The position numbers were made by a program, and so were the translations under genes. A stretch of DNA of 64,000 nucleotides, taken from Variovorax paradoxus (GTDB lineage: Bacteria > Pseudomonadota > Gammaproteobacteria > Burkholderiales > Burkholderiaceae_C). The stretch is taken from positions 4,462,001-4,526,000 of the forward strand of contig NZ_CP102931.1 of assembly GCF_024734665.1 (NCBI RefSeq), in the 5' to 3' direction. Position 1 is the stretch's first letter. The number at the start of each line of letters is the position of its first letter. Positions 1 to 64,000 of this stretch are shown here, one piece after another. A model generated the notes under the pieces. That model worked only from the letters and a program-made list of their open reading frames with translations, did not search any database and had not been told where the DNA came from.

Positions 1-1247
1 CCATCTACCTCGTCACGGCCTGGAGCTTCGGGCAGAAACAGGAAGAGGAGCTCAACCAGAAGGCAGTGCTCGTGGAGCACCTGCTGAAAGAGGCCGAGAA
101 AGGCGGCGACCTCGTCTTCCTGCGGCACAAGCTCGACGACTTCTTCTCGATGCAGGACGACGTGAGCCTGTCGATCTCGCATGCGGGCAAGCAGCTTTTC
201 CAGTCCAGTCCCACGGCCGGCGGCCGCTGGATGCGGCGCGACCTCGTGGTGCCCTGGCAGCAGAGTGGCCTGACGACGCAGCTGCAGGTGCAGCTCGGCG
301 TGAACACGGCACAGGAAGCCCGCCTGCTCGAACGGCTCGCATGGACGCTGCTGGGCGCCGTCGTGCTGGGCACGGCGCTGGTCTCGCTCACGGGCATGTG
401 GCTGGTGCGGCGTGGCCTGCGCCCGCTCAAGGCGCTGGCCCAGCGCACCGCTGCAATGGCGCCCGACAAGGCCAACCGCCCCATCGACGCGATGGACTTC
501 GCCGAAGAACTGCGCCCATGGATCACGCAGTTCAACGCGTTGCTGCTGCGGGTGCAGCGCGCCTACGTGCAGCTCGAATCATTCAACGCCGACGTGGCGC
601 ACGAGCTGCGCACACCGCTGGCCAACCTGATCGGCTCCACCGAACTCGCACTCACGCGCCCGCGCAGCAACGAGGAGCTGCAGACCGTGCTCGCCTCCAA
701 CCTCGAAGAGATCGGCCGGCTCTCGGGCATCGTCACCGACATGCTGTTTCTCTCGCAGGCCGAGCGCGGCGCGCCGATGCGCACGCGGGCGGTGACGAGC
801 CTGGCGGTGCAGGCCGGCGACGTGATCGACTTCTACGACGCCATGCTGGAAGAAGCCGGCCTGCGTGCGGAAGTGAAGGGCGACGCCATGGCCGACGTGG
901 ACGCCGCGCTTGTCCGGCGCGCGCTCTTCAACCTGCTGGGCAATGCGATCCGCTTCGCGGTGCCGGCTTCGACGATTCGCATCGAGATCGGGGTAGAGAG
1001 CGACGATGAATTCGCAGTCGCAGTCGTCAACCGTGGCGAGCCGATCGACCCTGCCGCCCTGCCCCGCCTGTTCGAGCGCTTCTACCGCGTGGCGCAGGCG
1101 CGGGACGGCTCGACCCGGCACCACGGCCTGGGCCTGTCCATCGTGGAAGCCATCGCGCGCATGCACGGCGGGCGCGTGTTCGCGGCCAGCCAGGGCGGCG
1201 AGACGCGCATCGGGTTCACGGTGCGGCGCAGCAGCGACCGGGACTAG
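1..1247 (+). CDS. Sensor histidine kinase, heavy-metal (CusS/IrlS) type, 5' truncated by window
   Basis: Membrane sensor kinase that would phosphorylate a response regulator encoded outside the window. The frame is open from the first bases, so the N-terminus and first membrane segment are missing. The visible part holds the end of a periplasmic sensor region, a second transmembrane helix near nt 345-410, a HAMP linker, and an H-box with HELRTPL (His codon at 600-602). An N-box (NLLGNAIRF) and an HHGLGLSIV G-box follow, and the first G-box is degenerate (NRGEPID), as is common in this subfamily. The gene ends tail to tail with the antiporter gene, the two stop codons sharing a CTAG. The family is clear; the metal or other signal is not visible. 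Confidence 0.9.
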   Translation, partial: IYLVTAWSFGQKQEEELNQKAVLVEHLLKEAEKGGDLVFLRHKLDDFFSMQDDVSLSISHAGKQLFQSSPTAGGRWMRRDLVVPWQQSGLTTQLQVQLGVNTAQEARLLERLAWTLLGAVVLGTALVSLTGMWLVRRGLRPLKALAQRTAAMAPDKANRPIDAMDFAEELRPWITQFNALLLRVQRAYVQLESFNADVAHELRTPLANLIGSTELALTRPRSNEELQTVLASNLEEIGRLSGIVTDMLFLSQAERGAPMRTRAVTSLAVQAGDVIDFYDAMLEEAGLRAEVKGDAMADVDAALVRRALFNLLGNAIRFAVPASTIRIEIGVESDDEFAVAVVNRGEPIDPAALPRLFERFYRVAQARDGSTRHHGLGLSIVEAIARMHGGRVFAASQGGETRIGFTVRRSSDRD

Positions 1248-2497
1248 GGCTTGGCGTGCGCGGCATCCGCCGCGACTGCCGCCTTGCGGCCGATGAACAG
1301 GTTGATCAGCGGCCCCGTCATCGCCGTGGTCACGAGCGCCATCACCAGCAGCATCGTGAAAAGCTCCGGGCCGATCAGGCCCGCGTCGAGGCCGATCTTC
1401 ATCACGATGAGTTCCATCAACCCGCGCGCATTCATCAGCGAGCCGGTGGCCAGGCTGTCACGCCAGCCGTAGCCCGCCATGCGCGCGCCGGCTGCGCCGC
1501 CGGCGATCTTGCCGACGGTGGCAACGCCCACGATCAGCAGCATCGCGCCGAGGCTCGCGCCCGAGAAGGCGTTGGACGTGGTGCCCAGCCCCGCCAGCGC
1601 GAAAAACAGCGGCATCAGCACGACGATGGAGATCGGCTCGATGCGTTCGGTGAGCGACTTCAGCAGCCGGTCGTCGCGCGGCAGGCAGGCGCCGAACAGG
1701 AAGGCGCCGAACACCGCGTGCAGGTGCAGCCACTCGGTGACCAATGCCGTCGCCAGCAGGCCGAGCATCAGCGCCGCCATCACGGTGGTCGATGGTTCGC
1801 CCTCGGGCGCCTTGGCGCGCAGCAGCCGTGCGAAGGCCGGCTTGAGCCCGAAGAACAGCGCCAGCAGCACAACCGCCATACCCAGCGTGGTCTTGAGCAG
1901 GCCCTGGTAGCCCTCGCCTGCACCGACCATCGCGACCACGAAGGCCAGCAGGATCCAGGCGAACACATCGACCACGGCCGCAGCGCCCAGCGACAGCTGG
2001 CCGAAGGGCGTGCGCGTCATGCCGCGGTCTTTGAGGATGCGCGCCATCACGGGAAAGGCCGTGATCGACAGCGCCGCCGCGATGAACAGCGCAAACGGCC
2101 AGAAGCCGACGCCAGCCGGCGCAAGCGTGGGATGCAGCGCCGGCGCAATCGCGATGCCCAGCGCCATCGGCACGACCACGCTCAGCACGCCCACATAGCC
2201 CGCCGAGCGAAGCTGCTCGCGCACGCCCTGCGAGGCTCGCAGCTCCAGGCCGACCACGAACATGAAGAGCACCAGCCCCAGCGTCGACAGCGATGAGAGC
2301 CCCTGCAGCGATTCCTTGGAGAACAGCTGCGCGTGCAGCGAGGGGAACAGCGCCCCCATCACGACCGGCCCGAGCATCAGCCCCGCCGCCATCTCTCCGA
2401 CCACGCCGGGCTGCCCCACATGGCGAAGCACCCACCCGCATAAACGCGCGGTGGCCAGGATGACGATGAGCTGCAGCAGGAGCGAAGTGACGGACAT
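1244..2497 (-). CDS. Cation/proton antiporter, CPA2 (Kef-like) family
   Basis: Predicted inner-membrane monovalent cation/H+ exchanger of 417 residues. Nearly the whole protein is hydrophobic, with about twelve membrane segments. It carries the CPA2 hallmarks GQPGVVGEMAAGLMLGP near the N-terminus and NARGLMELIVMKIGL near the C-terminus. No KTN/RCK nucleotide-binding domain follows, so it is the short transport-only form. It stands alone between the convergent kinase gene and the HxlR regulator 36 bp upstream. Which ion it exchanges (Na+ or K+) cannot be read from the sequence. Confidence 0.88.
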   Translation of the reverse strand: MSVTSLLLQLIVILATARLCGWVLRHVGQPGVVGEMAAGLMLGPVVMGALFPSLHAQLFSKESLQGLSSLSTLGLVLFMFVVGLELRASQGVREQLRSAGYVGVLSVVVPMALGIAIAPALHPTLAPAGVGFWPFALFIAAALSITAFPVMARILKDRGMTRTPFGQLSLGAAAVVDVFAWILLAFVVAMVGAGEGYQGLLKTTLGMAVVLLALFFGLKPAFARLLRAKAPEGEPSTTVMAALMLGLLATALVTEWLHLHAVFGAFLFGACLPRDDRLLKSLTERIEPISIVVLMPLFFALAGLGTTSNAFSGASLGAMLLIVGVATVGKIAGGAAGARMAGYGWRDSLATGSLMNARGLMELIVMKIGLDAGLIGPELFTMLLVMALVTTAMTGPLINLFIGRKAAVAADAAHAKP

Positions 2498-2533
2498 CGA
2501 AGAACTGGAATCGGTGAAGAAATTCGGCCGATG

Positions 2534-2851
2534 TTAGTTCGAAGCCGCATCGTCGAGCCAGCGATTGGCCCACTGGTTCAGCGGCGTGAGGCGCTTGACG
2601 AGTTCGCCGCCCGACTCGGTGAGCACATAGCCCGCGTCGGCAAGCTCGACCACGCCGACGGCGCGCAGCTCCTTGAGCCGGTCGTTCAGCACTGAGGGCG
2701 ACATATCGTCCGTGCTGACGCGCAACGCCCTGAAACTCTGCGGCAGCCCGTCGCGCAGCTCCCACAGGATGCGCAGCGTGCCCTTGCGGCCGAGCTGCTC
2801 CAGCAGCCGCATGATGGGTCGGCGCGATGCCGTGGGTTGTGCGTCTTCCAT
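2534..2851 (-). CDS. HxlR-family winged-helix transcriptional regulator
   Basis: Small DNA-binding protein of 105 residues when started at the ATG at 2851; the frame is open further upstream but that part looks non-coding. The core has the HxlR pattern: LGRKGTLRILWELRDG, a recognition region SPSVLNDRLKEL, and a wing ending in YVLTESGGELV. No cysteine of the redox-sensing type is visible, so it may respond to a ligand. It is divergent from a carboxymuconolactone-decarboxylase-like gene, and two identical palindromes lie in the 126-bp gap. It most likely represses that gene and itself. Confidence 0.85.
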   Translation of the reverse strand: MEDAQPTASRRPIMRLLEQLGRKGTLRILWELRDGLPQSFRALRVSTDDMSPSVLNDRLKELRAVGVVELADAGYVLTESGGELVKRLTPLNQWANRWLDDAASN

Positions 2852-2893
2852 GCGAAGCCCTTCAGATGATCGATGCGCAAGTGTACGTCCTTG

Positions 2894-2912
2894 CGCTACG
2901 CATTTCGTAGCG
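2894..2912. promoter_or_regulatory. Operator palindrome 1, HxlR/CMD divergent region
   Basis: Perfect inverted repeat CGCTACG-N5-CGTAGCG with arms at 2894-2900 and 2906-2912. An identical-arm copy lies 35 bp downstream. It sits in the spacer of a possible promoter for the gene to the right: TTGCGC at 2891-2896, 17 bp, then TAGACT at 2914-2919. That placement would block polymerase binding, as expected for a repressor site. Confidence 0.75.
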
Positions 2913-2928
2913 ATAGACTGCATCTTAC

Positions 2929-2947
2929 CGCTACGCTTTCCGTAGCG
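2929..2947. promoter_or_regulatory. Operator palindrome 2, HxlR/CMD divergent region
   Basis: Second perfect CGCTACG-N5-CGTAGCG repeat, arms at 2929-2935 and 2941-2947, with only the 5-bp spacer differing slightly from copy 1 (CTTTC against CATTT). It lies just downstream of the predicted start of transcription and ends 30 bp before the ATG of the carboxymuconolactone-decarboxylase-like gene. The centre-to-centre distance of 35 bp would suit two regulator dimers. Confidence 0.75.
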
Positions 2948-2977
2948 ATTCCATCCACTTCATCGAAGGAACCACCC

Positions 2978-3550
2978 ATGGCCGACACCGCCGCCAACCG
3001 CGCGCCGAGGATCCCCCCGCTCGAAGCCCCCTACCCCGAACCCATCGGCGATCTGCTCACGCGCATGACGCCGCCACAGGCGCCCGAAGTTCTCGCGCTG
3101 TTCCGCGTGATGGCCGTGAACCCCGCGCTGGCCGAACGCACGCTCGACCTGGGCCGCTACCTGCTGGGCCGCAAGGCAGCCATCAGCCTGCGCGAACGCG
3201 AGATCGTGATCCTGCGGGTCTGCGCCCGCTGCGGCGCGGAGTACGAATGGGGTGTGCACTGGACAGGCTTTGCAGACGCGGCCGGCTTCAGCGAGACCGA
3301 TCGGCGCGTGATGGCCTCGCCAGACGGTGATCTCTCATTGCTCGCGCCGCGCGACCGGCTGCTGGTGTCGATGGTCGACCAGCTGCACGACACCAGCGAC
3401 GTGGACGATGCGCTCTGGGAAGCCTTGAACGCACACTGGAGCCACGCGCAGCTGGTCGAGCTGATGATGCTCGCGGGGTGGTATCACTCGGTGAGCTATG
3501 TGTGCAATGCAGCGCGCGTGCCGCTGGAGAAGTGGGCAGCGCGCTGGTAA
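2978..3550 (+). CDS. Carboxymuconolactone decarboxylase-like / AhpD-fold protein
   Basis: Cytoplasmic AhpD-fold protein of 190 residues. The signature is RVCARCGAEYEWGVHWTGF, a CxxC followed by a conserved Glu, Trp and His, typical of the carboxymuconolactone decarboxylase family. Members either decarboxylate aromatic-ring-cleavage lactones or act as small-molecule peroxidases; the sequence does not decide. The ATG at 2978 follows a GAAGGAACC ribosome site; an in-frame upstream extension runs through the operators and is not used. Neighbouring HxlR regulators often respond to aldehydes, quinones or electrophiles, so a detoxification role is possible. No aromatic catabolic cluster is adjacent. 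Confidence 0.85.
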   Translation: MADTAANRAPRIPPLEAPYPEPIGDLLTRMTPPQAPEVLALFRVMAVNPALAERTLDLGRYLLGRKAAISLREREIVILRVCARCGAEYEWGVHWTGFADAAGFSETDRRVMASPDGDLSLLAPRDRLLVSMVDQLHDTSDVDDALWEALNAHWSHAQLVELMMLAGWYHSVSYVCNAARVPLEKWAARW

Positions 3551-3566
3551 GGCAGACAGCAACGAC

Positions 3567-5861
3567 CTATTTCGGCACGCGCATCAACCGCAGCCCGTTC
3601 GCCACCACCAGCAGGCTCGCGCCCATGTCCGCGAACACCGCCATCCACATCGTCGCGCTGCCGAACACGGCGAGCACGAAGAACACGCCCTTGATGCCCA
3701 GCGCCAGCGTGATGTTCTGCCACAGCACCGAGTGCGCGCGGCGCGACAGGCGGATGGTCTCAGGAATGCGGCGCAGGTCGTCGTTCATGATGACCACGTC
3801 GGCCGCTTCCATCGCAGTGTCGGTGCCGGCTCCGCCCATCGCGAAGCCGATGTCGGCCTGCGCGAGCGCGGGGGCGTCGTTGATGCCGTCGCCGGTCATC
3901 GCGGCGGCGCCGTAGCGCTGCTGCATCGCCTTGATGGCATAGAGCTTTTCCTCGGGCAGCAGGTTGCCGCGCACGTCGTCGATGCCGGCGTGGGCGCCGA
4001 TGGTCTTTGCAGTGGCGGTGTTGTCGCCGGTGAGCATCACGGGCACGACGCCAAGCGCGCGCAACTCCGCCACCGCTGCCTGCGACGATTCCTTGATGGT
4101 GTCGGCCACGGCGAACAGCGCAAGCACGGCCTTGTCCGATGCGAGCAGCGTGACAGTGCGGCCCGCTTCTTCATGGCGCTTCAGCTCGGCTTCGAGCGAC
4201 GGCGTGCACAGGCCCCGTTCCTCGATCAGGCGGTGGTTGCCGAGCACGTAGGCCTGCCCCGCGTGCGTGGCCTGCACGCCGCGGCCGGGCAGCGCGGTGA
4301 AGTCGCCGACCTCGTCCTGATTGCCCTTCAAGCCTTCGGCGATGGCCTTCGACACGGGGTGGTCCGAGCGGCCCGCGATGCTGGCGGCAATGGCGAACAC
4401 CGTTGCCTCGTTGCCCAATGCTTCGATCAGCACGGACTCCACAAGCTTCGGCTTGCCTTCAGTGATGGTGCCCGTCTTGTCGAGCGCCACAGCCTTGAGC
4501 TTGCGCGCTTCTTCGAGATACGTGCCGCCCTTGATGAGAATGCCGCGCCGCGCGGCCGATGCGAGCGCGCTCACCACCGTGACGGGCGTGGAGATGACCA
4601 GCGCGCACGGGCATGCGATGACCAGCAGCACCAGCGCCTTGTAGATGGCCTGCAGCCACGTCCAGTCCATGAACAGCGGCGTGAGCGTCGCGACGGCCAG
4701 CGCCAGCACGAAGACGGTGGGCGTGTAGATGGCGGCGAACTTGTCGACGAAGCGCTGCGTCGGCGCGCGCGAGCCCTGTGCCTCTTCGACTGCATGGATG
4801 ATGCGTGCGAGCGTGGTGTTGGCCGCCACGGCCGTCACGCGAAACTCCAACGCAGCAGTCTGGTTGATGGTGCCCGCGAACACCGGGTCGCCGATGGTCT
4901 TGTCGACCGGAATGCTCTCGCCCGTGACCGGTGCCTGGTCGATGGCGCTGATGCCGGCGGTGACAACGCCGTCGAGCGGCACGCGTTCGCCGGGGCGGAT
5001 GCGCGCGATGGTGTCGAGTGCCACGGTGTCGGCCATCACAGCCTTCCAACTTCCGTCGGCCTGCTTCACTTCGGCCTGCTCGGGCGCGAGCGCCAGCAGG
5101 CTCTGGATGGCGTTGCGGGCGCGGTCCACAGCGCGGGCTTCGATGAGCTCGGCAATCGCATAGAGCGCCATTACCATCGCGGCTTCGGGCCACTGGCCGA
5201 TGATGAAAGCGCCCGTCACGGCCACGGCCATCAGGGCATTGATGTTGAGGCGCCCGCGCACCAATGCGCCGAAGCCCTTCTTGTAGGTGTCGAGTCCGGC
5301 AAGGCCGATGGCGCCCAGCGCGAGCACCATCTCGGCGGCCATGAAGCCCTTGCCCTCGAGCCCCATGAAGGAGATCGACTCGGCCGCGACGGCCAGCACC
5401 AGCGCGGCGACGAGGCGCGCGAGGCCCATGCTCATGCCCGCGATGCGCACTGGCGCGACGGGTTTCGCGCCTGTCGCTTCGACTACAGGCTCGGGCTTGA
5501 AGCCGGCCTTGCGGATTGCATCGAGCGCCAGGGGCAAGGCAGCGGCATCCACCGTGATCGCCATCGTGCGTTCGCCGAGGCGAAAGCGCAGGCCCTGGAC
5601 ACCGGCTACCGGCTCCAGCGCGCGGCGGATTTCGGACTCTTCGACGGCGCAATCCATCGTGGGAATGCGAAAGAGCAAGGCGCCCTTCGGAATTTCGGCC
5701 GTATCGACGGCGGGCGACGAGCCGCAGACCGGGTTGCCGCAGCAGGAGGTTTCGGCCGGGGCATGCGCATGCGCGTGTCCGTGCGCATGGCTGTGACCAT
5801 GGTCGTGATCGTGCGGGTGAAGGGCCGGAGTGACCGGGTTCAGAGTGTTCTGATTCGTCAT
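3567..5861 (-). CDS. cadA: Cd/Zn/Pb-translocating P1B-type ATPase
   Basis: Inner-membrane pump of 764 residues that exports soft divalent metals at the cost of ATP. Visible order: a His-rich N-terminus (residues 15-34), a Cys-rich patch, one metal-binding HMA domain with MDCAVEES (Cys71 only, the usual second Cys absent), and the TGES actuator motif near 313. Then come the CPC transport motif (417-419), the phosphorylation site DKTGT (Asp461), the HP motif (501-502) and the hinge TGDGIND (656-662). The CPC plus DKTGT combination and the divergent CadR-like gene support Cd/Zn/Pb rather than Cu. The predicted promoter puts transcription start at about the ATG, so the mRNA may be leaderless. Confidence 0.93.
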   Translation of the reverse strand: MTNQNTLNPVTPALHPHDHDHGHSHAHGHAHAHAPAETSCCGNPVCGSSPAVDTAEIPKGALLFRIPTMDCAVEESEIRRALEPVAGVQGLRFRLGERTMAITVDAAALPLALDAIRKAGFKPEPVVEATGAKPVAPVRIAGMSMGLARLVAALVLAVAAESISFMGLEGKGFMAAEMVLALGAIGLAGLDTYKKGFGALVRGRLNINALMAVAVTGAFIIGQWPEAAMVMALYAIAELIEARAVDRARNAIQSLLALAPEQAEVKQADGSWKAVMADTVALDTIARIRPGERVPLDGVVTAGISAIDQAPVTGESIPVDKTIGDPVFAGTINQTAALEFRVTAVAANTTLARIIHAVEEAQGSRAPTQRFVDKFAAIYTPTVFVLALAVATLTPLFMDWTWLQAIYKALVLLVIACPCALVISTPVTVVSALASAARRGILIKGGTYLEEARKLKAVALDKTGTITEGKPKLVESVLIEALGNEATVFAIAASIAGRSDHPVSKAIAEGLKGNQDEVGDFTALPGRGVQATHAGQAYVLGNHRLIEERGLCTPSLEAELKRHEEAGRTVTLLASDKAVLALFAVADTIKESSQAAVAELRALGVVPVMLTGDNTATAKTIGAHAGIDDVRGNLLPEEKLYAIKAMQQRYGAAAMTGDGINDAPALAQADIGFAMGGAGTDTAMEAADVVIMNDDLRRIPETIRLSRRAHSVLWQNITLALGIKGVFFVLAVFGSATMWMAVFADMGASLLVVANGLRLMRVPK

Positions 5862-5868
5862 GGAATCG

Positions 5869-5899
5869 ATTGGAAACCCTGAAGCAGGTGTAGAGTCAA
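5869..5899 (-). promoter_or_regulatory. MerR-type promoter/operator for cadA
   Basis: On the minus strand TTGACT (5899-5894) is separated by 19 bp from TCCAAT (5874-5869). The 19-bp spacer is the over-long spacing that MerR-family activators correct by distorting DNA. A dyad CCTG-AAG-CAGG (5878-5888) lies in the spacer, as in cadA, zntA and pbrA promoters. The predicted start of transcription is near 5862, one base before the cadA ATG. Confidence 0.75.
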
Positions 5900-5931
5900 C
5901 CGCTCATTTCCACTCGTACATTTGCCGCATC

Positions 5932-6402
5932 ATGAAAATCGGTGAACTGGCCAAGGTCGCGAACACGCCGGTCGAAACCATCCGGTACTACGAGCGCGAG
6001 CAACTGCTGCCCGAGCCCGCGCGCACCGACGGCAACTACCGCATCTACGACGAAGACCACGCCCAGCGCCTGGGTTTCATCCGCCGTTGCCGCTCGCTGG
6101 ACATGACGCTCGACGAAATCCGCAGCCTGCTGAAATTCCGCGATGCACCGCAGGAAGACTGCGGCGAGGTCAACCAGCTGCTGGACGACCACATCGGCCA
6201 CGTGGCCGCGCGCATCACCGAGCTCAAGACATTGGAAAAGCAGCTGAAGGCGCTGCGCCAGCAGTGCTGCGGCCCCGAATCGGCGAGCGCCTGCGGCATC
6301 CTGCAGGAACTGGACACCGCCGCGCTCGCACCCGAGACCTTCAGTCAGCACGCAGGCCACGTGCATGGGGCGCTGCATGCGCCCGCCAAGCGCGCCGGCT
6401 AG
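5932..6402 (+). CDS. cadR: Cd(II)/Pb(II)-responsive MerR-family regulator
   Basis: MerR-family activator/repressor of 156 residues, starting MKIGELAKVANTPVETIRYYERE; a longer in-frame start at 5860 overlaps cadA's start and is rejected. The helix-turn-helix and wing occupy about 1-70, then a long dimerisation helix. Metal ligands match CadR: Cys77 and Cys112, plus Cys113 and Cys121 in a C-terminal loop (QQCCGPESASAC). The tail is His-rich (HAGHVHGALH), as in Pseudomonas CadR. It is divergent from the cadA pump, and the MerR-type operator lies between them, so it should switch on cadA when metal is bound. Confidence 0.92.
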   Translation: MKIGELAKVANTPVETIRYYEREQLLPEPARTDGNYRIYDEDHAQRLGFIRRCRSLDMTLDEIRSLLKFRDAPQEDCGEVNQLLDDHIGHVAARITELKTLEKQLKALRQQCCGPESASACGILQELDTAALAPETFSQHAGHVHGALHAPAKRAG

Positions 6403-6424
6403 TCAGGCCGGCTGACCAGGCTTG

Positions 6425-7195
6425 CTATTTGCCGATGAGCTGTGTGAGCTTGTCTGCCTCGAAGCTCTCGTCGCGTGCCGCATCGCCGGGCACGCAGTCC
6501 TTGGTGCCGGGCTGCGCCGACAGCTTCTCGATGGCCTGCCACAGCAGCGCGATCTGGTGCTCCTGCCCCGATGCGCTGTCGACCAGCCCGCGCAGCGCCT
6601 GGCTCAGCGGGTCGTCGTCCTGCGTGATGCCGTAGGCGGAGAACTTCTGCGGCTCGGCCACGTCGGCGCTCTCGTCGGTCTTCGACGGGATGATGCGTGC
6701 GGGAATGCCCACCGCCGTCGCCCCAGCCGGCACCGGCTTGATGACCACCGCATTGCTGCCGATCTTGGCGCCGTCGCCAACGACGAACCCGCCAAGCACC
6801 TTGGCCCCCGCGCTCACCACCACATTGCGCCCCAGCGTCGGATGCCGCTTGGTGCCCTTGTAGAGCGAGGTGCCGCCCAGCGTCACGCCCTGGTAGATGG
6901 TGCAGCCGTCGCCAATCTCTGCCGTCTCGCCGACCACCACGCCCATGGCATGGTCGAAGAACACCCGCTCGCCGATCTTGGCCGCCGGGTGAATCTCGAT
7001 GCCGGTCATCCAGCGCGCCCAGTGCGCAATGAAGCGGGCCGGCCACTTGAAGCCATGCGTCCAACAGGCATGCGCCCAGCGATGCAGCACCACGGCATGG
7101 AAGCCGGGGTAGACCGTGATCACTTCCCAGGCGCTGCGGGCGGCCGGGTCGCGTTCGAGGATGCACCGGATGTCGGCGCGCAGTCGAGAGAACAT
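6425..7195 (-). CDS. cysE: Serine O-acetyltransferase
   Basis: Makes O-acetylserine from serine and acetyl-CoA, the first step of cysteine synthesis, in the cytoplasm. The protein has 256 residues. The N-terminal helical part reads MFSRLRADIRCILERDPAA, and the left-handed beta-helix carries the diagnostic GIEIHPAAKIG, DHAMGVVVGETAEIGDG and TLGGTSLYKGTKRHPTLG hexapeptide segments. The tail after about residue 175 is longer and less conserved than in short epsilonproteobacterial or plant-like forms. It follows trmJ on the same strand after 84 bp; a 10-bp palindrome (ATATCGATAT, 7213-7222) in that gap may be regulatory. Confidence 0.93.
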   Translation of the reverse strand: MFSRLRADIRCILERDPAARSAWEVITVYPGFHAVVLHRWAHACWTHGFKWPARFIAHWARWMTGIEIHPAAKIGERVFFDHAMGVVVGETAEIGDGCTIYQGVTLGGTSLYKGTKRHPTLGRNVVVSAGAKVLGGFVVGDGAKIGSNAVVIKPVPAGATAVGIPARIIPSKTDESADVAEPQKFSAYGITQDDDPLSQALRGLVDSASGQEHQIALLWQAIEKLSAQPGTKDCVPGDAARDESFEADKLTQLIGK

Positions 7196-7279
7196 CGCTG
7201 CCTTTTGTCGTTATATCGATATGGGGCGGGCAGTCTATAACCCGCCGTCATCGCTTACAGGCGATAAGGTTTTAAAAGG

Positions 7280-8011
7280 CTACGAGCCTCGCGGCGGGCG
7301 GGTGGCGTCGCTCATGGCCTTGGCAATGCCGCGCAGAATGTGGATCTCTTCCGGCGTGGGCTGGGCGCGGTTGAAGAGCTGCTGCAGCCTCGGCATGAGC
7401 TTCTTCGGCGCCTCGGGGTCGAGAAAGCCGATCTCCACCAGGGAGCGTTCCCAATGGTCGAGCATGCCGGCCACGGCCTGCGCATCGGCCGCCTGCACCG
7501 GGTTGATGGCCTCGCGCACCTCGTAGCCGCCGAGCGCCAGCCGCCATTCGTAGGCGACCACCTGAATGGCCGCACCCAGGTTCAGCGAGCCGAACTTCGG
7601 GTCGGTCGGGATGCTCAGCGCCACGTTGCAGCGGTAGACGTCTTCGTTCCGCATGCCGAAACGCTCGGAGCCGAACAGGAAAGCCACATGCTGGTCGCCC
7701 TGCTTCGCCAGCGGCTCCAGGTGCTCCCGGGGCGTGCGCGTGGGCGGGCCGAAGTCGCGCGGAATCATGGCCGTGGCGCACAGGTGGGTCACGCCGTCCA
7801 GGGCTTCGTCCAGCGTTTCGACGATGCGGGCGTTGGTCAGCACGTCGAGCGCGCCGCTCGCGCGCTGGATGGTTTCCTCGCGCCGCAGCACGTTGGCCCA
7901 GCGGGGAGCCACCAGCACGAGGTCGTCGAAACCCATGGTTTTCATGGCGCGGGCGGCGGCGCCCACATTGCCGGCGTGGCTGGTCTGGATCAGGATGAAA
8001 CGGGTGCGCAT
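7280..8011 (-). CDS. trmJ: tRNA (cytidine/uridine-2'-O-)-methyltransferase TrmJ
   Basis: SPOUT-fold methyltransferase of 243 residues that 2'-O-methylates position 32 of tRNAs using S-adenosylmethionine. The start at 8011 gives the family N-terminus [23 protein letters not shown]. The knot motifs are also visible: [19 protein letters not shown] and [24 protein letters not shown]. The C-terminal extension has the usual TrmJ helical region ([28 protein letters not shown]). It is divergent from suhB with a 112-bp gap, a conserved arrangement in Burkholderiales. Confidence 0.93.
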
Positions 8012-8123
8012 GGCGGGTTTGGAGACACTAACGGGCGGAGCCGGTAAAATGCCCGATTCTCGCCGCCCGCATCGCCGGGTCGCCTCCGGGGGACCAACCC
8101 CACCGTTCTTCTCACAATCCAGA

Positions 8124-9191
8124 ATGTCGTCCCCCAACCTGCATCCCATGCTCAACGTGGCCGTCAAGGCCGCACGCGCCGCCGGCGCGATCATCAACCG
8201 CGCCGCCCTCGACGTCGAGGCCGTGCGCATCTCCCAGAAGCAGGTCAACGACTTCGTCACCGAAGTCGATCACGCCAGCGAGAAAGCGATCATCGAGACG
8301 CTGCTTGGCGCATACCCGGGGCACGGCATCCTGGCCGAAGAATCGGGCACCGAATACGGCGCCAAAGACTCCGACTACGTCTGGATCATCGATCCGCTCG
8401 ACGGCACCACCAATTTCATCCACGGCTTCCCGGTGTACTGCGTGTCCATCGCGCTGTCGGTGCGCGGCAAGATCGAGCAGGCCGTGGTGTACGACCCCAC
8501 CCGCAACGACCTGTTCACCGCCACCAAGGGCCGCGGCGCCTACATGAACGAGCGCCGCATCCGCGTGTCGAAGCGCACCCGCCTGAACGAGTGCCTGATT
8601 TCCACCGGCTTCCCGTTCCGCACCGGCGACAACTTCAAGCAGTACCTGGCCATCATGGCGGACATGATGCCCCGCGCGGCCGGCCTGCGCCGCCCCGGCG
8701 CCGCGGCGCTCGACCTGGCCTACGTGGCGGCCGGCTTCACCGACGCCTTCTTCGAAACCGGCCTGAACCCCTGGGACGTGGCCGCGGGTTCGCTGCTGGT
8801 CACCGAGGCTGGCGGCCTCATCGGCAACTTCACGGGCGAGCCCGAATTCCTCGAGCAGCGCGAATGCCTGGCCGGCGCTCCGCGCATCTACGGCCAGTTG
8901 GTGCCGCTGCTCGCCAAGTACTCCAAGTTCGCCAACGTGGACGACAAGCTGCGCGCCAGCGACCGCGTGCGCGCCGTTTCCGCCTCGACCAAGTCGAACG
9001 CGGACGATGCCTCGGCTGACCTCTACGCCCGCAGCACCGTGGTCGACTTCGCCGACGAAGCGGCCGAAGGCGCCACCCAAGCCGCTGCCGAAGCGAAGCC
9101 CGCTCCCCGCAAGCTCACGCGCGTGCGCCGTGACGCGCCCGCCAACGGTACCCCTCCCCAGCCCCGCGAGGGCGACGCCTCCGCCAAGTGA
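8124..9191 (+). CDS. suhB: Inositol-1-monophosphatase family protein SuhB
   Basis: Mg2+-dependent phosphatase fold of 355 residues; in bacteria SuhB also joins the rRNA antitermination complex. Metal-binding and catalytic motifs are present: [27 protein letters not shown], and the C-terminal [17 protein letters not shown]. The start at 8124 gives [21 protein letters not shown]. Family members are usually about 265 residues. Here an extra C-terminal tail of roughly 90 residues is rich in Ala, Pro, Lys and Arg, ending [13 protein letters not shown] and looking disordered. The next gene starts within its stop codon. Confidence 0.92.
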
Positions 9192-11446
9192 CGATGCTGG
9201 GGCCCAACGCCGCGCCCCGCGTTCGTGCCGCTCTGCGCATTGCGCTGAGCCACTACGTCGCGAGCGGGCTCACCGTTGCGCTGGGCCTGCTGTTCATCTC
9301 GGGCGGCATCCACTTCTGGCTCGGCACCATCGCGGCCTCGGCCGCCGCCACCGGCGTGATCGTCACCGCGCCGCCCGACCTGCCGGGCCCGCGCCGCGGC
9401 AAGTTCTTCCAGATGCTGCCGGCGCCGCTCATCGGCCTGCCGCTGTTCTTTGCCGTGCAGATGCTGCACACCGCGCCCATTCGCCTCGGGCTGCTGCTGG
9501 TGCCCGCCACCTTCATGGCCTTCCTGGCCATGGCCTGGGGCAAGCGGGGCATCCCGATCGCCATTGCGGTGATGTTCTCGATGGTGTTCTCCATGGCCAC
9601 GCCGGCGCCCACCGGCATGGCCGACGCGCTGGAGCGCACCTGGCACTTCGGCCTGGGCGCGGGCCTGTACGTGATCTGGGCCACGCTCGCCAACCTGGCG
9701 CTCAACGGGCGCTTTCGCACCCAGTCGGTGGCCGACGTGCTGTATTCGCTGGCCGCGCTCATGCGCACCGAGGCCAGCCAATTCCTGCCGCAGGACGAAA
9801 CCCGCGATGTGCGCGACACCCCCGCGCCGGTGCTGGGCCAGTTGCTGCGTGAACAGGCCGCGCTGGCCGACCAGTTGCAGGCCACGCGCGACATCGTGCT
9901 CGAATCGCCGCGCACCCCGCGCCGCCAGCGCCTGGCCGCCATGCTGGTGATCGTGCTCGAAATGCGCGACCAGCTGCTGGCCAGCGAGCTCGACCTCGAC
10001 ACCCTGCGCGCCCACCCCGCGCATGCCGAGGCGCTGATCGAAATGCGCTGCGTGCTCGAGGAGCTCGCCGACGAAACCATCGCGCTGGCCGACGCCCTCA
10101 TGATGGGCCGCCACCCCGAAGCCGTGGCCGACCGCCGCCCGCGCCTCGCGGCCATCCACGTTTCGGCGGACGACAGCGCAAACATGCACGGTGGAGGCGG
10201 TGGCCACATCGGCCCCACCGCCGCCATGCTCGCGCGCGGGCTGGCCAGCCGCATCGGCCACATCAACGACGAAGTGCTGCGCCTGTCGGCCATGGCGCGC
10301 GGCGACGCCGAGCCCAACCTCGCCGTGGTGCGCGCCAACTGGCAGCTGTTCGTGAGCCCGACCGACTGGTCGCTGCGCCCCTTCCTCACGCTGTGGCGCT
10401 GGGACCAGCCGCCATTGCGCCACGCCATCCGCGCCGCGCTGGCCATTGCCGCGGGCTACGCCATCGCCGTGTCGATGCCCTGGGGCTCTCACGACTACTG
10501 GATCCTGCTGACCATCGTGGTCGTGCTGCGCGGCAGCCTCTCGCAGACGCTGGAGCGGCGCAATGCGCGCGTGGCCGGCACGCTGCTGGGCTGCGTGCTC
10601 GCGGTGGGGTTGCTGTCGGCGCACCCTTCGGCGCTGATGCTGCTGGTGATCGTGACCGTGGCGCAGGCCATTGCGCACAGCTTTGCGGTGCGGCGCTATC
10701 TCATCACCGCTGTGGCAGCCACCGTGCTCGGCCTGGTGCAGGCCCACATGCTGAACGTGGGCGTGGCGCCGATCTTCGCGCTGTTCGAGCGCATCGCCGA
10801 CACGCTCATCGGCGCAGCGCTGGCCTGGGGCTTTTGCTACGTGCTGCCCTCGTGGGAGCGCACGCAAATTCCGGCGCTGGTGTCGCGCGTGCTCACCGCG
10901 CAGGCCCGGCATGCGCGCCTGGCGCTCGGCCTAGGCCAGCTTCAGGCCATCGACAGCAGCCCCGAGCTCGAATGGCGCCTTGCGCGCCGCGAGGCCTACG
11001 ACAGCCTCTCGGCGCTGGTGCAGGCCACGCAGCGCTCGCTTTCCGAACCGCGCGCAGTGCAGCCGCCGCTGGAGCCGCTGGAACACCTGCAGGCCCACAG
11101 CTACCAGCTGCTCGCGCAACTGAGCGCGGTGAAGTCGATGCTCGTGCTGCGGCGCGACCGCCTCACGCCGGCAGAGGTCGAGGGCCCCATCAGCCGCACC
11201 GCGCAGCGCATCGAGGCGGCCATCGGAACCACTCCCACCACCGGCCCCTCTCACCCCGAGAGTGCCGGCTCGACCACCGTCGGCGGCCCGATCCCCCTGC
11301 CCGACCCGTTCGACAACGACATCAGCCCCTGGCTGCTGCGCCGGCTCGACCTGGCCACGGCCCTGGCCACGCAGCTGCGCGACGACGCGGCGCGCATTCT
11401 TCAACCCCTGAACGAGACAACAGCAGCCACGACGACCACCGCCTGA
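9188..11446 (+). CDS. FUSC-family (YccS/AaeB-like) membrane transporter
   Basis: Large inner-membrane protein of 752 residues with the FUSC architecture. There are two clusters of membrane helices (about residues 15-160 and 410-560), each followed by a long cytoplasmic helical region. It resembles aromatic-acid efflux proteins (AaeB) and YccS-type proteins, but no AaeA-like membrane-fusion gene is beside it. Translation likely starts at the GTG at 9188, which overlaps the suhB stop codon; an ATG at 9194 is the alternative. The MscS gene follows with a TGATG overlap, so suhB, this gene and the channel gene are probably cotranscribed. The substrate is unknown. Confidence 0.85.
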
Positions 11447-12519
11447 TGACCAAAGAGATACTTGCCCACCCCTGGTTCGGCACATGGATTGCCATCCTCG
11501 TCGCCATCCCGCTCGCTCTTCTGGTTCACCGCATCGGCGGCCTTGTCCTGAAGCGCATCACCCGTCCCGTGCCCACGGTGCACGCGATGGTGATCAACTG
11601 CAACGCGCCGGCGCGGCTGGTGCTGCCGCTGGTGGCGCTGCTGCTCATCTTCCAGGCGGCGCCTGACGACCTGCGCTTCATCGGCAACGTTCGCCACCTC
11701 AACGGCCTGCTGCTCATCGCCGCCGCCACCTGGCTCACGGTGAAGGCCATCAGCGGCTTTGCCGACGGCGTGCTGGCGCAGAACCCCTCCGACATCGCCG
11801 ACAACCTGCAGGCCCGCCGCGTGCTCACGCAGACCCGCGTGCTCGCGCGCACCGCCATGACGGTGGTCGTGGTGGCCGGCGGCGCGATGATGCTCATGAC
11901 CTTTCCCGGCGCACGACAGGTGGGCGCGAGCCTGCTGGCCTCGGCCGGCGTGATCGGCATCGTGGCCGGTCTTGCGGCCAAGCCGGTGTTCAGCAACCTC
12001 ATTGCCGGCCTGCAGATTGCGCTGGCGCAGCCGATCCGCATCGACGACGTGCTGGTGGTCGAGGGCGAATGGGGCCGCGTCGAAGAAATCACCGGCACCT
12101 TCGTCGTCATCCGCATCTGGGACGACCGGCGCCTGATCCTGCCGCTCACCTACTTCATCGAGAAGCCGTTCCAGAACTGGACGCGCCACTCGGCCCAGCT
12201 GCTCGGCTCGGTCTTCATCTACGTCGACTACGGCATGCCGCTCGCGCCGCTGCGCGAGGAGGCAGAGCGCATCGTGAAGGCCGCGCCCGAGTGGGACGGT
12301 CGCTTCTTCAACCTGCGCGTGACCGACGCCACCGAACGCACCATGCAGGTCCGCGTGCTCTGCACCGCAGCCACCTCGGGCCTGGCCTTCGACCTGCGCT
12401 GCAGCGTGCGCGAGGGGCTGATCGACTTCATGCAGCGCGAGTACCCGCAGTTCCTGCCAAAGACGCGCATCGCGAGCGAAGGCAATCAGGAGCGCGAACA
12501 CCAGCAGGCTGTGGCCTGA
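11446..12519 (+). CDS. Small-conductance mechanosensitive channel, MscS family
   Basis: Protein of 357 residues with several N-terminal membrane helices. The pore-lining helix is followed by the conserved MscS stretch GVIGIVAGLAAKPVFSNLIA, and then the beta domain IRIDDVLVVEGEWGRVEEITG with RLILPLTYF. It would open under membrane tension and release solutes during osmotic downshock. The start codon shares one base with the stop of the FUSC gene, indicating translational coupling. The C-terminal alpha/beta cytoplasmic domain is present (LRVTDATERTMQVRVLC). Confidence 0.92.
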   Translation: MTKEILAHPWFGTWIAILVAIPLALLVHRIGGLVLKRITRPVPTVHAMVINCNAPARLVLPLVALLLIFQAAPDDLRFIGNVRHLNGLLLIAAATWLTVKAISGFADGVLAQNPSDIADNLQARRVLTQTRVLARTAMTVVVVAGGAMMLMTFPGARQVGASLLASAGVIGIVAGLAAKPVFSNLIAGLQIALAQPIRIDDVLVVEGEWGRVEEITGTFVVIRIWDDRRLILPLTYFIEKPFQNWTRHSAQLLGSVFIYVDYGMPLAPLREEAERIVKAAPEWDGRFFNLRVTDATERTMQVRVLCTAATSGLAFDLRCSVREGLIDFMQREYPQFLPKTRIASEGNQEREHQQAVA

Positions 12520-12526
12520 TCCGGCC

Positions 12527-12928
12527 TTGAAGCCAGAGCGGCCCGACCCCGAACGGCACTCCGCGCTCACGCGGGCCCTGCTGTACGGCTTTGCGCTGCT
12601 GTGCCTGGTGCTCGGCCTCATCGGCGTCGTCGTGCCCGGCATGCCGACGACAGTGTTCATCCTGATGGCCGCATGGGCGGCGGCCCGCAGCTCGCCGCGG
12701 CTGCACGCCTGGCTGCTGAATCACCGCCTGTTCGGGCCGCTGCTGCACAACTGGGCCAACGGCCGCACCGTGAGCCGCCGCGCCAAGTGGAGCGCGACGG
12801 CCACGATGGCGGTGTGTGCCGTGATCGTTTCCTTCACCGCACACCGCACCTGGCTCGCCGTGCTGGCCATCGCGTGCATGGCGACGGTGCTGGCGTGGCT
12901 GTGGTCGCGGCCGCTTCCGCCACCGTAA
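12527..12928 (+). CDS. DUF454 (YbaN-like) small inner-membrane protein
   Basis: Protein of 133 residues with the DUF454 pattern: GLIGVVVPGMPTTVFILMAAWAAARSSP followed by LHAWLLNHRLFGPLL. Two to three membrane segments are predicted (about 18-50 and 90-128). The only sensible start is a TTG at 12527, 8 bases after the MscS stop; no ATG fits. The function of the family is unknown. It looks like the last gene of the suhB-FUSC-mscS transcription unit. Confidence 0.82.
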   Translation: MKPERPDPERHSALTRALLYGFALLCLVLGLIGVVVPGMPTTVFILMAAWAAARSSPRLHAWLLNHRLFGPLLHNWANGRTVSRRAKWSATATMAVCAVIVSFTAHRTWLAVLAIACMATVLAWLWSRPLPPP

Positions 12929-12944
12929 GCGCTGCGATCAGGGA

Positions 12945-14132
12945 TCAGCGCCTGCGCCGCATCGGAGGCAGCGCAAGGTTCGTGAACGCGCGCAGCAGCC
13001 ACTCCACCGGCCCGTAGACGAAGCGGCTCATCCACCAGCGGCTCAGCACCAACTGCGCCGCGAAGATCGCGAAGGCGATGGCCGTGGCCGCGAGCGGGCC
13101 GACCGTGCCGATCCAGCGCAGCCCATACGCCAGGAAGAGCCATGCGCACACCAGCGACTGCATCAGGTAGTTGGTCAGCGCCATGCGCCCCGCCGGCGCC
13201 AGCAGGCCTTCGAGCACGTGACCGCGCGGCGTCTGCATCAGCAGCACCAGGCCAGACGCATAGGCGGCGGCAAGAAAAGGCGCCGTCAGCAGCGTGGCCG
13301 CGAGGCCGTAGAGCTCGCGGACGGCGTTGTCCAGCCGTATCGACGGAAAGGCATACACCAAGGCCCCCGGCAGCCCGATGACCAGCCCCCAGAACAGCAG
13401 GCGCCGGAACAGCACGCGATGCGCATCAGCATTCGCGAAGAGCCCGCGCCGCCCTGCGATGAAGCCCGCGAAGAACATCGCCAGCGCCGTCGGCGCCTGC
13501 ACCAGCCCCGTGACCCACCAGATCTGCGACAGCTCGCGCAAGTGCTGGACGATCACCGTGGCGGGCGTTCCGCGATAGGCCGCCAGTGCCGCGGCCGCCT
13601 CGACGTAGGCATTGCCCATCGTGTCCTGCGGAATGCCAGCCAGCGCCCACAGATACCCGATGCCGGCCCAGAGCAGCGCCGTCGCCAGCACCAGCCCGAC
13701 CCCACAGCGCACGAGGAACACATCGCCACGCCGCCGCAGCATCAGCAGCACCGCGCCCAGCACTGCATAGGTGGTGAGGATGTCGCCGTGGTACAGCAGC
13801 ACCGCATGCAGCAGGCCGATAACCCACAGCGCCCCCAGGCGCCGCAGCAGGCGCGGCGCGAAGGGCTTGCCGTCGCGCTCGGCCGCGCGCATCTGCAAGG
13901 TGAAGCTGTAGCCGAAGAGAAAAGAGAACAGCAGATAGAACTTGGTCTCGAACACCAGCGTTCTGACGAGCAAGGCCGCGCGCTCCAGTGCCGACTGCGC
14001 CATCGGGTCGGGCACGCCAACGCCGTAGTAGGTCGAGGAAAAGCTCGCGATGTTCACAACAAGAATGCCCAGCAGCGCGAAGCCGCGCAGGGCGTCGACC
14101 AGCGACTGGCGTTCAGGGTCGACTTTTCTCAT
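12945..14132 (-). CDS. DUF418 family multi-pass membrane protein
   Basis: Protein of 395 residues starting MRKVDPERQSLVDALRGFALLGILVVN, the signature N-terminus of the DUF418/YeiB family. Members have about ten membrane helices and a C-terminal DUF418 domain; here ALTNYLMQSLVCAWLF is the conserved core and the end reads FVYGPVEWLLRAFTN. The biochemical role is not known. It is divergent from an AraC-type regulator, 106 bp apart, and that regulator may control it. Confidence 0.9.
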   Translation of the reverse strand: MRKVDPERQSLVDALRGFALLGILVVNIASFSSTYYGVGVPDPMAQSALERAALLVRTLVFETKFYLLFSFLFGYSFTLQMRAAERDGKPFAPRLLRRLGALWVIGLLHAVLLYHGDILTTYAVLGAVLLMLRRRGDVFLVRCGVGLVLATALLWAGIGYLWALAGIPQDTMGNAYVEAAAALAAYRGTPATVIVQHLRELSQIWWVTGLVQAPTALAMFFAGFIAGRRGLFANADAHRVLFRRLLFWGLVIGLPGALVYAFPSIRLDNAVRELYGLAATLLTAPFLAAAYASGLVLLMQTPRGHVLEGLLAPAGRMALTNYLMQSLVCAWLFLAYGLRWIGTVGPLAATAIAFAIFAAQLVLSRWWMSRFVYGPVEWLLRAFTNLALPPMRRRR

Positions 14133-14238
14133 GAGTCCACCATTAGACCAAGCGGCCGATCTGCTATTCAAAAGCCCCTTGAACTCGAACGCCCCACTCG
14201 GCTTGAGCACCGCGGCGCACCGTGGCACGATCCACCGG

Positions 14239-14706
14239 ATGACCAGCAGACCCACCGCCGCGCAGCAGCTGCGCGACCTCGCCCGGCTGCGCCGCGTTCG
14301 CGACCGGATCGACCGGGAATACGCGCAGCCACTGGACCTCGAAACGCTCGCGCGCGACGCGGGCATGTCGGCCGGGCACCTGAGCCGCCAGTTCCGCATT
14401 GCCTACGGCGAGCCGCCCTACGCCTACCTGATGACGCGGCGCATCGAGCGCGCAATGGCGCTGCTGCGGCGCGGCGATCTCAGCGTTACCGAGGTCTGCT
14501 TTGCGGTCGGCTGTGGGTCGCTGGGCACCTTCACCACCCGCTTCACCGAACTGGTCGGCATGCCGCCCGGCGCCTACCGGCGGCAGGAAGCGAGCGCGAC
14601 CGAGGGAATGCCGTCTTGCGTGGCAAAACAAGTGACACGACCGATCAGGAATCGAGAAGCGCCGGCCCCGGAGCCGCAGCTAGCATGGCCACCCCTGCTT
14701 ACCTAG
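14239..14706 (+). CDS. AraC-family regulator, stand-alone HTH form
   Basis: Protein of 155 residues that is mostly the double helix-turn-helix of the AraC family: LDLETLARDAGMSAGHLSRQFRIAYGEPPYAYL and then VTEVCFAVGCGSLGTFTTRFTELVGMPPGAYR. It lacks a sensory N-terminal domain, so any ligand sensing would lie in the short Pro/Ala-rich tail or come from a partner. It is followed after 13 bp by the VOC protein gene and then the UvrA2-type gene on the same strand, and probably regulates them. The start at 14239 (MTSRPTAAQQ) is the first ATG that excludes upstream non-coding sequence. Confidence 0.87.
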   Translation: MTSRPTAAQQLRDLARLRRVRDRIDREYAQPLDLETLARDAGMSAGHLSRQFRIAYGEPPYAYLMTRRIERAMALLRRGDLSVTEVCFAVGCGSLGTFTTRFTELVGMPPGAYRRQEASATEGMPSCVAKQVTRPIRNREAPAPEPQLAWPPLLT

Positions 14707-14719
14707 CAACAACATCGCC

Positions 14720-15130
14720 ATGGACATCACCATCCACTCGACCTTTCTCCCGCACGACGACCCGGAAACCTCGCTCGCCTTCTACCGCGACACCCTCGGC
14801 TTCGAGATTCGCAACGACGTCGGATACGGCGGCATGCGCTGGATCACGATCGGCCCCGCCGGCCAGCCCGGCATTTCGATCGTGCTGTATCCGCCGGCCG
14901 CCACGCCCGGCCTCACCGACGACGAGCGCCGCACCATCGCCGAGATGATGGCCAAGGGCACCTACGCCACGATCCTGTTTGCCACCAAAGACCTCGACGG
15001 TGCCTTCGCGCGGCTGCAGGCCGCCAAGGCCGAGATCGTCGAGGAGCCGACCGAGCAACCCTACGGCGTTCGCGACTGCGCCGTGCGCGACCCCGCGGGC
15101 AACATGATCCGCATCCAGCAATTGCGCTGA
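14720..15130 (+). CDS. VOC-superfamily (glyoxalase/bleomycin-resistance fold) protein
   Basis: Single VOC domain protein of 136 residues. The paired beta-alpha-beta-beta-beta units are visible as [17 protein letters not shown] and [20 protein letters not shown], the last carrying the usual metal-binding Glu position replaced by a Gln-rich end. Such proteins act as dioxygenases, isomerases or drug-binding proteins. Its position between an AraC regulator and a UvrA2-type ABC protein suggests a shared response to a DNA-damaging or toxic compound, an inference from context only. Confidence 0.85.
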
Positions 15131-15157
15131 CCCACCGCCCCGAAAGACGGAGACACG

Positions 15158-17542
<2,385 letters not shown>

Positions 17543-17641
17543 GCGGGACTCCATAAGCGTGAGACCGGACAGACGCCACCGGCATTAAGGACTAGAGTGC
17601 CCCACGCGGATGTCTTTCTGCGCATCACCGAAAGGACTCCC

Positions 17642-17671
17642 ATGACACACACCAGGCCTTGCGATGGCTGA
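17642..17671 (+). CDS. Possible 9-residue leader peptide overlapping the DUF1488 gene
   Basis: A GAAAGGACTCCC ribosome-binding stretch lies ahead of the ATG at 17642, not ahead of the next gene's ATG at 17664. The short frame encodes MTHTRPCDG and its stop codon overlaps codons 2-3 of the next gene in another frame. It may serve to couple translation of the following gene, or be chance; the length gives no coding evidence. Confidence 0.3.
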   Translation: MTHTRPCDG

Positions 17672-17918
17672 CGCCGCCTTCTTTCACGACGCTTCGGGCA
17701 CGGTACGCTTTTCGGTGGCAGTGGAGGGTCACGACGTGAACGCGAGCATCGGAAGAGAAACCCTGCGCTATCACTACCGCACCGGCGAAGACGCCGACCC
17801 GCTGAACACCTACGGCCTTCATGCCCAGGAAATCGACGCGGCCGTGCGGCGCCGTCTGGCACAGGGTTCGATGGAGCCCGTGATGCTGCGGGAAAACGAC
17901 CTCAAGGCTCCCGCGTAG
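17664..17918 (+). CDS. DUF1488-like small protein
   Basis: Protein of 84 residues, MADAAFFHDASGTVRFSVAVEGHDVNASIGRETLRYHY and onward. The layout (short beta-rich start, a conserved ISxEAL-like stretch, then an acidic helix with AVRRRLAQG) resembles DUF1488 proteins, which are common small unknown proteins in Burkholderiales. It stands alone between the UvrA2-type gene and the LysR gene, tail to tail with the latter. The start has no good ribosome site of its own (see the leader peptide at 17642). Confidence 0.65.
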   Translation: MADAAFFHDASGTVRFSVAVEGHDVNASIGRETLRYHYRTGEDADPLNTYGLHAQEIDAAVRRRLAQGSMEPVMLRENDLKAPA

Positions 17919-17922
17919 GGCC

Positions 17923-18852
17923 TCAAACCTTTCGCTTGAGCACGATCCCGCGGATCGTTGCGAGCAACAGCCGCGCGCCCTCCCCCAGCTCGCCGCTGCG
18001 GCGCACAGTGAACCCGACCGGCCCTTCGGTGCTCGACGTATCGATGGCCACGCGCTTCAACTCGCCGCGCGCGATGAAGCCTTCCACCGCTCCTTGCGGC
18101 GCGAACCACACCGCGTCGCAGCGCTGCAGCAGCCCCACCACGAAGCTCGTGTCGGTCGCCTCCACCAGCCGGTTGGGCAGCGCGAGGCCTTGCGCGATCA
18201 GGAAGGCATCGGCCGTGTGCCTGATGAGCGTGCCCGACACCGGCAGCACCAGCGGATGCGCGGCCAGCGCGTCGAGCGTCGGCTTGCGCCGTGACGCGAG
18301 CGGATGGCCGGGGCGCACCACCAGCAGCAGCGGCTCGCTGAAGAGCTGCTCGAAGGCCAGGTCGGCCATGGCCGAGGCCTGCGCGAGGCGGCCGAGCACA
18401 ACGTCGATTTCGCCCTGGCGCAGCTGCGTCATCAGCTGCGCGTTGGTGCCGCTCATCACGCGCACGCGCAGCGCGGGGTGCGCTTCGTTCAGCAGGGCGA
18501 CGGCCTCGGGCAGCAGGTTGGCCACCATGTTCGGCAAGGCGCCGACGGCCACGCGCAACTGGTCGGCCTCGGGCTGGTCCATCGCCAGGCCCATGCCTTC
18601 GCGCAGACCGCGCAGGGCAGAGACGGCGTGGCGCACCAGCACCTCGGCGGCCGGCGTGAGCTCCACGCCGCGGCGGCGGCGCAGCAGCAGCTGGCGGCCG
18701 ACGATCTCTTCCAGCTCGGCAACGGTCTTGGACACCGCCGGCTGCGTGAGCGAGAGCGCCTCGGCCGCGCGCACGAGGTTGCGCTCTTGCGCCACCATCA
18801 CGAGGCACTGCAGATGGCGCAGCTTCAGGCGCGCAAAGTTCATGGCTGACAT
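17923..18852 (-). CDS. LysR-family transcriptional regulator
   Basis: Protein of 309 residues (306 if started at the second Met at 18843). The N-terminal winged helix-turn-helix is clear: LKLRHLQCLVMVAQERNLVRAAEALSLTQPAVSKTVAELEE. The rest is a periplasmic-binding-like sensing domain (about 90-305). It resembles GbpR/PcaQ-type regulators. It is divergent from the Bug-Bug-sulfatase operon, and a LysR-type dyad lies at about -59 relative to the predicted start of that operon, so it probably activates it in response to an organic acid or its product. Confidence 0.9.
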   Translation of the reverse strand: MSAMNFARLKLRHLQCLVMVAQERNLVRAAEALSLTQPAVSKTVAELEEIVGRQLLLRRRRGVELTPAAEVLVRHAVSALRGLREGMGLAMDQPEADQLRVAVGALPNMVANLLPEAVALLNEAHPALRVRVMSGTNAQLMTQLRQGEIDVVLGRLAQASAMADLAFEQLFSEPLLLVVRPGHPLASRRKPTLDALAAHPLVLPVSGTLIRHTADAFLIAQGLALPNRLVEATDTSFVVGLLQRCDAVWFAPQGAVEGFIARGELKRVAIDTSSTEGPVGFTVRRSGELGEGARLLLATIRGIVLKRKV

Positions 18853-18888
18853 GGGGCTTTCCTTGAGCGAGCGGCCGTTTGAATATAA

Positions 18889-18949
18889 CCAGCAGGAATA
18901 CCTGGCAGAAGAGCTTTCAGTTGTGCAGCCCGCGCTGGCCTCCTAGAGT
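18889..18949 (+). promoter_or_regulatory. LysR-type dyad and promoter of the Bug/sulfatase operon
   Basis: A dyad CCAG-N9-CTGG (18889-18905), with AGG-AATA-CCT nested inside it, precedes a possible promoter: TTGTGC at 18921-18926, 17 bp, TAGAGT at 18944-18949. The dyad centre is about 59 bp upstream of the predicted start of transcription, close to the classic LysR recognition position. The promoter match is moderate (4/6 at -10). Confidence 0.5.
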
Positions 18950-18986
18950 TGCCTTCGACACGAAGACATAAGGAGACAACAGAGAC

Positions 18987-19991
18987 ATGACCACCGGTTC
19001 ACCGAACGCCTTCGGCGGCACACGTCGCCGCCTTGCCATCGCCGCCTGCGCGGCACTCGCCCTTGGCACCATCGCCACCCAAGCCATCGCAGCCGATGCG
19101 CCCTACCCCACCAAGCCGGTGAAGTTCCTCACCAACTTCCCGGCGGGCGGCCCCATCGACATCCTCGGCCGCGCGCTGGCCGATGCGCTGCAGAAAGACC
19201 TGAAGCAGCCCTTCATCGTCGACAACCGGCCCGGTGCCGGCGGCAACATCGGCGCCGACCTGGTCGCCAAGAGCCCGGCCGATGGCTACACCGTGCTGCT
19301 GGGCATCGACAGCACCTTCACCATCAACCCGCACCTGTACGCGTCGATGCCCTTCGCGGCCAAAGACCTCAAGCCGCTGATGATCTTCAGCTCCTCGGGC
19401 CTGAGCTTTGGTGTGGCGCCGGGCGTCAAGGCGAAGACGCTGCCCGAGTTCATCGCGCAGGCCAAGGCCGAGCCCGCCACCTTCAGCTCGGCCGGCAACG
19501 GCAGCCCCGGCCACATTGCCGCCGAGATCTTCGCCACCGAAACGGGCGCGAAGATCACCCACGTGCCCTACAAGGGCAACTCGCCGGCCGTGCTGGCGCT
19601 GATGGGCGACGAGGTGCAGGCCGGCATCCTCGCCACGCCGGGCCTGCTGCCGCAAGTCCAGTCGGGCAAGCTGCGCGCGCTGGCCGTTACCGGCAAACAA
19701 CGCTCGCCGCTGCTGCCGCAGGTGCCCACCGTGGGCGAACTGGGCCTGAAGGGCCTGGAGTTCGAAGTGCTCTATATCTCGATGGTGCCCGCCGCCACGC
19801 CCGAACCGGTGATGCAAACGCTGCGCGCCTCGCTGCAGAAAGCGCTGGCGCTGCCCGAGGTCAAGGCCCGGCTGGCCTCGCTAGACATGGTGCCGCTCGC
19901 AGAAACCGGCAACGCAGCCAGCGAGCACTTGGCCGCCAGCCAGGCGCGCTACGGCCGCATCGTCAAGGCAACCGGCATGAAGGTGGACTGA
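18987..19991 (+). CDS. Bug-family (TctC-like) periplasmic solute-binding receptor 1
   Basis: Secreted receptor of 334 residues for tripartite tricarboxylate-type uptake. An N-terminal signal peptide ends near AIAADAPYPTKPVKF. The Bug fingerprints are present: FPAGGPIDILGRALADAL, FIVDNRPGAGGNIGADLVAKSPADGYT, and a central VPYKGNSPAVLALMGDEVQ. Bug proteins bind carboxylates (aromatic acids, nicotinate, citrate-like compounds). No membrane components are encoded nearby, which is typical for these orphan receptors. It is first in a likely operon with a second Bug gene and a sulfatase. Confidence 0.92.
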   Translation: MTTGSPNAFGGTRRRLAIAACAALALGTIATQAIAADAPYPTKPVKFLTNFPAGGPIDILGRALADALQKDLKQPFIVDNRPGAGGNIGADLVAKSPADGYTVLLGIDSTFTINPHLYASMPFAAKDLKPLMIFSSSGLSFGVAPGVKAKTLPEFIAQAKAEPATFSSAGNGSPGHIAAEIFATETGAKITHVPYKGNSPAVLALMGDEVQAGILATPGLLPQVQSGKLRALAVTGKQRSPLLPQVPTVGELGLKGLEFEVLYISMVPAATPEPVMQTLRASLQKALALPEVKARLASLDMVPLAETGNAASEHLAASQARYGRIVKATGMKVD

Positions 19992-20145
19992 TGAGACCGG
20001 TGTTGCCGCGGGGTAAACCCCGGCAATGGTTGATTTGATCAATCGAACGCAGCGTCTTCAGAATCGTCCGCAACCGCGAGCCTCGCGGTCACACTTACTG
20101 GTCACCGCCCGACCGACCGAAGACGACGACAAGGACTTGCCCATC

Positions 20146-21132
20146 ATGCTGCCGACCTCCCTTTTCACCCGCCGCGCCGCCGGCCTGCTGGCCATTGCCG
20201 GCTTTGCGTCGGCCTTCGCCACCCAGGCAAGCGCCCAGGCCAAGTTCGACACCCCCCTGCACATCGTGGTCGGCTACGCCCCCGGCGGCGCCACCGACCG
20301 CGTGGCGCGCATCGTGGGCGACAAGCTCGGCGCCAAGCTGGGCGTGGCGGTGGTCGTCGACAACAAGCCCGGCGCGGGCGGCCGCCTTGCTGCACAACAA
20401 GTGAAGATCACGCCCGCCAACCAGAACGTGCTGATGCTCGCCAACCCCGCCGTGATGATCGTCGCGCCGCTGGTCTTCAAGGACAACAACTACGACCCCG
20501 AGCGCGACTTCGTGCCCGTGTCGTACGTCAACGACTACAACTTTGCGCTTGCCGTCTCGCCCAGCCTGCCCGTGCGCGAGCTGAACCACCTGTTGGCGTG
20601 GATGCGCGCCAACCCCACGCAGGCCAACGTGGGCGTGCCGGCCACCGGCAGCCTGCCGCACTTCTTCGGCCTCATGGTCGGAGAAAAGGCCAACGTGCAG
20701 ACCCAGGTGATCGGCTACCGCGGCTCGGCCCCGCTGCTGAACGACCTGATCGGCGGACAAGTGCCCATTGCCGTCGACACCGAAGACGTGGTCGTGCCGC
20801 AGCATGCGGCGGGCAAGCTGCGCATCCTGGCGCTGTCGGGCGCCAAGCGCTCGCCCTTTGCGCCGAACGTGCCCACCTTCAAGGAAGCCGGCCTCGACCT
20901 TTCCGCCACCGGCTGGAACACCTTCTTCGCGCCGAACAGCATGTCGAAGGAGAAGGTCGAGCGCCTGTCCAACCTGATCCGCGAAGTCATGCAAGACCCG
21001 GACACGCAACGCAAATTCAAGGACTCCGGCATGACGCCGGTGGTGAGCACGCAGGCGCAGACCGCCGCAATGCTCAAGGCCTACCGCGCGCAGTGGGCGC
21101 CCGTCGTACAGAAGTCGGGCTACCAGCCCTGA
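20146..21132 (+). CDS. Bug-family (TctC-like) periplasmic solute-binding receptor 2
   Basis: Second receptor of 328 residues, starting at the ATG at 20146 (MLPTSLFTRRAAGLLAIAGFASAF), which gives an intact signal peptide cleaved near ASAQAKF. The motifs GYAPGGATDRVARIVGD and VVDNKPGAGGRLAAQQV are those of the Bug family, but the sequence differs clearly from receptor 1, so the pair is not a recent duplication. It lies 154 bp after receptor 1 and 29 bp before the sulfatase gene. Possibly the two receptors take up related substrates, one of them sulfated. Confidence 0.92.
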   Translation: MLPTSLFTRRAAGLLAIAGFASAFATQASAQAKFDTPLHIVVGYAPGGATDRVARIVGDKLGAKLGVAVVVDNKPGAGGRLAAQQVKITPANQNVLMLANPAVMIVAPLVFKDNNYDPERDFVPVSYVNDYNFALAVSPSLPVRELNHLLAWMRANPTQANVGVPATGSLPHFFGLMVGEKANVQTQVIGYRGSAPLLNDLIGGQVPIAVDTEDVVVPQHAAGKLRILALSGAKRSPFAPNVPTFKEAGLDLSATGWNTFFAPNSMSKEKVERLSNLIREVMQDPDTQRKFKDSGMTPVVSTQAQTAAMLKAYRAQWAPVVQKSGYQP

Positions 21133-21161
21133 GCCCCTTTTAGAAAAACCGTCAAAGAGAC

Positions 21162-22478
21162 ATGACCAGACCCAACATCATCTTCATCGTTGCCGACGAC
21201 CTCGGCTATGCAGACCTCGGCTGCTACGGCGGCCGCGACGCCGTGTTCGGCCCCGTGTCGCCCGTGCTCGACGGCCTGGCCGCCAACGGCCTGAAGCTCA
21301 CGCAGGGCTACGCGAACTCGCCCGTGTGCTCGCCCACGCGCTTCGGCATGATCACCGGCCGCTACCAGTACCGCCTGCGCGGCGCCGCCGAAGAGCCCAT
21401 CAACAGCAAGAGCCGCGGCAGCACCACGCTCGGCCTGCCCACCGACCACCCCACCCTGCCGTCACTGCTGAAAGCCAGCGGCTACCAGACCGCGCTCATC
21501 GGCAAATGGCACCTGGGCTACCCGCCCACCTTCGGCCCACTGCGCTCGGGGTACGACGAATTCTTCGGCCCCATGTCGGGCGGCGTCGACTACTTCACCC
21601 ACTGCGATTCCACCGGCCGCCACGACCTGTGGCTTGGCGAAGAAGACAAGCAGGAAGAGGGCTACCTCACCGACATCCTCTCCAAGCGCGCGGTCGAGTA
21701 CGTGGAGCGCATGTCAGAGCAGGAAGCGCCCTTCTTCCTGAGCCTGCACTACACCGCCCCGCACTGGCCATGGGAAACCCGCGACGACGCGGAGAAGGCC
21801 CCCACCGTCAAGGACAACCTGTTCGACCTGGCCGGCGGCAACATTCATGTGTACCGCCGCATGATCCATCACATGGACGAAGGCATCGGCTGGATCATGG
21901 CCGCGCTGCAAAAGCACGGCATGGCCGACAACACGCTGGTGGTGTTCACCAGCGACAACGGCGGCGAACGCTTCTCGGACAACTGGCCGCTGGTGGGCGG
22001 CAAGATGGATTTGACTGAAGGCGGCATCCGCGTGCCATGGATCGCGCACTGGCCTGCGGTGATCGGCAAGGGCGGCGAGAGCACGCAGTTGTGCATGACC
22101 ATGGACTGGTCGGCCACCATGCTCGACGCGGCCGGAGTTTCAGCGCACTCGGACTATCCACTGGACGGCGTGTCGCTGATGCCTGTACTCAAGGATGCGT
22201 CGAAGAGCTTTCGCCGGCCGCTGCACTGGCGCATGAACCATCGCGGGCAAGAAGCGATGCGCGATGGGGACTGGAAGTACCTGAAGGTGGACGGGAACGA
22301 GTACCTGTTCAACATTCCTGCTGATGAGCGGGAGCGGGCTAATCTGGGGAAGAAGGAGCCCGAACTACTCGCTGCGATGCGAGCTGATTGGGCGGCTTGG
22401 AATGCGACGATGCCGGCTATTCCGGAGGATGCGACGGTTAGCTTAGGGTATTCGGTTCGGGATATGCCGCAGAGGTGA
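21162..22478 (+). CDS. Type I (formylglycine) sulfatase
   Basis: Sulfate-ester hydrolase of 438 residues. The metal-binding start RPNIIFIVADDLGYADLGCYGG and the CSPTR active-site motif show a type I sulfatase whose Cys must be converted to formylglycine. Further signatures are GKWHLGYPP and VVFTSDNGGERF. No signal peptide is visible, so it appears cytoplasmic and would act on an imported substrate. No maturase gene is in the window. The last 70 or so codons use noticeably more A/T at third positions than the rest, just before the low-GC island. It is probably the catabolic gene of the Bug operon. Confidence 0.92.
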   Translation: MTRPNIIFIVADDLGYADLGCYGGRDAVFGPVSPVLDGLAANGLKLTQGYANSPVCSPTRFGMITGRYQYRLRGAAEEPINSKSRGSTTLGLPTDHPTLPSLLKASGYQTALIGKWHLGYPPTFGPLRSGYDEFFGPMSGGVDYFTHCDSTGRHDLWLGEEDKQEEGYLTDILSKRAVEYVERMSEQEAPFFLSLHYTAPHWPWETRDDAEKAPTVKDNLFDLAGGNIHVYRRMIHHMDEGIGWIMAALQKHGMADNTLVVFTSDNGGERFSDNWPLVGGKMDLTEGGIRVPWIAHWPAVIGKGGESTQLCMTMDWSATMLDAAGVSAHSDYPLDGVSLMPVLKDASKSFRRPLHWRMNHRGQEAMRDGDWKYLKVDGNEYLFNIPADERERANLGKKEPELLAAMRADWAAWNATMPAIPEDATVSLGYSVRDMPQR

Positions 22479-22601
22479 GAGGCCGCGCGATAAGGGGCCT
22501 GAAGACGCAACCGGCGCGTACAAGAACGACATTTGAAGGGGTATCAGCGGGAATCGCCTCAAGAGCGCTTTTGAATCTATTACGCGGCTCAACGAACGCA
22601 A

Positions 22602-23060
22602 CTACCGGATCGCAGCGACCAACGCCTCGTAGTGATCCTTGTCCGCCCTCACGCAGTCCATTGGTTGCGCAACAGCCTCCTCGATGTCTGCTAGGACGTT
22701 CGCGTGCGTCATTAGCCACTCAATCCCTTCGAGGTGACTGAAGTGACGCAAGAGCTTGAGGATGCGGATCGCCTTTTCTGGTCCAAATAAAGGACCTGCT
22801 CTCTGATCGAGGTTCGACTTCCCGCTCAAGGGAAGCTTTGCATACGTGTAGAACTCCAAGAATCGGTGAGCCGCGTTGGGAAGCGCGAGCAGATGTTCAG
22901 CATCCGCTTTGCTTGGAGACTCATTGAAGTTCTGGAGAACATGAAAGAGGTAGTGGTACTCGGGGGATATGCCGAGCCTGAAACAGGCATGCTTGTTCGT
23001 GAGCGTCGAACGCGTCAAGCTCAACCCCGTCGTCATGAAGTACCGACTCTCATCTGGCAA
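22602..23060 (-). CDS. Unknown protein, possibly 5'-truncated
   Basis: A frame of 152 residues from a TTG at 23060, or 144 from the ATG at 23036. It contains a plausible folded sequence (HACFRLGISPEYHYLFHVLQNF, KAIRILKLLRHFSHLEGIEWLMTHANVLADIEEAV) but no family I recognise. Coding-looking sequence appears to continue a few codons upstream of the TTG, and no good ribosome site precedes either start, so the gene may be a remnant of a longer one. It lies downstream of the NACHT gene on the same strand, after 208 bp, within the low-GC island. Confidence 0.5.
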   Translation of the reverse strand: MPDESRYFMTTGLSLTRSTLTNKHACFRLGISPEYHYLFHVLQNFNESPSKADAEHLLALPNAAHRFLEFYTYAKLPLSGKSNLDQRAGPLFGPEKAIRILKLLRHFSHLEGIEWLMTHANVLADIEEAVAQPMDCVRADKDHYEALVAAIR

Positions 23061-23268
23061 TTCGCGCAGTATGGAAAAAACTCAAAGTTGTGTGTTGAGA
23101 TGAACGGCTGTTAGCATGTCATTGTCGACTTTCCCGTGTTTGGTTCTTCCTTGAAGAAAGCGGCTCTGATGGTGGAATACACGATGCCGAGCACCGTTGC
23201 CGACGAATGCCGCCGGCGAGTGCGCGGCATGGTGCGCGAACCGCTGCGCATTGACGCGATGGGGTCGC

Positions 23269-26200
23269 TCAGCGGGCTTCGAACTCAACCCCTCGATCGA
23301 CAAGCATCTGACGGACTTCGGGCTTCAGCGCGTTGGGGCTGTCGTCAACAACGACTTTCTTGAGAGCAGGAGCTTCGAACAGAGGCTCCATTTTCAGGTG
23401 CGTTTTTTTTCCGCCGATGTATAAACGCTCGAGGCTGGAAAAATCGCCTTCGAGTGTCACGTTGGCGCCTTGCATGATGCGCAGGGAAACGATCGTTCCG
23501 GGTAATTTCAACGTCGTAGGCTCCTCGACGGAGATGGTCAAGGTATGCAGTGCAGAACAGGCGCTCAGATCTAGGAGATCCCCCACGCTACCCACGTGAA
23601 GGTTGAGTTCTTCGAGGTAGCGACTTCGCACCTGGCCCAGCACGCGCCCGACGCAAGAGTAGACGACCTCTATCTTCGTGAGCTTTGGCAGCTCATCCAA
23701 TGAGGGCATTTCGATCCTCGCATCTTCCCAAAAAAATTCGATCGACAGCGACTTAAGGTCCGGCAACTCCTTGAGTGGGCCGAGATCGTAGATTGTGGGC
23801 GAGGCGCTCCGGCCGCTGTACGAGTCGCCCTTCAGATGCAATCTTTCCAATCGATTAAACCGAGCCACGGAGCTTAGAAGCGTGGCGTCGTTGAGAATCA
23901 ATCCGAACTCAGTCAATCCCTGAAGTTTCGCAAGAAGTGGGAGCGCTGCGGCCTCGACCGGAACAGCGAGGCGGACATCGTCGAGCGATTCGATCGCCAC
24001 GACACGCTTCAAATCGGCGAGGGTGATGAGCTTCGCCTTATCCTTGGGACGTCGTCTCTCCTCGTCCACCTCCACGGACGTGCGCGGCTCTTGGTCGGGT
24101 ACCTTGCTTCCTGTTGGGGCGCTGGACCCAAGCTCGTCCTCTAGGCTTCCCAAGTAAAGCCAGCGCCACTTCATGAAGCGGCTGATTGCCTCCTCGAATG
24201 TTTTGGCTTTCCCCAGATGCTCGCCCCTATAGCAAAGCAATTCCACCAAGCGCACCAGCTCGTCAATGGGCGGCAAATCCTTGCGTCCGGGAGAGGATGC
24301 TTTTAGCAATTCGCCCCACCAAGGCATCTTCATAACGACGCGATCGCGATAGGCTCCCATATCGAATCCCGTCCATGCATCGAAGAGCTCGCCACGCACC
24401 AACGGCGCGTCTATCCGCGCGTAGCTCTCGATGACCGAGAGCATTCTTTCACCACCAATCATCGCCGCGCACCGGATGCAACCCGCGACCGCCATCGCAG
24501 AGGCGTTCTGGTGGCCCTCGATAAGGTCTGGATAGAGCGACGCCGCTGGCGCGAGGAGCGGGGCTTGCATCAATGAGATCGGAGGAAACAAGGTCTTCGA
24601 CCGCTGAAGCAACCTGCTCAGCAGTTCCGGAGAGAGGTTGCTCGACCCGGTTTCCAGGCAGCAAACCGCAGTGACGTCGGCCTCCGCGGAGCGGCGGCCC
24701 AGGCCGAGAAATGGCTTCTCCAGAAGGCGCTGTATCAGCTTGTCGCGCGCGACACCCTGAGAATGGCCCACGGCGAACACGATCGTTTCGCGCCAACTCT
24801 CTTCCTTCGCCCGCTCTACGAGAAGCCCCACATCACCGGATTGGACCGCGGCGCGAGCACCCATGTATTCAAGAAATGTGCGGTGTATGAAATCCACCAA
24901 ACCGTGCTGAGGTCGGCGCAGAACGCCGCTCCGTTCGAGAAGCTCCTGCAGCACCAGGGTTGCGTCACCCTGAATTGAGGAGAGATGACGCGGCAACGAC
25001 AGCGCCAGTTGGGTCCGAATTTCGTCTTCCGACGCTTCAGTTATGCCGTTGCGCAGCATCCAATAGGCCAACCTATCGAGCAGATCCTGCTTACCTTGAA
25101 AATTAATTTCTTTCAGTCGGGTGGCTTGGATGTCCCGATCACTGTCGCGCCGGCTGATCAGCATTTCCAGGGCCGTCTGATACAGCGTCATACGGTCGTT
25201 GGGTAACCGCTGGTTCAAGTGCCAATTGAGGGCGCAGAGCATGGCGCACAGCAAAGGGTTGGACGCGAGATTTCGGATCGCCGGCCGCTCGCGTAAGGCG
25301 CGGTGCAAGGAAAGCCGATGGGCATCCAGGTCCGCGAGGCGCCCCTCCTGCAACACGTCTTGGGCCACGGCTTGATGCCACTGGGTCACAAGCATTTCGC
25401 TTTCCCGCAGCCGTAACGGTTCAAGGGTCAGTGCTTCGAATGCGTGTCGCTTCAACGCAGCTCCGACGGAATGATGCGGAGAGTCCGCGTCCAATGCCGC
25501 CGGTCGCGAACTCACCACGAAGACTGCATCCGGAAAAGTATCCACCAAGGAGATCAGCCAGTGGATGAGTTTGGATCGCTTCGAGATAGGAAGCTCGTCG
25601 ACACCGTCGATCAACACGAGCGCCCGATGCTCAAGTACGTCATGCATCCAGAGGGTGGGCATCGTATGGGCGATGGTGGAAGCGAAGCCTCCACGCAGGA
25701 AGTTCTCCGGCGTGGGGATATCTACATTTTCCTTGGCAAAGTCCCGAAGCCGCAGGTAGATGGGGATGCGGTGGTTCCAAGAGCTCAGGTTGCCGCTGAA
25801 ATCCCTGCGCGCGGCGCGGACCGCGATCCACTGCATTAGCGTCGTCTTTCCGGTACCAGCCTCGCCCCGGACGAGCAGCCGCATTTTCTCCGGCAGGATC
25901 GATTCGACGGTGCCACCGTCGTTCTCCCCGGAGGTGTTCGCCCGCAAGGTCACGTATGCAATCGAAAGCGGATATTCGCTCGACACCTCATTGAGTTGCC
26001 TGACGCCAAACAGATGCATTTGATCGAGACTTCGCACTAGCGCGCGACGATAGTTCGTCTCGAAATTCTGACTCTCGCGAGCTCTCGTACCGACCGACTC
26101 CTCTCGCAGCGCCACGACGGCGTCGAGAACCTTGTGCAGGTCTTGCGTCAAGCCCGCCTGTCTCACGAGCATCTCGCGGGCTTGCGCCAGTCGGAAATCT

Positions 26201-26670
26201 GGTAGCTTGTCCACGAGCCTCACCACGTAAACGCAGGTCTCCCGCAGCAGCATGTCGGCCGCTAGCGTGGCATCGCCGCCAAGGGAATCGAATTCATTGG
26301 CGTGCTGTTGCCGAAGGCCCTGATATAGCTTGTCGGGATCCAGGTTCGAGCGAAGGGTTTCCGAGGCGATGCCCTTGGTCTCGAGGACGCTGGCCACCGT
26401 CTCGGTCGCAGCCATACGGTCGGATTCCGGCAGCCCGCTGAACTCCCGTTCGAGCGCGTGCTCCAGCCGTTTCGCTACCTCGTCCTGCAGATCCTCGAAG
26501 AGACGCTTGGCTTTGCGTCGCTCCTCAAACTGGGAGAGCCGCGCATCCACTAGGTCGCCTAGCTCGTCGACGACTGTCTCGGAGTTGAACGGCTCCGGCA
26601 AGACCCATTTGGCCAAGAGCTTAATCGCCGGCGCGGCGAGCTTGAACGAAAGCACTTCCAGAATCGCCAT
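23269..26670 (-). CDS. NACHT-domain STAND NTPase with C-terminal leucine-rich repeats (bacterial NLR)
   Basis: Protein of 1133 residues. The start at 26670 is chosen because AGGAG lies 5 bases before that ATG; a TTG-initiated frame runs 31 codons further upstream. Order: a helical N-terminal region beginning MAILEVLSFKLAAPAIKLLAKWVL (resembling NACHT N-terminal helical effector domains), then the NACHT NTPase with Walker A GEAGTGKTT (269-277), Walker B LVLIDGVDEL (351-360) and VFVVSSRP. The winged-helix signature FIHRTFLEYMGARA (595-606) and a helical middle follow. From about residue 880 there are irregular leucine-rich repeats (LERLHLKGDS, LKSLSIEF, LEELNLHVG, LERLYIGG). This is the layout of bacterial NLR-like anti-phage proteins (bNACHT); the effector activity is not obvious. 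Confidence 0.88.
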   Translation of the reverse strand: MAILEVLSFKLAAPAIKLLAKWVLPEPFNSETVVDELGDLVDARLSQFEERRKAKRLFEDLQDEVAKRLEHALEREFSGLPESDRMAATETVASVLETKGIASETLRSNLDPDKLYQGLRQQHANEFDSLGGDATLAADMLLRETCVYVVRLVDKLPDFRLAQAREMLVRQAGLTQDLHKVLDAVVALREESVGTRARESQNFETNYRRALVRSLDQMHLFGVRQLNEVSSEYPLSIAYVTLRANTSGENDGGTVESILPEKMRLLVRGEAGTGKTTLMQWIAVRAARRDFSGNLSSWNHRIPIYLRLRDFAKENVDIPTPENFLRGGFASTIAHTMPTLWMHDVLEHRALVLIDGVDELPISKRSKLIHWLISLVDTFPDAVFVVSSRPAALDADSPHHSVGAALKRHAFEALTLEPLRLRESEMLVTQWHQAVAQDVLQEGRLADLDAHRLSLHRALRERPAIRNLASNPLLCAMLCALNWHLNQRLPNDRMTLYQTALEMLISRRDSDRDIQATRLKEINFQGKQDLLDRLAYWMLRNGITEASEDEIRTQLALSLPRHLSSIQGDATLVLQELLERSGVLRRPQHGLVDFIHRTFLEYMGARAAVQSGDVGLLVERAKEESWRETIVFAVGHSQGVARDKLIQRLLEKPFLGLGRRSAEADVTAVCCLETGSSNLSPELLSRLLQRSKTLFPPISLMQAPLLAPAASLYPDLIEGHQNASAMAVAGCIRCAAMIGGERMLSVIESYARIDAPLVRGELFDAWTGFDMGAYRDRVVMKMPWWGELLKASSPGRKDLPPIDELVRLVELLCYRGEHLGKAKTFEEAISRFMKWRWLYLGSLEDELGSSAPTGSKVPDQEPRTSVEVDEERRRPKDKAKLITLADLKRVVAIESLDDVRLAVPVEAAALPLLAKLQGLTEFGLILNDATLLSSVARFNRLERLHLKGDSYSGRSASPTIYDLGPLKELPDLKSLSIEFFWEDARIEMPSLDELPKLTKIEVVYSCVGRVLGQVRSRYLEELNLHVGSVGDLLDLSACSALHTLTISVEEPTTLKLPGTIVSLRIMQGANVTLEGDFSSLERLYIGGKKTHLKMEPLFEAPALKKVVVDDSPNALKPEVRQMLVDRGVEFEAR

Positions 26671-26775
26671 CTCGGCTCCTATTGTCATGTTGTCGTGTGC
26701 TTCAAACGGCGAGTTGCCTCGCGGCCGCGCATGAAGAATTCCGCGCTGGAAGCGGTCCGCCAAATGGGCACTTGA

Positions 26776-26804
26776 TGTTAACCATCCATCCTCACGGATG
26801 TAAA
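26776..26804 (-). promoter_or_regulatory. Weak candidate promoter for the NACHT gene
   Basis: On the minus strand TTTACA (26804-26799) is followed after 17 bp by TTAACA (26781-26776). The -35 match is good, the -10 poor. It would give a leader of about 100 bases before the ATG at 26670. A small dyad CATCC-TCAC-GGATG overlaps the -35 element. Confidence 0.3.
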
Positions 26805-26935
26805 CGGACGCGGCATTCGAATACGAGTGTGAGCAACGCCATCCTCGACTGGCTCATCCGACTATGCCGGGGCTAACCTCATCACGGCCGCAACTCGATA
26901 GCCTCCGGGCATCCGCTTGATGAAATGATTCAACG

Positions 26936-27331
26936 TCACTTCGTTGTGGGCGCATGAAGCATGCTTCCGACGCTGAAAACAATGATTCCAGCGAGAAAGA
27001 AAACATGCTGCGGCCAGCAGACCCATTTGAGCTTTGCACCACCTTCAGGCCCCCAAAGCCAAAAGATAGTGAATCTTGCCTCGATGTCATAGATTGAACT
27101 GCCTGCTACAAGCCTCTCGCCAACCAGTGGTATCAGTGCAAGGGTGAGAATTGCAAAGACGATCGAAAGACAAAAGAAAGCAATGGTCCATTGCAGCGCT
27201 GAACCATCCAAGACCAATGGCTTTGTGGCCACCCAACCCAAGGCCGCGACGGTCGTAACGAGGAGGTAGTTTGTCCAGTCTTTAAAGAAACCGAGGGAGG
27301 CGATCAGTTGTGGGATGTCCGGCTGACTCAT
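26936..27331 (-). CDS. Small integral membrane protein beside the NACHT gene
   Basis: Protein of 131 residues with three predicted membrane helices (about 22-38, 46-72 and 106-125) and a short loop containing GERLVAGSSIYDIEARF. A strong ribosome site GAGAGGAG precedes the ATG. I recognise no family. It lies 265 bp upstream of the NACHT gene on the same strand and in the same low-GC segment, so it may be a partner or a passenger of the defence island. Confidence 0.7.
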   Translation of the reverse strand: MSQPDIPQLIASLGFFKDWTNYLLVTTVAALGWVATKPLVLDGSALQWTIAFFCLSIVFAILTLALIPLVGERLVAGSSIYDIEARFTIFWLWGPEGGAKLKWVCWPQHVFFLAGIIVFSVGSMLHAPTTK

Positions 27332-27420
27332 CTGAAACTCCTCTCATGTGTGCATCTGGTGCAGCTATGGCGCTGAACGTTTGACATGAGCGACCTTTCA
27401 TCTGGACGTCGACCCTTGTG

Positions 27421-28191
27421 CTACCACACGGCATCCAGCGCCGGCAAAAACTTCAGCTCCGCAAGTCGTCGAAACCCCTCAGGCGTGGGATGCAATTCAT
27501 TGGCCCATTGATCCTCCGCCAACGTACCTGTCGTCTTCAGCGCAACGATCTTTCCCAAGCCAGGCTCTGCTGCCAATGCGTCCTGTGCTTTGCCAAAGGC
27601 AGCTACAAGATCTGCGAAGAGATCCTTGCGCAAGGAGGCCGGCACTTGGCATTTCTCCATCGGCACCTTGAGCCAATCTGCCGGACCAAAAACACCATGG
27701 CCGGTTGCGTACGCGTCGTCATAGTTGTGGAGTACGACCACGGCAGTTTGGTTGTAGGTTCTGAAGAGTTTGATCAGCCTTCGGTAGTGGCCGATGATCT
27801 TGTCCAGTGCTGTCGAAGGCTGCCCATCCGCGTAGCAGGACGGAACCGACTGACAGGCCGAGCAATTGGCTTTGATCAGTTTCGGAAAATTCTTCTGCCC
27901 CACGATGTCGTTTCCACCGCCGCTAAGCAGCAGAGCCTTGACCAGAGGGCCGCGTGCATAGAAATCGAAAGTGGCCTTGATCGACCCGGCGTACTTGCCC
28001 TGCCACTCCGAAGCCTCTGAGCCGTTGTAGCCCGCCACGACTATCGACTGCAAAACGCGGCGCGTCGCAATCTCGCCGAGCAGGTTGTCGAACGGGTACC
28101 AGAACCAGGAGTCGCCCACGGCGAGTGTTGTCGGAGACGCACCGCGCATCAGGGCATCTTGATGCCCATAGAACAAGTTCGGGATCGGCAT
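27421..28191 (-). CDS. SGNH/GDSL hydrolase-like protein
   Basis: Protein of 256 residues started at the ATG at 28191, which has an excellent GAGGAGGG ribosome site. SGNH blocks are visible: VGDSWFWYP (nucleophile Ser28), GGGND (Asn94) and NELHPTPEGF (His234). The residue three before the His, normally the catalytic Asp, is Asn231, so the triad is altered or the enzyme uses a Ser-His dyad. No signal peptide is present. Six cysteines lie in 110-181. The substrate could be a lipid or carbohydrate ester, and a toxin or effector role is possible but unsupported. It lies in the low-GC island. Confidence 0.8.
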   Translation of the reverse strand: MPIPNLFYGHQDALMRGASPTTLAVGDSWFWYPFDNLLGEIATRRVLQSIVVAGYNGSEASEWQGKYAGSIKATFDFYARGPLVKALLLSGGGNDIVGQKNFPKLIKANCSACQSVPSCYADGQPSTALDKIIGHYRRLIKLFRTYNQTAVVVLHNYDDAYATGHGVFGPADWLKVPMEKCQVPASLRKDLFADLVAAFGKAQDALAAEPGLGKIVALKTTGTLAEDQWANELHPTPEGFRRLAELKFLPALDAVW

Positions 28192-28232
28192 GGGAACCCT
28201 CCTCGGCGCCACGTTAGCGCAGAGGAAAGTTC

Positions 28233-28262
28233 TAGGGCATCCCGCTTTTGTGGGATGCCCTA
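28233..28262 (-). terminator. Perfect 11-bp hairpin overlapping a stop codon
   Basis: Arms 28233-28243 and 28252-28262 are perfect complements (TAGGGCATCCC) around an 8-base loop. On the minus strand the first arm begins with the TAG stop codon of the 91-residue unknown gene, and the hairpin ends 42 bases before the start codon of the SGNH gene. No U-run follows, so it may be an attenuator or processing site rather than a full intrinsic terminator. Confidence 0.55.
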
Positions 28263-28535
28263 CCCCAGCCCACTCTCCTGCAACAACATCTCCGCCTCCC
28301 GCGCCAGATCCGCAGCAATCCAGAGCATGCGGTCCCGGTGCATCTCCCCTGCTTCCTCGAACCACCCGTTGCCGTCGCCATAACAGCACCACAGCAGCGA
28401 GTTCAGCTGCGCCAGTTTGATTTCGAGGAGTGCCCTTGCTTCGTCGCTTGTCCGCGTGGCGGGTTTCGACGGGCCGCGTGTGCGGCGACGGGAAGATTGG
28501 GGCGTAGAACGCCCGGCCATAATTCGCTCAGCCAT
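28260..28535 (-). CDS. Small unknown protein
   Basis: Protein of 91 residues starting MAERIMAGRSTPQSSRRRTRG, with GAGGAAG at a workable distance. A basic Ser/Arg-rich N-terminus (1-35) is followed by a helical region LEIKLAQLNSLLWCCYGDGNGWFEEAGEMHRDRMLWIAADLAREAEMLL. The pattern resembles small accessory-genome proteins of Burkholderiales in general, but I cannot name a family. It precedes the SGNH hydrolase gene on the same strand and may be its partner. Confidence 0.6.
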   Translation of the reverse strand: MAERIMAGRSTPQSSRRRTRGPSKPATRTSDEARALLEIKLAQLNSLLWCCYGDGNGWFEEAGEMHRDRMLWIAADLAREAEMLLQESGLG

Positions 28536-28578
28536 TTTGGTGTGCTTCCTCTGAAAAGTTGTGCACGTCATGTGGTCA

Positions 28579-28615
28579 GACGGCCAGGGTGTTCACGCAC
28601 CCTGGCCGTCGCCTT
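28579..28615 (+). terminator. Orphan intrinsic terminator-like hairpin
   Basis: Arms of 13 bp, GACGGCCAGGGTG at 28579-28591 and its exact complement at 28598-28610, enclose a 6-base loop; GCCTTTT follows on the + strand. No + strand gene precedes it, since the nearest gene to the left is on the minus strand. It may end an unannotated small RNA, protect the adjacent gene from read-through, or be a remnant of the island junction. Confidence 0.6.
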
Positions 28616-28619
28616 TTGT

Positions 28620-28669
28620 GCCTCACGTTCGCACCGATGCACGAGGGCATCGGCAACCCGCCGTGAGGC
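28620..28669. repeat. Nested inverted repeat
   Basis: An outer pair GCCTCACG (28620-28627) and CGTGAGGC (28662-28669) encloses an inner pair CCGATGC (28634-28640) and GCATCGG (28647-28653). The whole can fold as one interrupted stem directly after the orphan terminator hairpin. Confidence 0.5.
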
Positions 28670-29015
28670 AAGGCGGTTCATTCACGCATTCAATCGGTCG
28701 TCTTGGGGGTGTTCCTTTTGCGGTGGATGTTCGTCGCCCACAGGGAGGGGCGACTTGTCGATGGGGCATTCACTGTAGAGAAGCGAAGCCGCGCAAGGGA
28801 AAAGATTTCGTCGAGGATTTCTCGAATCGAAGAGATATCTGCCGGGGCGCTGCGGCGAGACACAAAGCCATGACAGTCGGGCGGCGCAAAGGCTGCGTGC
28901 TGTGCATGGCGGGCACAATCTGCGGCATGCCAGCGACCATCACTCTGCACGCCCGGGCGCCGACACGGCTGGCCTTTGGCGCGTGCAAGAGTCCATTTGC
29001 CCCAGGCGGCAGTGC

Positions 29016-30053
29016 ATGCGAATCCACGAACTGAAACAACGACTCCGCGAAGCCGGCGCGGGCCCCAGCCACGAGCAGCGCATCTTGCGGCTGTGGTCGC
29101 ATGCACTGCCTCGCAACAGCGGCAGGCGTCTGCCGGGCACCTTCTTTCCGTCGTCGCTGCTGGAGGCCCTGCCCGCCATCGAGGCCGAGCTTGCGGGGCT
29201 GGCGCGCATCCACGCGGTGCACCCCGGCGCCGATGGCTCGGAGCGGCTGCTCGTGGCCCTTGCGGACGGTCAGACGGTGGAGAGTGTGTTGCTGCCTCGC
29301 GATGGCCTGTGCGTGTCTTCGCAGGTTGGGTGCGCCGTGGGGTGCCAGTTCTGCATGACAGGCCGCGACGGCTTGCTGCGCCAGGTAGGCAGCGCCGAGA
29401 TCATTGCCCAGGTCGCCCTCGCGCGCATGCGCCGGCCGGTGCGCAAGGTGGTGTTCATGGGCATGGGCGAACCGGCCCACAACCTGGACAACGTAATGGA
29501 GGCCATCGACCTGCTCGGCACGGTGGGCAACGTCGGTCACAAGAACATCGTGTTCTCGACCGTGGGCGATCCGCGTGCGTTCGAAAGGCTGCTGCAGCAA
29601 CGCGTGAGGCCTGCGCTGGCGCTCTCGTTGCACACGACCAAGGCCGAGTTGCGCAAGAAGCTCCTTCCGCGCGCGCCGGGCCTGACGCCCGAGGAAGTGG
29701 TCGATGCAGGCGAGCGCTATGCGCGGGCCACCGGCTACCCGATTCAGTACCAGTGGACACTGCTGGAAGGCGTGAACGACGGGCAGGATGAAATCGACGG
29801 CATCGTGAAGCTGCTCTCCGGCAAATACGGCGTGCTGAACATGATTCCGTTCAACGCGGTGGATGGCGTGGCGTTCAGCCGCCCATCATGGGAGCGCTGC
29901 GAAGAGATTGCGCGCACGCTGCATCAGCGGGGCATTCTGACGAAGCTGCGCAATTCGGCCGGGCAGGATGTGGATGGCGGGTGCGGTCAGCTGAGGGCGC
30001 GCGCAGCCGAAGTGCGGGTAACGCTTCATCGAAGGGCTGAAGACTCTCGTTGA
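29016..30053 (+). CDS. RlmN-like radical SAM methyltransferase, probable paralogue
   Basis: Protein of 345 residues of the RlmN/Cfr family, which methylates adenosine in 23S rRNA (A2503) and some tRNAs through a radical mechanism. The 4Fe-4S cluster cysteines are Cys106, Cys110 and Cys113 (CAVGCQFCMTG). The methyl-carrying C-terminal Cys is Cys323 (DVDGGCGQL), and GMGEPAHNLDNV and LALSLHT are family motifs. The canonical Burkholderiales rlmN is longer and lies with ndk, pilF and ispG; here none of those is adjacent. This copy is therefore probably a second, divergent member. The start at 29016 (MRIHELKQRL) lacks a strong ribosome site. Confidence 0.85.
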   Translation: MRIHELKQRLREAGAGPSHEQRILRLWSHALPRNSGRRLPGTFFPSSLLEALPAIEAELAGLARIHAVHPGADGSERLLVALADGQTVESVLLPRDGLCVSSQVGCAVGCQFCMTGRDGLLRQVGSAEIIAQVALARMRRPVRKVVFMGMGEPAHNLDNVMEAIDLLGTVGNVGHKNIVFSTVGDPRAFERLLQQRVRPALALSLHTTKAELRKKLLPRAPGLTPEEVVDAGERYARATGYPIQYQWTLLEGVNDGQDEIDGIVKLLSGKYGVLNMIPFNAVDGVAFSRPSWERCEEIARTLHQRGILTKLRNSAGQDVDGGCGQLRARAAEVRVTLHRRAEDSR

Positions 30054-30073
30054 AGGCGGCCTGCTCCCTCATC

Positions 30074-30820
30074 TCACGTGAGGGAGGCCATCCAATCCCA
30101 GACCTGCCCGGGCGCCTCGACCATCACGTTGTGGCCATGCGGGCCGAGGTCGCGGGCATCGGGGTCGAGGGAGCGGGTCTGCTCCAGCGTTACCAGTGCG
30201 TCGTTGCCTCCGCGGGCCAGATGGATGGGGCAGCGCGCCAGGGTCATCAGTTCGGACAACGGTGGCTTGCCTACGGCGTTGGCTCTGGGGTCCATTGCGA
30301 GGCGCCAGCCGTCGTTGTTGTCGTTATGCGCGATGCCTCGCGCGACGACGGGTGATGCTGCGTTGGTGATTCCGGCGAGGCCGGAGACCTTCAGGTATCT
30401 GGCCCATGCTTCTGCTTCCGTGGGGAAGCTCTTGGCAGGCTGGGATGCCAGCGTTTCCATGCGGCGGAGCTCTTCATCGCTCCATGCGATCTTGATGCCG
30501 GCTGCGAAGACGCGGTGCGGTGTAACGCCGAACCAACCTGTTGCCAGTGCAAGGCCGATCACTCCGCCCAGCGAGTGCCCGAGAACTACGAGGCGCCCCT
30601 CGGGATGGACGTGCGGCAGCACGGCGCGCCCGACGCTTGCTGCGTATTGGCCGATGGCATAGGAGTCTTGCCGATCGGATTGGCCGTGGCCAGGCAAGTC
30701 AAGAGCGAGCCAGCGGGCACTGGCCTCGGCGCACATGGGCGACCACACTGCGCCTGTTGCGCCCATGCCGTGCAGCATGAGGAGGAGGTCTGGGCCTTGG
30801 CCACCTTGTTCTGTGTACAT
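30074..30820 (-). CDS. Alpha/beta hydrolase
   Basis: Cytoplasmic hydrolase of 248 residues from the ATG at 30820; the frame is open 12 codons further. The oxyanion region LMLHGMGATGAVW, the nucleophile elbow GHSLGG, an acid in GGNDALV and the His in GPHGHNVMVE complete a Ser-Asp-His triad. The substrate is unknown. It is followed at a short distance upstream by an AraC-type regulator on the same strand, which may control it. Confidence 0.87.
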   Translation of the reverse strand: MYTEQGGQGPDLLLMLHGMGATGAVWSPMCAEASARWLALDLPGHGQSDRQDSYAIGQYAASVGRAVLPHVHPEGRLVVLGHSLGGVIGLALATGWFGVTPHRVFAAGIKIAWSDEELRRMETLASQPAKSFPTEAEAWARYLKVSGLAGITNAASPVVARGIAHNDNNDGWRLAMDPRANAVGKPPLSELMTLARCPIHLARGGNDALVTLEQTRSLDPDARDLGPHGHNVMVEAPGQVWDWMASLT

Positions 30821-30892
30821 GTCCGCTGTCTCCGTCGACGATGGGCAAAAGGGCAACTCAGATCCGAGGTGCGGGTGGCGGAAGACGGCGGG

Positions 30893-31843
30893 CTAACCGT
30901 TGTGCCGCCAAACCCCTGGTGACACACCGTACTCTCGCTTGAAGGCACGGTTGAAGGCCGCTTCCGATTCGTAGCCGACGCCCTCGGCGATGCGCGCAAG
31001 GTTGGCCTGGTCTCTACGCAGCATGCCTGCGGCCAGGATCATGCGCCAGTGCGCCAGGTAGTGCATGGGCGGCGCGCCCACCAGCTCTGTGAAACGGTCC
31101 GCCAGCACACTGCGCGAGATGTGGGATTCCTGTGCCAGCGCCTCCACTGTCCACGCGCGTGCGGGCTCGCCGTGCATCAGCGCCAGGCAGCGGCCCACGT
31201 GGGGGTCGCGCAAGCCAGCCAGCCAGCCGGGGTTGTTGGCGGGCATGGACTCGATATAGCCCCGCACCACTTCCGCGAACAGCAACTCGGCCACCTTGGC
31301 GACCAGCAACTCCGAGCCGGGTGCTCGCGCGGCCGCGTCGCCCAGCACAAAATTGACGGATTGCTCGATCCACGGCCCCGCCGGCCTGCTGCGCAGCGCC
31401 GTGATGAAGAGGCCCGGAAGGTTGGACATGACGGGGTTGGGCGCATCGCCTTCGTAGGTGAGCCAACTGCATACGAGCACCGTGCGATCGCCATCGCCGC
31501 CGTAGCGAATGCGTTGCACCGCGGGCACCTGCGGGCGCACGACATGTTCGACGTCCACGGCCGCGTGGCGCAGGTGGCTCCCCAGGACATGCGGATCGCC
31601 GTGCGGCACGGCGATGACTTCGCCGGCGTTCACGCGAATCGGCTCTGCCCCCTGGAGTTGCGCCCAGCACTGCCCCTGCAGCACCAGATGGCAGATGGCA
31701 AGGCGTGGCGCGCCGGGCTTGAGCACCTGGGCCATGTCCGAGCTCTTGGGGACGTTGAAGCACCAGGGCGCGCGCATGTCTCCGTTCAGGAACAGGGCGC
31801 CCTCCAGCCGGATGGTCCGCAGCACGTCCGACAGCACGTCCAT
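30893..31843 (-). CDS. AraC-family regulator with cupin sensory domain
   Basis: Regulator of 316 residues. The first half is a cupin-type ligand domain (PRLAICHLVLQGQCWAQLQG, VIAVPHGDPHVLG) of the AraC-associated cupin_6 kind. The C-terminal AraC HTH is WTVEALAQESHISRSVLADRFTELVG with ARIAEGVGYESEAAFNRAFKREYGVSP. The start at 31843 is preceded by GAGAGGTG; the GTG at 31849 lies inside that site. It is divergent from a DUF4242 gene, and two CGGTCAA repeats 21 bp apart lie between them. Confidence 0.9.
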   Translation of the reverse strand: MDVLSDVLRTIRLEGALFLNGDMRAPWCFNVPKSSDMAQVLKPGAPRLAICHLVLQGQCWAQLQGAEPIRVNAGEVIAVPHGDPHVLGSHLRHAAVDVEHVVRPQVPAVQRIRYGGDGDRTVLVCSWLTYEGDAPNPVMSNLPGLFITALRSRPAGPWIEQSVNFVLGDAAARAPGSELLVAKVAELLFAEVVRGYIESMPANNPGWLAGLRDPHVGRCLALMHGEPARAWTVEALAQESHISRSVLADRFTELVGAPPMHYLAHWRMILAAGMLRRDQANLARIAEGVGYESEAAFNRAFKREYGVSPGVWRHNG

Positions 31844-31874
31844 AGTCACCTCTCGAGCAGCAAGGCCGGGGTTT

Positions 31875-31902
31875 CGGTCAATAACTCCGGAGGGGCGGTC
31901 AA
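31875..31902. promoter_or_regulatory. Direct repeat, possible AraC-type operator
   Basis: CGGTCAA occurs at 31875-31881 and again at 31896-31902, a 21-bp period that places both copies on the same face of the helix. It lies in the 131-bp gap between the divergent AraC-type and DUF4242 genes, upstream of both. Two half-sites two turns apart are typical of AraC-family operators. Confidence 0.5.
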
Positions 31903-31974
31903 ACCACGGGCCTATCGAGTCGGCACCATGGGGCCTGGTCGCTTTTGGCCGATTCTACAAACAGGAGTATTAAT

Positions 31975-32247
31975 ATGCCCAAGTTCGTAATCGAAAGAGA
32001 CATCCCCGGCGCCGGCAAGCTCACGCCATCCGACCTGAAGGCCATCTCGCAAAAGTCCTGCGGCGTCCTCAGCAGCATGGGCACCGACATCCAATGGATC
32101 CACAGCTACGTGACGGGCGATCGGATCTATTGCGTCTACCAGGCGACCGACGAGGACCTCGTGCGCCGGCACGCCGAGCTCGGCGGCTTTCCGGCCAACC
32201 GGGTGGACCGGGTGTACAGCGTCATCGACCCGGCCACAGCCGAGTAA
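31975..32247 (+). CDS. DUF4242 protein (nickel-binding SCO4226-like family)
   Basis: Small protein of 90 residues, MPKFVIERDIPGAGKLTPSDL, with an ACAGGAG ribosome site. The ferredoxin-like fold pattern (FVIERDIPGAG, IQWIHSYVTGDRIYCVYQA, HAELGGFPANRVDRVYSVIDP) matches DUF4242, of which one Streptomyces member binds nickel. It may be the target of the divergent AraC regulator. The role in this organism is unknown. Confidence 0.82.
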   Translation: MPKFVIERDIPGAGKLTPSDLKAISQKSCGVLSSMGTDIQWIHSYVTGDRIYCVYQATDEDLVRRHAELGGFPANRVDRVYSVIDPATAE

Positions 32248-32317
32248 GGAGAGCGCAAGAATAGTCGAGGGTGCAGGCTGGTGGAGATCAACCGGAACAA
32301 GCAGAATTCCGCCACGA

Positions 32318-32518
32318 ATGACTACCCGGCAAGGTCGACTTTTCTTCTTTTCGTTTGGCGCAGTCCTGGCCATCGTCGGTGGCTTGATGTGGCATTGGGG
32401 CGAGCCGGCCGGCCTCTGGACCCTGGGGCTTGCCGGCTGCGGGTGTATTGCCGTGAGTGCCGTGCTTTCGGACGCCCTCTTCGAGAAGACGATCAAATTC
32501 TTGAGCCTGTTCTGGTAG
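32318..32518 (+). CDS. Small two-helix membrane protein
   Basis: Protein of 66 residues with two predicted membrane helices (about 8-26 and 31-50), MTTRQGRLFFFSFGAVLAIVGGLMWHW at its start. The region between this and the DUF4242 gene is 70 bp on the same strand. No family recognised. Short length keeps the confidence moderate. Confidence 0.5.
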   Translation: MTTRQGRLFFFSFGAVLAIVGGLMWHWGEPAGLWTLGLAGCGCIAVSAVLSDALFEKTIKFLSLFW

Positions 32519-32565
32519 TGCCAATCGGCTAATACCCAACATTCATCTTGCCGGCCAGAAGAAGT

Positions 32566-32976
32566 ATGTTTATGCGATTTCTCAAGCTGTTTCTTTGCGT
32601 CGCAGGTGCTCTCTTCACCGGAGCCTTCATGTTTCTCCATGGTTTCAATGCATGGCGCAATGGAGAAATCGTTGTCAGGCACAAGGGGAAGGAGCCGTTC
32701 ACTGCAATGGCTGAAGGCCCCTTTCCCTTCAGCTTCGCGACAGAGGTTTGGGGGTGGATGACTATCGGGGCAGCATTCGCCCTGCTCGGAGTGGTAGGCA
32801 TCGTCAAATTCCTCATCAGTACACCGACACAACGACAAGCGGCGCTCACCCGACTGGATGGAGTAACGCTTCGCGACTCCCGCGGCGAGAAGATTCCGTG
32901 GTGGGCAGCGATTGCAGTCATCGGTGGGGTTGTGGCGTTCTTTATTTACCTGGCATTTAGAGTTCACACGTCATGA
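32566..32976 (+). CDS. Membrane protein of unknown function
   Basis: Protein of 136 residues from the ATG at 32566 (a second ATG is at 32572). Three membrane segments are predicted: near the N-terminus (MFMRFLKLFLCVAGALFTGAFMF), in the middle (MTIGAAFALLGVVGIVKFLI) and at the C-terminus (AIAVIGGVVAFFIYLAF). A soluble loop between the first two contains RHKGKEPFTAMAEGPFPF. The layout resembles many small unknown inner-membrane proteins; no motif identifies a function. Confidence 0.65.
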   Translation: MFMRFLKLFLCVAGALFTGAFMFLHGFNAWRNGEIVVRHKGKEPFTAMAEGPFPFSFATEVWGWMTIGAAFALLGVVGIVKFLISTPTQRQAALTRLDGVTLRDSRGEKIPWWAAIAVIGGVVAFFIYLAFRVHTS

Positions 32977-33118
32977 GTCGTTGATCGGAGCCGATCACCC
33001 GCGGAAGCCTGCCCACTTTGGTCCCGTTGGGGCGCGAAGAAAATGTCGGGGTGCTGAGCGTGCTGCGCGTGCCGGCCTGGCTAGACGAACTTGCAGCCCA
33101 GAACCAGATAGGTGCAAT

Positions 33119-33724
33119 GTGTTCTACGTTGAATCCGATGTGCTTCGTCTCCTCCACGATGTTCCCTACTTCCGCTTCATGAAAGCGGAAAGTGCACTTC
33201 GATTCTGGACGCAGCTGCGAGATGACGGCCTGGAATTGACTCACATCCTTCACCAGTTTCCGTCGGTGAAGTACCAGCCACTCGACATGCTGTACGCATG
33301 CGCAAGAGCGGCCGCCTCCCTCGATGAAGAGCTCATCTCCGATCTGACTACCGACTATTCGTGGCAAGGCGTGGTTCACGCGTCTTTTCTTGCAGCGCTC
33401 CAGCCCCATGCCGCCTACTCAAGCTACCTGCGACGGGCTCGCGACAAGGCGCCCCACAATGAATGGATCGTAGATTTGGCTCTATGCGAGATACGCGGCT
33501 CGCTTTGTGAGCGGCATTCGGAGCACCAGAGGGTCATTCGGGAGCTGCGCGAGGTCATCGCGAACGTGCCAAAGCAAGCTACCAACCTGAGACGTGGACC
33601 AACGGCAGACGAATTGCTTCAGTTGCAATCTGCCACTGCTGCAGTTGCCGATGCCTACAGGAAGGGAGGCGCAGCGCAAGCAAGGGCTGTCCTGAATGCG
33701 TCGGCTTGGCGCACCTTTCTCTGA
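33119..33724 (+). CDS. Unknown helical protein
   Basis: Protein of 201 residues when started at a GTG at 33119, which has AGGTG a few bases upstream; the frame is open well before but that part looks non-coding. It reads as an all-helical protein (VKYQPLDMLYACARAAASLDEELISDLTTDYSWQGVVHASFLAALQP). It ends with a helical tail of Ala and Arg. The blocks around WQGVVHASFLAAL and DKAPHNEWIVDLALCEI suggest a HEAT-like scaffold, without a named family. It sits alone in an accessory stretch of small unknown genes. Confidence 0.6.
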   Translation: MFYVESDVLRLLHDVPYFRFMKAESALRFWTQLRDDGLELTHILHQFPSVKYQPLDMLYACARAAASLDEELISDLTTDYSWQGVVHASFLAALQPHAAYSSYLRRARDKAPHNEWIVDLALCEIRGSLCERHSEHQRVIRELREVIANVPKQATNLRRGPTADELLQLQSATAAVADAYRKGGAAQARAVLNASAWRTFL

Positions 33725-33918
33725 AGCGGCCGACCACGCGCTGAGCGATGCCGCCGCCGGGTTCATCGCCACTCTGCGCTGAGCAGGAAGGTCCGGCAGG
33801 CCGCTTCCCGAGCTGCTTCCACACAGCTGGAGGCGTAGAGCCCTTTGCCGTCTGCTCTATCGCGACTGGCAACTTTGGCGGGCCAACCATTGGACCGGCT
33901 TGCGAGAAGCCTTCGGCC

Positions 33919-34299
33919 CTACTTGGAACTGGCTTTGCGCCCTCGTGAAGCTGTCTTTGTGGGCACGCTGCGGCCGTACTGCTCCCACCACGCCGTGAGG
34001 GCAGCCATCGTAGGTCCGAGTCCCAGGGCCTTACCTGTGATCTCGTATTCGACACGGGGAGGCACCTCCGCAAACACCGTGCGGGACACCAGACCGTCTG
34101 CCTCCAACTCCCGAAGCTGCGCCGTCAGCATGTGTTGGGTTATCCCTGGAATTGCCTTGCGCAGCTCTCCGAAGCGATAGATCCGCTGGTTGAGCAACCA
34201 CATGATTTCCAGCTTCCATTTGCCGGAAAGCAAGGCGAATGCTCTGCGCATTTCCTCATGCATGTTGGTGCTGCCGGCTGCATTAGTCAGTTTTTCCAT
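33919..34299 (-). CDS. HxlR-family winged-helix regulator
   Basis: Regulator of 126 residues from the ATG at 34299 (a GTG at 34311 is the alternative). The HxlR core is clear: MRRAFALLSGKWKLEIMWLLNQRIYRFGELRKAIPGITQHMLTAQLRELEADGLVSR. The tail is basic (KTASRGRKASSK). No cysteine is present. It is divergent from a DoxX-SDR-NTF2-like operon, 87 bp away, and very likely represses it, in the manner of other HxlR regulators of quinone or aldehyde-responsive genes. Confidence 0.87.
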   Translation of the reverse strand: MEKLTNAAGSTNMHEEMRRAFALLSGKWKLEIMWLLNQRIYRFGELRKAIPGITQHMLTAQLRELEADGLVSRTVFAEVPPRVEYEITGKALGLGPTMAALTAWWEQYGRSVPTKTASRGRKASSK

Positions 34300-34386
34300 A
34301 CTAGCCACCACTTTTTCATCCTACTTGTTCTTTTTGATCTTAGACGACATCCTCGCGGCCCTGACTCACCCTGATCTGGAAACCTG

Positions 34387-34794
34387 ATGATCGAAAACTA
34401 TTTCTACTGGATAAGCACCGCGCTTCTGTGCCTTCTGTATGTGGCCTCTGCGGTGATGTACATCACCAAGAGCAGCTGGGTCCGCCAGGCTCTCGCCGAC
34501 CTTGGCTATCCCGAATACCTTGTTCCGATCCTGATCGCCGTAAAGCTCCTGGCGGTCGCGGCCATTCTTTCGCGTGTGAATGTTCAGCTGAGTGACCTCG
34601 CTTACGCCGGCATGTTCTTCCACCTGCTTCTGGCCGCATCTGCTCACGTCAACGTGCGCAAGGCCAGCGCGGCCGCACCTGCCGCGGTGGGCCTCGTGCT
34701 GCTGATCGCTTCATTCGTGACGCAGAACGCTGCTCGCGATATTCCGTCGCCGAACATCCCCACTGCAGCGGCAAAACAACCAAAACTCAACTGA
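34387..34794 (+). CDS. DoxX-like integral membrane protein
   Basis: Protein of 135 residues with four membrane helices: near 6-24, 47-62, 66-86 and 95-112. The pattern WISTALLCLLYVASAVMYI and WVRQALADLGYPEYLVPILIAVKLLAV is that of the DoxX-like family. It is the first gene of a rightward set with an SDR (11-bp gap) and an NTF2-like gene, under a divergent HxlR regulator. Such sets are associated with quinone or electrophile stress; here the substrate is unknown. Confidence 0.82.
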   Translation: MIENYFYWISTALLCLLYVASAVMYITKSSWVRQALADLGYPEYLVPILIAVKLLAVAAILSRVNVQLSDLAYAGMFFHLLLAASAHVNVRKASAAAPAAVGLVLLIASFVTQNAARDIPSPNIPTAAAKQPKLN

Positions 34795-34805
34795 AGGAGA
34801 TTCCG

Positions 34806-35549
34806 ATGGCTCGACTCAATGGAAAGATTGCTGTCGTGACAGGGGCAGGACGCGGCATTGGCCGCGCGACTGCCAAACTGTTTGCGGCCGAAGGCGCGAA
34901 GGTGGCCGTTCTTTCGCGGACTGCCGCAAATGTCGACCGTGTCGTCGCCGACATTCAAGAGGCCGGAGGCATTGCGCTCGGCGTTGTATGCGACGTGAGC
35001 GATGCTGGCCAGATCAAGGCAGCCATTGATACGGTCGTCTCGACCTATGGCGGTCTCGACATCCTCGTGAACGTTGCATTCGACCCTTCTGTCGTGCAAG
35101 CGACGGTCATTGGCATGTCGGTAGAGCAACTGCAGCGCAATTTCGAGATGGGTCCGATTGCCTACTTGCGCACCATGCAAGCCTGCTATCCCCACCTCAA
35201 GGCCAGCGGCGAGGGCCGGGTCATCAACTTCGCGTCGCTTGCGGGAGTGCTTGGCATGGCGCCCTACGCCCCATACAACATGGCGAAGGAAGCTGTTCGC
35301 GCGCTGACGCGATCTGCCGCCAGGGAGTGGGGAGCAGACAAGATCACGGTCAACAACATATTGCCCGTTGCAGACACCTGGGGCGCTGGAGCCGATGCAC
35401 CTCCTGCAAGCAACGCGCTCGGACGGCATGGATCGCCTGAGGATGACATTGCGCCCGTCGTTCTTTTTCTGGCCAGCAGAGATGCACAGTTCCTGACGGG
35501 CTACAGCCTGACTCCTGACGGCGGGATGATCATTGACAGCGCGCGCTGA
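34806..35549 (+). CDS. Short-chain dehydrogenase/reductase
   Basis: NAD(P)-dependent oxidoreductase of 247 residues. The cofactor motif TGAGRGIG is at 12-19, and the catalytic Ser144-Tyr157-Lys161 triad (SLAG and YNMAK) is in place. The C-terminal GYSLTPDGGMIID is typical of classical SDRs. AAGGAG precedes the ATG. It is in the HxlR-controlled operon. The substrate cannot be told from sequence. Confidence 0.9.
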   Translation: MARLNGKIAVVTGAGRGIGRATAKLFAAEGAKVAVLSRTAANVDRVVADIQEAGGIALGVVCDVSDAGQIKAAIDTVVSTYGGLDILVNVAFDPSVVQATVIGMSVEQLQRNFEMGPIAYLRTMQACYPHLKASGEGRVINFASLAGVLGMAPYAPYNMAKEAVRALTRSAAREWGADKITVNNILPVADTWGAGADAPPASNALGRHGSPEDDIAPVVLFLASRDAQFLTGYSLTPDGGMIIDSAR

Positions 35550-35672
35550 TTGGCCGTAGTTGACAGTACGAGCGGCCACTCCGCGGTGGGGCAGAATTTG
35601 CCCCGGCCACCTGGCAGTAGACGCCCAAGGCAAACGTCGGGTGCCCCCACGTAGACACTTGTGAGAATCCAC

Positions 35673-36107
35673 ATGATTCAAATGAGACAACCCGAAGACG
35701 CGCCCCACGCATTTCAAGCCGCCTGGAACAACCACGACATGGCGTCCCTTGGAGCGCTGTTCCATGAGGACGCGACATTCGTGAATCGGTTCGGGCACTA
35801 CGTGCGCGGCGTCGAGGAAATCGTCAAGCTGCATGCGCCCATCCACGCAACCATCTACAGCGATTCCACGCTCGAGAACGAGCTGATCGACGTGGTCGCC
35901 ATCAGCGATGGTGCGGCAATCATTCACTTCTGGAGCCGCCTCACGGCCGGTGCGGCTCACCCGGCAGGCCCGCACGCTGTAGACACGCTGATCCTTGCCG
36001 TGCTGACGCGGCAGGCTGGCGAGTGGCGAATCAAGGCGCTCGAGAACGTCACCCTGACGAACCCTCGCACTGGAGAAGCCGTGCTGAGAGACGACCGGGG
36101 TTCTTGA
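35673..36107 (+). CDS. SgcJ/EcaC-like NTF2-fold protein
   Basis: Protein of 144 residues from the ATG at 35673 (a GTG at 35661 is possible). It reads as a DUF4440/NTF2-like fold: FQAAWNNHDMASLGALFHEDATFVNRFGHYVRGVEEIV and the final beta-strands TRQAGEWRIKALENVTL. Family members bind small hydrophobic ligands or act as isomerases. It closes the HxlR-linked operon after a 123-bp gap, and the DAHP synthase gene starts 47 bp later. Confidence 0.78.
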   Translation: MIQMRQPEDAPHAFQAAWNNHDMASLGALFHEDATFVNRFGHYVRGVEEIVKLHAPIHATIYSDSTLENELIDVVAISDGAAIIHFWSRLTAGAAHPAGPHAVDTLILAVLTRQAGEWRIKALENVTLTNPRTGEAVLRDDRGS

Positions 36108-36154
36108 TCGAGCAGACAATCGAAGAAGCTCAATTCGAAATCACAGCCACGATC

Positions 36155-37279
36155 ATGTCCCGCCTCGACGACCCCCTCCACGACGCCGAAATCGGCTCCC
36201 GCGACAGCACGCTCGACACCACCCGGATCGACGACGTGCGCATCGGCGCCGTTCGTCCGCTCATCACCCCTGCCCTGCTGCAGGAACGCGTGCCGGTGCG
36301 CGACAACACGCTGGCGCTGGTCGAAGGCAGCCGCGCGGCAATCGCCGACGTGCTGCACGGTCGCGACGACCGGCTGGTGGTGGTGGTCGGCCCATGCTCC
36401 ATTCATGACCACGACCAGGCCATCGAATACGCACAGCGTTTGAAGAAGATCGCCGACTCCCTGCAGGACGACCTGCTGATCGTGATGCGTGCCTATTTCG
36501 AAAAGCCGCGCACCACCGTGGGCTGGAAGGGCTACATCAACGACCCCCACCTGGACGGCAGTTTCGCGATCAACGAAGGGCTGGAGCGCGCTCGGCGCCT
36601 GCTGCTCGAGCTGACCACCCTTGGCCTGCCGACCGGCACCGAGTTTCTAGATCTGCTGAGCCCGCAGTTCATTGCCGACCTGATCGCCTGGGGTGCCATT
36701 GGAGCGCGCACCACCGAGAGCCAGAGCCATCGACAACTGGCGTCGGGCCTGAGCTGCCCGGTCGGCTTCAAGAACGGCACGGACGGCAGCGTGAAGGTTG
36801 CGGCCGACGCCATTCTTGCGGCACGCGCGCCACATGCCTTCATGGGCATGACCAAGATGGGCATGGCGGCGATCTTCGAGACGCGCGGCAACGACGACTG
36901 CCATGTGATCCTGCGCGGCGGCAAAGCGCCCAACTATTCGGCCGCGGATGTCGCGTCTAGCTGCGAGGCGCTGCTGGCAAATGGCCTGCGGCCGCAGGTC
37001 ATGATCGACGTCTCGCATGGCAACAGCAGCAAGCAGCACCAGCGGCAGATCGTGGTCGCCGAAGACGTGGCGGCGCAAATCGCGGCCGGCGAGCGGCGCA
37101 TCACGGGCATCATGATCGAGAGCCATCTCGAAGAAGGACGGCAAGACCTGAAGCCCGGCGTCGCGCTGAAGCACGGTGTGTCGATCACCGATGCCTGCAT
37201 CGGCTTTGCCCAGACGGTGCCGGTGCTCGAGGGACTGGCTTCGGCGGTGAAGGCGCGGCGGCGCCTGTCGAAGGCGTAA
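36155..37279 (+). CDS. 3-deoxy-7-phosphoheptulonate (DAHP) synthase, class I
   Basis: Condenses phosphoenolpyruvate with erythrose 4-phosphate, the first step of aromatic amino acid synthesis. The protein has 374 residues. The type I (AroFGH) signatures are present: VVVVGPCSIHDHDQAIEYA, AYFEKPRTTVGWKG, PTGTEFLD, GARTTESQSHR, GFKNGTDG and DVSHGNSSKQH. The N-terminal stretch of about 50 residues carries the feedback-regulatory region, but the feedback amino acid (Tyr, Phe or Trp) cannot be decided here. Start chosen at the ATG at 36155; upstream sequence belongs to the previous gene. Confidence 0.93.
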   Translation: MSRLDDPLHDAEIGSRDSTLDTTRIDDVRIGAVRPLITPALLQERVPVRDNTLALVEGSRAAIADVLHGRDDRLVVVVGPCSIHDHDQAIEYAQRLKKIADSLQDDLLIVMRAYFEKPRTTVGWKGYINDPHLDGSFAINEGLERARRLLLELTTLGLPTGTEFLDLLSPQFIADLIAWGAIGARTTESQSHRQLASGLSCPVGFKNGTDGSVKVAADAILAARAPHAFMGMTKMGMAAIFETRGNDDCHVILRGGKAPNYSAADVASSCEALLANGLRPQVMIDVSHGNSSKQHQRQIVVAEDVAAQIAAGERRITGIMIESHLEEGRQDLKPGVALKHGVSITDACIGFAQTVPVLEGLASAVKARRRLSKA

Positions 37280-37310
37280 GGCACGACCTGAATCAGCAAG
37301 GACTTATCAA

Positions 37311-37814
37311 ATGAGTTGCCTCGGTGTTCATTTCGCTCTCACCCAAGACGATGCGACTGCCTTGGAGGCCATCGAAGACGACGATGCTCGCCTCGAATAT
37401 GTGACAGAGGAGATAGAGGCACGCTACTTCGAAGAAGCCGAGGCTTACGTTGCGGAGTCCGACAAGTCATGGGATGCAATGCATCGGGCCCTTTCGGACG
37501 GAACGCTGTCATGGACGGGTGGAGCCTACCCGCTCAACCACGTCGTCTTGGGCGGCCGCAGCCTTTACTCCAACGACGACTACATCATGAGCCTGAAGAC
37601 TCCGGCTCAAGTGCGGGATATTGCGGCAGCCCTGGAGCCTATTGGCGAGGCTGAATTCAGGCAGCTCTACAACAACATCAATGCCAAAAATTACGACGGC
37701 GACATCTCCGACGAAGACTTCGAGTACACGTGGACCTGGTTCGTTGGAGTGAAAGATCTGTACGCCAAGGCGTCTGCTGAAGGTCGCTTCGTACTTTTCA
37801 CCGCCGACCAGTGA
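37311..37814 (+). CDS. DUF1877 (YfbM-like) protein
   Basis: Cytoplasmic protein of 167 residues starting MSCLGVHFALTQDDATALE. The conserved blocks DKSWDAMHRALSDGTLSW, YPLNHVVLGG and WTWFVGVKDLYAKASAEGRFVLFTADQ match DUF1877. The biochemical function is unknown; related small acidic proteins are found among putative immunity-type proteins of polymorphic toxin systems, but no toxin is nearby. It follows the DAHP synthase gene by 31 bp and may have its own promoter. Confidence 0.83.
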   Translation: MSCLGVHFALTQDDATALEAIEDDDARLEYVTEEIEARYFEEAEAYVAESDKSWDAMHRALSDGTLSWTGGAYPLNHVVLGGRSLYSNDDYIMSLKTPAQVRDIAAALEPIGEAEFRQLYNNINAKNYDGDISDEDFEYTWTWFVGVKDLYAKASAEGRFVLFTADQ

Positions 37815-37949
37815 AGCCGAATCCGGTCAGGAGCACACCTTCGCGGTAACGCACGTCGGGGTTGCCATGTCGCAGCCCGACACGAACCGCAGGTTGACGC
37901 CTGCATGCACCCGTAGCTACATTCTCCAAAAGCTCTTGGAGAGGCTACG

Positions 37950-38222
37950 TTGCCCAGGCATGTGTACTTCTTGCTTGCTTTCATTGCCATCGCAGTTCTC
38001 GCAGGCAATCTGATCGCAACGGTGGTTGTGTTACGCAGCGATTTTTACTCGCCGCTGCAACGGCGACTCCAGCTGGCTCTGGTGTGGTTGATTCCTGTGA
38101 TCGGGGCGGCTTGCTGCGCGAGCTTCGCATCCATTCACAGGCGCGCAGTTCCCAAGCCCGACAAGAGATTCCCGAGGCCCGACTCCTTCGATCTGCCCGG
38201 TGGCGAGGCCAACGGTCTTTGA
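37950..38222 (+). CDS. Small membrane protein, unknown
   Basis: Protein of 90 residues with two membrane helices, beginning MPRHVYFLLAFIAIAVLAGNLIATVVVL, then a short loop and a second helix LQLALVWLIPVIGAACCASF. The tail is Pro- and Asp-rich. The start is a TTG at 37950 preceded by TTGGAGAGG. The sequence is of the lower-GC accessory type. No family recognised. Confidence 0.55.
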   Translation: MPRHVYFLLAFIAIAVLAGNLIATVVVLRSDFYSPLQRRLQLALVWLIPVIGAACCASFASIHRRAVPKPDKRFPRPDSFDLPGGEANGL

Positions 38223-38273
38223 GTCTGGCGGTGCCTGCCTGCCAGCATTGGCGATTCAGCGCGCAAGGAGCGA

Positions 38274-38477
38274 ATGAAGATGGGTAGTTTTTCGATGGAG
38301 CACTGGCTCATCCTCCTGACCACGGTAGTGATATTTGGAGTACCGCTTTGGCGGATCGTCGCGCGCACAGGCCACCCCGGCATCATGGCGATCCTGTTCC
38401 TCATCCCTCTGGTGAATATCGGCGTGCTCTGGTGGCTTGCGTACAGCAAGTGGCCCAGCATGCCCGAGCAGTCCTGA
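38274..38477 (+). CDS. Small membrane protein, unknown
   Basis: Protein of 67 residues with two helices, MEHWLILLTTVVIFGVPLWRIVARTG and IMAILFLIPLVNIGVLWWLAYSKWP; a GAGCGAATG precedes the start. The combination is common in small unknown membrane proteins. It lies 51 bp after the previous small gene and may be cotranscribed. Confidence 0.55.
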   Translation: MKMGSFSMEHWLILLTTVVIFGVPLWRIVARTGHPGIMAILFLIPLVNIGVLWWLAYSKWPSMPEQS

Positions 38478-38584
38478 TGCAACACACCGCCCATCGGCAC
38501 CAGCAAGATGGCCGGCAAGATTCAAGCGCATGTGATCGTGGCGGCGGGATAGCGGAGTTCTGGCGCGAGGCTCGCGTGGGCTAG

Positions 38585-39109
38585 TCAGGCGCCAATCGCC
38601 TCATAGGAGGCTACGCCTCTTATGCGGTCGTCCTTGATTAGCGCCACTGCCTGCTCGCCCGCAATAAGGAGCGGTGCGGCTTCGTTGTTGGACCCGAAGT
38701 AGCAATCCGAGAACGCGAAGCCATCGGCTGGAAATTCGCCCGGCCGGCTGAGAACGATTTGTTTGAATCCTGCGACGTCACGATATCGATCGCAGGCTTT
38801 GCAGCGCCTCTTCCTTTCGGTTCCCATTGCTTCATGGTCGAGCGACACGGGCGATCGACACTTCAAATGAAAGAAGTCTGGAGTGCTTCTCAGCGGTTCG
38901 AACCTGAGCAGCCGATCATCGAGATATGCAAAGGTGCTTTTGAACTTCTTGCTCACGATGACTGCACCGTCGTAGCAACACGATATGTCGTATCGCTTTT
39001 GCTTCAGCTTGAAGTTCGATGCGGTGTAGTCGGGGTCTACGCGGTACCCACAAACGCTGCACGCTGGGCAGCCACTGCTTGGGTCCAGCCGATCGCAGGA
39101 ACCAACCAT
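38585..39109 (-). CDS. Double-CXXC protein, possibly an orphan immunity-type protein
   Basis: Protein of 174 residues from the ATG at 39109; longer starts at 39205 and beyond are possible. Cysteines occur as C14-P-A-C17 and C20-G, and again as C103-K-A-C106, consistent with a zinc ribbon. The middle (FKLKQKRYDISCCYDGAVIVSKKFKSTF, RFEPLRSTPDFFHLKC) resembles the double-CXXCG proteins found as immunity-like genes in toxin clusters. No toxin gene is next to it, and the neighbouring genes run the other way. The assignment is by eye only. Confidence 0.6.
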   Translation of the reverse strand: MVGSCDRLDPSSGCPACSVCGYRVDPDYTASNFKLKQKRYDISCCYDGAVIVSKKFKSTFAYLDDRLLRFEPLRSTPDFFHLKCRSPVSLDHEAMGTERKRRCKACDRYRDVAGFKQIVLSRPGEFPADGFAFSDCYFGSNNEAAPLLIAGEQAVALIKDDRIRGVASYEAIGA

Positions 39110-39209
39110 ATGGGAATGGTTGTCCTGCACGAATAGGGCGTATGGCAAGTGAGCACCTGACGCGGATGAATCCAGACATCGCACAGCGCCAAGGCTGCGC
39201 GCCATTTGT

Positions 39210-40127
39210 TTACGACGGGTCGTAACCCGGCGCCGAACTGATCTCGTTCGGCTTGTAGATCTTGTGCTGCGCCACCCCGCTGCCCGCATCCGTCACAACC
39301 AGCAGCCGCCACAGCGGCTCACGCACAGAACAAGCGCTCTCTTCGCTGCTGAGCTTGAAGCTGGGCACCCCGGGCGCCGTGCCCTTCACCACGACGCGCA
39401 GGAGCGTCTGGCCCTTGGCGTTCGAGACCTCGAGGTCGAAGCCGATGTTCTGGGCGATCACGTTCTCGGCCTTGTAGCCGTAGCCGGTGAAGTGCTTCGT
39501 CACGTACTCGATGGCGGCTGCGTGCACTTCTTCGGGCGAAGCCTGGCCGGTTGCGACTGCTGCTGCGGGCTCGGCCACCTTCGGCACGCTGCCTCGCGCC
39601 TTCGCGGCTTGCAGGTCGGCCTCCGTTGGCACCCAGCCGCGCGAGCCGCGCACCAGCACCGCGAGCTTTTTCTCAGGCTCCCAGGTGGCAACGTGCCATT
39701 CGTCGTCGTCGCGCACGCGGGTGGAAACCTTGGCGTCCTTGTTGCTCTCCAGCTCGGCGATGGCGATGCGGTTGGTCTGCAGCACGGCGCGGAAGCCCTG
39801 GCCTGCATCGAAGGTGCGCTTGAGCAATGCGAGCCGGTCCTTGGCGCGCTGCACCTGCTGCGCGTTGCGCGGGCCGCCGCCAACGCGATGCTGCGTATCG
39901 AGCGACTCGATGCAGAACCATCGCCCGCCCGAACCGACACTCACGAACTCGCCCCAGATGGTGGCAATGACGTTGTCGCCGGTCGCCAGCCAGGCGTGGT
40001 CGAATGGCTTGTCCCGCGCGTCGAACACACCCATCTTGGCGACGATCTCGACCGGCGTGAGCCGTGGTCCTTTGAGCCGCATTTCGTCGATGACGGCGAG
40101 TACGTGGGGTTCGACTTCCTTGTCCAT
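39210..40127 (-). CDS. DUF3883-domain protein (possible restriction-type fold, catalytic Glu missing)
   Basis: Protein of 305 residues. The N-terminal third starts MDKEVEPHVLAVIDEMRLKGPRLTPVEIVAKMG, a helical, possibly DNA-binding stretch. A middle part (about 45-165) contains GGRWFCIESLDTQH and DDEWHVATWEPEKKLAVLVRGSRGW. The C-terminal domain (about 200-290) matches DUF3883, a PD-(D/E)XK-like fold: AIEYVTKHFTGYGYKAENV, GFDLEVSN, LLRVVVKGT, LSSEESACS and LWRLLVV. Asp231 and Lys248 occupy the usual positions, but the E of the expected EVK is Val (RVVVK), so nuclease activity may be lost. Such domains are common in restriction and defence proteins. Confidence 0.75.
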   Translation of the reverse strand: MDKEVEPHVLAVIDEMRLKGPRLTPVEIVAKMGVFDARDKPFDHAWLATGDNVIATIWGEFVSVGSGGRWFCIESLDTQHRVGGGPRNAQQVQRAKDRLALLKRTFDAGQGFRAVLQTNRIAIAELESNKDAKVSTRVRDDDEWHVATWEPEKKLAVLVRGSRGWVPTEADLQAAKARGSVPKVAEPAAAVATGQASPEEVHAAAIEYVTKHFTGYGYKAENVIAQNIGFDLEVSNAKGQTLLRVVVKGTAPGVPSFKLSSEESACSVREPLWRLLVVTDAGSGVAQHKIYKPNEISSAPGYDPS

Positions 40128-40225
40128 TCAGTGGAATTCTGGTGAGTTTGAGGGGGGGGTGGGAGTATGCCGCATCGCTTGCCGCGCCCACCGGGGCAGA
40201 CGCGATCGTATGGCAGGATCAAAGG

Positions 40226-40786
40226 ATGAACGAGCCCTCACGCCGAATACCGTATCGCACCTGGCCGGGCGCGCTCGCGGTGCTTCTCGCCATTGCCGTC
40301 TACGTGGGCGGACTGACTTTCTGGGACCGCCGTACCTCGGGCAGCAGGCCGTTGCCCGTGGGGGAGACGATAGATGTCGGCCAGGCCCGGTTCATTCCCG
40401 CCGACGGATGGGAGATGGATGTGTCGCGCTCGAAGGCAGGCAAGTCGCTGATGCTGTTCAAAGGCGGCCACAAGTTTCTGGTGACCACGGGCCCGTGGGT
40501 CGGCGGGCCCGACGGCCCCCTGATACGGCAGCAGCGGCTGATGGAGCGCGGCCAGCGCCTGAGCATCGAGGGCGACGTGTCCGACTTCGTCACTTCCTGG
40601 GGCTTGCAGGGCAAGACTTTCGCTTATTACGGCTCGAAGCTGGCCGGCCGGTTCTGGCAGGTGGTCGACCTGCGGCGCAAGTCGCTGGTGCAGATCGATT
40701 TCTACGGCTCCAACGACGGCATGGACGATGCGCTGACGGAAGCGCGGCGCATGCTGGACTCGATGGACCTGGAGGCGCCGCAATGA
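40226..40786 (+). CDS. Membrane-anchored protein, operon with PrsW and a DISM kinase
   Basis: Protein of 186 residues from the ATG at 40226, preceded by AAAGG. One membrane anchor (GALAVLLAIAVYVGGLTFW, about 15-33) is followed by an exported domain of about 150 residues with a beta-rich look (ARFIPADGWEMDVS, KFLVTTGPWVGG, FAYYGSKLAGRFWQVVD). No family recognised. It overlaps the PrsW gene (ATGA), so the two products are likely made together; it could be a regulator or substrate of that protease. Confidence 0.7.
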   Translation: MNEPSRRIPYRTWPGALAVLLAIAVYVGGLTFWDRRTSGSRPLPVGETIDVGQARFIPADGWEMDVSRSKAGKSLMLFKGGHKFLVTTGPWVGGPDGPLIRQQRLMERGQRLSIEGDVSDFVTSWGLQGKTFAYYGSKLAGRFWQVVDLRRKSLVQIDFYGSNDGMDDALTEARRMLDSMDLEAPQ

Positions 40787-41970
40787 GCTCGCCCGTCTTC
40801 GAGCAGGGCGACGCGGGCTGGCCGGTTGGCACCGATTCATTCTTCCAGCCGCAGCGCGCCGCGTTCTGGGTGCTGACGGCGCTGATCGTCAACGGGCTGT
40901 TCTACACGGTCAACATGTTCTCGATGGGGTTCCGCGTGGTGCCAGTTACCGCGTTTCTGGGGCTGCTGGTGTGGGGGCTCTACTCCCTGGCTTTCTTTCA
41001 GGCCTTTCGCACGCTGGACTTGCTCGAGCAGCATCCGCCAGAGGCTTATGTGCTGGCCTTTGCGTGGGGCGGAATGGGCGCGGTGTATTTCGCTGCGCCG
41101 GCCAACATCGCCATTCAGAGCCTGTGTGCGAAGCTGGTGTCGCCGGAGTTCGTCGCGGTCTGGGGAGCGGCAATTGCGGGGCCGATCACGGAAGAATTTT
41201 TGAAGCTTGCCGGCGTCATCCTGCTGGTGCTGGTCGCGCGCAACCAGTTTCAGACCTACCTGTCGGTGCTGATCGTCGGTGCCATGGCGGGGCTGGGTTT
41301 TCAGGTGATCGAAAACCTGAGCTACACCGTCAACTCGTCCATGCACTTTCCGCTCGAAAACCAGGTGTATCCGGTGCTTCTGAACCTGCTGACGCGCGGG
41401 CTTCTGAGCGGGCTGTGGAGCCACGCGGCCTACACGACGATCGCCTCCTTCGGGGTTGCGTGGTTCCTGCTCCACCCGGAGCGGCCGATGGTGATGCGGG
41501 TTGCCTGCGCTCTGCTGTGCTTCGGCCTCGCGTGGGCCATGCACTTCGTGTGGAACGCGCCGTTTCTGGAAGACCTCTTCGATGGCGGATACGGCGAGAT
41601 GGCTGTGCTGCTGGTCGTCAAGGGCATTCCCGTTGTCATTGCGACAGGGCTCTTCTGGCGGGTTGCCGTTCGCGAGAACGGCACTTACCTGCATGCCCTC
41701 GCGGCCTGGTTCGTGCCGGAGCGCGAGCTGATTCGCGACGACGAATGGGTTCGCCTGGGCGCGCCCATGCAGCGATACAAGGTCCGTAGAGAGATGGGAT
41801 GGACCTTCGGCTGGAAAGCAAGGCGCCTGAAGACGCAACTGCAGCGCGAGCAGCTGCGGCTGATCCGCAAGGCCGGCACCTACGGGCGCGGGGCGCAGAC
41901 GCTGCGGCATGAAGTTGCCATAAGGCGGCTGCGCGCGGAGCTGGATCCGCTCATCGGGGCGAAAGCATGA
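40783..41970 (+). CDS. PrsW-family intramembrane protease
   Basis: Multi-pass membrane protein of 395 residues of the PrsW/CPBP glutamic-type protease family. The expected motifs lie in membrane segments: EEFLK (Glu137, Glu138, Lys141), ENLSY (Glu177), His214 in SHAAY, and His254 in HFVWN. PrsW in Bacillus cuts an anti-sigma factor; here the substrate is unknown, and no sigma or anti-sigma gene is adjacent. The start overlaps the previous stop (ATGA) and the gene overlaps the next kinase gene likewise. The C-terminal 90 residues are cytoplasmic and basic. Confidence 0.87.
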   Translation: MSSPVFEQGDAGWPVGTDSFFQPQRAAFWVLTALIVNGLFYTVNMFSMGFRVVPVTAFLGLLVWGLYSLAFFQAFRTLDLLEQHPPEAYVLAFAWGGMGAVYFAAPANIAIQSLCAKLVSPEFVAVWGAAIAGPITEEFLKLAGVILLVLVARNQFQTYLSVLIVGAMAGLGFQVIENLSYTVNSSMHFPLENQVYPVLLNLLTRGLLSGLWSHAAYTTIASFGVAWFLLHPERPMVMRVACALLCFGLAWAMHFVWNAPFLEDLFDGGYGEMAVLLVVKGIPVVIATGLFWRVAVRENGTYLHALAAWFVPERELIRDDEWVRLGAPMQRYKVRREMGWTFGWKARRLKTQLQREQLRLIRKAGTYGRGAQTLRHEVAIRRLRAELDPLIGAKA

Positions 41971-43808
41971 GGGCACTGCTGTTGTTGATGCTCGCGGTGT
42001 TGGGAGCCGGATGGAGCGCTCCTTCGCGGGCCGTCACGCTCATCGAGCAGGCGCAGCTCACGCTTACCTTGCGTGGCCAGGCTGCAGCACAGGCACCGCA
42101 GCCGCAGACCGTCGCACTGCCCTATGACTGGGATCAGCGGCAAGGCGCAGTCGACGGCGAGGCGCGGTTCGCGTTCGACATACCGGTGGCCGACCCTGTC
42201 GCACCGCTGGCGTTGTTCGTGCCGCGCCTGGGCAACAGTTTTCGTGTGCTCGTGAACGGCCAGGAACTGGCCCGATTCGGCGCCTTCCCGCCAGGCCCCT
42301 ACGACGATGCCTCCGTTGCGCCGCAGTACTTCGTGCTGCCGGCCTCGGGCTCGACGGCGCCGCATCGCGTTGAAGTCGTCATCGCGGCGCAGGCTGCGAG
42401 GCAGGGAGGGCTGTCGCCGGTGGTGGTCGGCAGCAAGGCCGAGGTTCTTCCGTTGTACGAAGACGCCCTGTTCTGGCATGTCAGCGGCGGACGCTTCATT
42501 GCCATCGTGAGTGGCGTGCTGGGGGCGCTGTCGCTGCTGGTATGGCTGCGACAGCGCGAACCGATCTATCTCTACTACGGCCTGGGAGAGTTGTTGTGGT
42601 CGGTGCAGACGGCGCGCGTGCTGTTCACGCATGTGCCGCTGCCCTGGCCCTGGTGGGGCGTGCTGCCGCTGGCCGCGTTCCAGGCGGCGGTGCCGCTGCT
42701 GTGCCGCTTCGCCCTGGCCGTGGTGGGACGCGACGACACCCGCCTGGCACGCCTCCTGGGCCTGATGGCCTGGCTGGCACCGGTTGCGGCCGTACTGGGC
42801 ATCATGGTGCCTTTGCTGTGGCTGATGCCGCTGTGGCGGTTGCTGAGCCTGCTGGCCGCGCTGGCAATGATGGTCGTCGTGGTGCGCGTGGCGCTGCGCA
42901 GTGCCGTGCTGGAACACCGCGTGCTGGGCGTGGCCGTGGTGCTGGTCGTGTTGTGCGGCGCGCGCGACGTCTGGGTGATGCGCACCTCGCCAGAGGCTTA
43001 CGCGATGGTGCCGTGGATCCGCTTCGCCTGGGTTGGCTTCGCGATCACGCTGGCATGGGTCATCGCCGAGCGCATGCGCAAGGACGCCCGGGCGATGGCG
43101 GCAATGAACGCCTCGCTGGAAGCTGAGCTCGCAGAGCGCAACGCCGCCCTGGAAGCCTCCTTCGCGCGCGAGCGGGAAGGAGAAAAAGCGCGCGGCGCGC
43201 TGGAAGAACGCCAGCGCCTGACGCAAGACCTGCACGATGGTCTCGGTGGGCAGCTGGTCGGGCTGCTGCAGATGACCCAGCAACCGGGAACAGCACTCGA
43301 CGATGTGGCGCTGCACCTGCGCGACGCGGTGGACCAGCTCAAGCTCACAGTGGACGCCATGCACGGCTGCGAGGGCGACGTGGCCTCGGCGCTGGGCAGC
43401 GTGCGCTACCGCCTGGGGCCGCGCCTGCAGGCTGCCGGCATCGAACTGCACTGGGATGTGGGGCCCCTGCCGCTGATGACGGGTTGGAGTGCGCGCGAGT
43501 CCCACCAGACGCAGATGCTGCTGTTCGAGGCCTTCGCCAATCTGATGGCGCACGCGCAGGCGACGCGGGCCAGCCTCGATGCGAGGCTGGTGCCTGCTGA
43601 TGGCGCAGATGGCGAGATCATCGAGATCGAATTGCGCGATAACGGCCGCGGCTTCGATGCAGAAGCCAAGTTCGCTGGCAAGGGGCTGACGAACATGCAC
43701 ACGCGCGCCGCCGCGCTGGGTGGCGCACTCACGGTGCGCTCCAAGCCCGGAGAAACCTGCCTGCACCTGCGTCTGCCCGTGCCGGCGGCGACAGCAGCCG
43801 GCAAATAA
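41967..43808 (+). CDS. 7TMR-DISM sensor histidine kinase (HisKA_3)
   Basis: Sensor kinase of 613 residues. A signal peptide (1-22) is followed by an extracytoplasmic 7TMR-DISM-type ligand domain (about 25-170), seven membrane helices (about 175-375), a coiled coil, and a HisKA_3 dimerisation domain with QDLHDGLGG (His423). The ATPase end has FEAFANLMAHAQ (N-box) and DNGRGF (G-box). Such kinases pair with NarL-type response regulators, but none is encoded next to it. It overlaps the PrsW gene by ATGA, and a terminator follows at 43812-43844. Confidence 0.88.
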   Translation: MRALLLLMLAVLGAGWSAPSRAVTLIEQAQLTLTLRGQAAAQAPQPQTVALPYDWDQRQGAVDGEARFAFDIPVADPVAPLALFVPRLGNSFRVLVNGQELARFGAFPPGPYDDASVAPQYFVLPASGSTAPHRVEVVIAAQAARQGGLSPVVVGSKAEVLPLYEDALFWHVSGGRFIAIVSGVLGALSLLVWLRQREPIYLYYGLGELLWSVQTARVLFTHVPLPWPWWGVLPLAAFQAAVPLLCRFALAVVGRDDTRLARLLGLMAWLAPVAAVLGIMVPLLWLMPLWRLLSLLAALAMMVVVVRVALRSAVLEHRVLGVAVVLVVLCGARDVWVMRTSPEAYAMVPWIRFAWVGFAITLAWVIAERMRKDARAMAAMNASLEAELAERNAALEASFAREREGEKARGALEERQRLTQDLHDGLGGQLVGLLQMTQQPGTALDDVALHLRDAVDQLKLTVDAMHGCEGDVASALGSVRYRLGPRLQAAGIELHWDVGPLPLMTGWSARESHQTQMLLFEAFANLMAHAQATRASLDARLVPADGADGEIIEIELRDNGRGFDAEAKFAGKGLTNMHTRAAALGGALTVRSKPGETCLHLRLPVPAATAAGK

Positions 43809-43844
43809 AAAAAAGGGAGGCGGGCTGCACGCCCTCCTCCCTTT
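43804..43844. terminator. Bidirectional intrinsic terminator
   Basis: Arms 43812-43825 and 43831-43844 form a stem of 14 bp with one mismatch and a 5-base loop. A run of A bases lies on the left, so on the minus strand the hairpin is followed by a strong U-tract and ends the phosphoesterase gene; on the plus strand the U-tract is short. It sits between the two convergent genes. Confidence 0.85.
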
Positions 43845-43866
43845 CGCTTCAGAGCAACGCCTGAGT

Positions 43867-46101
43867 TCAGGGCTTCTGGGAGAAGTCGAGCGCTGCGGTC
43901 AGGTCGCCCATCGGATGGCTGCCGTTCTTCACGAGCGCAGCGTCACGCTCGACAAGGCCCTTCAGCGGCGGCAGCGACCAGCGGTGCGTGATGAAGCGCA
44001 GCGTGGAGGCGGTGTCGTACTGGGTCTTGTCGACGAAGCCCTTCTTCGCGAACGGCGAGATGATGAGCGCCGGAATGCGCGTGCCGGGGCCCCAACGGTC
44101 GCCCTTTGGCACGGTCGCGTGGTCGTAGAAGCCGCCGTTTTCGTCGTACGTGACGACCACGAGCATGTTCTTCCACTGCGGGCTGGCCTGCAGCTTGGCG
44201 ATGACGTCGGCAATGTGCGCGTCGCCGTCGGCCACGCTCGCGTAGCCGGCGTGCTGGTTCAGGTTGCCCTGCGGCTTGTAGAAGCTCACGGCGGGCAGCG
44301 TGCCGGCGGCGGCGTCCTTCAGGAAATCAGCATCGAAGTCCTTCAGGTGCGTGGCGCGCGCATCGGGGTGGGCGCTCGGGTCGAACGCGGCGTAGTAGTT
44401 GAACGGCTGGTGGTGGAACTGGAAGTTCGGCGTCTGCGCGGCCGGCGGCACTGCTGCCGGGAAGACGCGGCTGCCCGTTGCGATGGCCGTGGTGTCCTTC
44501 CACGCACCGCTGTACCAGGCCCAAGTCAGGCCCTTGGCGGTGAGCAAGTCGCCGATGGTGGCCTGCGTCTGCGCTGGCAGCGTGTTGGCCTTGGTCGGGT
44601 CGGCGAAGAGCTTGCTGGTGTCGCCGGCCGCTGGGGCGTTGTTGCTGGGCTGGTATGGCGGCTGCATGGTGTTGACCGCGTAGAAGTTGCCGGCAGCGTC
44701 CTTCGGCGTCAGCGTGTTGTCGTTCAGGTACGTGGGCGCGGCGCTGAGCACCGAGGTCGACGCACCCGCGGCGGGCGTGAGGCGCACGAAGTTGTCGGCG
44801 CCGTCGGTGTCGATGGCCGAGATGCTGGCCTTGGCGGGTGACGAGGCAGCATCTGCGTTGGGGTACAGCGGCGCGCAGGCGCATACGAGGTACTGGTGGT
44901 TCAGGAACGAACCGCCGAATGCGCCCATGAAGAAGTTGTCGGCCAGCGTGTATTGCTTGGCCACTTGCCACAGCTTCATCTTGTTGCCGTCGTAGTAGCC
45001 CATGCTCAGGCCGCCGGCATCCGAGTAGGCGGCGAACTTGTCGTTCTTGCCGCCGTTGATCTGCATCTGGTTGTTGTAGAAGCGATGAACCAGGTCGCGC
45101 GAGATGACGGTCTGGTTGACCACGGTGGTGGTGTTGTAGAAGCCCGCCTCGGCGTCGATCTGGAACATCTGGTTGGGCATGCCCACGGTCTGCGCCTGCG
45201 TGACCGTGGTGGTCTGGCCGGCTGCGGTGACACCGCCCCACACAGGCGGCAGGGTCGGCAGCGTCGAGCCGTCGAAGTCCTTCTGCGGTTCCGGCGCTTT
45301 GGTCAGCGAAGTCGGGTTCACGCCCGGAATGCCGTTGGCGCCGGGAAACAGGCCGTACAGATTGTCGAAGCCGCGGTTTTCCGCGTAGATGACGACGACG
45401 TTGGTGATCTGGTCGAGCGCGAAGCGGTTGCGCAGCGCAGCGATCACGTCGCCGCCGACACCGGCCTCGGCCACCGCTTCGGCGATGCGCTCGATGGCCT
45501 GGTCGATCTCGTTTTGCAGCGCGGTCTTGATGCCGGCGTCGGTGATCTTGTTGTGGTCGGCCAGCAGTTGGGCTTCGCTCACGCCCAGGCGTGCGGCCAG
45601 CGCGGTGCGCGCGGCGGCGAGGTTGCCGCCGTTGGCATCCATCAGCGCTACCAGTTCGGTGGTGATGGCGCTCACCACGCCGTTGGCTGCGGCCGGTGCG
45701 CGGAACACCAGCGGCTGCGTGACGGCGGTCTCGGCATTGGTCGTGGGGTCGAAACGCTTGCTCGACGTGCCGATCTCGGCCACCACGGCGCCTTGGCCGG
45801 AGAGCGTGAAGGCGCCATTGGCATCGGTGGTGGTGGCGAGTTCACCGCTGTCACAGCGACCGTTGTTGTTGGTGTCGATGCAGACCTTGGCGTTGCGGTA
45901 GTAGCTGCCGGTGACAACGCCGGAAGTGCTCGTCGTGCTGGTGCCGCCGGAAGGGAATCCGAAGAAGCCCGGGCTGCTGCCGGAACCGCCGCAGGCCACG
46001 ACCATCGCCGCCGCCGCAATGGCTGTCGGCCAGGGGGTGATGTGACGCACAAGTTTGCGTCCGCGCAAAGACGCGCTGCTACGTTGGAGTGAATTCATCA
46101 T
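43867..46101 (-). CDS. Phosphoesterase (AcpA/phospholipase C) lipoprotein
   Basis: Exported enzyme of 744 residues. The signal ends in a lipobox-like MVVAC (Cys37), so it is probably a lipoprotein. An N-terminal part carries a calcium-type loop DTNNNGRCDSGE (76-87). The phosphoesterase fold begins at VVVIYAENRGFDNLYG (Glu241, Asn242), with later motifs SFLNHQYLVCA and VTYDENGGFYDH. It resembles AcpA-type acid phosphatases and phospholipases C, often used for scavenging phosphate. It is divergent from the di-haem peroxidase gene, with an inverted repeat between them. The start could be 46101 or 46098. Confidence 0.85.
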   Translation of the reverse strand: MMNSLQRSSASLRGRKLVRHITPWPTAIAAAAMVVACGGSGSSPGFFGFPSGGTSTTSTSGVVTGSYYRNAKVCIDTNNNGRCDSGELATTTDANGAFTLSGQGAVVAEIGTSSKRFDPTTNAETAVTQPLVFRAPAAANGVVSAITTELVALMDANGGNLAAARTALAARLGVSEAQLLADHNKITDAGIKTALQNEIDQAIERIAEAVAEAGVGGDVIAALRNRFALDQITNVVVIYAENRGFDNLYGLFPGANGIPGVNPTSLTKAPEPQKDFDGSTLPTLPPVWGGVTAAGQTTTVTQAQTVGMPNQMFQIDAEAGFYNTTTVVNQTVISRDLVHRFYNNQMQINGGKNDKFAAYSDAGGLSMGYYDGNKMKLWQVAKQYTLADNFFMGAFGGSFLNHQYLVCACAPLYPNADAASSPAKASISAIDTDGADNFVRLTPAAGASTSVLSAAPTYLNDNTLTPKDAAGNFYAVNTMQPPYQPSNNAPAAGDTSKLFADPTKANTLPAQTQATIGDLLTAKGLTWAWYSGAWKDTTAIATGSRVFPAAVPPAAQTPNFQFHHQPFNYYAAFDPSAHPDARATHLKDFDADFLKDAAAGTLPAVSFYKPQGNLNQHAGYASVADGDAHIADVIAKLQASPQWKNMLVVVTYDENGGFYDHATVPKGDRWGPGTRIPALIISPFAKKGFVDKTQYDTASTLRFITHRWSLPPLKGLVERDAALVKNGSHPMGDLTAALDFSQKP

Positions 46102-46234
46102 GAGTGGAGTTATGAGGTGTGGATGAACCAGACCGGCGGCCGGGCGCCGTGATGCTCGGCGTGACGCGTGACAGCCATGTTGCAATTCGTCGTACACCGG
46201 GCTTGCTAATTCAGGGCTAAGAAATCTCCGCCAA

Positions 46235-46252
46235 ATGTCACGCCGCTGACAT
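46235..46252. repeat. Inverted repeat ATGTCA-N6-TGACAT at the peroxidase start
   Basis: Perfect 6-bp arms at 46235-46240 and 46247-46252. The right arm includes the first bases of the ATG at 46251. It may be an operator, or a hairpin in the mRNA leader, or a hint that the true start lies downstream at the GTG at 46311. Confidence 0.45.
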
Positions 46253-47669
46253 GTGCGAAACCGATCCTCGCCGGTTGCCTTGCGGTTGCGTCCGCCCATC
46301 CTTTCTCCACGTGCCCCCGACGACGCGCTCTCTTCGCCGACTGGCCGTGCTTGCCGCGGCTGCCTTGCTGTGTGGCGTGCTTGCCGCCTGTGGCCGCGAT
46401 GCGCCCGCATCGCTGACTGCATCGACGCCGGTACCGCCCCCCCAAGCCGCACCAACGCCGGCCCCCGTAGCGCCCCCTGCGCAGCCCGCCTACGTCGGCG
46501 CCACCTACGCCCCCGTGCCCGGCCGCCCGCAGCCCAGCGCCGCACAACTCACTGAAATCGGCCGGCGCATCTTCTTCGACGGCAACCTCTCGGCCACGGG
46601 CAAGGCTTCGTGTGCGAGCTGCCACGATCCGCAGCACGCCTGGGGGCCGCCCAATGCGCTGTCGGTGCAGCTCGGCGGCGCCGACGGCAAGCAGGAAGGC
46701 CCGCGCGCCGCGCCCTCGCTGCGCTACCTGGAAACGCTCATCGCCTTTACCGAGCACCACCACGACAACGACGGCGACGACAGCATCGACGCCGGCCCCA
46801 CCGGCGGCCACATGTGGGACGGCCGCGCCGGCTCCGCGCACGAGCAGGCTGGCATGCCGCTGCTCTCGCCCGCCGAGATGGGCAATGCATCGGTGGCGGA
46901 AGTGGCGGCCAAGCTCGAGCGCGCGGCCTACGCCGATGAACTGCGCAAGGCCTTCGGCGACGACGTGTTCAAGAACCCGGACGCCGCCTTCAAGGCTGCG
47001 GGCCTTGCGCTGGAGGTGTTCCAGCAGTCGCCGAAAGACTTTTATCCATTCACGAGCAAGTACGACGCGGTGCTGCGCGGCCAGGCTAAGCTCAGCGTGG
47101 CCGAGGCGCGCGGGCTGCGGCTCTTCAACGACGAGAACAAGGGCAACTGCGCCTCGTGCCACATCAGCGTACGCACGCAGGACGGCGCGTTCCCGCTCTT
47201 CACTGACTTCGGCTTGATCGCGCTGGCCGTGCCGCGCAATCGCAAGCTCAAGGCGAATGCCGACCCGGCGTTCTACGACCTCGGCCTGTGCGGCCCGTAC
47301 CGCACCGACATGAAGGACCACCCCGAATACTGCGGCCTGTTCCGCACGCCCACGCTGCGCAACGTGGCGGTGCGGCAGAGCTTCTTCCACAACGGGGTGT
47401 TCCACTCGCTGGAAGAAGCCATCCGCTTCTACGCGCAGCGCGACACCACGCCGCAGCGCTGGTATGCGCGTTCGGCCAAAGGCATCGTGCAGCAGTACGA
47501 CGACCTGCCGCCGCAGTACCACACCAACATCAACACCGATGCGCCCTTCGGGCAGAAGCCCGGCGACAAGCCGGCGCTGACCGAAGCGGAGATTCGCGAT
47601 GTGGCGGCGTTTTTGCGCACGCTGACAGACGCGGACCAGAAGAACGCGCCTGTCACCGCTACTCGCTAG
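46251..47669 (+). CDS. Di-haem cytochrome c peroxidase (MauG/CcpA-like) lipoprotein
   Basis: Periplasmic di-haem enzyme of 472 residues. A hydrophobic signal ends in LAAC (Cys47), suggesting a lipoprotein, followed by a Pro/Ala-rich linker (48-85). The two haem-binding sites are CASCH at 121-125 and CASCH at 300-304. Such proteins reduce hydrogen peroxide using cytochrome c or carry out protein cofactor maturation (MauG). The first 25 residues before the signal are unusual, so the GTG at 46311 may be the start. It ends tail to tail with the MarR gene, sharing CTAG. Confidence 0.9.
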   Translation: MCETDPRRLPCGCVRPSFLHVPPTTRSLRRLAVLAAAALLCGVLAACGRDAPASLTASTPVPPPQAAPTPAPVAPPAQPAYVGATYAPVPGRPQPSAAQLTEIGRRIFFDGNLSATGKASCASCHDPQHAWGPPNALSVQLGGADGKQEGPRAAPSLRYLETLIAFTEHHHDNDGDDSIDAGPTGGHMWDGRAGSAHEQAGMPLLSPAEMGNASVAEVAAKLERAAYADELRKAFGDDVFKNPDAAFKAAGLALEVFQQSPKDFYPFTSKYDAVLRGQAKLSVAEARGLRLFNDENKGNCASCHISVRTQDGAFPLFTDFGLIALAVPRNRKLKANADPAFYDLGLCGPYRTDMKDHPEYCGLFRTPTLRNVAVRQSFFHNGVFHSLEEAIRFYAQRDTTPQRWYARSAKGIVQQYDDLPPQYHTNINTDAPFGQKPGDKPALTEAEIRDVAAFLRTLTDADQKNAPVTATR

Positions 47670-48106
47670 CCTCCGCCCATGCGCTCGACGTTCGCGTTGA
47701 GCCGCACCAGCAGCGCCGTCAACTGCTCGACCTCTTCCGGGGAGAAGCCGGCCAGCGCCTCTTGCGTGTGCGCATCCATCACGGCCTTGGCCTTGGGCAG
47801 GCGCCTGGCGGCCAGTGGGGTCAGCGAGATCAGGCGGCTACGCTTGTCCACGGGGTCGGGCACGCGCTCGACCAGGCCGTCGCGCTCCATGCGGGCCAGC
47901 AGCTGCGCCATGCTGGGTTGCTCCACCTGCGCGATGCGCGCGAGCTCGGCTTGCGACAGCGCCTTGCTTTTCTTGAGCGACACCAGCACCGGCAGCTGAC
48001 CCAAGGCAAAGCCGAGTTCACGGACCCCCACGTCGGCAATGCGGGTGAAGCCGCGCGTCACGCGGCCGATGAGTTTCAGGGGATTGGGTGTCTCGGTGTC
48101 GGTCAT
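47666..48106 (-). CDS. MarR-family regulator (TetX-like module)
   Basis: Regulator of 146 residues. The winged helix reads KALSQAELARIAQVEQPSMAQLLARMERDGLVERVPDPVDKRSRLISLT, with flanking dimer helices. It is divergent from a TetX-like monooxygenase, with two palindromes in the 74-bp gap. A minus-strand promoter, TTAGCA (48141-48136), 16 bp, TAGAAT (48119-48114), puts the start of transcription at about 48107, one base before the ATG: a leaderless mRNA. It probably represses itself and the monooxygenase gene. Confidence 0.9.
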   Translation of the reverse strand: MTDTETPNPLKLIGRVTRGFTRIADVGVRELGFALGQLPVLVSLKKSKALSQAELARIAQVEQPSMAQLLARMERDGLVERVPDPVDKRSRLISLTPLAARRLPKAKAVMDAHTQEALAGFSPEEVEQLTALLVRLNANVERMGGG

Positions 48107-48123
48107 GTCTCGTATTCTATCTA

Positions 48124-48137
48124 CATAGCCTCCTATG
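48124..48137. promoter_or_regulatory. MarR operator palindrome 1
   Basis: Inverted repeat CATAG-N4-CTATG, perfect, inside the spacer of the minus-strand marR promoter, reaching the -35 element. A second palindrome lies 22 bp away (centre to centre), two helical turns. Confidence 0.65.
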
Positions 48138-48146
48138 CTAATATGA

Positions 48147-48158
48147 ATAGGAACCTAT
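48147..48158. promoter_or_regulatory. MarR operator palindrome 2
   Basis: Inverted repeat ATAGG-N2-CCTAT, perfect, between the first palindrome and the start of the monooxygenase gene. It would affect transcription in the rightward direction. Confidence 0.6.
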
Positions 48159-48180
48159 CCTTTATTGTGAAGCAATCCGA

Positions 48181-49335
48181 ATGCACACCAATACCAATCT
48201 ACGCATTGCCATCGTCGGCGCCGGTCCTGGCGGACTCACTCTGGCACGCATCCTTCATCTGTCCGGCATTCATGCCACCGTGTTCGAACGCGAAGAGGGC
48301 CCGCTCGCGCGGCCCCAAGGCGGCACGCTCGACCTGCACGAAGACTCCGGCCAGCTGGCCGTGCAACGTGCCGCGCTCGACAGCGAGTTCCAGCGCATCG
48401 CACGCTACGACGACCAGGGCTCGCGACTGCTCGACAAGACCGGCCACGTGCTGTTCGAGGAGCCCGACGCCTCCGCCGGCAACCGTCCCGAGGTCGACCG
48501 CACCGCGCTGCGCGACATGCTGCTGGCATCGCTGCCGGCCGGCTGCGTGCAGTGGGGCCGTGCGCTCAGCGACATGCGGCTGCAGGAAGGCGGGCGCTGG
48601 AACCTCTCGTTCGCCGACGGCGGCGAGGCAGGCCCGTTCGACCTGGTCGTCGGCGCGGACGGCGCGTGGTCGCGTGTGCGGCCGCTGCTGTCGCCCTACA
48701 AGCCGCAGTACAGCGGCCTGACCTTCATCGAGTTCGGCATCGACGACGTCGACCGCAGCCATCCGGCCGTCGCGCAGCTCGTCGGCCGGGGCAAGCTGGA
48801 CGTGCAAGGCGACGGAAAGGAAATCATCGCGCAGCGCAACGGCAACGCGCATATCCGTGGCTACGCGATCTTCCGCGTGCCGGCAGACTGGGCAGTGAAG
48901 CGCTTCGACTTCTCGTCGCCCGCGGCGGTGCGCAGCGCCCTGCTCGCGGAGTTCTCGGGCTATGCCGATGCCGTCACCGACCTCTTCCGGGTGAGCAACG
49001 ACCAGTTCGTTCCCCGCCTCATCCACGCGCTGCCAGTCGGTCATTGCTGGGCGCCCCGACGCGGGCTGACTCTGCTCGGCGATGCGGCGCACGTGATGTC
49101 GCCATTCGGCGGCGAAGGCGTGAACGCCGCCATGCGCGATGCCGCCGAGCTGGCGGCCCTGCTTGCCGCGCAGGACGACTGGGCCGCAGCGGTGACCACT
49201 TACGAAATGGAGATGTTCGAGCGCGTGGTCGATGCTGCGGAAGGCTCCGCCGAAGCCGCCGCCGTGCAGATGTCGCACATCGGCGAGGCACTGACGCTGG
49301 CGCACTTGCAGGAGCACCGGGCCGGCGCTGCCTGA
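48181..49335 (+). CDS. FAD-dependent monooxygenase, TetX-like
   Basis: Flavoprotein monooxygenase of 384 residues. FAD-binding motifs are present: IAIVGAGPGGLTLARIL with an acidic ribose-contact in VFEREEGPL, the DG motif region FDLVVGADGAWSRVR, and GLTLLGDAAHVMSPFGGEGVN. The family contains Tet(X)-type tetracycline-inactivating enzymes and other hydroxylases of aromatic compounds; identity to Tet(X) cannot be judged here. Regulation by the divergent MarR suggests an inducible response to an aromatic or antibiotic-like compound. Confidence 0.88.
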   Translation: MHTNTNLRIAIVGAGPGGLTLARILHLSGIHATVFEREEGPLARPQGGTLDLHEDSGQLAVQRAALDSEFQRIARYDDQGSRLLDKTGHVLFEEPDASAGNRPEVDRTALRDMLLASLPAGCVQWGRALSDMRLQEGGRWNLSFADGGEAGPFDLVVGADGAWSRVRPLLSPYKPQYSGLTFIEFGIDDVDRSHPAVAQLVGRGKLDVQGDGKEIIAQRNGNAHIRGYAIFRVPADWAVKRFDFSSPAAVRSALLAEFSGYADAVTDLFRVSNDQFVPRLIHALPVGHCWAPRRGLTLLGDAAHVMSPFGGEGVNAAMRDAAELAALLAAQDDWAAAVTTYEMEMFERVVDAAEGSAEAAAVQMSHIGEALTLAHLQEHRAGAA

Positions 49336-49367
49336 CACCCGTGCCGGGTATCCCGGTGCGTATCGAT

Positions 49368-49397
49368 TTGACTTTATTTTAGATATATCTAAAATAA
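49368..49397 (+). promoter_or_regulatory. 24-bp perfect palindrome on the padR promoter
   Basis: TTATTTTAGATA followed by its exact reverse complement, 49374-49397, A/T rich in a GC-rich genome. It covers the spacer and the -10 element of a near-consensus promoter: TTGACT at 49368-49373, 16 bp, TAAAAT at 49390-49395. Binding here by the PadR protein would block transcription. Confidence 0.8.
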
Positions 49398-49427
49398 TTC
49401 CGATATACATCACAAAGGATACCCACC

Positions 49428-49994
49428 GTGAGACATTTCCATCTCAACCATCACCACTGCCGCACCGCCCGCGGCGAACATGAAGACGGCCTTTCCGGCG
49501 GCCGCGGACACCGTGGCGGACGCGGCGGTGGACGCGTGTTCGGCCATGGCGGCCTGCGCTTCGTGCTGCTGCAGCTCATCGCCGACAAGCCGGCCCACGG
49601 CTACGAACTGATCAAGGCCATCGAAGACCGCCTGGGCGGCAGCTATGCGCCGAGCCCCGGCGTGGTCTACCCCACCCTCACGCTGCTCGAGGAAATGGGC
49701 TACCTCAGCGTGGAAACCGCCGACGGCAGCGGCCGCAAGCGCTACAGCATCACGGCCAGCGGCCAGGAATTCCTCACGGCCAATCGCGAGATGGCCGACG
49801 CCATGATGGCCCGCATGAGCGGCGGCGTCGACGGCGCCGGCCCCCGCGGCGGACGCCCGCCGCAAGTCACGCGCGCCATCGAGAACCTCAAGCTCGCAAT
49901 GCGCATGCGCCTGTCTGGCGTGCTGACCGAGCAGCAGGCCCACGACTTTGCCGCGGTGCTCGACAGCGCCGCGCAACAGATCGAAAAGATCTGA
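49428..49994 (+). CDS. PadR-family metal-type regulator (YqjI-like)
   Basis: Regulator of 188 residues starting at a GTG at 49428 with AAAGGA upstream. The N-terminus is rich in His and Gly (MRHFHLNHHHC, GRGHRGGRGGGRVFGHGG), as in YqjI, whose similar N-terminus binds nickel or iron. The PadR winged helix follows (KPAHGYELIKAIEDRLGGSYAPSPGVVYPTLTLLEEMGY). The next gene encodes a siderophore-interacting reductase, the partner of yqjI in E. coli (yqjH), so it probably represses that gene and itself in response to metal. A 24-bp palindrome lies on its promoter. Confidence 0.9.
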   Translation: MRHFHLNHHHCRTARGEHEDGLSGGRGHRGGRGGGRVFGHGGLRFVLLQLIADKPAHGYELIKAIEDRLGGSYAPSPGVVYPTLTLLEEMGYLSVETADGSGRKRYSITASGQEFLTANREMADAMMARMSGGVDGAGPRGGRPPQVTRAIENLKLAMRMRLSGVLTEQQAHDFAAVLDSAAQQIEKI

Positions 49995-50034
49995 CCCCCA
50001 TCTCAACCCGCCCTGCTCACCCAGGACTTCTGCA

Positions 50035-50874
50035 ATGACTGACTTCAGTACTTCATCTGCTTCCACCACCCCCGACCGCACGCCGCGCCGGGTGCGCCAC
50101 GACCTGCGCTTTCGCCAGCTCACGGTGAAAACCGCGCAGCGAGTGACGCCGCACCTGATCCGCATTACTCTCACGGGCGACGACCTCGCGGGCTTCACCA
50201 GCCCCGGCTTCGACGACCACGCGAAGATCTTCTTTCCCGATGCCACCACCGGCAAGCTCACGCTGCCCACCGCCGGCCCCGAAGGCCCGGTGTGGCCCGC
50301 AAGCGGCCGCCCGACCATGCGCGACTACACGCCGCGCCGCCACGACGCCAAGGCCGGCACGCTCGAAATCGACTTCGCGCTGCACGAAGCCGGCCCCGCC
50401 ACGCAGTGGGCCGAGCAGGCCAAGCCCGGCGACGTCGTCGGTGTGGGCGGTCCGCGCGGCTCGTTCATCGTGCCGACCGAGTTCGACTGGCACCTGCTGA
50501 TCGGCGACGACACCGCCCTGCCCGCCATCTCGCGTCGCCTGGCCGAACTGCCGGCCGGATCGCGCGCGGTGGTGCTGGCGGAAGTCGACAGCGAAGCCGA
50601 CGAGATTCCGCTCGACACACAGGCCGAACTCACGCTGAAATGGGTTCACCGCCGCGGCGTTGAGCCGGGCCTGAGCCCCGTGCTGCTCGACACCCTGAAG
50701 GCCATGCAGCTACCGGCCGGCGACTTCCATGCGTGGGTGGGTTGCGAATCGGCCATCGCCAAGGCGCTGCGCGCGCACCTGGTGGGCGAGCGCGGCGCGA
50801 ACCCGAAGTGGACGCGGGCCTCGGGCTACTGGCGCCGCGGCGCCGTGGCCACGCACGACACGCACGACGAGTAA
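50035..50874 (+). CDS. Siderophore-interacting protein (NAD(P)H ferric-chelate reductase, YqjH-like)
   Basis: Cytoplasmic flavoprotein of 279 residues that reduces ferric siderophores to release iron. Features: FAD-binding segment RDYTPRRHD (with RxYTxR), the NAD(P)-binding [24 protein letters not shown], and the C-terminal RASGYWRRG of the SIP family. It follows the PadR gene by 40 bp in a likely two-gene operon, under the 24-bp palindrome. It is tail to tail with the DHA2 exporter gene. Confidence 0.9.
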
Positions 50875-50883
50875 CGGGTCTCT

Positions 50884-52416
50884 TCAGTGCGGCACTTCAG
50901 CAGGCCCTGACGCTGCCGCACTGCGCCTCGGACTCTTGATCAGCAACAGCAGCGGAATCGCCAGCACCGTGATGATCATCATGATCGCGAAGTCGTCCAG
51001 GTAGCCGATCAGCGCGCCCTGCCGCGTCACCTCCGCATTCAGCAGCGCCAGCCCCGTCATCGTGTCGGGCGACATCATCTGCGGCAGCGTCGACAGCGCG
51101 GTGTTGCCCGGCACCACGGTCGACGCGATCTGCGCATGCGCCTTGCTCGAGCCTTCGGTCAGCAGCGCCTGCACGATCGAGATGCCCACGCTGCTGCCGA
51201 TGTTGCGCAGCAGGCTGAAGATGGGCGTGCCCTGGTTGCGCAGCCGCGGCGCCAGCGTGGCGAAGGTCGCGGTCGACAGCGGCACGAAGGTGAAGCCGAT
51301 GCCCAGGCCCTGGATGAAGCCCGAGACGATGATCAGCGTGCTGTCCATCTGCAGCGTGAGCCGCGTCATCTGGTAGAGCGAGAACGCCGTGAGGCCGAAG
51401 CCCACAGCCATGATCGCGCGCACGTCCACCTTCTGCACCAGCCGCCCCACGATGATCATCGCGATCATCGTGCCGACGCCCCGCGGCGCCGTTACCTCGC
51501 CCGTGTAGACCACCGGATAGCCCATCAACCCCTGCAGGAAGTTGGGCAGCAGCGCCATCGTCGCGAACAAAATCATGCCGACGATGAACGCGAACAACAG
51601 GCCGGTGACGAAGTTGCGGTCTTTCAGCAAGTCGCGGTCGAAGAAAGACACGCCCTGCACCGTCCACGTGTGGACCACGAAGAAGCCGAAAGCCACCAGC
51701 GCGGCGGCGGCTTCGAGCTTGATCTCCCACGAGTCGAACCAGTCGAGCTGCTCGCCGCGGTCGAGAAACAGCTGCAGCATGCCGATGGCCAGGCTCAGCG
51801 TCACGAAGCCGAAGATGTCGAGCTTCTCGCCCTGCGGCCGGCTCTCGGGCAGGTAGCGCGCGATGCCCCAGAAGGCGAAGATGCCCACCGGCAGGTTGAT
51901 GAAGAACACCCAGCGCCAGTCGAAGTTCTCGGTGAGCCAGCCGCCCAGCAGCGGCCCGAGGATGGGCCCGACCATGATGCCCGCGCCCCAGATCGCCATT
52001 GCCTGACCGACTTTCTCGCGCGGGTTGATGTCGAGCAGCACCGCCTGCGACAGCGGCACCAGCGCCGCACCGAAGATGCCCTGCAGCAGCCGCGCGGCCA
52101 CGATGCCGACCAGCGAGGTCGCAAGCCCGCACAGCGCCGAGGCCACTGTGAAGCCGATCACCGAGATGATGAAAACGCGCCGCCGTCCCCAGTGGCCGCA
52201 CAGCCAGCCGGTCAGCGGCAGCGCGATGGCCGAGGCCACGATGTACGAGGTGAGCACCCAGGTGATCTGGTCCTGAGAGGCCTGCAGGCTGCCCTGCATG
52301 TGGGGCAAGGCGACGTTGGCAATCGTGGTGTCCAGCGCCTGCATGATGGTCGCCAGCATGATCGAGACGGTGATCATGCCGCGGTGCGGCACCTTGGTTC
52401 CGGGGGCGACGCTCAT
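50884..52416 (-). CDS. DHA2-family (EmrB/QacA) drug:H+ antiporter
   Basis: Inner-membrane exporter of 510 residues with fourteen membrane helices. The DHA2 hallmarks are present: IMQALDTTIANVALPHMQGSL near the N-terminus, GWLCGHWGRRRVF, and FQGIFGAAL-like motif C (LLQGIFGAALVPLSQ; GPILGPLLGGWLTENFDWRW). No EmrA-like adaptor gene is adjacent, so it may act alone or with an adaptor elsewhere. Its start codon overlaps the stop of the MarR gene by 4 bases, so it is controlled by and translated with that regulator. Confidence 0.9.
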   Translation of the reverse strand: MSVAPGTKVPHRGMITVSIMLATIMQALDTTIANVALPHMQGSLQASQDQITWVLTSYIVASAIALPLTGWLCGHWGRRRVFIISVIGFTVASALCGLATSLVGIVAARLLQGIFGAALVPLSQAVLLDINPREKVGQAMAIWGAGIMVGPILGPLLGGWLTENFDWRWVFFINLPVGIFAFWGIARYLPESRPQGEKLDIFGFVTLSLAIGMLQLFLDRGEQLDWFDSWEIKLEAAAALVAFGFFVVHTWTVQGVSFFDRDLLKDRNFVTGLLFAFIVGMILFATMALLPNFLQGLMGYPVVYTGEVTAPRGVGTMIAMIIVGRLVQKVDVRAIMAVGFGLTAFSLYQMTRLTLQMDSTLIIVSGFIQGLGIGFTFVPLSTATFATLAPRLRNQGTPIFSLLRNIGSSVGISIVQALLTEGSSKAHAQIASTVVPGNTALSTLPQMMSPDTMTGLALLNAEVTRQGALIGYLDDFAIMMIITVLAIPLLLLIKSPRRSAAASGPAEVPH

Positions 52417-52880
52417 GGCTTGGGCTCCCCGCCCGAGGTGATCTCCATCAGGCTGCCGCGCACCCTGGCGAGCATGCCCAGCAACTGCACCCGCTCTGCC
52501 TGCGACAGCACCGCCATCACCCGGTCGTTGAGCCCGTCGCTGATGCTCAGGGCGGTGTCGAGCGCGTCCTCGGCGCTGGGCTCCAGGTGGATCTTGTTGA
52601 CTCGGCGGTCCGTGAGGCTGGGCTCGCGGCGAATCCAGCCGGCTGCGGCCATGCGGTCGCACAGGCCGGCGACGGCCATCGGGGTCAGGTCGAGGCGCTG
52701 CGCGAGTTCGGCCTGCGACAGCGGCTGCTCGTCATCGTGCATGGCCAGCGCGCCAAGCAGGCGGAACTGGGCGCTGGTGAGGCCGATGCGCGCACGCGCG
52801 AGGCGATCGAACTCTTCGCTATAGAGCTTGCCCACGCTCTTGAGGAGGAAACCGAAACGCTGGGTGAAGTCCCTTTTCAT
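52413..52880 (-). CDS. MarR-family regulator of the DHA2 exporter
   Basis: Regulator of 155 residues, MKRDFTQRFGFLLKSVGKLYSEEFDRLARARIGLT. The winged helix is PLSQAELAQRLDLTPMAVAGLCDRMAAAGWIRREPSLTDRRVNKIHLE. It lies ahead of the DHA2 exporter gene with a 4-base overlap, a classic MarR-efflux operon. A 9-bp inverted repeat surrounds its start codon. No Shine-Dalgarno sequence is visible, and a GATAAT element (52896-52891) would put the mRNA start a few bases from the ATG. Confidence 0.88.
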   Translation of the reverse strand: MKRDFTQRFGFLLKSVGKLYSEEFDRLARARIGLTSAQFRLLGALAMHDDEQPLSQAELAQRLDLTPMAVAGLCDRMAAAGWIRREPSLTDRRVNKIHLEPSAEDALDTALSISDGLNDRVMAVLSQAERVQLLGMLARVRGSLMEITSGGEPKP

Positions 52881-52889
52881 AAGGGACTT
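52867..52889. promoter_or_regulatory. Perfect inverted repeat spanning the marR start codon
   Basis: AAGTCCCTT (52867-52875) and AAGGGACTT (52881-52889) are exact complements around a 5-base loop that holds the ATG on the minus strand. It is a likely MarR operator at the transcription start, or an mRNA hairpin that hides the start codon. Confidence 0.7.
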
Positions 52890-52940
52890 GATTATCTACA
52901 TGTTTATTATTTGAGACTTAGCAAGCCAGCCTCCCCACAC

Positions 52941-53918
52941 TCACAGCCAGCCGGCGCGCCTGAAGCGGTAGTAGAGATAGCCGCAGGTGCTGACGATCAG
53001 CCCCAGCGCCACCGCATAGCCATAGCGGAATTTCAGCTCCGGCATGTTCTCGAAGTTCATGCCCCAGATGCCGGCAAAGGCGGTGCACACCGCGAAGATG
53101 CTGGCCCAGGCCGCGAGGCGCTTGGTGACTTCGCTCTCCTCGATGGTGACCATCGACAGGTTCACCTGGATCGCCGTGCCGATGGTGTCGCGCATCGCGT
53201 CGATCGAGCCGTTGATGCGCCCCAGGTGGTCGCCCACGTCGCGAAAGTACTCCTGCGAGCTCATGCAGATCTGCGGCACGCGCCCGCCGTGCATCTTTCC
53301 CGAGGCCTCCAGCAGCGGTGCCACCGCGCGCTTGAGGATCATGCTGCGCCGCTTCAGGTCGTAGAGCTGCTTGATCTTGTCGCGCGCCGCGCCGCCCTGG
53401 CCGAAAAGCTGCTGCTCGATGGCTTCGAGCTCGTCCTCCAGCGCGTCGATCACCGGAAAGTAGCGGTCGACCACCGCGTCCATCAACGCATACAGCACGA
53501 AGCCCGCGCCGTTGCGCAGCAGGTCCGGCTCGCGCTCGCAGCGCTCGCGCACGCCCAGAAAGCCCTGCTTGCTCCGGTTGCGTACCGACAGCACGTAGTT
53601 GCTGCCGACGAACACGTCGACCTCGCCCACGTTCGTGCAGTGCTCGCCCTCGGGCGATGGCTCGACCATGTGCATGACGACGAAGAGCGAGTCGCCGTAT
53701 TCCTCCATCTTCGGCCGCTGGTGGCCGTTGCGGGCGTCTTCCACCGCGAGCGGGTGCAGGCCGAATTCGTGCTGCATCACGCTCAGTTCCTCCGGCGAGG
53801 CGTCGCTCAGCGCCACCCAGACGAAGCAGCCCGGCCGGCCGATGTAGTCGCTGATGGCCTCGACCGAGATGTCGGCGAGCTTGGCGCCGTTTTCATACGC
53901 CACGCAATTGATCAGCAT
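52941..53918 (-). CDS. corA: CorA-family magnesium/cobalt transporter
   Basis: Divalent-cation channel of 325 residues. A long cytoplasmic N-terminal domain (1-260) precedes two C-terminal membrane helices, with the signature GMNFENMPEL between them. The start MLINCVAYENGAKLADIS is typical of betaproteobacterial CorA. It transports Mg2+ (and Co2+, Ni2+) according to electrical potential. It stands alone, with no obvious operon partner; an unknown gene lies 32 bp upstream on the same strand. Confidence 0.92.
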   Translation of the reverse strand: MLINCVAYENGAKLADISVEAISDYIGRPGCFVWVALSDASPEELSVMQHEFGLHPLAVEDARNGHQRPKMEEYGDSLFVVMHMVEPSPEGEHCTNVGEVDVFVGSNYVLSVRNRSKQGFLGVRERCEREPDLLRNGAGFVLYALMDAVVDRYFPVIDALEDELEAIEQQLFGQGGAARDKIKQLYDLKRRSMILKRAVAPLLEASGKMHGGRVPQICMSSQEYFRDVGDHLGRINGSIDAMRDTIGTAIQVNLSMVTIEESEVTKRLAAWASIFAVCTAFAGIWGMNFENMPELKFRYGYAVALGLIVSTCGYLYYRFRRAGWL

Positions 53919-53950
53919 CGGTACTCTTCCATGTTCAATCTGGACGTCGA

Positions 53951-54580
53951 TCAGGTCGTCGCGTTGGAATTCGAAGTTGCGGCCAGTTGGGCGGTGGCCG
54001 CCAGCGAAGCCTCGATGGCTTGCGTTTCGCTCCTGAGCAGCGCGAGCCCCTTTTCGGCCAGCGCGGAATGGCTCGCAACATCGGCCCACAGGCTGGCCGC
54101 AGCTTCGGAGCAGGTCAGCGATGCGAATCGGATGCGGCCTTTCGCGAGATCGACGAAGCGCGCCTCGCGCAGGGGGTCGGTCCGGTCCCAGGCACCGCCG
54201 ATGATCACGCGCTTGCCGCGCTTGATGCGGGGTTCGAGTTCCGCGAAGAAAGGCAGCTTCGCCGACACCCAACCCAGCATGCCGGTGCTGGCCGCGGTGT
54301 CGAAGGCGGATGGAGCGGCGTGCGCTTTCGCAAAATCGCGCAAGGTGCCCAAGTTGTAGAGCGCCGGGTCCTTGGGCCCCGCTGCGCCGCCTTCCACTGG
54401 CCTGATGACAGACGGGCTGTGGCCCGCGCGCCCCTCGGGCCGTTTCGCCTTTCGCAGCTCCGCAAGCTGGGCCGGTGTTATGCACAGATACAGCGCGGCA
54501 AGCTCTGCGGGCAAGGTGGCGCTGCCGGGCAGCGCAGCCGCGTTCGCTTCAGGGCCTTTGAAATCATCCAGCTGGGCCAT
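53951..54580 (-). CDS. Unknown protein
   Basis: Protein of 209 residues, MAQLDDFKGPEANAAALPGSATLPAELAALYLCITPAQLAELRKAKRPEGRAGH at the start. The central block HAAPSAFDTAASTGMLGWVSAKLPFFAELEPRIKRGKRVIIGGAWDRTD looks folded, the rest helical and Ala-rich. The short N-terminal helix (PAQLAELRKAKRPEG) suggests a DNA- or protein-binding tail. It lies between corA and mutS, in the direction of corA. I know no family for it. Confidence 0.6.
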   Translation of the reverse strand: MAQLDDFKGPEANAAALPGSATLPAELAALYLCITPAQLAELRKAKRPEGRAGHSPSVIRPVEGGAAGPKDPALYNLGTLRDFAKAHAAPSAFDTAASTGMLGWVSAKLPFFAELEPRIKRGKRVIIGGAWDRTDPLREARFVDLAKGRIRFASLTCSEAAASLWADVASHSALAEKGLALLRSETQAIEASLAATAQLAATSNSNATT

Positions 54581-54731
54581 GGGCGCCTTGTTTGTTCTTC
54601 ACGCGGGGGTCGCGCCGGGGGATTTTAGAGTGGTGGGTACAGGCCCGGCCGGCGCCTTGCGGATGTCCCATACAAGATAATCCGAGCCAAGGCTCGCTCG
54701 GATACCCCGACACAGACACAAGGCGAAATCA

Positions 54732-57395
54732 TTGAATTCGAAGGATAAATCGACGGCATCCCCTGGCGGGGCAGAAGCAACGCTCGGGCACACCCCGATG
54801 ATGGCCCAATATCTAGGCCTCAAAGCGGACCATCCGGACACCCTGCTGTTCTACCGGATGGGCGATTTCTACGAACTCTTCTGGGCCGACGCCGAAAAGG
54901 CCGCGCGCCTGCTCGACATCACGCTCACCCAGCGCGGCCAGTCGGCCGGCCAGCCGGTGGTGATGTGCGGCGTGCCCTTCCATGCGGTCGACACCTACCT
55001 CGGCCGCCTCATCAAGCTGGGCGAATCTGTCGCCATCTGCGAGCAGGTGGGCGAAGTCGGCGCCAGCAAGGGCCCGGTCGAGCGCAAGGTGGTTCGCGTG
55101 GTCACCCCCGGTACGCTGACCGACTCCGAGCTGCTGAACGACAAGAGCGAGTCGCTGCTGCTCGCGGTGCATGCGGGCTCGCGCAATTTCTGCGGGCTGG
55201 CGTGGCTCAGCGTGACCGGCGCCGAACTGCGGCTGGCTGAATGCCCAGCCGACGCGCTCGAAGCCTGGATCGCCCGCATCGCGCCCAGCGAACTACTGTA
55301 CAGCGCCGAAGTAACGCCGGCCTTCGAGCAGCGCCTGAAAGCCGCGCGCAGCGCCACGCCCTTCACGCTGTCAATTCGCCCGGCGTGGCAATTCGACGGC
55401 GGCCTGGGCGAGCGCAAGCTGGCCGAGCAGATGGGCAGCAACAGCCTCGCCGCCTGGAACGCCGAATCGCTGACCAACGCACATGCCGCAGCCGCCGCGC
55501 TGCTGGGCTATGCCGAGCACACCCAGGGCCGCGCGCTTTCGCACGTGCAGCGCCTGTCGGTCGAGCGCGACGGCGACCTGATCGAGCTGCCGCCCACCAC
55601 GCGCCGCAACCTCGAACTGGTGCAGACGCTGCGCGGCGAAGACTCGCCCACGATGTTCTCGCTGCTCGACACCTGCGTGACGGGCATGGGTAGCCGCCTG
55701 CTGAAGCGCTGGCTGCTCTCGCCCCGGCGCGACCGCTCCGAAGCGCAGGCCCGGCTCGAAGCCATCGGCGCCCTGCAGTCGACCATGCTTGGCGGCACTG
55801 CCGCGCCGTGGCGCACGCTGCGCGAGCAGCTCAAGAACACGAGCGACGTGGAACGCATCGCCGCCCGCATCGCGCTGCGGCAGGTGCGCCCGCGCGAACT
55901 GCTGGCGCTGCGACTGGCGCTATCGAAAGCGGAGCAGCTTGCGCCCCTGCTGCCTGGCGCCGCTGCACTGCTGGCACAGATCACCGAACGCCTGGCCCCG
56001 CCGCCCGGCTGCGCCGACCTGCTGACCAGCGCCATCAAGCCCGACCCGTCGGCGCTGGTGCGCGACGGCGGCGTGATTGCCACCGGCCACGACGCCGAAC
56101 TCGACGAGCTGCGCGCCATCAGCGAGAACTGCGACGACTTCCTGCTGAAGCTCGAAATCAGCGAACGCGAGCGCACCGGCATCAGCAACCTGCGGGTGCA
56201 GTTCAACCGCGTGCATGGCTTCTACATCGAGGTGACGCAAAGCGCGCTCTCGAAGGTGCCCGACAACTACCGCCGCCGCCAGACGCTGAAGAATGCCGAG
56301 CGCTTCATCACGCCGGAGCTGAAAGCCTTCGAGGACAAGGCCCTGAGCGCACAAGACCGCGCGCTGGCCCGCGAGAAGTGGCTGTACGAACAACTGCTCG
56401 ACGCGCTGCAGCCCTCTGTGCCCGCGCTCACGCAGCTGGCCGGCGGCATCGCCACGCTCGACGCGCTGTGCGCGCTGGCCGAGCGCTCGCACACGCTGCA
56501 CTGGCGCGCACCGAGCTTCGTGGCGCACCCCTGCATCGAGATACAGCAGGGCCGCCACCCGGTGGTGGAAGCGCGGCTGGCCGAGAAGTCGTCGGGCGGT
56601 TTCATCGCCAACGACACGCAACTCGGGCCGCAGCAGCGCATGCAGGTCATCACCGGTCCCAACATGGGCGGTAAGTCGACGTACATGCGGCAGGTGGCCA
56701 TCATCGTGCTGCTGGCCTCCATCGGCTCGCACGTGCCGGCGGCGGCCTGCCGGCTCGGGCCGATCGACGCCATCCACACCCGCATCGGCGCGGCGGACGA
56801 CCTGGCCAATGCGCAGTCGACCTTCATGCTCGAGATGACCGAGGCCGCGCAAATCCTGCACAGCGCCACCGCGCAGTCGCTGGTGCTGATGGATGAGATC
56901 GGCCGCGGCACCAGCACCTTCGACGGGCTGGCGCTGGCCGCCGGCATCGCGGCCCAACTGCACGACCGCAGCAAGGCCTTCACGCTGTTCGCCACGCACT
57001 ATTTCGAGCTGACCGAGTTTCCGGCCACGCACCACGGCGCGGTGAACATGCACGTGAGCGCGACCGAGGCTGGCCGCGACATCGTGTTCCTGCACGAAAT
57101 GCAGCCCGGACCGGCCAGCAAGAGCTACGGCATCCAGGTGGCGCGGCTCGCCGGTATGCCCGTGGCGGTGGTCAACCACGCGCGGCAGGCGCTGGAGGCG
57201 CTTGAATCGCAGCATGCGCAAACTCGTGCACAAGTCGACCTGTTTGCACCGCCTCCAGTGGCCGAGACACCGCTGGCCAGCGCCGTAGAATCCGCGCTGG
57301 CCGCGCTCGACCCCGACACCATGAGCCCGCGCGAGGCCCTCGATGCCTTGTATGCCCTTCAAAAACTGAATAAACGTGAACTCGGTGCCGCATGA
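54732..57395 (+). CDS. mutS: DNA mismatch repair ATPase MutS
   Basis: Recognises mispairs and small loops in DNA and starts mismatch repair. The protein has 887 residues from a TTG start at 54732; a later ATG (MMAQYLGLK) at 54801 is the alternative. The mismatch-binding domain contains the FYE motif (GDFYELFW). The ATPase has Walker [10 protein letters not shown] (642-650), [12 protein letters not shown] and THYFELTEF. No mutL is nearby. The gene is followed, 28 bp later, by the Anbu-type gene in the same direction, a common order in Comamonadaceae. Confidence 0.95.
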
Positions 57396-57423
57396 GCCGG
57401 CACCGGTCATGCCAGACGAACCC

Positions 57424-58263
57424 ATGACTTACTGCGTAGGCATCAAACTCAACGCCGGCCTGGTGTTTCTCTCCGACTCGCGCACCAACGCGGGCGTGGA
57501 CCACATCAGCACCTTCCGCAAGATGATCGTCTATGAGCAGCCGGGCGACCGTGTCATGGTGCTGCTGTCGTCGGGCAACCTGAGCATTTCGCAGTCGGTG
57601 CGAGAAATCCTCCAGATCGAGGAACTGCGCGAAACCCGCGAAGACGGCACGCAGGGCGAGCCCATCACCATCTGGAACGCGAAGAGCATGTTCGACGCCG
57701 CGCGCGTGCTCGGCTCGGCGGTGCGCCACGTGTACGACCGCGATGCCGAGGCGCTCAAGCATGCGGGCCTGGACTTCAACGTGTCCTTCATCTTCGGCGG
57801 GCAGGTCAAGGGCGAAGGCATGCGCCTGTTCCTGGTCTACGCGGCCGGCAATTTCATCGAAGCCACCACCGAGACGCCCTACTTCCAGGTCGGCGAATCA
57901 AAGTACGGCAAGCCCGTGCTCGACCGCGTTCTCACCCCTGAGACGCCGCTCGACGAAGCCGCCAAGTGCGCACTGGTGTCGATGGACTCGACCATGAAGT
58001 CGAACCTGTCGGTCGGCCTGCCGCTCGACCTGGTGGTGTACGAGGCCAACAAGCTCGAAACCGACCGCGTCATCTGCATCGACGCCGACAACCCCTATTA
58101 CCGCATGGTGCACAGCAGCTGGGGCCAGAAGCTGCGCGAGGTGTTCGACAGCATCGAAGACCCGGTGTGGGACGACAGCCAGACCGAGCACCCGCTGAAG
58201 ATGCCTGCCACGCGCCACAGCCCGCTGCGGAAAATCTCCACGCCAGACGAAAAGCTGATCTGA
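57424..58263 (+). CDS. Anbu (bacterial proteasome-homologue) peptidase subunit
   Basis: Protein of 279 residues of the Anbu/BPH family, self-compartmentalising relatives of HslV and the proteasome beta subunit. The N-terminus is MTYCVGIKLNAGLVFLSDSRTNAGVDHISTFRKM: after Met removal the Thr2 would be the nucleophile, with the Asp and Lys of the active site in SDSR and FRKM. A longer frame starts at 57376 but the ATG at 57424 fits the family. Usual Anbu operon partners (transglutaminase-like, alpha-E, ATP-grasp genes) are absent; it lies between mutS and an alpha/beta hydrolase gene. Confidence 0.9.
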   Translation: MTYCVGIKLNAGLVFLSDSRTNAGVDHISTFRKMIVYEQPGDRVMVLLSSGNLSISQSVREILQIEELRETREDGTQGEPITIWNAKSMFDAARVLGSAVRHVYDRDAEALKHAGLDFNVSFIFGGQVKGEGMRLFLVYAAGNFIEATTETPYFQVGESKYGKPVLDRVLTPETPLDEAAKCALVSMDSTMKSNLSVGLPLDLVVYEANKLETDRVICIDADNPYYRMVHSSWGQKLREVFDSIEDPVWDDSQTEHPLKMPATRHSPLRKISTPDEKLI

Positions 58264-58268
58264 GCCCC

Positions 58269-59081
58269 GTGCCCCCGGTCGTCTTCTCGCACGGCAACAG
58301 CTTCCCCGCGAGCACCTACCGCGTCGTCCTCGACAGCCTGCGCAACCGCGGCTTCGAGGTCGATGCCATCGAGAAATTCGGGCACGACCCGAAGTACCCC
58401 GTTACCGACAACTGGCCGCACCTGGTGCAGCAGCTGGCCGACTTCGCGAAGCTGCGCGCCGACCGCGCGGGCGGCCCAGTGTTTCTGATCGGCCATTCGC
58501 TTGGCGGATTCCTGAGCCTGATGTGTGCGGCGCTGCACCCGGAGCTGGCACGCGGCGTGGTGCTGATCGACTCGCCCATCCTCGGCGGCTGGCGCGCGAA
58601 CACGCTCAGCATGGTCAAGCTCACGCCGCTCATGAAGAGCATTTCGCCCGGCGCCATCAGCCGCAAGCGCAAGAACAGCTGGGAGCACCGCGAGGCGGTG
58701 TTCGAGCATTTCCGCAGCAAGAAGGCGTTCGCGAAGTGGGACGAGCAGGTGCTGCACGACTACATCGACCACGGCACCTTCGATGCCGACAAAGCTGGCG
58801 AGGACGGCCGTTCACTGAGCTTCGACCGCGACGTCGAAACCGCCATCTACAACACCCTGCCCCACAACCTCGGCGCGCTGCTGCGCAACCATCCGCTGAA
58901 ATGCAAGGCCGCCTTCATTGGCGGGCGCCAGTCGGCCGAGATGAAACGGGTCGGCATGGCGATGACCGAGCAGGTCACCAAGGGCCGCATCGCCATGATG
59001 GACGGCACGCACCTGTTTCCGATGGAAAAGCCGCTGGCAACAGCCGCGGCCATCGAAGCCGCGCTGCGCAACCTGCTCTGA
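58269..59081 (+). CDS. Alpha/beta hydrolase
   Basis: Hydrolase of 270 residues that starts at a GTG at 58269, six bases after the Anbu stop. The oxyanion region VVFSHGNSFPASTYRVVLDSL, the nucleophile elbow GHSLGG, and the C-terminal His in DGTHLFPME form the triad. The substrate is unknown; the family includes esterases and epoxide-hydrolase-like enzymes. Its tight spacing to the Anbu gene implies a common transcript. Confidence 0.83.
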   Translation: MPPVVFSHGNSFPASTYRVVLDSLRNRGFEVDAIEKFGHDPKYPVTDNWPHLVQQLADFAKLRADRAGGPVFLIGHSLGGFLSLMCAALHPELARGVVLIDSPILGGWRANTLSMVKLTPLMKSISPGAISRKRKNSWEHREAVFEHFRSKKAFAKWDEQVLHDYIDHGTFDADKAGEDGRSLSFDRDVETAIYNTLPHNLGALLRNHPLKCKAAFIGGRQSAEMKRVGMAMTEQVTKGRIAMMDGTHLFPMEKPLATAAAIEAALRNLL

Positions 59082-59093
59082 GCGACCGCGCCG

Positions 59094-60566
59094 TCACCCC
59101 TGGGTGACGTGCACTCCCGGCCGCCGGCCCGCATTCCACTTGCCATCTAGCGCCCGCTCGATCTGCGCGGCCAGCTGCAGCAGCAGCCCGTCGTTCGCCT
59201 GCGCCGCCTGTGCCTGGATGCCCAGCGGCATGCCGTTCTCCTGCGTGGCCATCGGCAGCGAGATGCCCGGCATGCCGCACAGGTTGGCCAGCGGCGTGTA
59301 CGCGAAGTTCTTCCAGAGGTTGGAGAACCAGTCGTAGACGGACGGGTTCGTGCTCGTCGTCAGGTACTCGCTGGTGCCAACCTTGGGCGTAGGCAGCGCG
59401 GTGATCGGCGTCAGGATGATGTCCCAGCGCTGGAAGAAGTCGCCGAAGGCGCGCGAGGTGCTGTTGAACACTGCCTGCATCTTCGAGCGCTCGGTGTACG
59501 AGGTGTGCAGCCCGGCTTCCCAGATCTTGATGTTGATCGGCTCCAGCAATTCGACCGGCGGGCGCTCCAGCCCCAGCCGGTGCAGATGGCCATCGATGAC
59601 CTGCGCGAAGTTGCTGATGTAGCAGGTGGTCTGCGCGGCGAAGGCGGCTTTGAAATCGACCTCGGGCAGCACCCATTCGACGTGATGGCCCAGCCCTTCA
59701 AGGAACTTGCCGACACGCTCCAGCTCGGCCACGAAATGCGGCGTTGCGCGGAAGTCGCCCCACTCGTGCGACAGCGCGATGCGCAGGCGGCCCGGGTCGC
59801 GCCGGATGAGTTCGCTGTACGGCTCGGCCGGCGACCAGAAGGGCATGAACTCGCCCGGTGCGCCGCCGCGGCAATGGTCGACGAAAGCCGCCGTGTCGCG
59901 CACGGTGCGGCTGTGGCAGCCCTGGATCGACACCAGCCCCGAAAGGTCCGACAGGCCCGGCGCCAGCGAGAACACGCCGCGCGACACCTTCAGGCCGATG
60001 TTGCCGTTCACGCCCGCCGGAATGCGGATGGAGCCGCCGCCGTCGGTGGCATGCGACAGCGGCAGCACACCAGCGGCGACTGCGGCGGCCGTGCCGGCCG
60101 ACGAACCGCAGGTGGTGTATTCGAGGTCCCAGGGGTTGCGCGTGACGTGGAATGCGTTCTCCGCCGAGCTGCACACGCCGAACTCCGGCGTCGTGCTGCG
60201 GCCCACGATGTTGAGGCCCGCCTTGCGCAACTGCTGCGTGAGAAAGCTGTCGGCCGCCGGGCGATGGCCCTGCATCATCATCGAGCCGAACTCCTGCAGC
60301 CGGCCCTTCAGCGTCGGCCCGAGATCTTTCATCAGGTAGGGCAGGCCCGCGAAAACGCCCTCGGGGTTCATGCCGTCCTTCAGCGGATCGGCCACCACGT
60401 CGTCGAAGACCTCGACCACCGCATCGAGTTGCGGGTTGACCTTCGCGATGCCGGCCGCGGCCTGGGCCGCCAGCTCCGCCGCCGTCACGTCGCCCTTGCG
60501 GACCCTCTCGGCCAACCCGACGCCGTCGTGTTCGGCCCATTCGTTCCAGCTCATTGCCAGCGTCAT
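59094..60566 (-). CDS. Amidase-signature-family amidase
   Basis: Protein of 490 residues. The Ser-cisSer-Lys machinery is visible: the Lys in YLMKDLG, GSSAGTAAAVAAGVLPLSHATDGGGSIRIPAG for the Ser residues, and the conserved tail LANLCGMPGISLPMA. It hydrolyses an amide bond, possibly of a peptide-like or aryl amide substrate. The ATG at 60566 is preceded by GGAGA. It is the last gene of a leftward operon with azlD, azlC and oligopeptide ABC genes, which suggests it processes what the ABC transporter imports. Confidence 0.9.
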   Translation of the reverse strand: MTLAMSWNEWAEHDGVGLAERVRKGDVTAAELAAQAAAGIAKVNPQLDAVVEVFDDVVADPLKDGMNPEGVFAGLPYLMKDLGPTLKGRLQEFGSMMMQGHRPAADSFLTQQLRKAGLNIVGRSTTPEFGVCSSAENAFHVTRNPWDLEYTTCGSSAGTAAAVAAGVLPLSHATDGGGSIRIPAGVNGNIGLKVSRGVFSLAPGLSDLSGLVSIQGCHSRTVRDTAAFVDHCRGGAPGEFMPFWSPAEPYSELIRRDPGRLRIALSHEWGDFRATPHFVAELERVGKFLEGLGHHVEWVLPEVDFKAAFAAQTTCYISNFAQVIDGHLHRLGLERPPVELLEPINIKIWEAGLHTSYTERSKMQAVFNSTSRAFGDFFQRWDIILTPITALPTPKVGTSEYLTTSTNPSVYDWFSNLWKNFAYTPLANLCGMPGISLPMATQENGMPLGIQAQAAQANDGLLLQLAAQIERALDGKWNAGRRPGVHVTQG

Positions 60567-60601
60567 CTCATGCTCTCCATTTCGCTTCAAAAATATCCGA
60601 G

Positions 60602-60946
60602 TCACGGCCAGCCGAAGCCCAGCCGCAGCAACATCAAGGTACCCGTACCGACCAGGATCGTCCCGGCCACATCGTTTCGCCGGACAAGGTAGTAGGCCAA
60701 TGCGGCGCCCACTGCAAAGAGCCGCGCATCATGCCAGTCGGCCAGCAGGCGCCCGTTGCTCAGGAAGACATCGGGCACCACCATCGCCAGCAGTGCCGCC
60801 ACGGGCGCGTGGCGCAGTCCGCGCCACAGCCAGCCCGGCAGTTTCGGCTCGCTGTCGGGCAGCAGGAAGAAGCTGCGCGTGAGCACCGTCACCAGCACCA
60901 GCGCGCCTACCGCGAGCCACACGTACGCCTCATGCCCCAGGTGCAT
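60602..60946 (-). CDS. AzlD-family branched-chain amino acid exporter subunit
   Basis: Membrane protein of 114 residues with four helices (about 8-28, 40-63, 73-91 and 96-111). The pattern MHLGHEAYVWLAVGALVLVTVLTRSFFLLPDSEP followed by APVAALLAMVVPDVF is that of the AzlD family, the small partner of AzlC. Its start overlaps the AzlC stop by one base. Confidence 0.88.
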   Translation of the reverse strand: MHLGHEAYVWLAVGALVLVTVLTRSFFLLPDSEPKLPGWLWRGLRHAPVAALLAMVVPDVFLSNGRLLADWHDARLFAVGAALAYYLVRRNDVAGTILVGTGTLMLLRLGFGWP

Positions 60947-61686
60947 CAGCGCGCGCTCCACCGCCGGTCGGCCCAGGTGCCGGCCACGAAGGCCGTGGCA
61001 ATGGCCGCGACCACGTTGAGCCCCATCGGCAGCGACGCCGTTGCCAGCGCCACCCCGCCGGCGGCCAGCGCCGAGCAGCGCACGGCGCGGTCGGTGAGCA
61101 TGGGTAGCGCCAGCGCCAGCAAGGCGAGCACGCCGATGAAGCGCAGGCCCCAGGCCGCGGGAATGGCGTCGGCCAGGAAGATGCCCGCCAGCGATGCAAC
61201 GTGCCACGCCGCCCAGTTGGTCAGCGCCAGCCCGAGGAAGTAGCCCTGCTGCTGCGCCGTGGCGCGCCCAGTGGCCGACGGCTGCGGATGCCGATGCACG
61301 AACTGCGCATACACCGGGTCGCCCGCCAGGTACGACAGCAGCACGCGCGACAGCCGGCGGTGCCTGCCGAAGTAGCGTCGCCAGTTCGCGCTGAACACCA
61401 CGAATCGCAGGTTCAGCACGCATGCGGTCGCCACGATCACCCACAGCGGTGCGCCGGCCGCAATCAGCGGCAGGCAGGCCAGCTGCGAGGCGCTCGCGAA
61501 CACCAGCAGCGACATCGCCAGGATCACACCCAGCCCGACGCCGCTCTTGGCCATTGCCACGCCCGCCACGAGACCCATGGCCATGGTGCCGAGCGCGGCG
61601 CCCGCGATGTCGCGCCGCCCTTCGGCGAAGGCGCTGCGCCACGCCGGGTCGTCGACGGCTGCGCGCCAGGCGCGCCGCAAGGTCAC
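60946..61686 (-). CDS. AzlC-family branched-chain amino acid exporter subunit
   Basis: Membrane protein of 246 residues, started at the GTG at 61686 within the ABC ATPase stop. Hallmarks: FAEGRRDIAGAALGTMAMGLVAGVAMAKSG near the start, FASASQLACLPLIAAGAPLWVIVATACVLNLRFVVFSANWRRYF, and a hydrophobic core of about five helices. With AzlD it forms an exporter of Leu/Ile/Val or analogues. The overlaps with both neighbours point to one transcript. Confidence 0.9.
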   Translation of the reverse strand: MTLRRAWRAAVDDPAWRSAFAEGRRDIAGAALGTMAMGLVAGVAMAKSGVGLGVILAMSLLVFASASQLACLPLIAAGAPLWVIVATACVLNLRFVVFSANWRRYFGRHRRLSRVLLSYLAGDPVYAQFVHRHPQPSATGRATAQQQGYFLGLALTNWAAWHVASLAGIFLADAIPAAWGLRFIGVLALLALALPMLTDRAVRCSALAAGGVALATASLPMGLNVVAAIATAFVAGTWADRRWSAR

Positions 61687-63320
61687 TGCGCGCACGCGAG
61701 TTCCGCGCGGGGCGCGGCCGCCAGCAGACGGCGCGTGTAGTCGTTGGCCGGGGCGCTGAACACCTGCCCCGTGGGCCCCTGTTCGACGATGCGGCCCTGG
61801 CTCATCACGATGACGCGGTCGCACAGCTGCGCGGCCACGCGCAGGTCGTGCGTGATGAAAAGAATGCCCAGCCCCAGGTCGCGCTGGATCTCGCGCAGCA
61901 GGTCGAGGATCTGCGCCTGCACCGACACGTCGAGCGCCGACACGGCCTCGTCGGCCACCAGCACCTGCGGCTGGCAGGCGATGGCGCGCGCAATGGCAAG
62001 GCGCTGGCGCTGGCCGCCGGAGAACTGGTGCGGGTAGCGGTCCAGCGCGGTGCGCGGCAGCTGGATGCGGTCCATCAGCTCTTCGGCGGTCTGGCGCGCG
62101 TGCAGCTTGCTCAGGCCGAAGTTCATCGCGCCTTCGACCATCGACGAGCCCACGGTGCGCCGCGGATTCAGCGAGCGGTTGGGGTCCTGGAACACCACCT
62201 GCACGCGCGAGCGCAAGGGCCGCAGCCGGCCTTCGGGCAGGTCGCGCACCTCGGCGTCGCCCCACAGGATGCTGCCCGCGCTGGGCGCGATCAGCCGGAT
62301 CATGCAGCGCGCGAAGGTCGACTTGCCCGAGCCCGACTCTCCCACCACGCCCACGGTTTCGCCGCGATGCACGGCCACGCTCGCATCCTGCAGTGCGGTG
62401 TTGTGCTTCGCGCGGCCGAGCCAGTCGCGACGCGTGTAGATCTTGCCGACGCCCGTGCCGGCCAGCAGCGGCCTGCCGCCGGGAAGCTCGCGCGCGGGCG
62501 GCGGCGTCATGCCGGGCACGGCGTCCAGCAGCATGCGGGTGTAGGCCTCGCGCGGATGGCGCAGCACCTGCTCGCACGGCCCCTGCTCCACCAGCTTGCC
62601 GCGGTGCATCACCATCACGTCGTCGGCTATCTCGGCGACCACGCCCATGTCGTGCGTGATGAACAGCACGGCGCTGCCCTGCTCAGCCTGCAGCTCGGCG
62701 ATGAGCTTCAGTATCTCGGCCTGCGTGGTCACGTCCAGCGCGGTGGTCGGCTCGTCGCAGATCAGCAGGCGCGGTTTCAGGATGATGGCCATCGCGATCA
62801 CGATGCGCTGGCGCTGTCCGCCCGAGAGCTGGTGCGGGTAGCTCGCATGGATGCGCGCCGGCTCGGGCAGCCGCACGCGCTCGAAGATCGAGATGATGTG
62901 CGCCTTGCGTTCGGCCGCGCTCCACGTGGTGTGCGTGCGCAGCAGCTCGTCGACCTGTTCGCCGCAGGTGAGCACCGGGTTCAGCGCGGTCATCGGCTCC
63001 TGGAACACCATGCCCATGCCGGTGCCGCGCAACTGGCGCAGCCGCTTGTCGGAGGTGAAGCGGCCGTTGTCGACCAGCTTCTCGCCGGCGAGCATCACGT
63101 CGCCAGCCTTCACCGTGAGCCCCTTGGCCAGCAGGCCCATCACCGTGGTGGCCAGCACGGACTTGCCCGAACCGGACTCGCCCACGATGCACAGCGTGCG
63201 CCCCGCCTCGATGCGCAGGTCCAGGTGTTCGATGGCGTGTGGCCGGTCGGCATCGGCGGGCAGCGCGACCTGCAGGCCGCGCACTTCGAGGATGGCAGCG
63301 CCCGGGTTGGAATCAGTCAT
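61683..63320 (-). CDS. Oligopeptide/dipeptide ABC transporter ATPase, DppD-DppF fusion
   Basis: Single protein of 545 residues containing two ABC ATPase domains, the equivalents of DppD and DppF. Each half has a Walker A (GESGSGKS), a signature SGGQRQR, a Walker B (LICDEPTTALDV in the first, LVADEAVSALDV in the second), and an oligopeptide-type C-terminal extension (PGMTPPPARELPGG after the first). It energises peptide or similar uptake with the permease encoded just upstream. The next gene, azlC, starts within its stop codon. Confidence 0.92.
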   Translation of the reverse strand: MTDSNPGAAILEVRGLQVALPADADRPHAIEHLDLRIEAGRTLCIVGESGSGKSVLATTVMGLLAKGLTVKAGDVMLAGEKLVDNGRFTSDKRLRQLRGTGMGMVFQEPMTALNPVLTCGEQVDELLRTHTTWSAAERKAHIISIFERVRLPEPARIHASYPHQLSGGQRQRIVIAMAIILKPRLLICDEPTTALDVTTQAEILKLIAELQAEQGSAVLFITHDMGVVAEIADDVMVMHRGKLVEQGPCEQVLRHPREAYTRMLLDAVPGMTPPPARELPGGRPLLAGTGVGKIYTRRDWLGRAKHNTALQDASVAVHRGETVGVVGESGSGKSTFARCMIRLIAPSAGSILWGDAEVRDLPEGRLRPLRSRVQVVFQDPNRSLNPRRTVGSSMVEGAMNFGLSKLHARQTAEELMDRIQLPRTALDRYPHQFSGGQRQRLAIARAIACQPQVLVADEAVSALDVSVQAQILDLLREIQRDLGLGILFITHDLRVAAQLCDRVIVMSQGRIVEQGPTGQVFSAPANDYTRRLLAAAPRAELACAQ

Positions 63321-63332
63321 GGAATCTGCGCC

Positions 63333-64000
63333 TCACACGCGTTTGGAGAACTTGGGGTCGAGCACGTCACGCAGGCCGTCGCCCAGCATGTTGATGGCGA
63401 GCACCGTGGGCACCAGGAACAACGCGGGAAACAGCACGTTGCCCGGGCTCTGCGCGAACTGCACGCGCCCTTCGGCCATGATGTTTCCCCAGGTCGGCAC
63501 GTCCGACGGAAGGCCCAGGCCGAGGAAGCTCAGGATGGCCTCCGTCAGTACGGCAGAAGCGGCGATGAAGGTGCCCTGCACGATCAACGGTGCAAGGGCA
63601 TTCGGCAAGATGTCGCGCCACAGGATGGTGGCGTCGGCGGTGGCAAGCGCCCGGGCCGCCTCCACGAAGGGCTCGTCGCGCAGGCTCATTACCAGCGCGC
63701 GCACCAGCCGGGTCACGCGCGGCACCTCGGGCACCGCGATGGCCAGGATCACCGTGGACAGGCTCGCGCCGAGCACCGCCACCAGCGTGATGGCGAGCAG
63801 CACGGCGGGAATGGCCATCACGCCGTCCATCACGCGCATCAGCACGGCGTCCACCGCGCGGAAATAGCCCGCCAGCATGCCCAGCAGGCAGCCGAAGGCG
63901 ACGGCGACGAACGCGGTGAACAGGCCCACCGTCATCGAGATGCGGGTGCCGTAGAGCACGCGGCTCCACACGTCGCGCCCGACGCTGTCGCTGCCCATCC
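63333..64000 (-). CDS. Oligopeptide ABC transporter permease (DppC-like), 5' truncated by window
   Basis: Inner-membrane permease of the binding-protein-dependent family. The visible part, 222 residues up to the window end, starts at the conserved GSDSVGRDVWSRVLYGTR segment and shows about five helices. The EAA-type cytoplasmic loop is present (EAARALATADATILWRDILPNALAPL). The N-terminus, with the first helix, lies beyond the window. It is 12 bp upstream of the ATPase fusion, so it belongs to the same operon. Confidence 0.9.
   Translation of the reverse strand, partial: MGSDSVGRDVWSRVLYGTRISMTVGLFTAFVAVAFGCLLGMLAGYFRAVDAVLMRVMDGVMAIPAVLLAITLVAVLGASLSTVILAIAVPEVPRVTRLVRALVMSLRDEPFVEAARALATADATILWRDILPNALAPLIVQGTFIAASAVLTEAILSFLGLGLPSDVPTWGNIMAEGRVQFAQSPGNVLFPALFLVPTVLAINMLGDGLRDVLDPKFSKRV

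Follow-up and report, generated by a model that had tools for sequence, protein, structure and literature searches.

An NNH1-NACHT-LRR protein of Variovorax paradoxus, a probable stand-alone bacterial NLR in a slot with defence-type genes

In a stretch of 64,000 nucleotides of the Variovorax paradoxus genome (NZ_CP102931.1, positions 4,462,001 to 4,526,000; hereafter the window) we found a gene for a protein that joins an NNH1 helical domain, a NACHT NTPase and C-terminal leucine-rich repeats (LRRs), which is probably a stand-alone, one-protein bacterial NLR, and we infer that it most likely acts against phage by abortive infection. A defence role is backed circumstantially by what the same slot appears to hold in relatives and by NNH1-NACHT genes that lie beside phage genes; a sequence-only reading of the window had been right on the protein and plausibly right on its role. 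The NLR class is already known and the protein is a new member of it; in the effector position it has NNH1, whose action we found nowhere described. The protein keeps the animal-type NACHT-LRR order, its LRRs diverge fast and NNH1 spans many phyla. As a single gene it makes a convenient test case, both of how bacterial LRRs could sense phage and of an NLR effector that may work without enzymatic activity. Further defence genes of the genus could usefully be sought in the slot next to the sulfatase gene.

The frame of the NLR gene is open and intact in the ORF list (Table 1). Its start is the methionine at 26670, in the MAILEVL column of the alignment, where most homologues also begin; this start column supports the 1133 residues given by the sequence-only reading, and the mechanical ORF call of 1164 aa, which starts at a TTG 31 codons upstream, was rejected as too long because most homologues begin at that column. 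The interval proposed earlier, 22602-28535, does contain the NLR, but the gene itself occupies 23269-26670 and the rest consists of unrelated genes. The helical N-terminus, the NACHT with intact Walker A and B motifs and the LRRs that the same reading had described were borne out by Pfam, by the motifs and by profile. The NNH1 match scored 105.2 bits (cut-off 27) and covers positions 3-177 of the 177 of the model, and the NACHT match scored 59.8 bits (cut-off 26.7). Walker A reads GEAGTGKTT from residue 269, Walker B ALVLIDGVDELP at 350 and sensor-1 VVSSRP at 385. The Walker residues, R389 and H596 do not vary over 41 aligned rows, made up of the window protein and 40 members taken from 79 distant loci; H596 is what we take to be the winged-helix histidine of NLRs. 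A search with the single sequence finds the LRRs weakly (LRR_14 at E 0.006, below the Pfam cut-off and unlisted at E 0.001), but a profile of 22 family members brings them out clearly, matching LRR structures at E about 1e-32 among the best 60 of 337 matches; they are also visible in the predicted model. Searched with PADLOC and NCBIfam, the NLR protein gave weak matches at the P-loop level and nothing stronger.

Table 1. Position, strand and supporting evidence of the features discussed, numbered from the first letter of the window.
Feature	Position	Strand	Evidence
Sulfatase-like gene, left border	21162..22478	+	annotated sulfatase-like in plasmid relative
Frameshifted C-terminal remnant of AAA_13 / PDC-S06 gene	22608..23182	-	tblastn with G049 full-length gene; PADLOC
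NNH1-NACHT-LRR protein, 1133 aa (bacterial NLR)	23269..26670	-	ORF, Pfam, start by alignment, fold
Leucine-rich-repeat region, residues 884-1132; presumed sensor	23275..24021	-	profile match to LRR structures, model, fast divergence
NACHT NTPase domain, residues 265-433	25372..25878	-	Pfam PF05729 E 3.9e-16; motifs
Walker A	25866-25840	-	within NACHT domain
NNH1 helical domain, residues 10-183; effector position in NLR layout	26122..26643	-	Pfam PF22733 E 5.5e-30; all-helical model
N-terminal hydrophobic helix, residues 2-23, then low-confidence linker	26602..26667	-	AlphaFold2, conserved signature
131-aa hydrophobic protein, seen as a passenger	26936..27331	-	membrane protein by eye
SGNH/GDSL-like hydrolase gene, 256 aa with the G049 start	27421..28191	-	Pfam Lipase_GDSL_2 E 1.4e-6, below cut-off
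103-aa gene, marker of the slot's right side	28260..28571	-	homologues in relatives; no Pfam match

Structure prediction, a check suggested together with the sequence-only reading, gave a whole-protein AlphaFold2 model (pLDDT 86) with an NLR-like overall fold, whose best solved matches are the full-length animal NLRs NLRP3, NLRC4 and NOD2 (Foldseek, E 1.0e-14 or better); the multi-domain superpositions have a high rmsd, about 14-30, which we would put down to hinges. Profile and fold, together with relatives built in the same way, confirm the bacterial NLR layout claimed for the protein. The N-terminal region, in which that reading could name no effector, does have a family name in Pfam, NNH1, and our search of literature and databases returned no function for this family. 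The NNH1 model, compared alone with solved structures, matched no chain at E below 0.001 and gave no useful match, and Pfam found no death-fold match at E 0.1 in the NLR protein. We saw no catalytic signature in NNH1: the residues conserved at 90% or more across 36 N-terminal segments (L137, F159, L168, R170, F203 and Y207) form no cluster of catalytic polar residues. Among the closer 22 sequences a few polar positions are kept, e.g. E107 and R201 (1164-numbering).

At the very N-terminus the model has a helix at pLDDT about 80, followed by pLDDT under 50 at residues 27-45. Three alignments of this segment were made (A2, A3 and A4), with counts in A2 and A3 taken over the rows that have a residue at the position. 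A2 has E at position 5 in 35/47 rows, G or A at 12 in 47/49, K at 17 in 38/49, K at 21 in 33/49, W at 23 in 38/48 and L at 24 in 38/49, and A3 has E at position 5 in 22/27, G12 in 25/31, K17 in 26/33, W23 in 31/37 and L24 in 29/37; the window protein itself has A at 12, W at 22 and V at 23. Start codons in A3 and A4 were picked either by a script or by eye. Five of the 36 rows of A4 begin past most or all of the helix, so that missing rows partly reflect wrong start choices or real absences. The mean hydrophobicity of the helix is modest, many members have an N-terminus whose hydropathy is at the limit for a membrane helix, and the hydrophobic moment did not exceed that of permuted sequences, of which 2876 and 1892 of 20000 equalled or surpassed it. 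The segment is kept in loci of actinobacteria, cyanobacteria, Chloroflexota, KSB1, Bacillota and proteobacteria (taxa from record titles), and it is mainly because of this conservation across phyla that we suspect a role for the helix.

The homologue search, which scored the 7999 candidates with the most words in common, found 70 homologues, the best 48% identical over 95%, and 53 of them have NNH1 in precomputed annotation. In a cross-phylum set of 41 members, Pfam matched NACHT in 41, NNH1 in 40 and LRR_4 in 21, with other LRR families besides; two NNH1-NACHT relatives, L108 and L161, have no LRR family at E 0.001, and likewise L162. Some homologues have other domains and no NNH1: in one of them a trypsin-like domain falls just short of the cut-off, and two have calcineurin-like domains (the first and one of the latter two were rescanned with Pfam), and since these peptidase-like or phosphoesterase domains are found where NNH1 is missing, they suggest that NNH1 takes the effector position. 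In 231 of 231 pairs of 22 sequences, identity is lower over the LRRs than over NACHT and winged helix (48% vs 87% for the pair P0008/P0010). Averaged over pairs, it comes to 0.51 in NACHT, 0.54 in the module that follows and 0.21 in the LRRs.

NNH1-NACHT relatives are present in many phyla, and NNH1 was above cut-off in 1/398 genomes of the phylum, the protein's own, and in 2/101 genomes of the genus, its own and G091, which has an NNH1 piece only; none of 14 control genomes had it. With the window protein as query, 5/198 relatives matched, including its own genome, the other four partially, and a family profile at E 1e-60 matched 1/399 genomes of the order, again its own, with few candidates scored per genome. 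This patchy spread would fit horizontal acquisition. The neighbours in most of 18 distant loci look ordinary.

The NLR gene lies in a slot of 5.8 kb (22489-28259) of a genome that is one contig of 7.29 Mb. The slot has a GC of 0.575 vs 0.677 for 10000-22400, and the GC3 of the NLR gene is 0.71 vs 0.85-0.90 for three genes of the left flank. The low-GC island noted at the outset stands in so far as the slot is below its flank, but low GC is not special to the NLR gene, as a second such stretch lies at about 32-39 kb of the window. DNA similarity to relatives ends at 22472-22489, beside the sulfatase-like gene, which was matched in 73/121 genomes, 69 of these being among 73 same-genus genomes, own genome included. 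Plasmid matches to the left flank come from Comamonadaceae (Comamonas at 80%, Variovorax at 73-75%), with a few from Streptomyces.

We compared the slot over 27 stretches from 22 genomes; the sulfatase gene and the 103-aa marker were on one stretch in 10/22, and in the other 12/22 the markers were on different contigs, partly matched, or the marker lay outside the stretch. Slot length ranges from 528 bp in G046, where the slot is nearly empty, to 13.2 kb in G033. PADLOC was given 20 of the 53 script-called ORFs from ten slots, picked by eye, so that its matches speak of presence and not of enrichment. Strong matches were found in 5/10 genomes, namely QatA/C/D (G038), AbiEi/AbiEii (G064), PDC-S06 (G049), PDC-M49A (G016) and PDC-M01A/B (G061), and weaker ones were to protein kinases in G010 (among them PD-T4-6 and mad6, the kinase match being broad), to DUF626_VIII and Avs4 in a 1769-aa protein of G048, to an HNH-effector-like N-terminus in G033 and to LmuA in G039. 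Five of the 20 ORFs had no PADLOC match and some slots also carry ordinary metabolic genes; among 10 control genes outside the slot, there was no match except that of an HTH gene to Csa3 (E 1.4e-4). The comparison shows, as judged by these matches, that the slot beside the sulfatase gene takes genes of defence type. A scar of such a gene is left in the window itself: a remnant 87 bp from the NLR stop matches residues 553-748 of the 748-aa G049 protein at 40% and 49% identity in two frames (tblastn; 589-748 on the ORF 22602-23060 and 553-589 in another frame with a stop) and matches PDC-S06 in PADLOC (E 5.7e-14), because of which the occupant of the slot has probably changed at least once. A complete AAA_13 protein with an N-terminal P-loop at this place was rejected, the 553-748 part alone being left.

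Relatives were also found beside phage or mobile genes. In L093, an Ardenticatenaceae MAG, the NNH1-NACHT gene, which has a sub-threshold LRR_4 match, is flanked on one side by a terminase (phrog_2, 3.5e-35), accompanied by a weak portal match (4e-5), and on the other by a major head gene (1e-32). In the IMG/VR contig L161 the protein (NNH1 E 1.8e-19) adjoins a replication-nicking gene (phrog_91, E 2e-174), and in a second such contig, L162, a NACHT protein with sub-threshold NNH1 is beside a serine recombinase (Resolvase E 1.6e-39); an integrase is near the gene in L108 and a transposase in L082. Phage carriage of NNH1-NACHT genes is rare, since L161 and L162 were the only confirmed relatives in 2.9 million viral contigs scanned and no deposited phage matched.

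Taken as a one-protein system, the NLR would at rest hold ADP in its NACHT/winged-helix module and stay closed, as family knowledge and the conserved H596 suggest. The C-terminal LRRs, by their position and fast divergence, may detect a phage product or a change in the host; the NACHT would then exchange nucleotide and oligomerise, consistent with its intact motifs and NLRP3/NLRC4/NOD2-like fold, and the oligomer would cluster the N-terminal NNH1 domains, the presumed effector within the same polypeptide. We place the effector there because no shared partner gene was seen and a few related NACHT proteins have a peptidase-like or phosphoesterase N-terminus. The least certain step is the mode of action, for which negative evidence and conservation lead us to prefer a non-enzymatic effect exerted by the hydrophobic N-terminal helix, which is conserved and may act at the membrane. 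A bolder version, which is unlikely, would make the NNH1 family a bacterial counterpart of plant resistosomes, in which a linker-tethered, conserved N-helix (in most members approximately E5, L-x-L-G, A-K, K, W-L) is freed by NACHT oligomerisation driven by LRR sensing and a ring of helices permeabilises the membrane, giving a one-protein, sensor-to-pore NLR without caspase, gasdermin or nuclease. A literature search turned up no protection assay, either of the gene itself or of any other NNH1-NACHT-LRR protein.

NNH1 could instead be an enzyme of an unrecognised kind, e.g. a nuclease or NADase, to which we give a minor chance: the trypsin-like and calcineurin-like homologues would agree with it, as would the N-terminal nucleases of bNACHT25 and bNACHT32, going by the available part of PMC12169576, but the NNH1 model is all-helical and its most conserved residues hold no catalytic polar cluster. 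Quite unlikely is that NNH1 acts as an inflammasome-like adaptor recruiting a separate effector, possibly the SGNH-like hydrolase or the 131-aa protein, whose genes are on the same strand just upstream of the NLR in the low-GC slot and which, as a lipase-like enzyme and a membrane protein, would be plausible killers. However, the SGNH-like gene recurs in the slot as copies or pieces in G049, G060, G051, G016 and others in which no full-length NLR relative was found (G051 has a weak NACHT match only, on another contig); the 131-aa protein, with 302 homologues and present in 1/101 genus genomes, its own, has a best identity of 91% vs 48% for the NLR, pointing to separate histories; and no shared partner was seen in the 18 distant loci, apart from two Amycolatopsis. 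The partner raised as a possibility by the sequence-only reading is thus not apparent among the neighbours in the interval, which look like a remnant, a widespread small protein and a recurrent SGNH-like gene. An adaptor's partner gene may also lie elsewhere in the chromosome.

That the NLR works outside defence as a STAND regulator, for instance of transcription, appears very improbable to us: research on the STAND NTPases of bacteria has mostly treated them as transcriptional regulators (PMC7159879), but a DNA-binding domain turned up neither in the Pfam matches of the window protein nor in the 25 families matched in most of the 41 members, and the defence-type genes in the slot of relatives, the patchy spread and the fast LRR divergence argue against it. 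We give least credence to a decaying or inactive island gene. The frameshifted remnant in the slot and the lone NNH1 piece of G091 would be in keeping with decay, but the frame stays open over all 1133 aa, with the motifs of the NACHT and the residues invariant in the family kept, and the model is confident for most of the protein.

The animal NLRs NLRP3, NLRC4 and NOD2 share with the window protein the module order after the N-terminus and a similar overall fold, but their identity to it is 11-18%. Animal NLRs carry CARD or PYD where the window protein has NNH1. Plant CC-NLR resistosomes have a MADA-type N-terminal motif (PMC6944444), and are alike in a conserved N-terminal segment before a helical bundle, a likeness in mechanism idea only. 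Kibby et al. reportedly described bacterial NACHT (bNACHT) anti-phage proteins in 2023. These have the same plan of a single protein with an N-terminal effector position, a central NACHT and a C-terminal sensor. The bNACHTs in the available part of PMC12169576 are established in phage defence, are without LRRs and have a nuclease as the named effector; clade 14 there has SNaCT and clade 6 has NCH1 and a nuclease, whereas the window protein has NNH1 and LRRs. The same portion of that source (Conte et al. 2025, PMC12169576) reports NACHT modules with leucine-rich repeats in bacteria, termed bona fide bacterial NLRs, and gives plant NLRs an NB-ARC, in contrast to the NACHT of the window protein. 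The CARD-NLR / LypABC system, as far as the accessible text of PMC13236601 describes it, is likewise a bacterial NLR-like ATPase tied to cell lysis, but it is tripartite with peptidase domains, whereas Pfam found no peptidase among the scanned neighbours of the window NLR. To the Pfam NNH1 family (PF22733) the window protein belongs as a member, at 105 vs 27 bits and with no difference from it.

At the level of the genus, the slot between the sulfatase-like gene and the 103-aa gene takes defence-type genes. Among related genomes, it is occupied in G048 by a STAND-like protein of 1769 aa, in G010 by a kinase/PP2C cluster and in G049 by a DUF6119 protein (E 8.5e-132), which had no PADLOC match and is possibly an uncharacterised defence candidate. 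In another genus member, G091, a 202-aa frame with an NNH1 piece was found (L002/L157), which could be either a relic or a separate acquisition.

To the right of the slot, sequence matching window 39210 onwards begins in G064 and G046 within ~0.1-0.5 kb past the 103-aa marker, and therefore the window has ~10 kb more than these relatives at the same place. This extra DNA contains a second low-GC stretch (32-39 kb).

Coordinates of the features discussed
Feature	Location	Remark
Slot	window 22478-28260; also L036, L037, L044, L046, L060-L064	
DUF6119 gene	L060:4780-6396	G049 slot
Extra DNA	window 28674-39210	
Radical-SAM gene	window 28902-30053	RlmN/Cfr-like by eye
Prophage locus	L093:5339-15764	Ardenticatenaceae MAG
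Viral locus	L161:5908-10426	IMG/VR contig

NNH1-NACHT genes were also observed on phage-type and viral DNA. In L093, prophage terminase and major-head genes flank such a gene, which is oriented opposite to them, and a weak portal match accompanies the terminase on one side. In L161, a replication-nicking gene adjoins the gene for an NNH1-NACHT protein; since this protein has no LRR match at E 0.001, it suggests NNH1-NACHT cores with sensors other than LRR.
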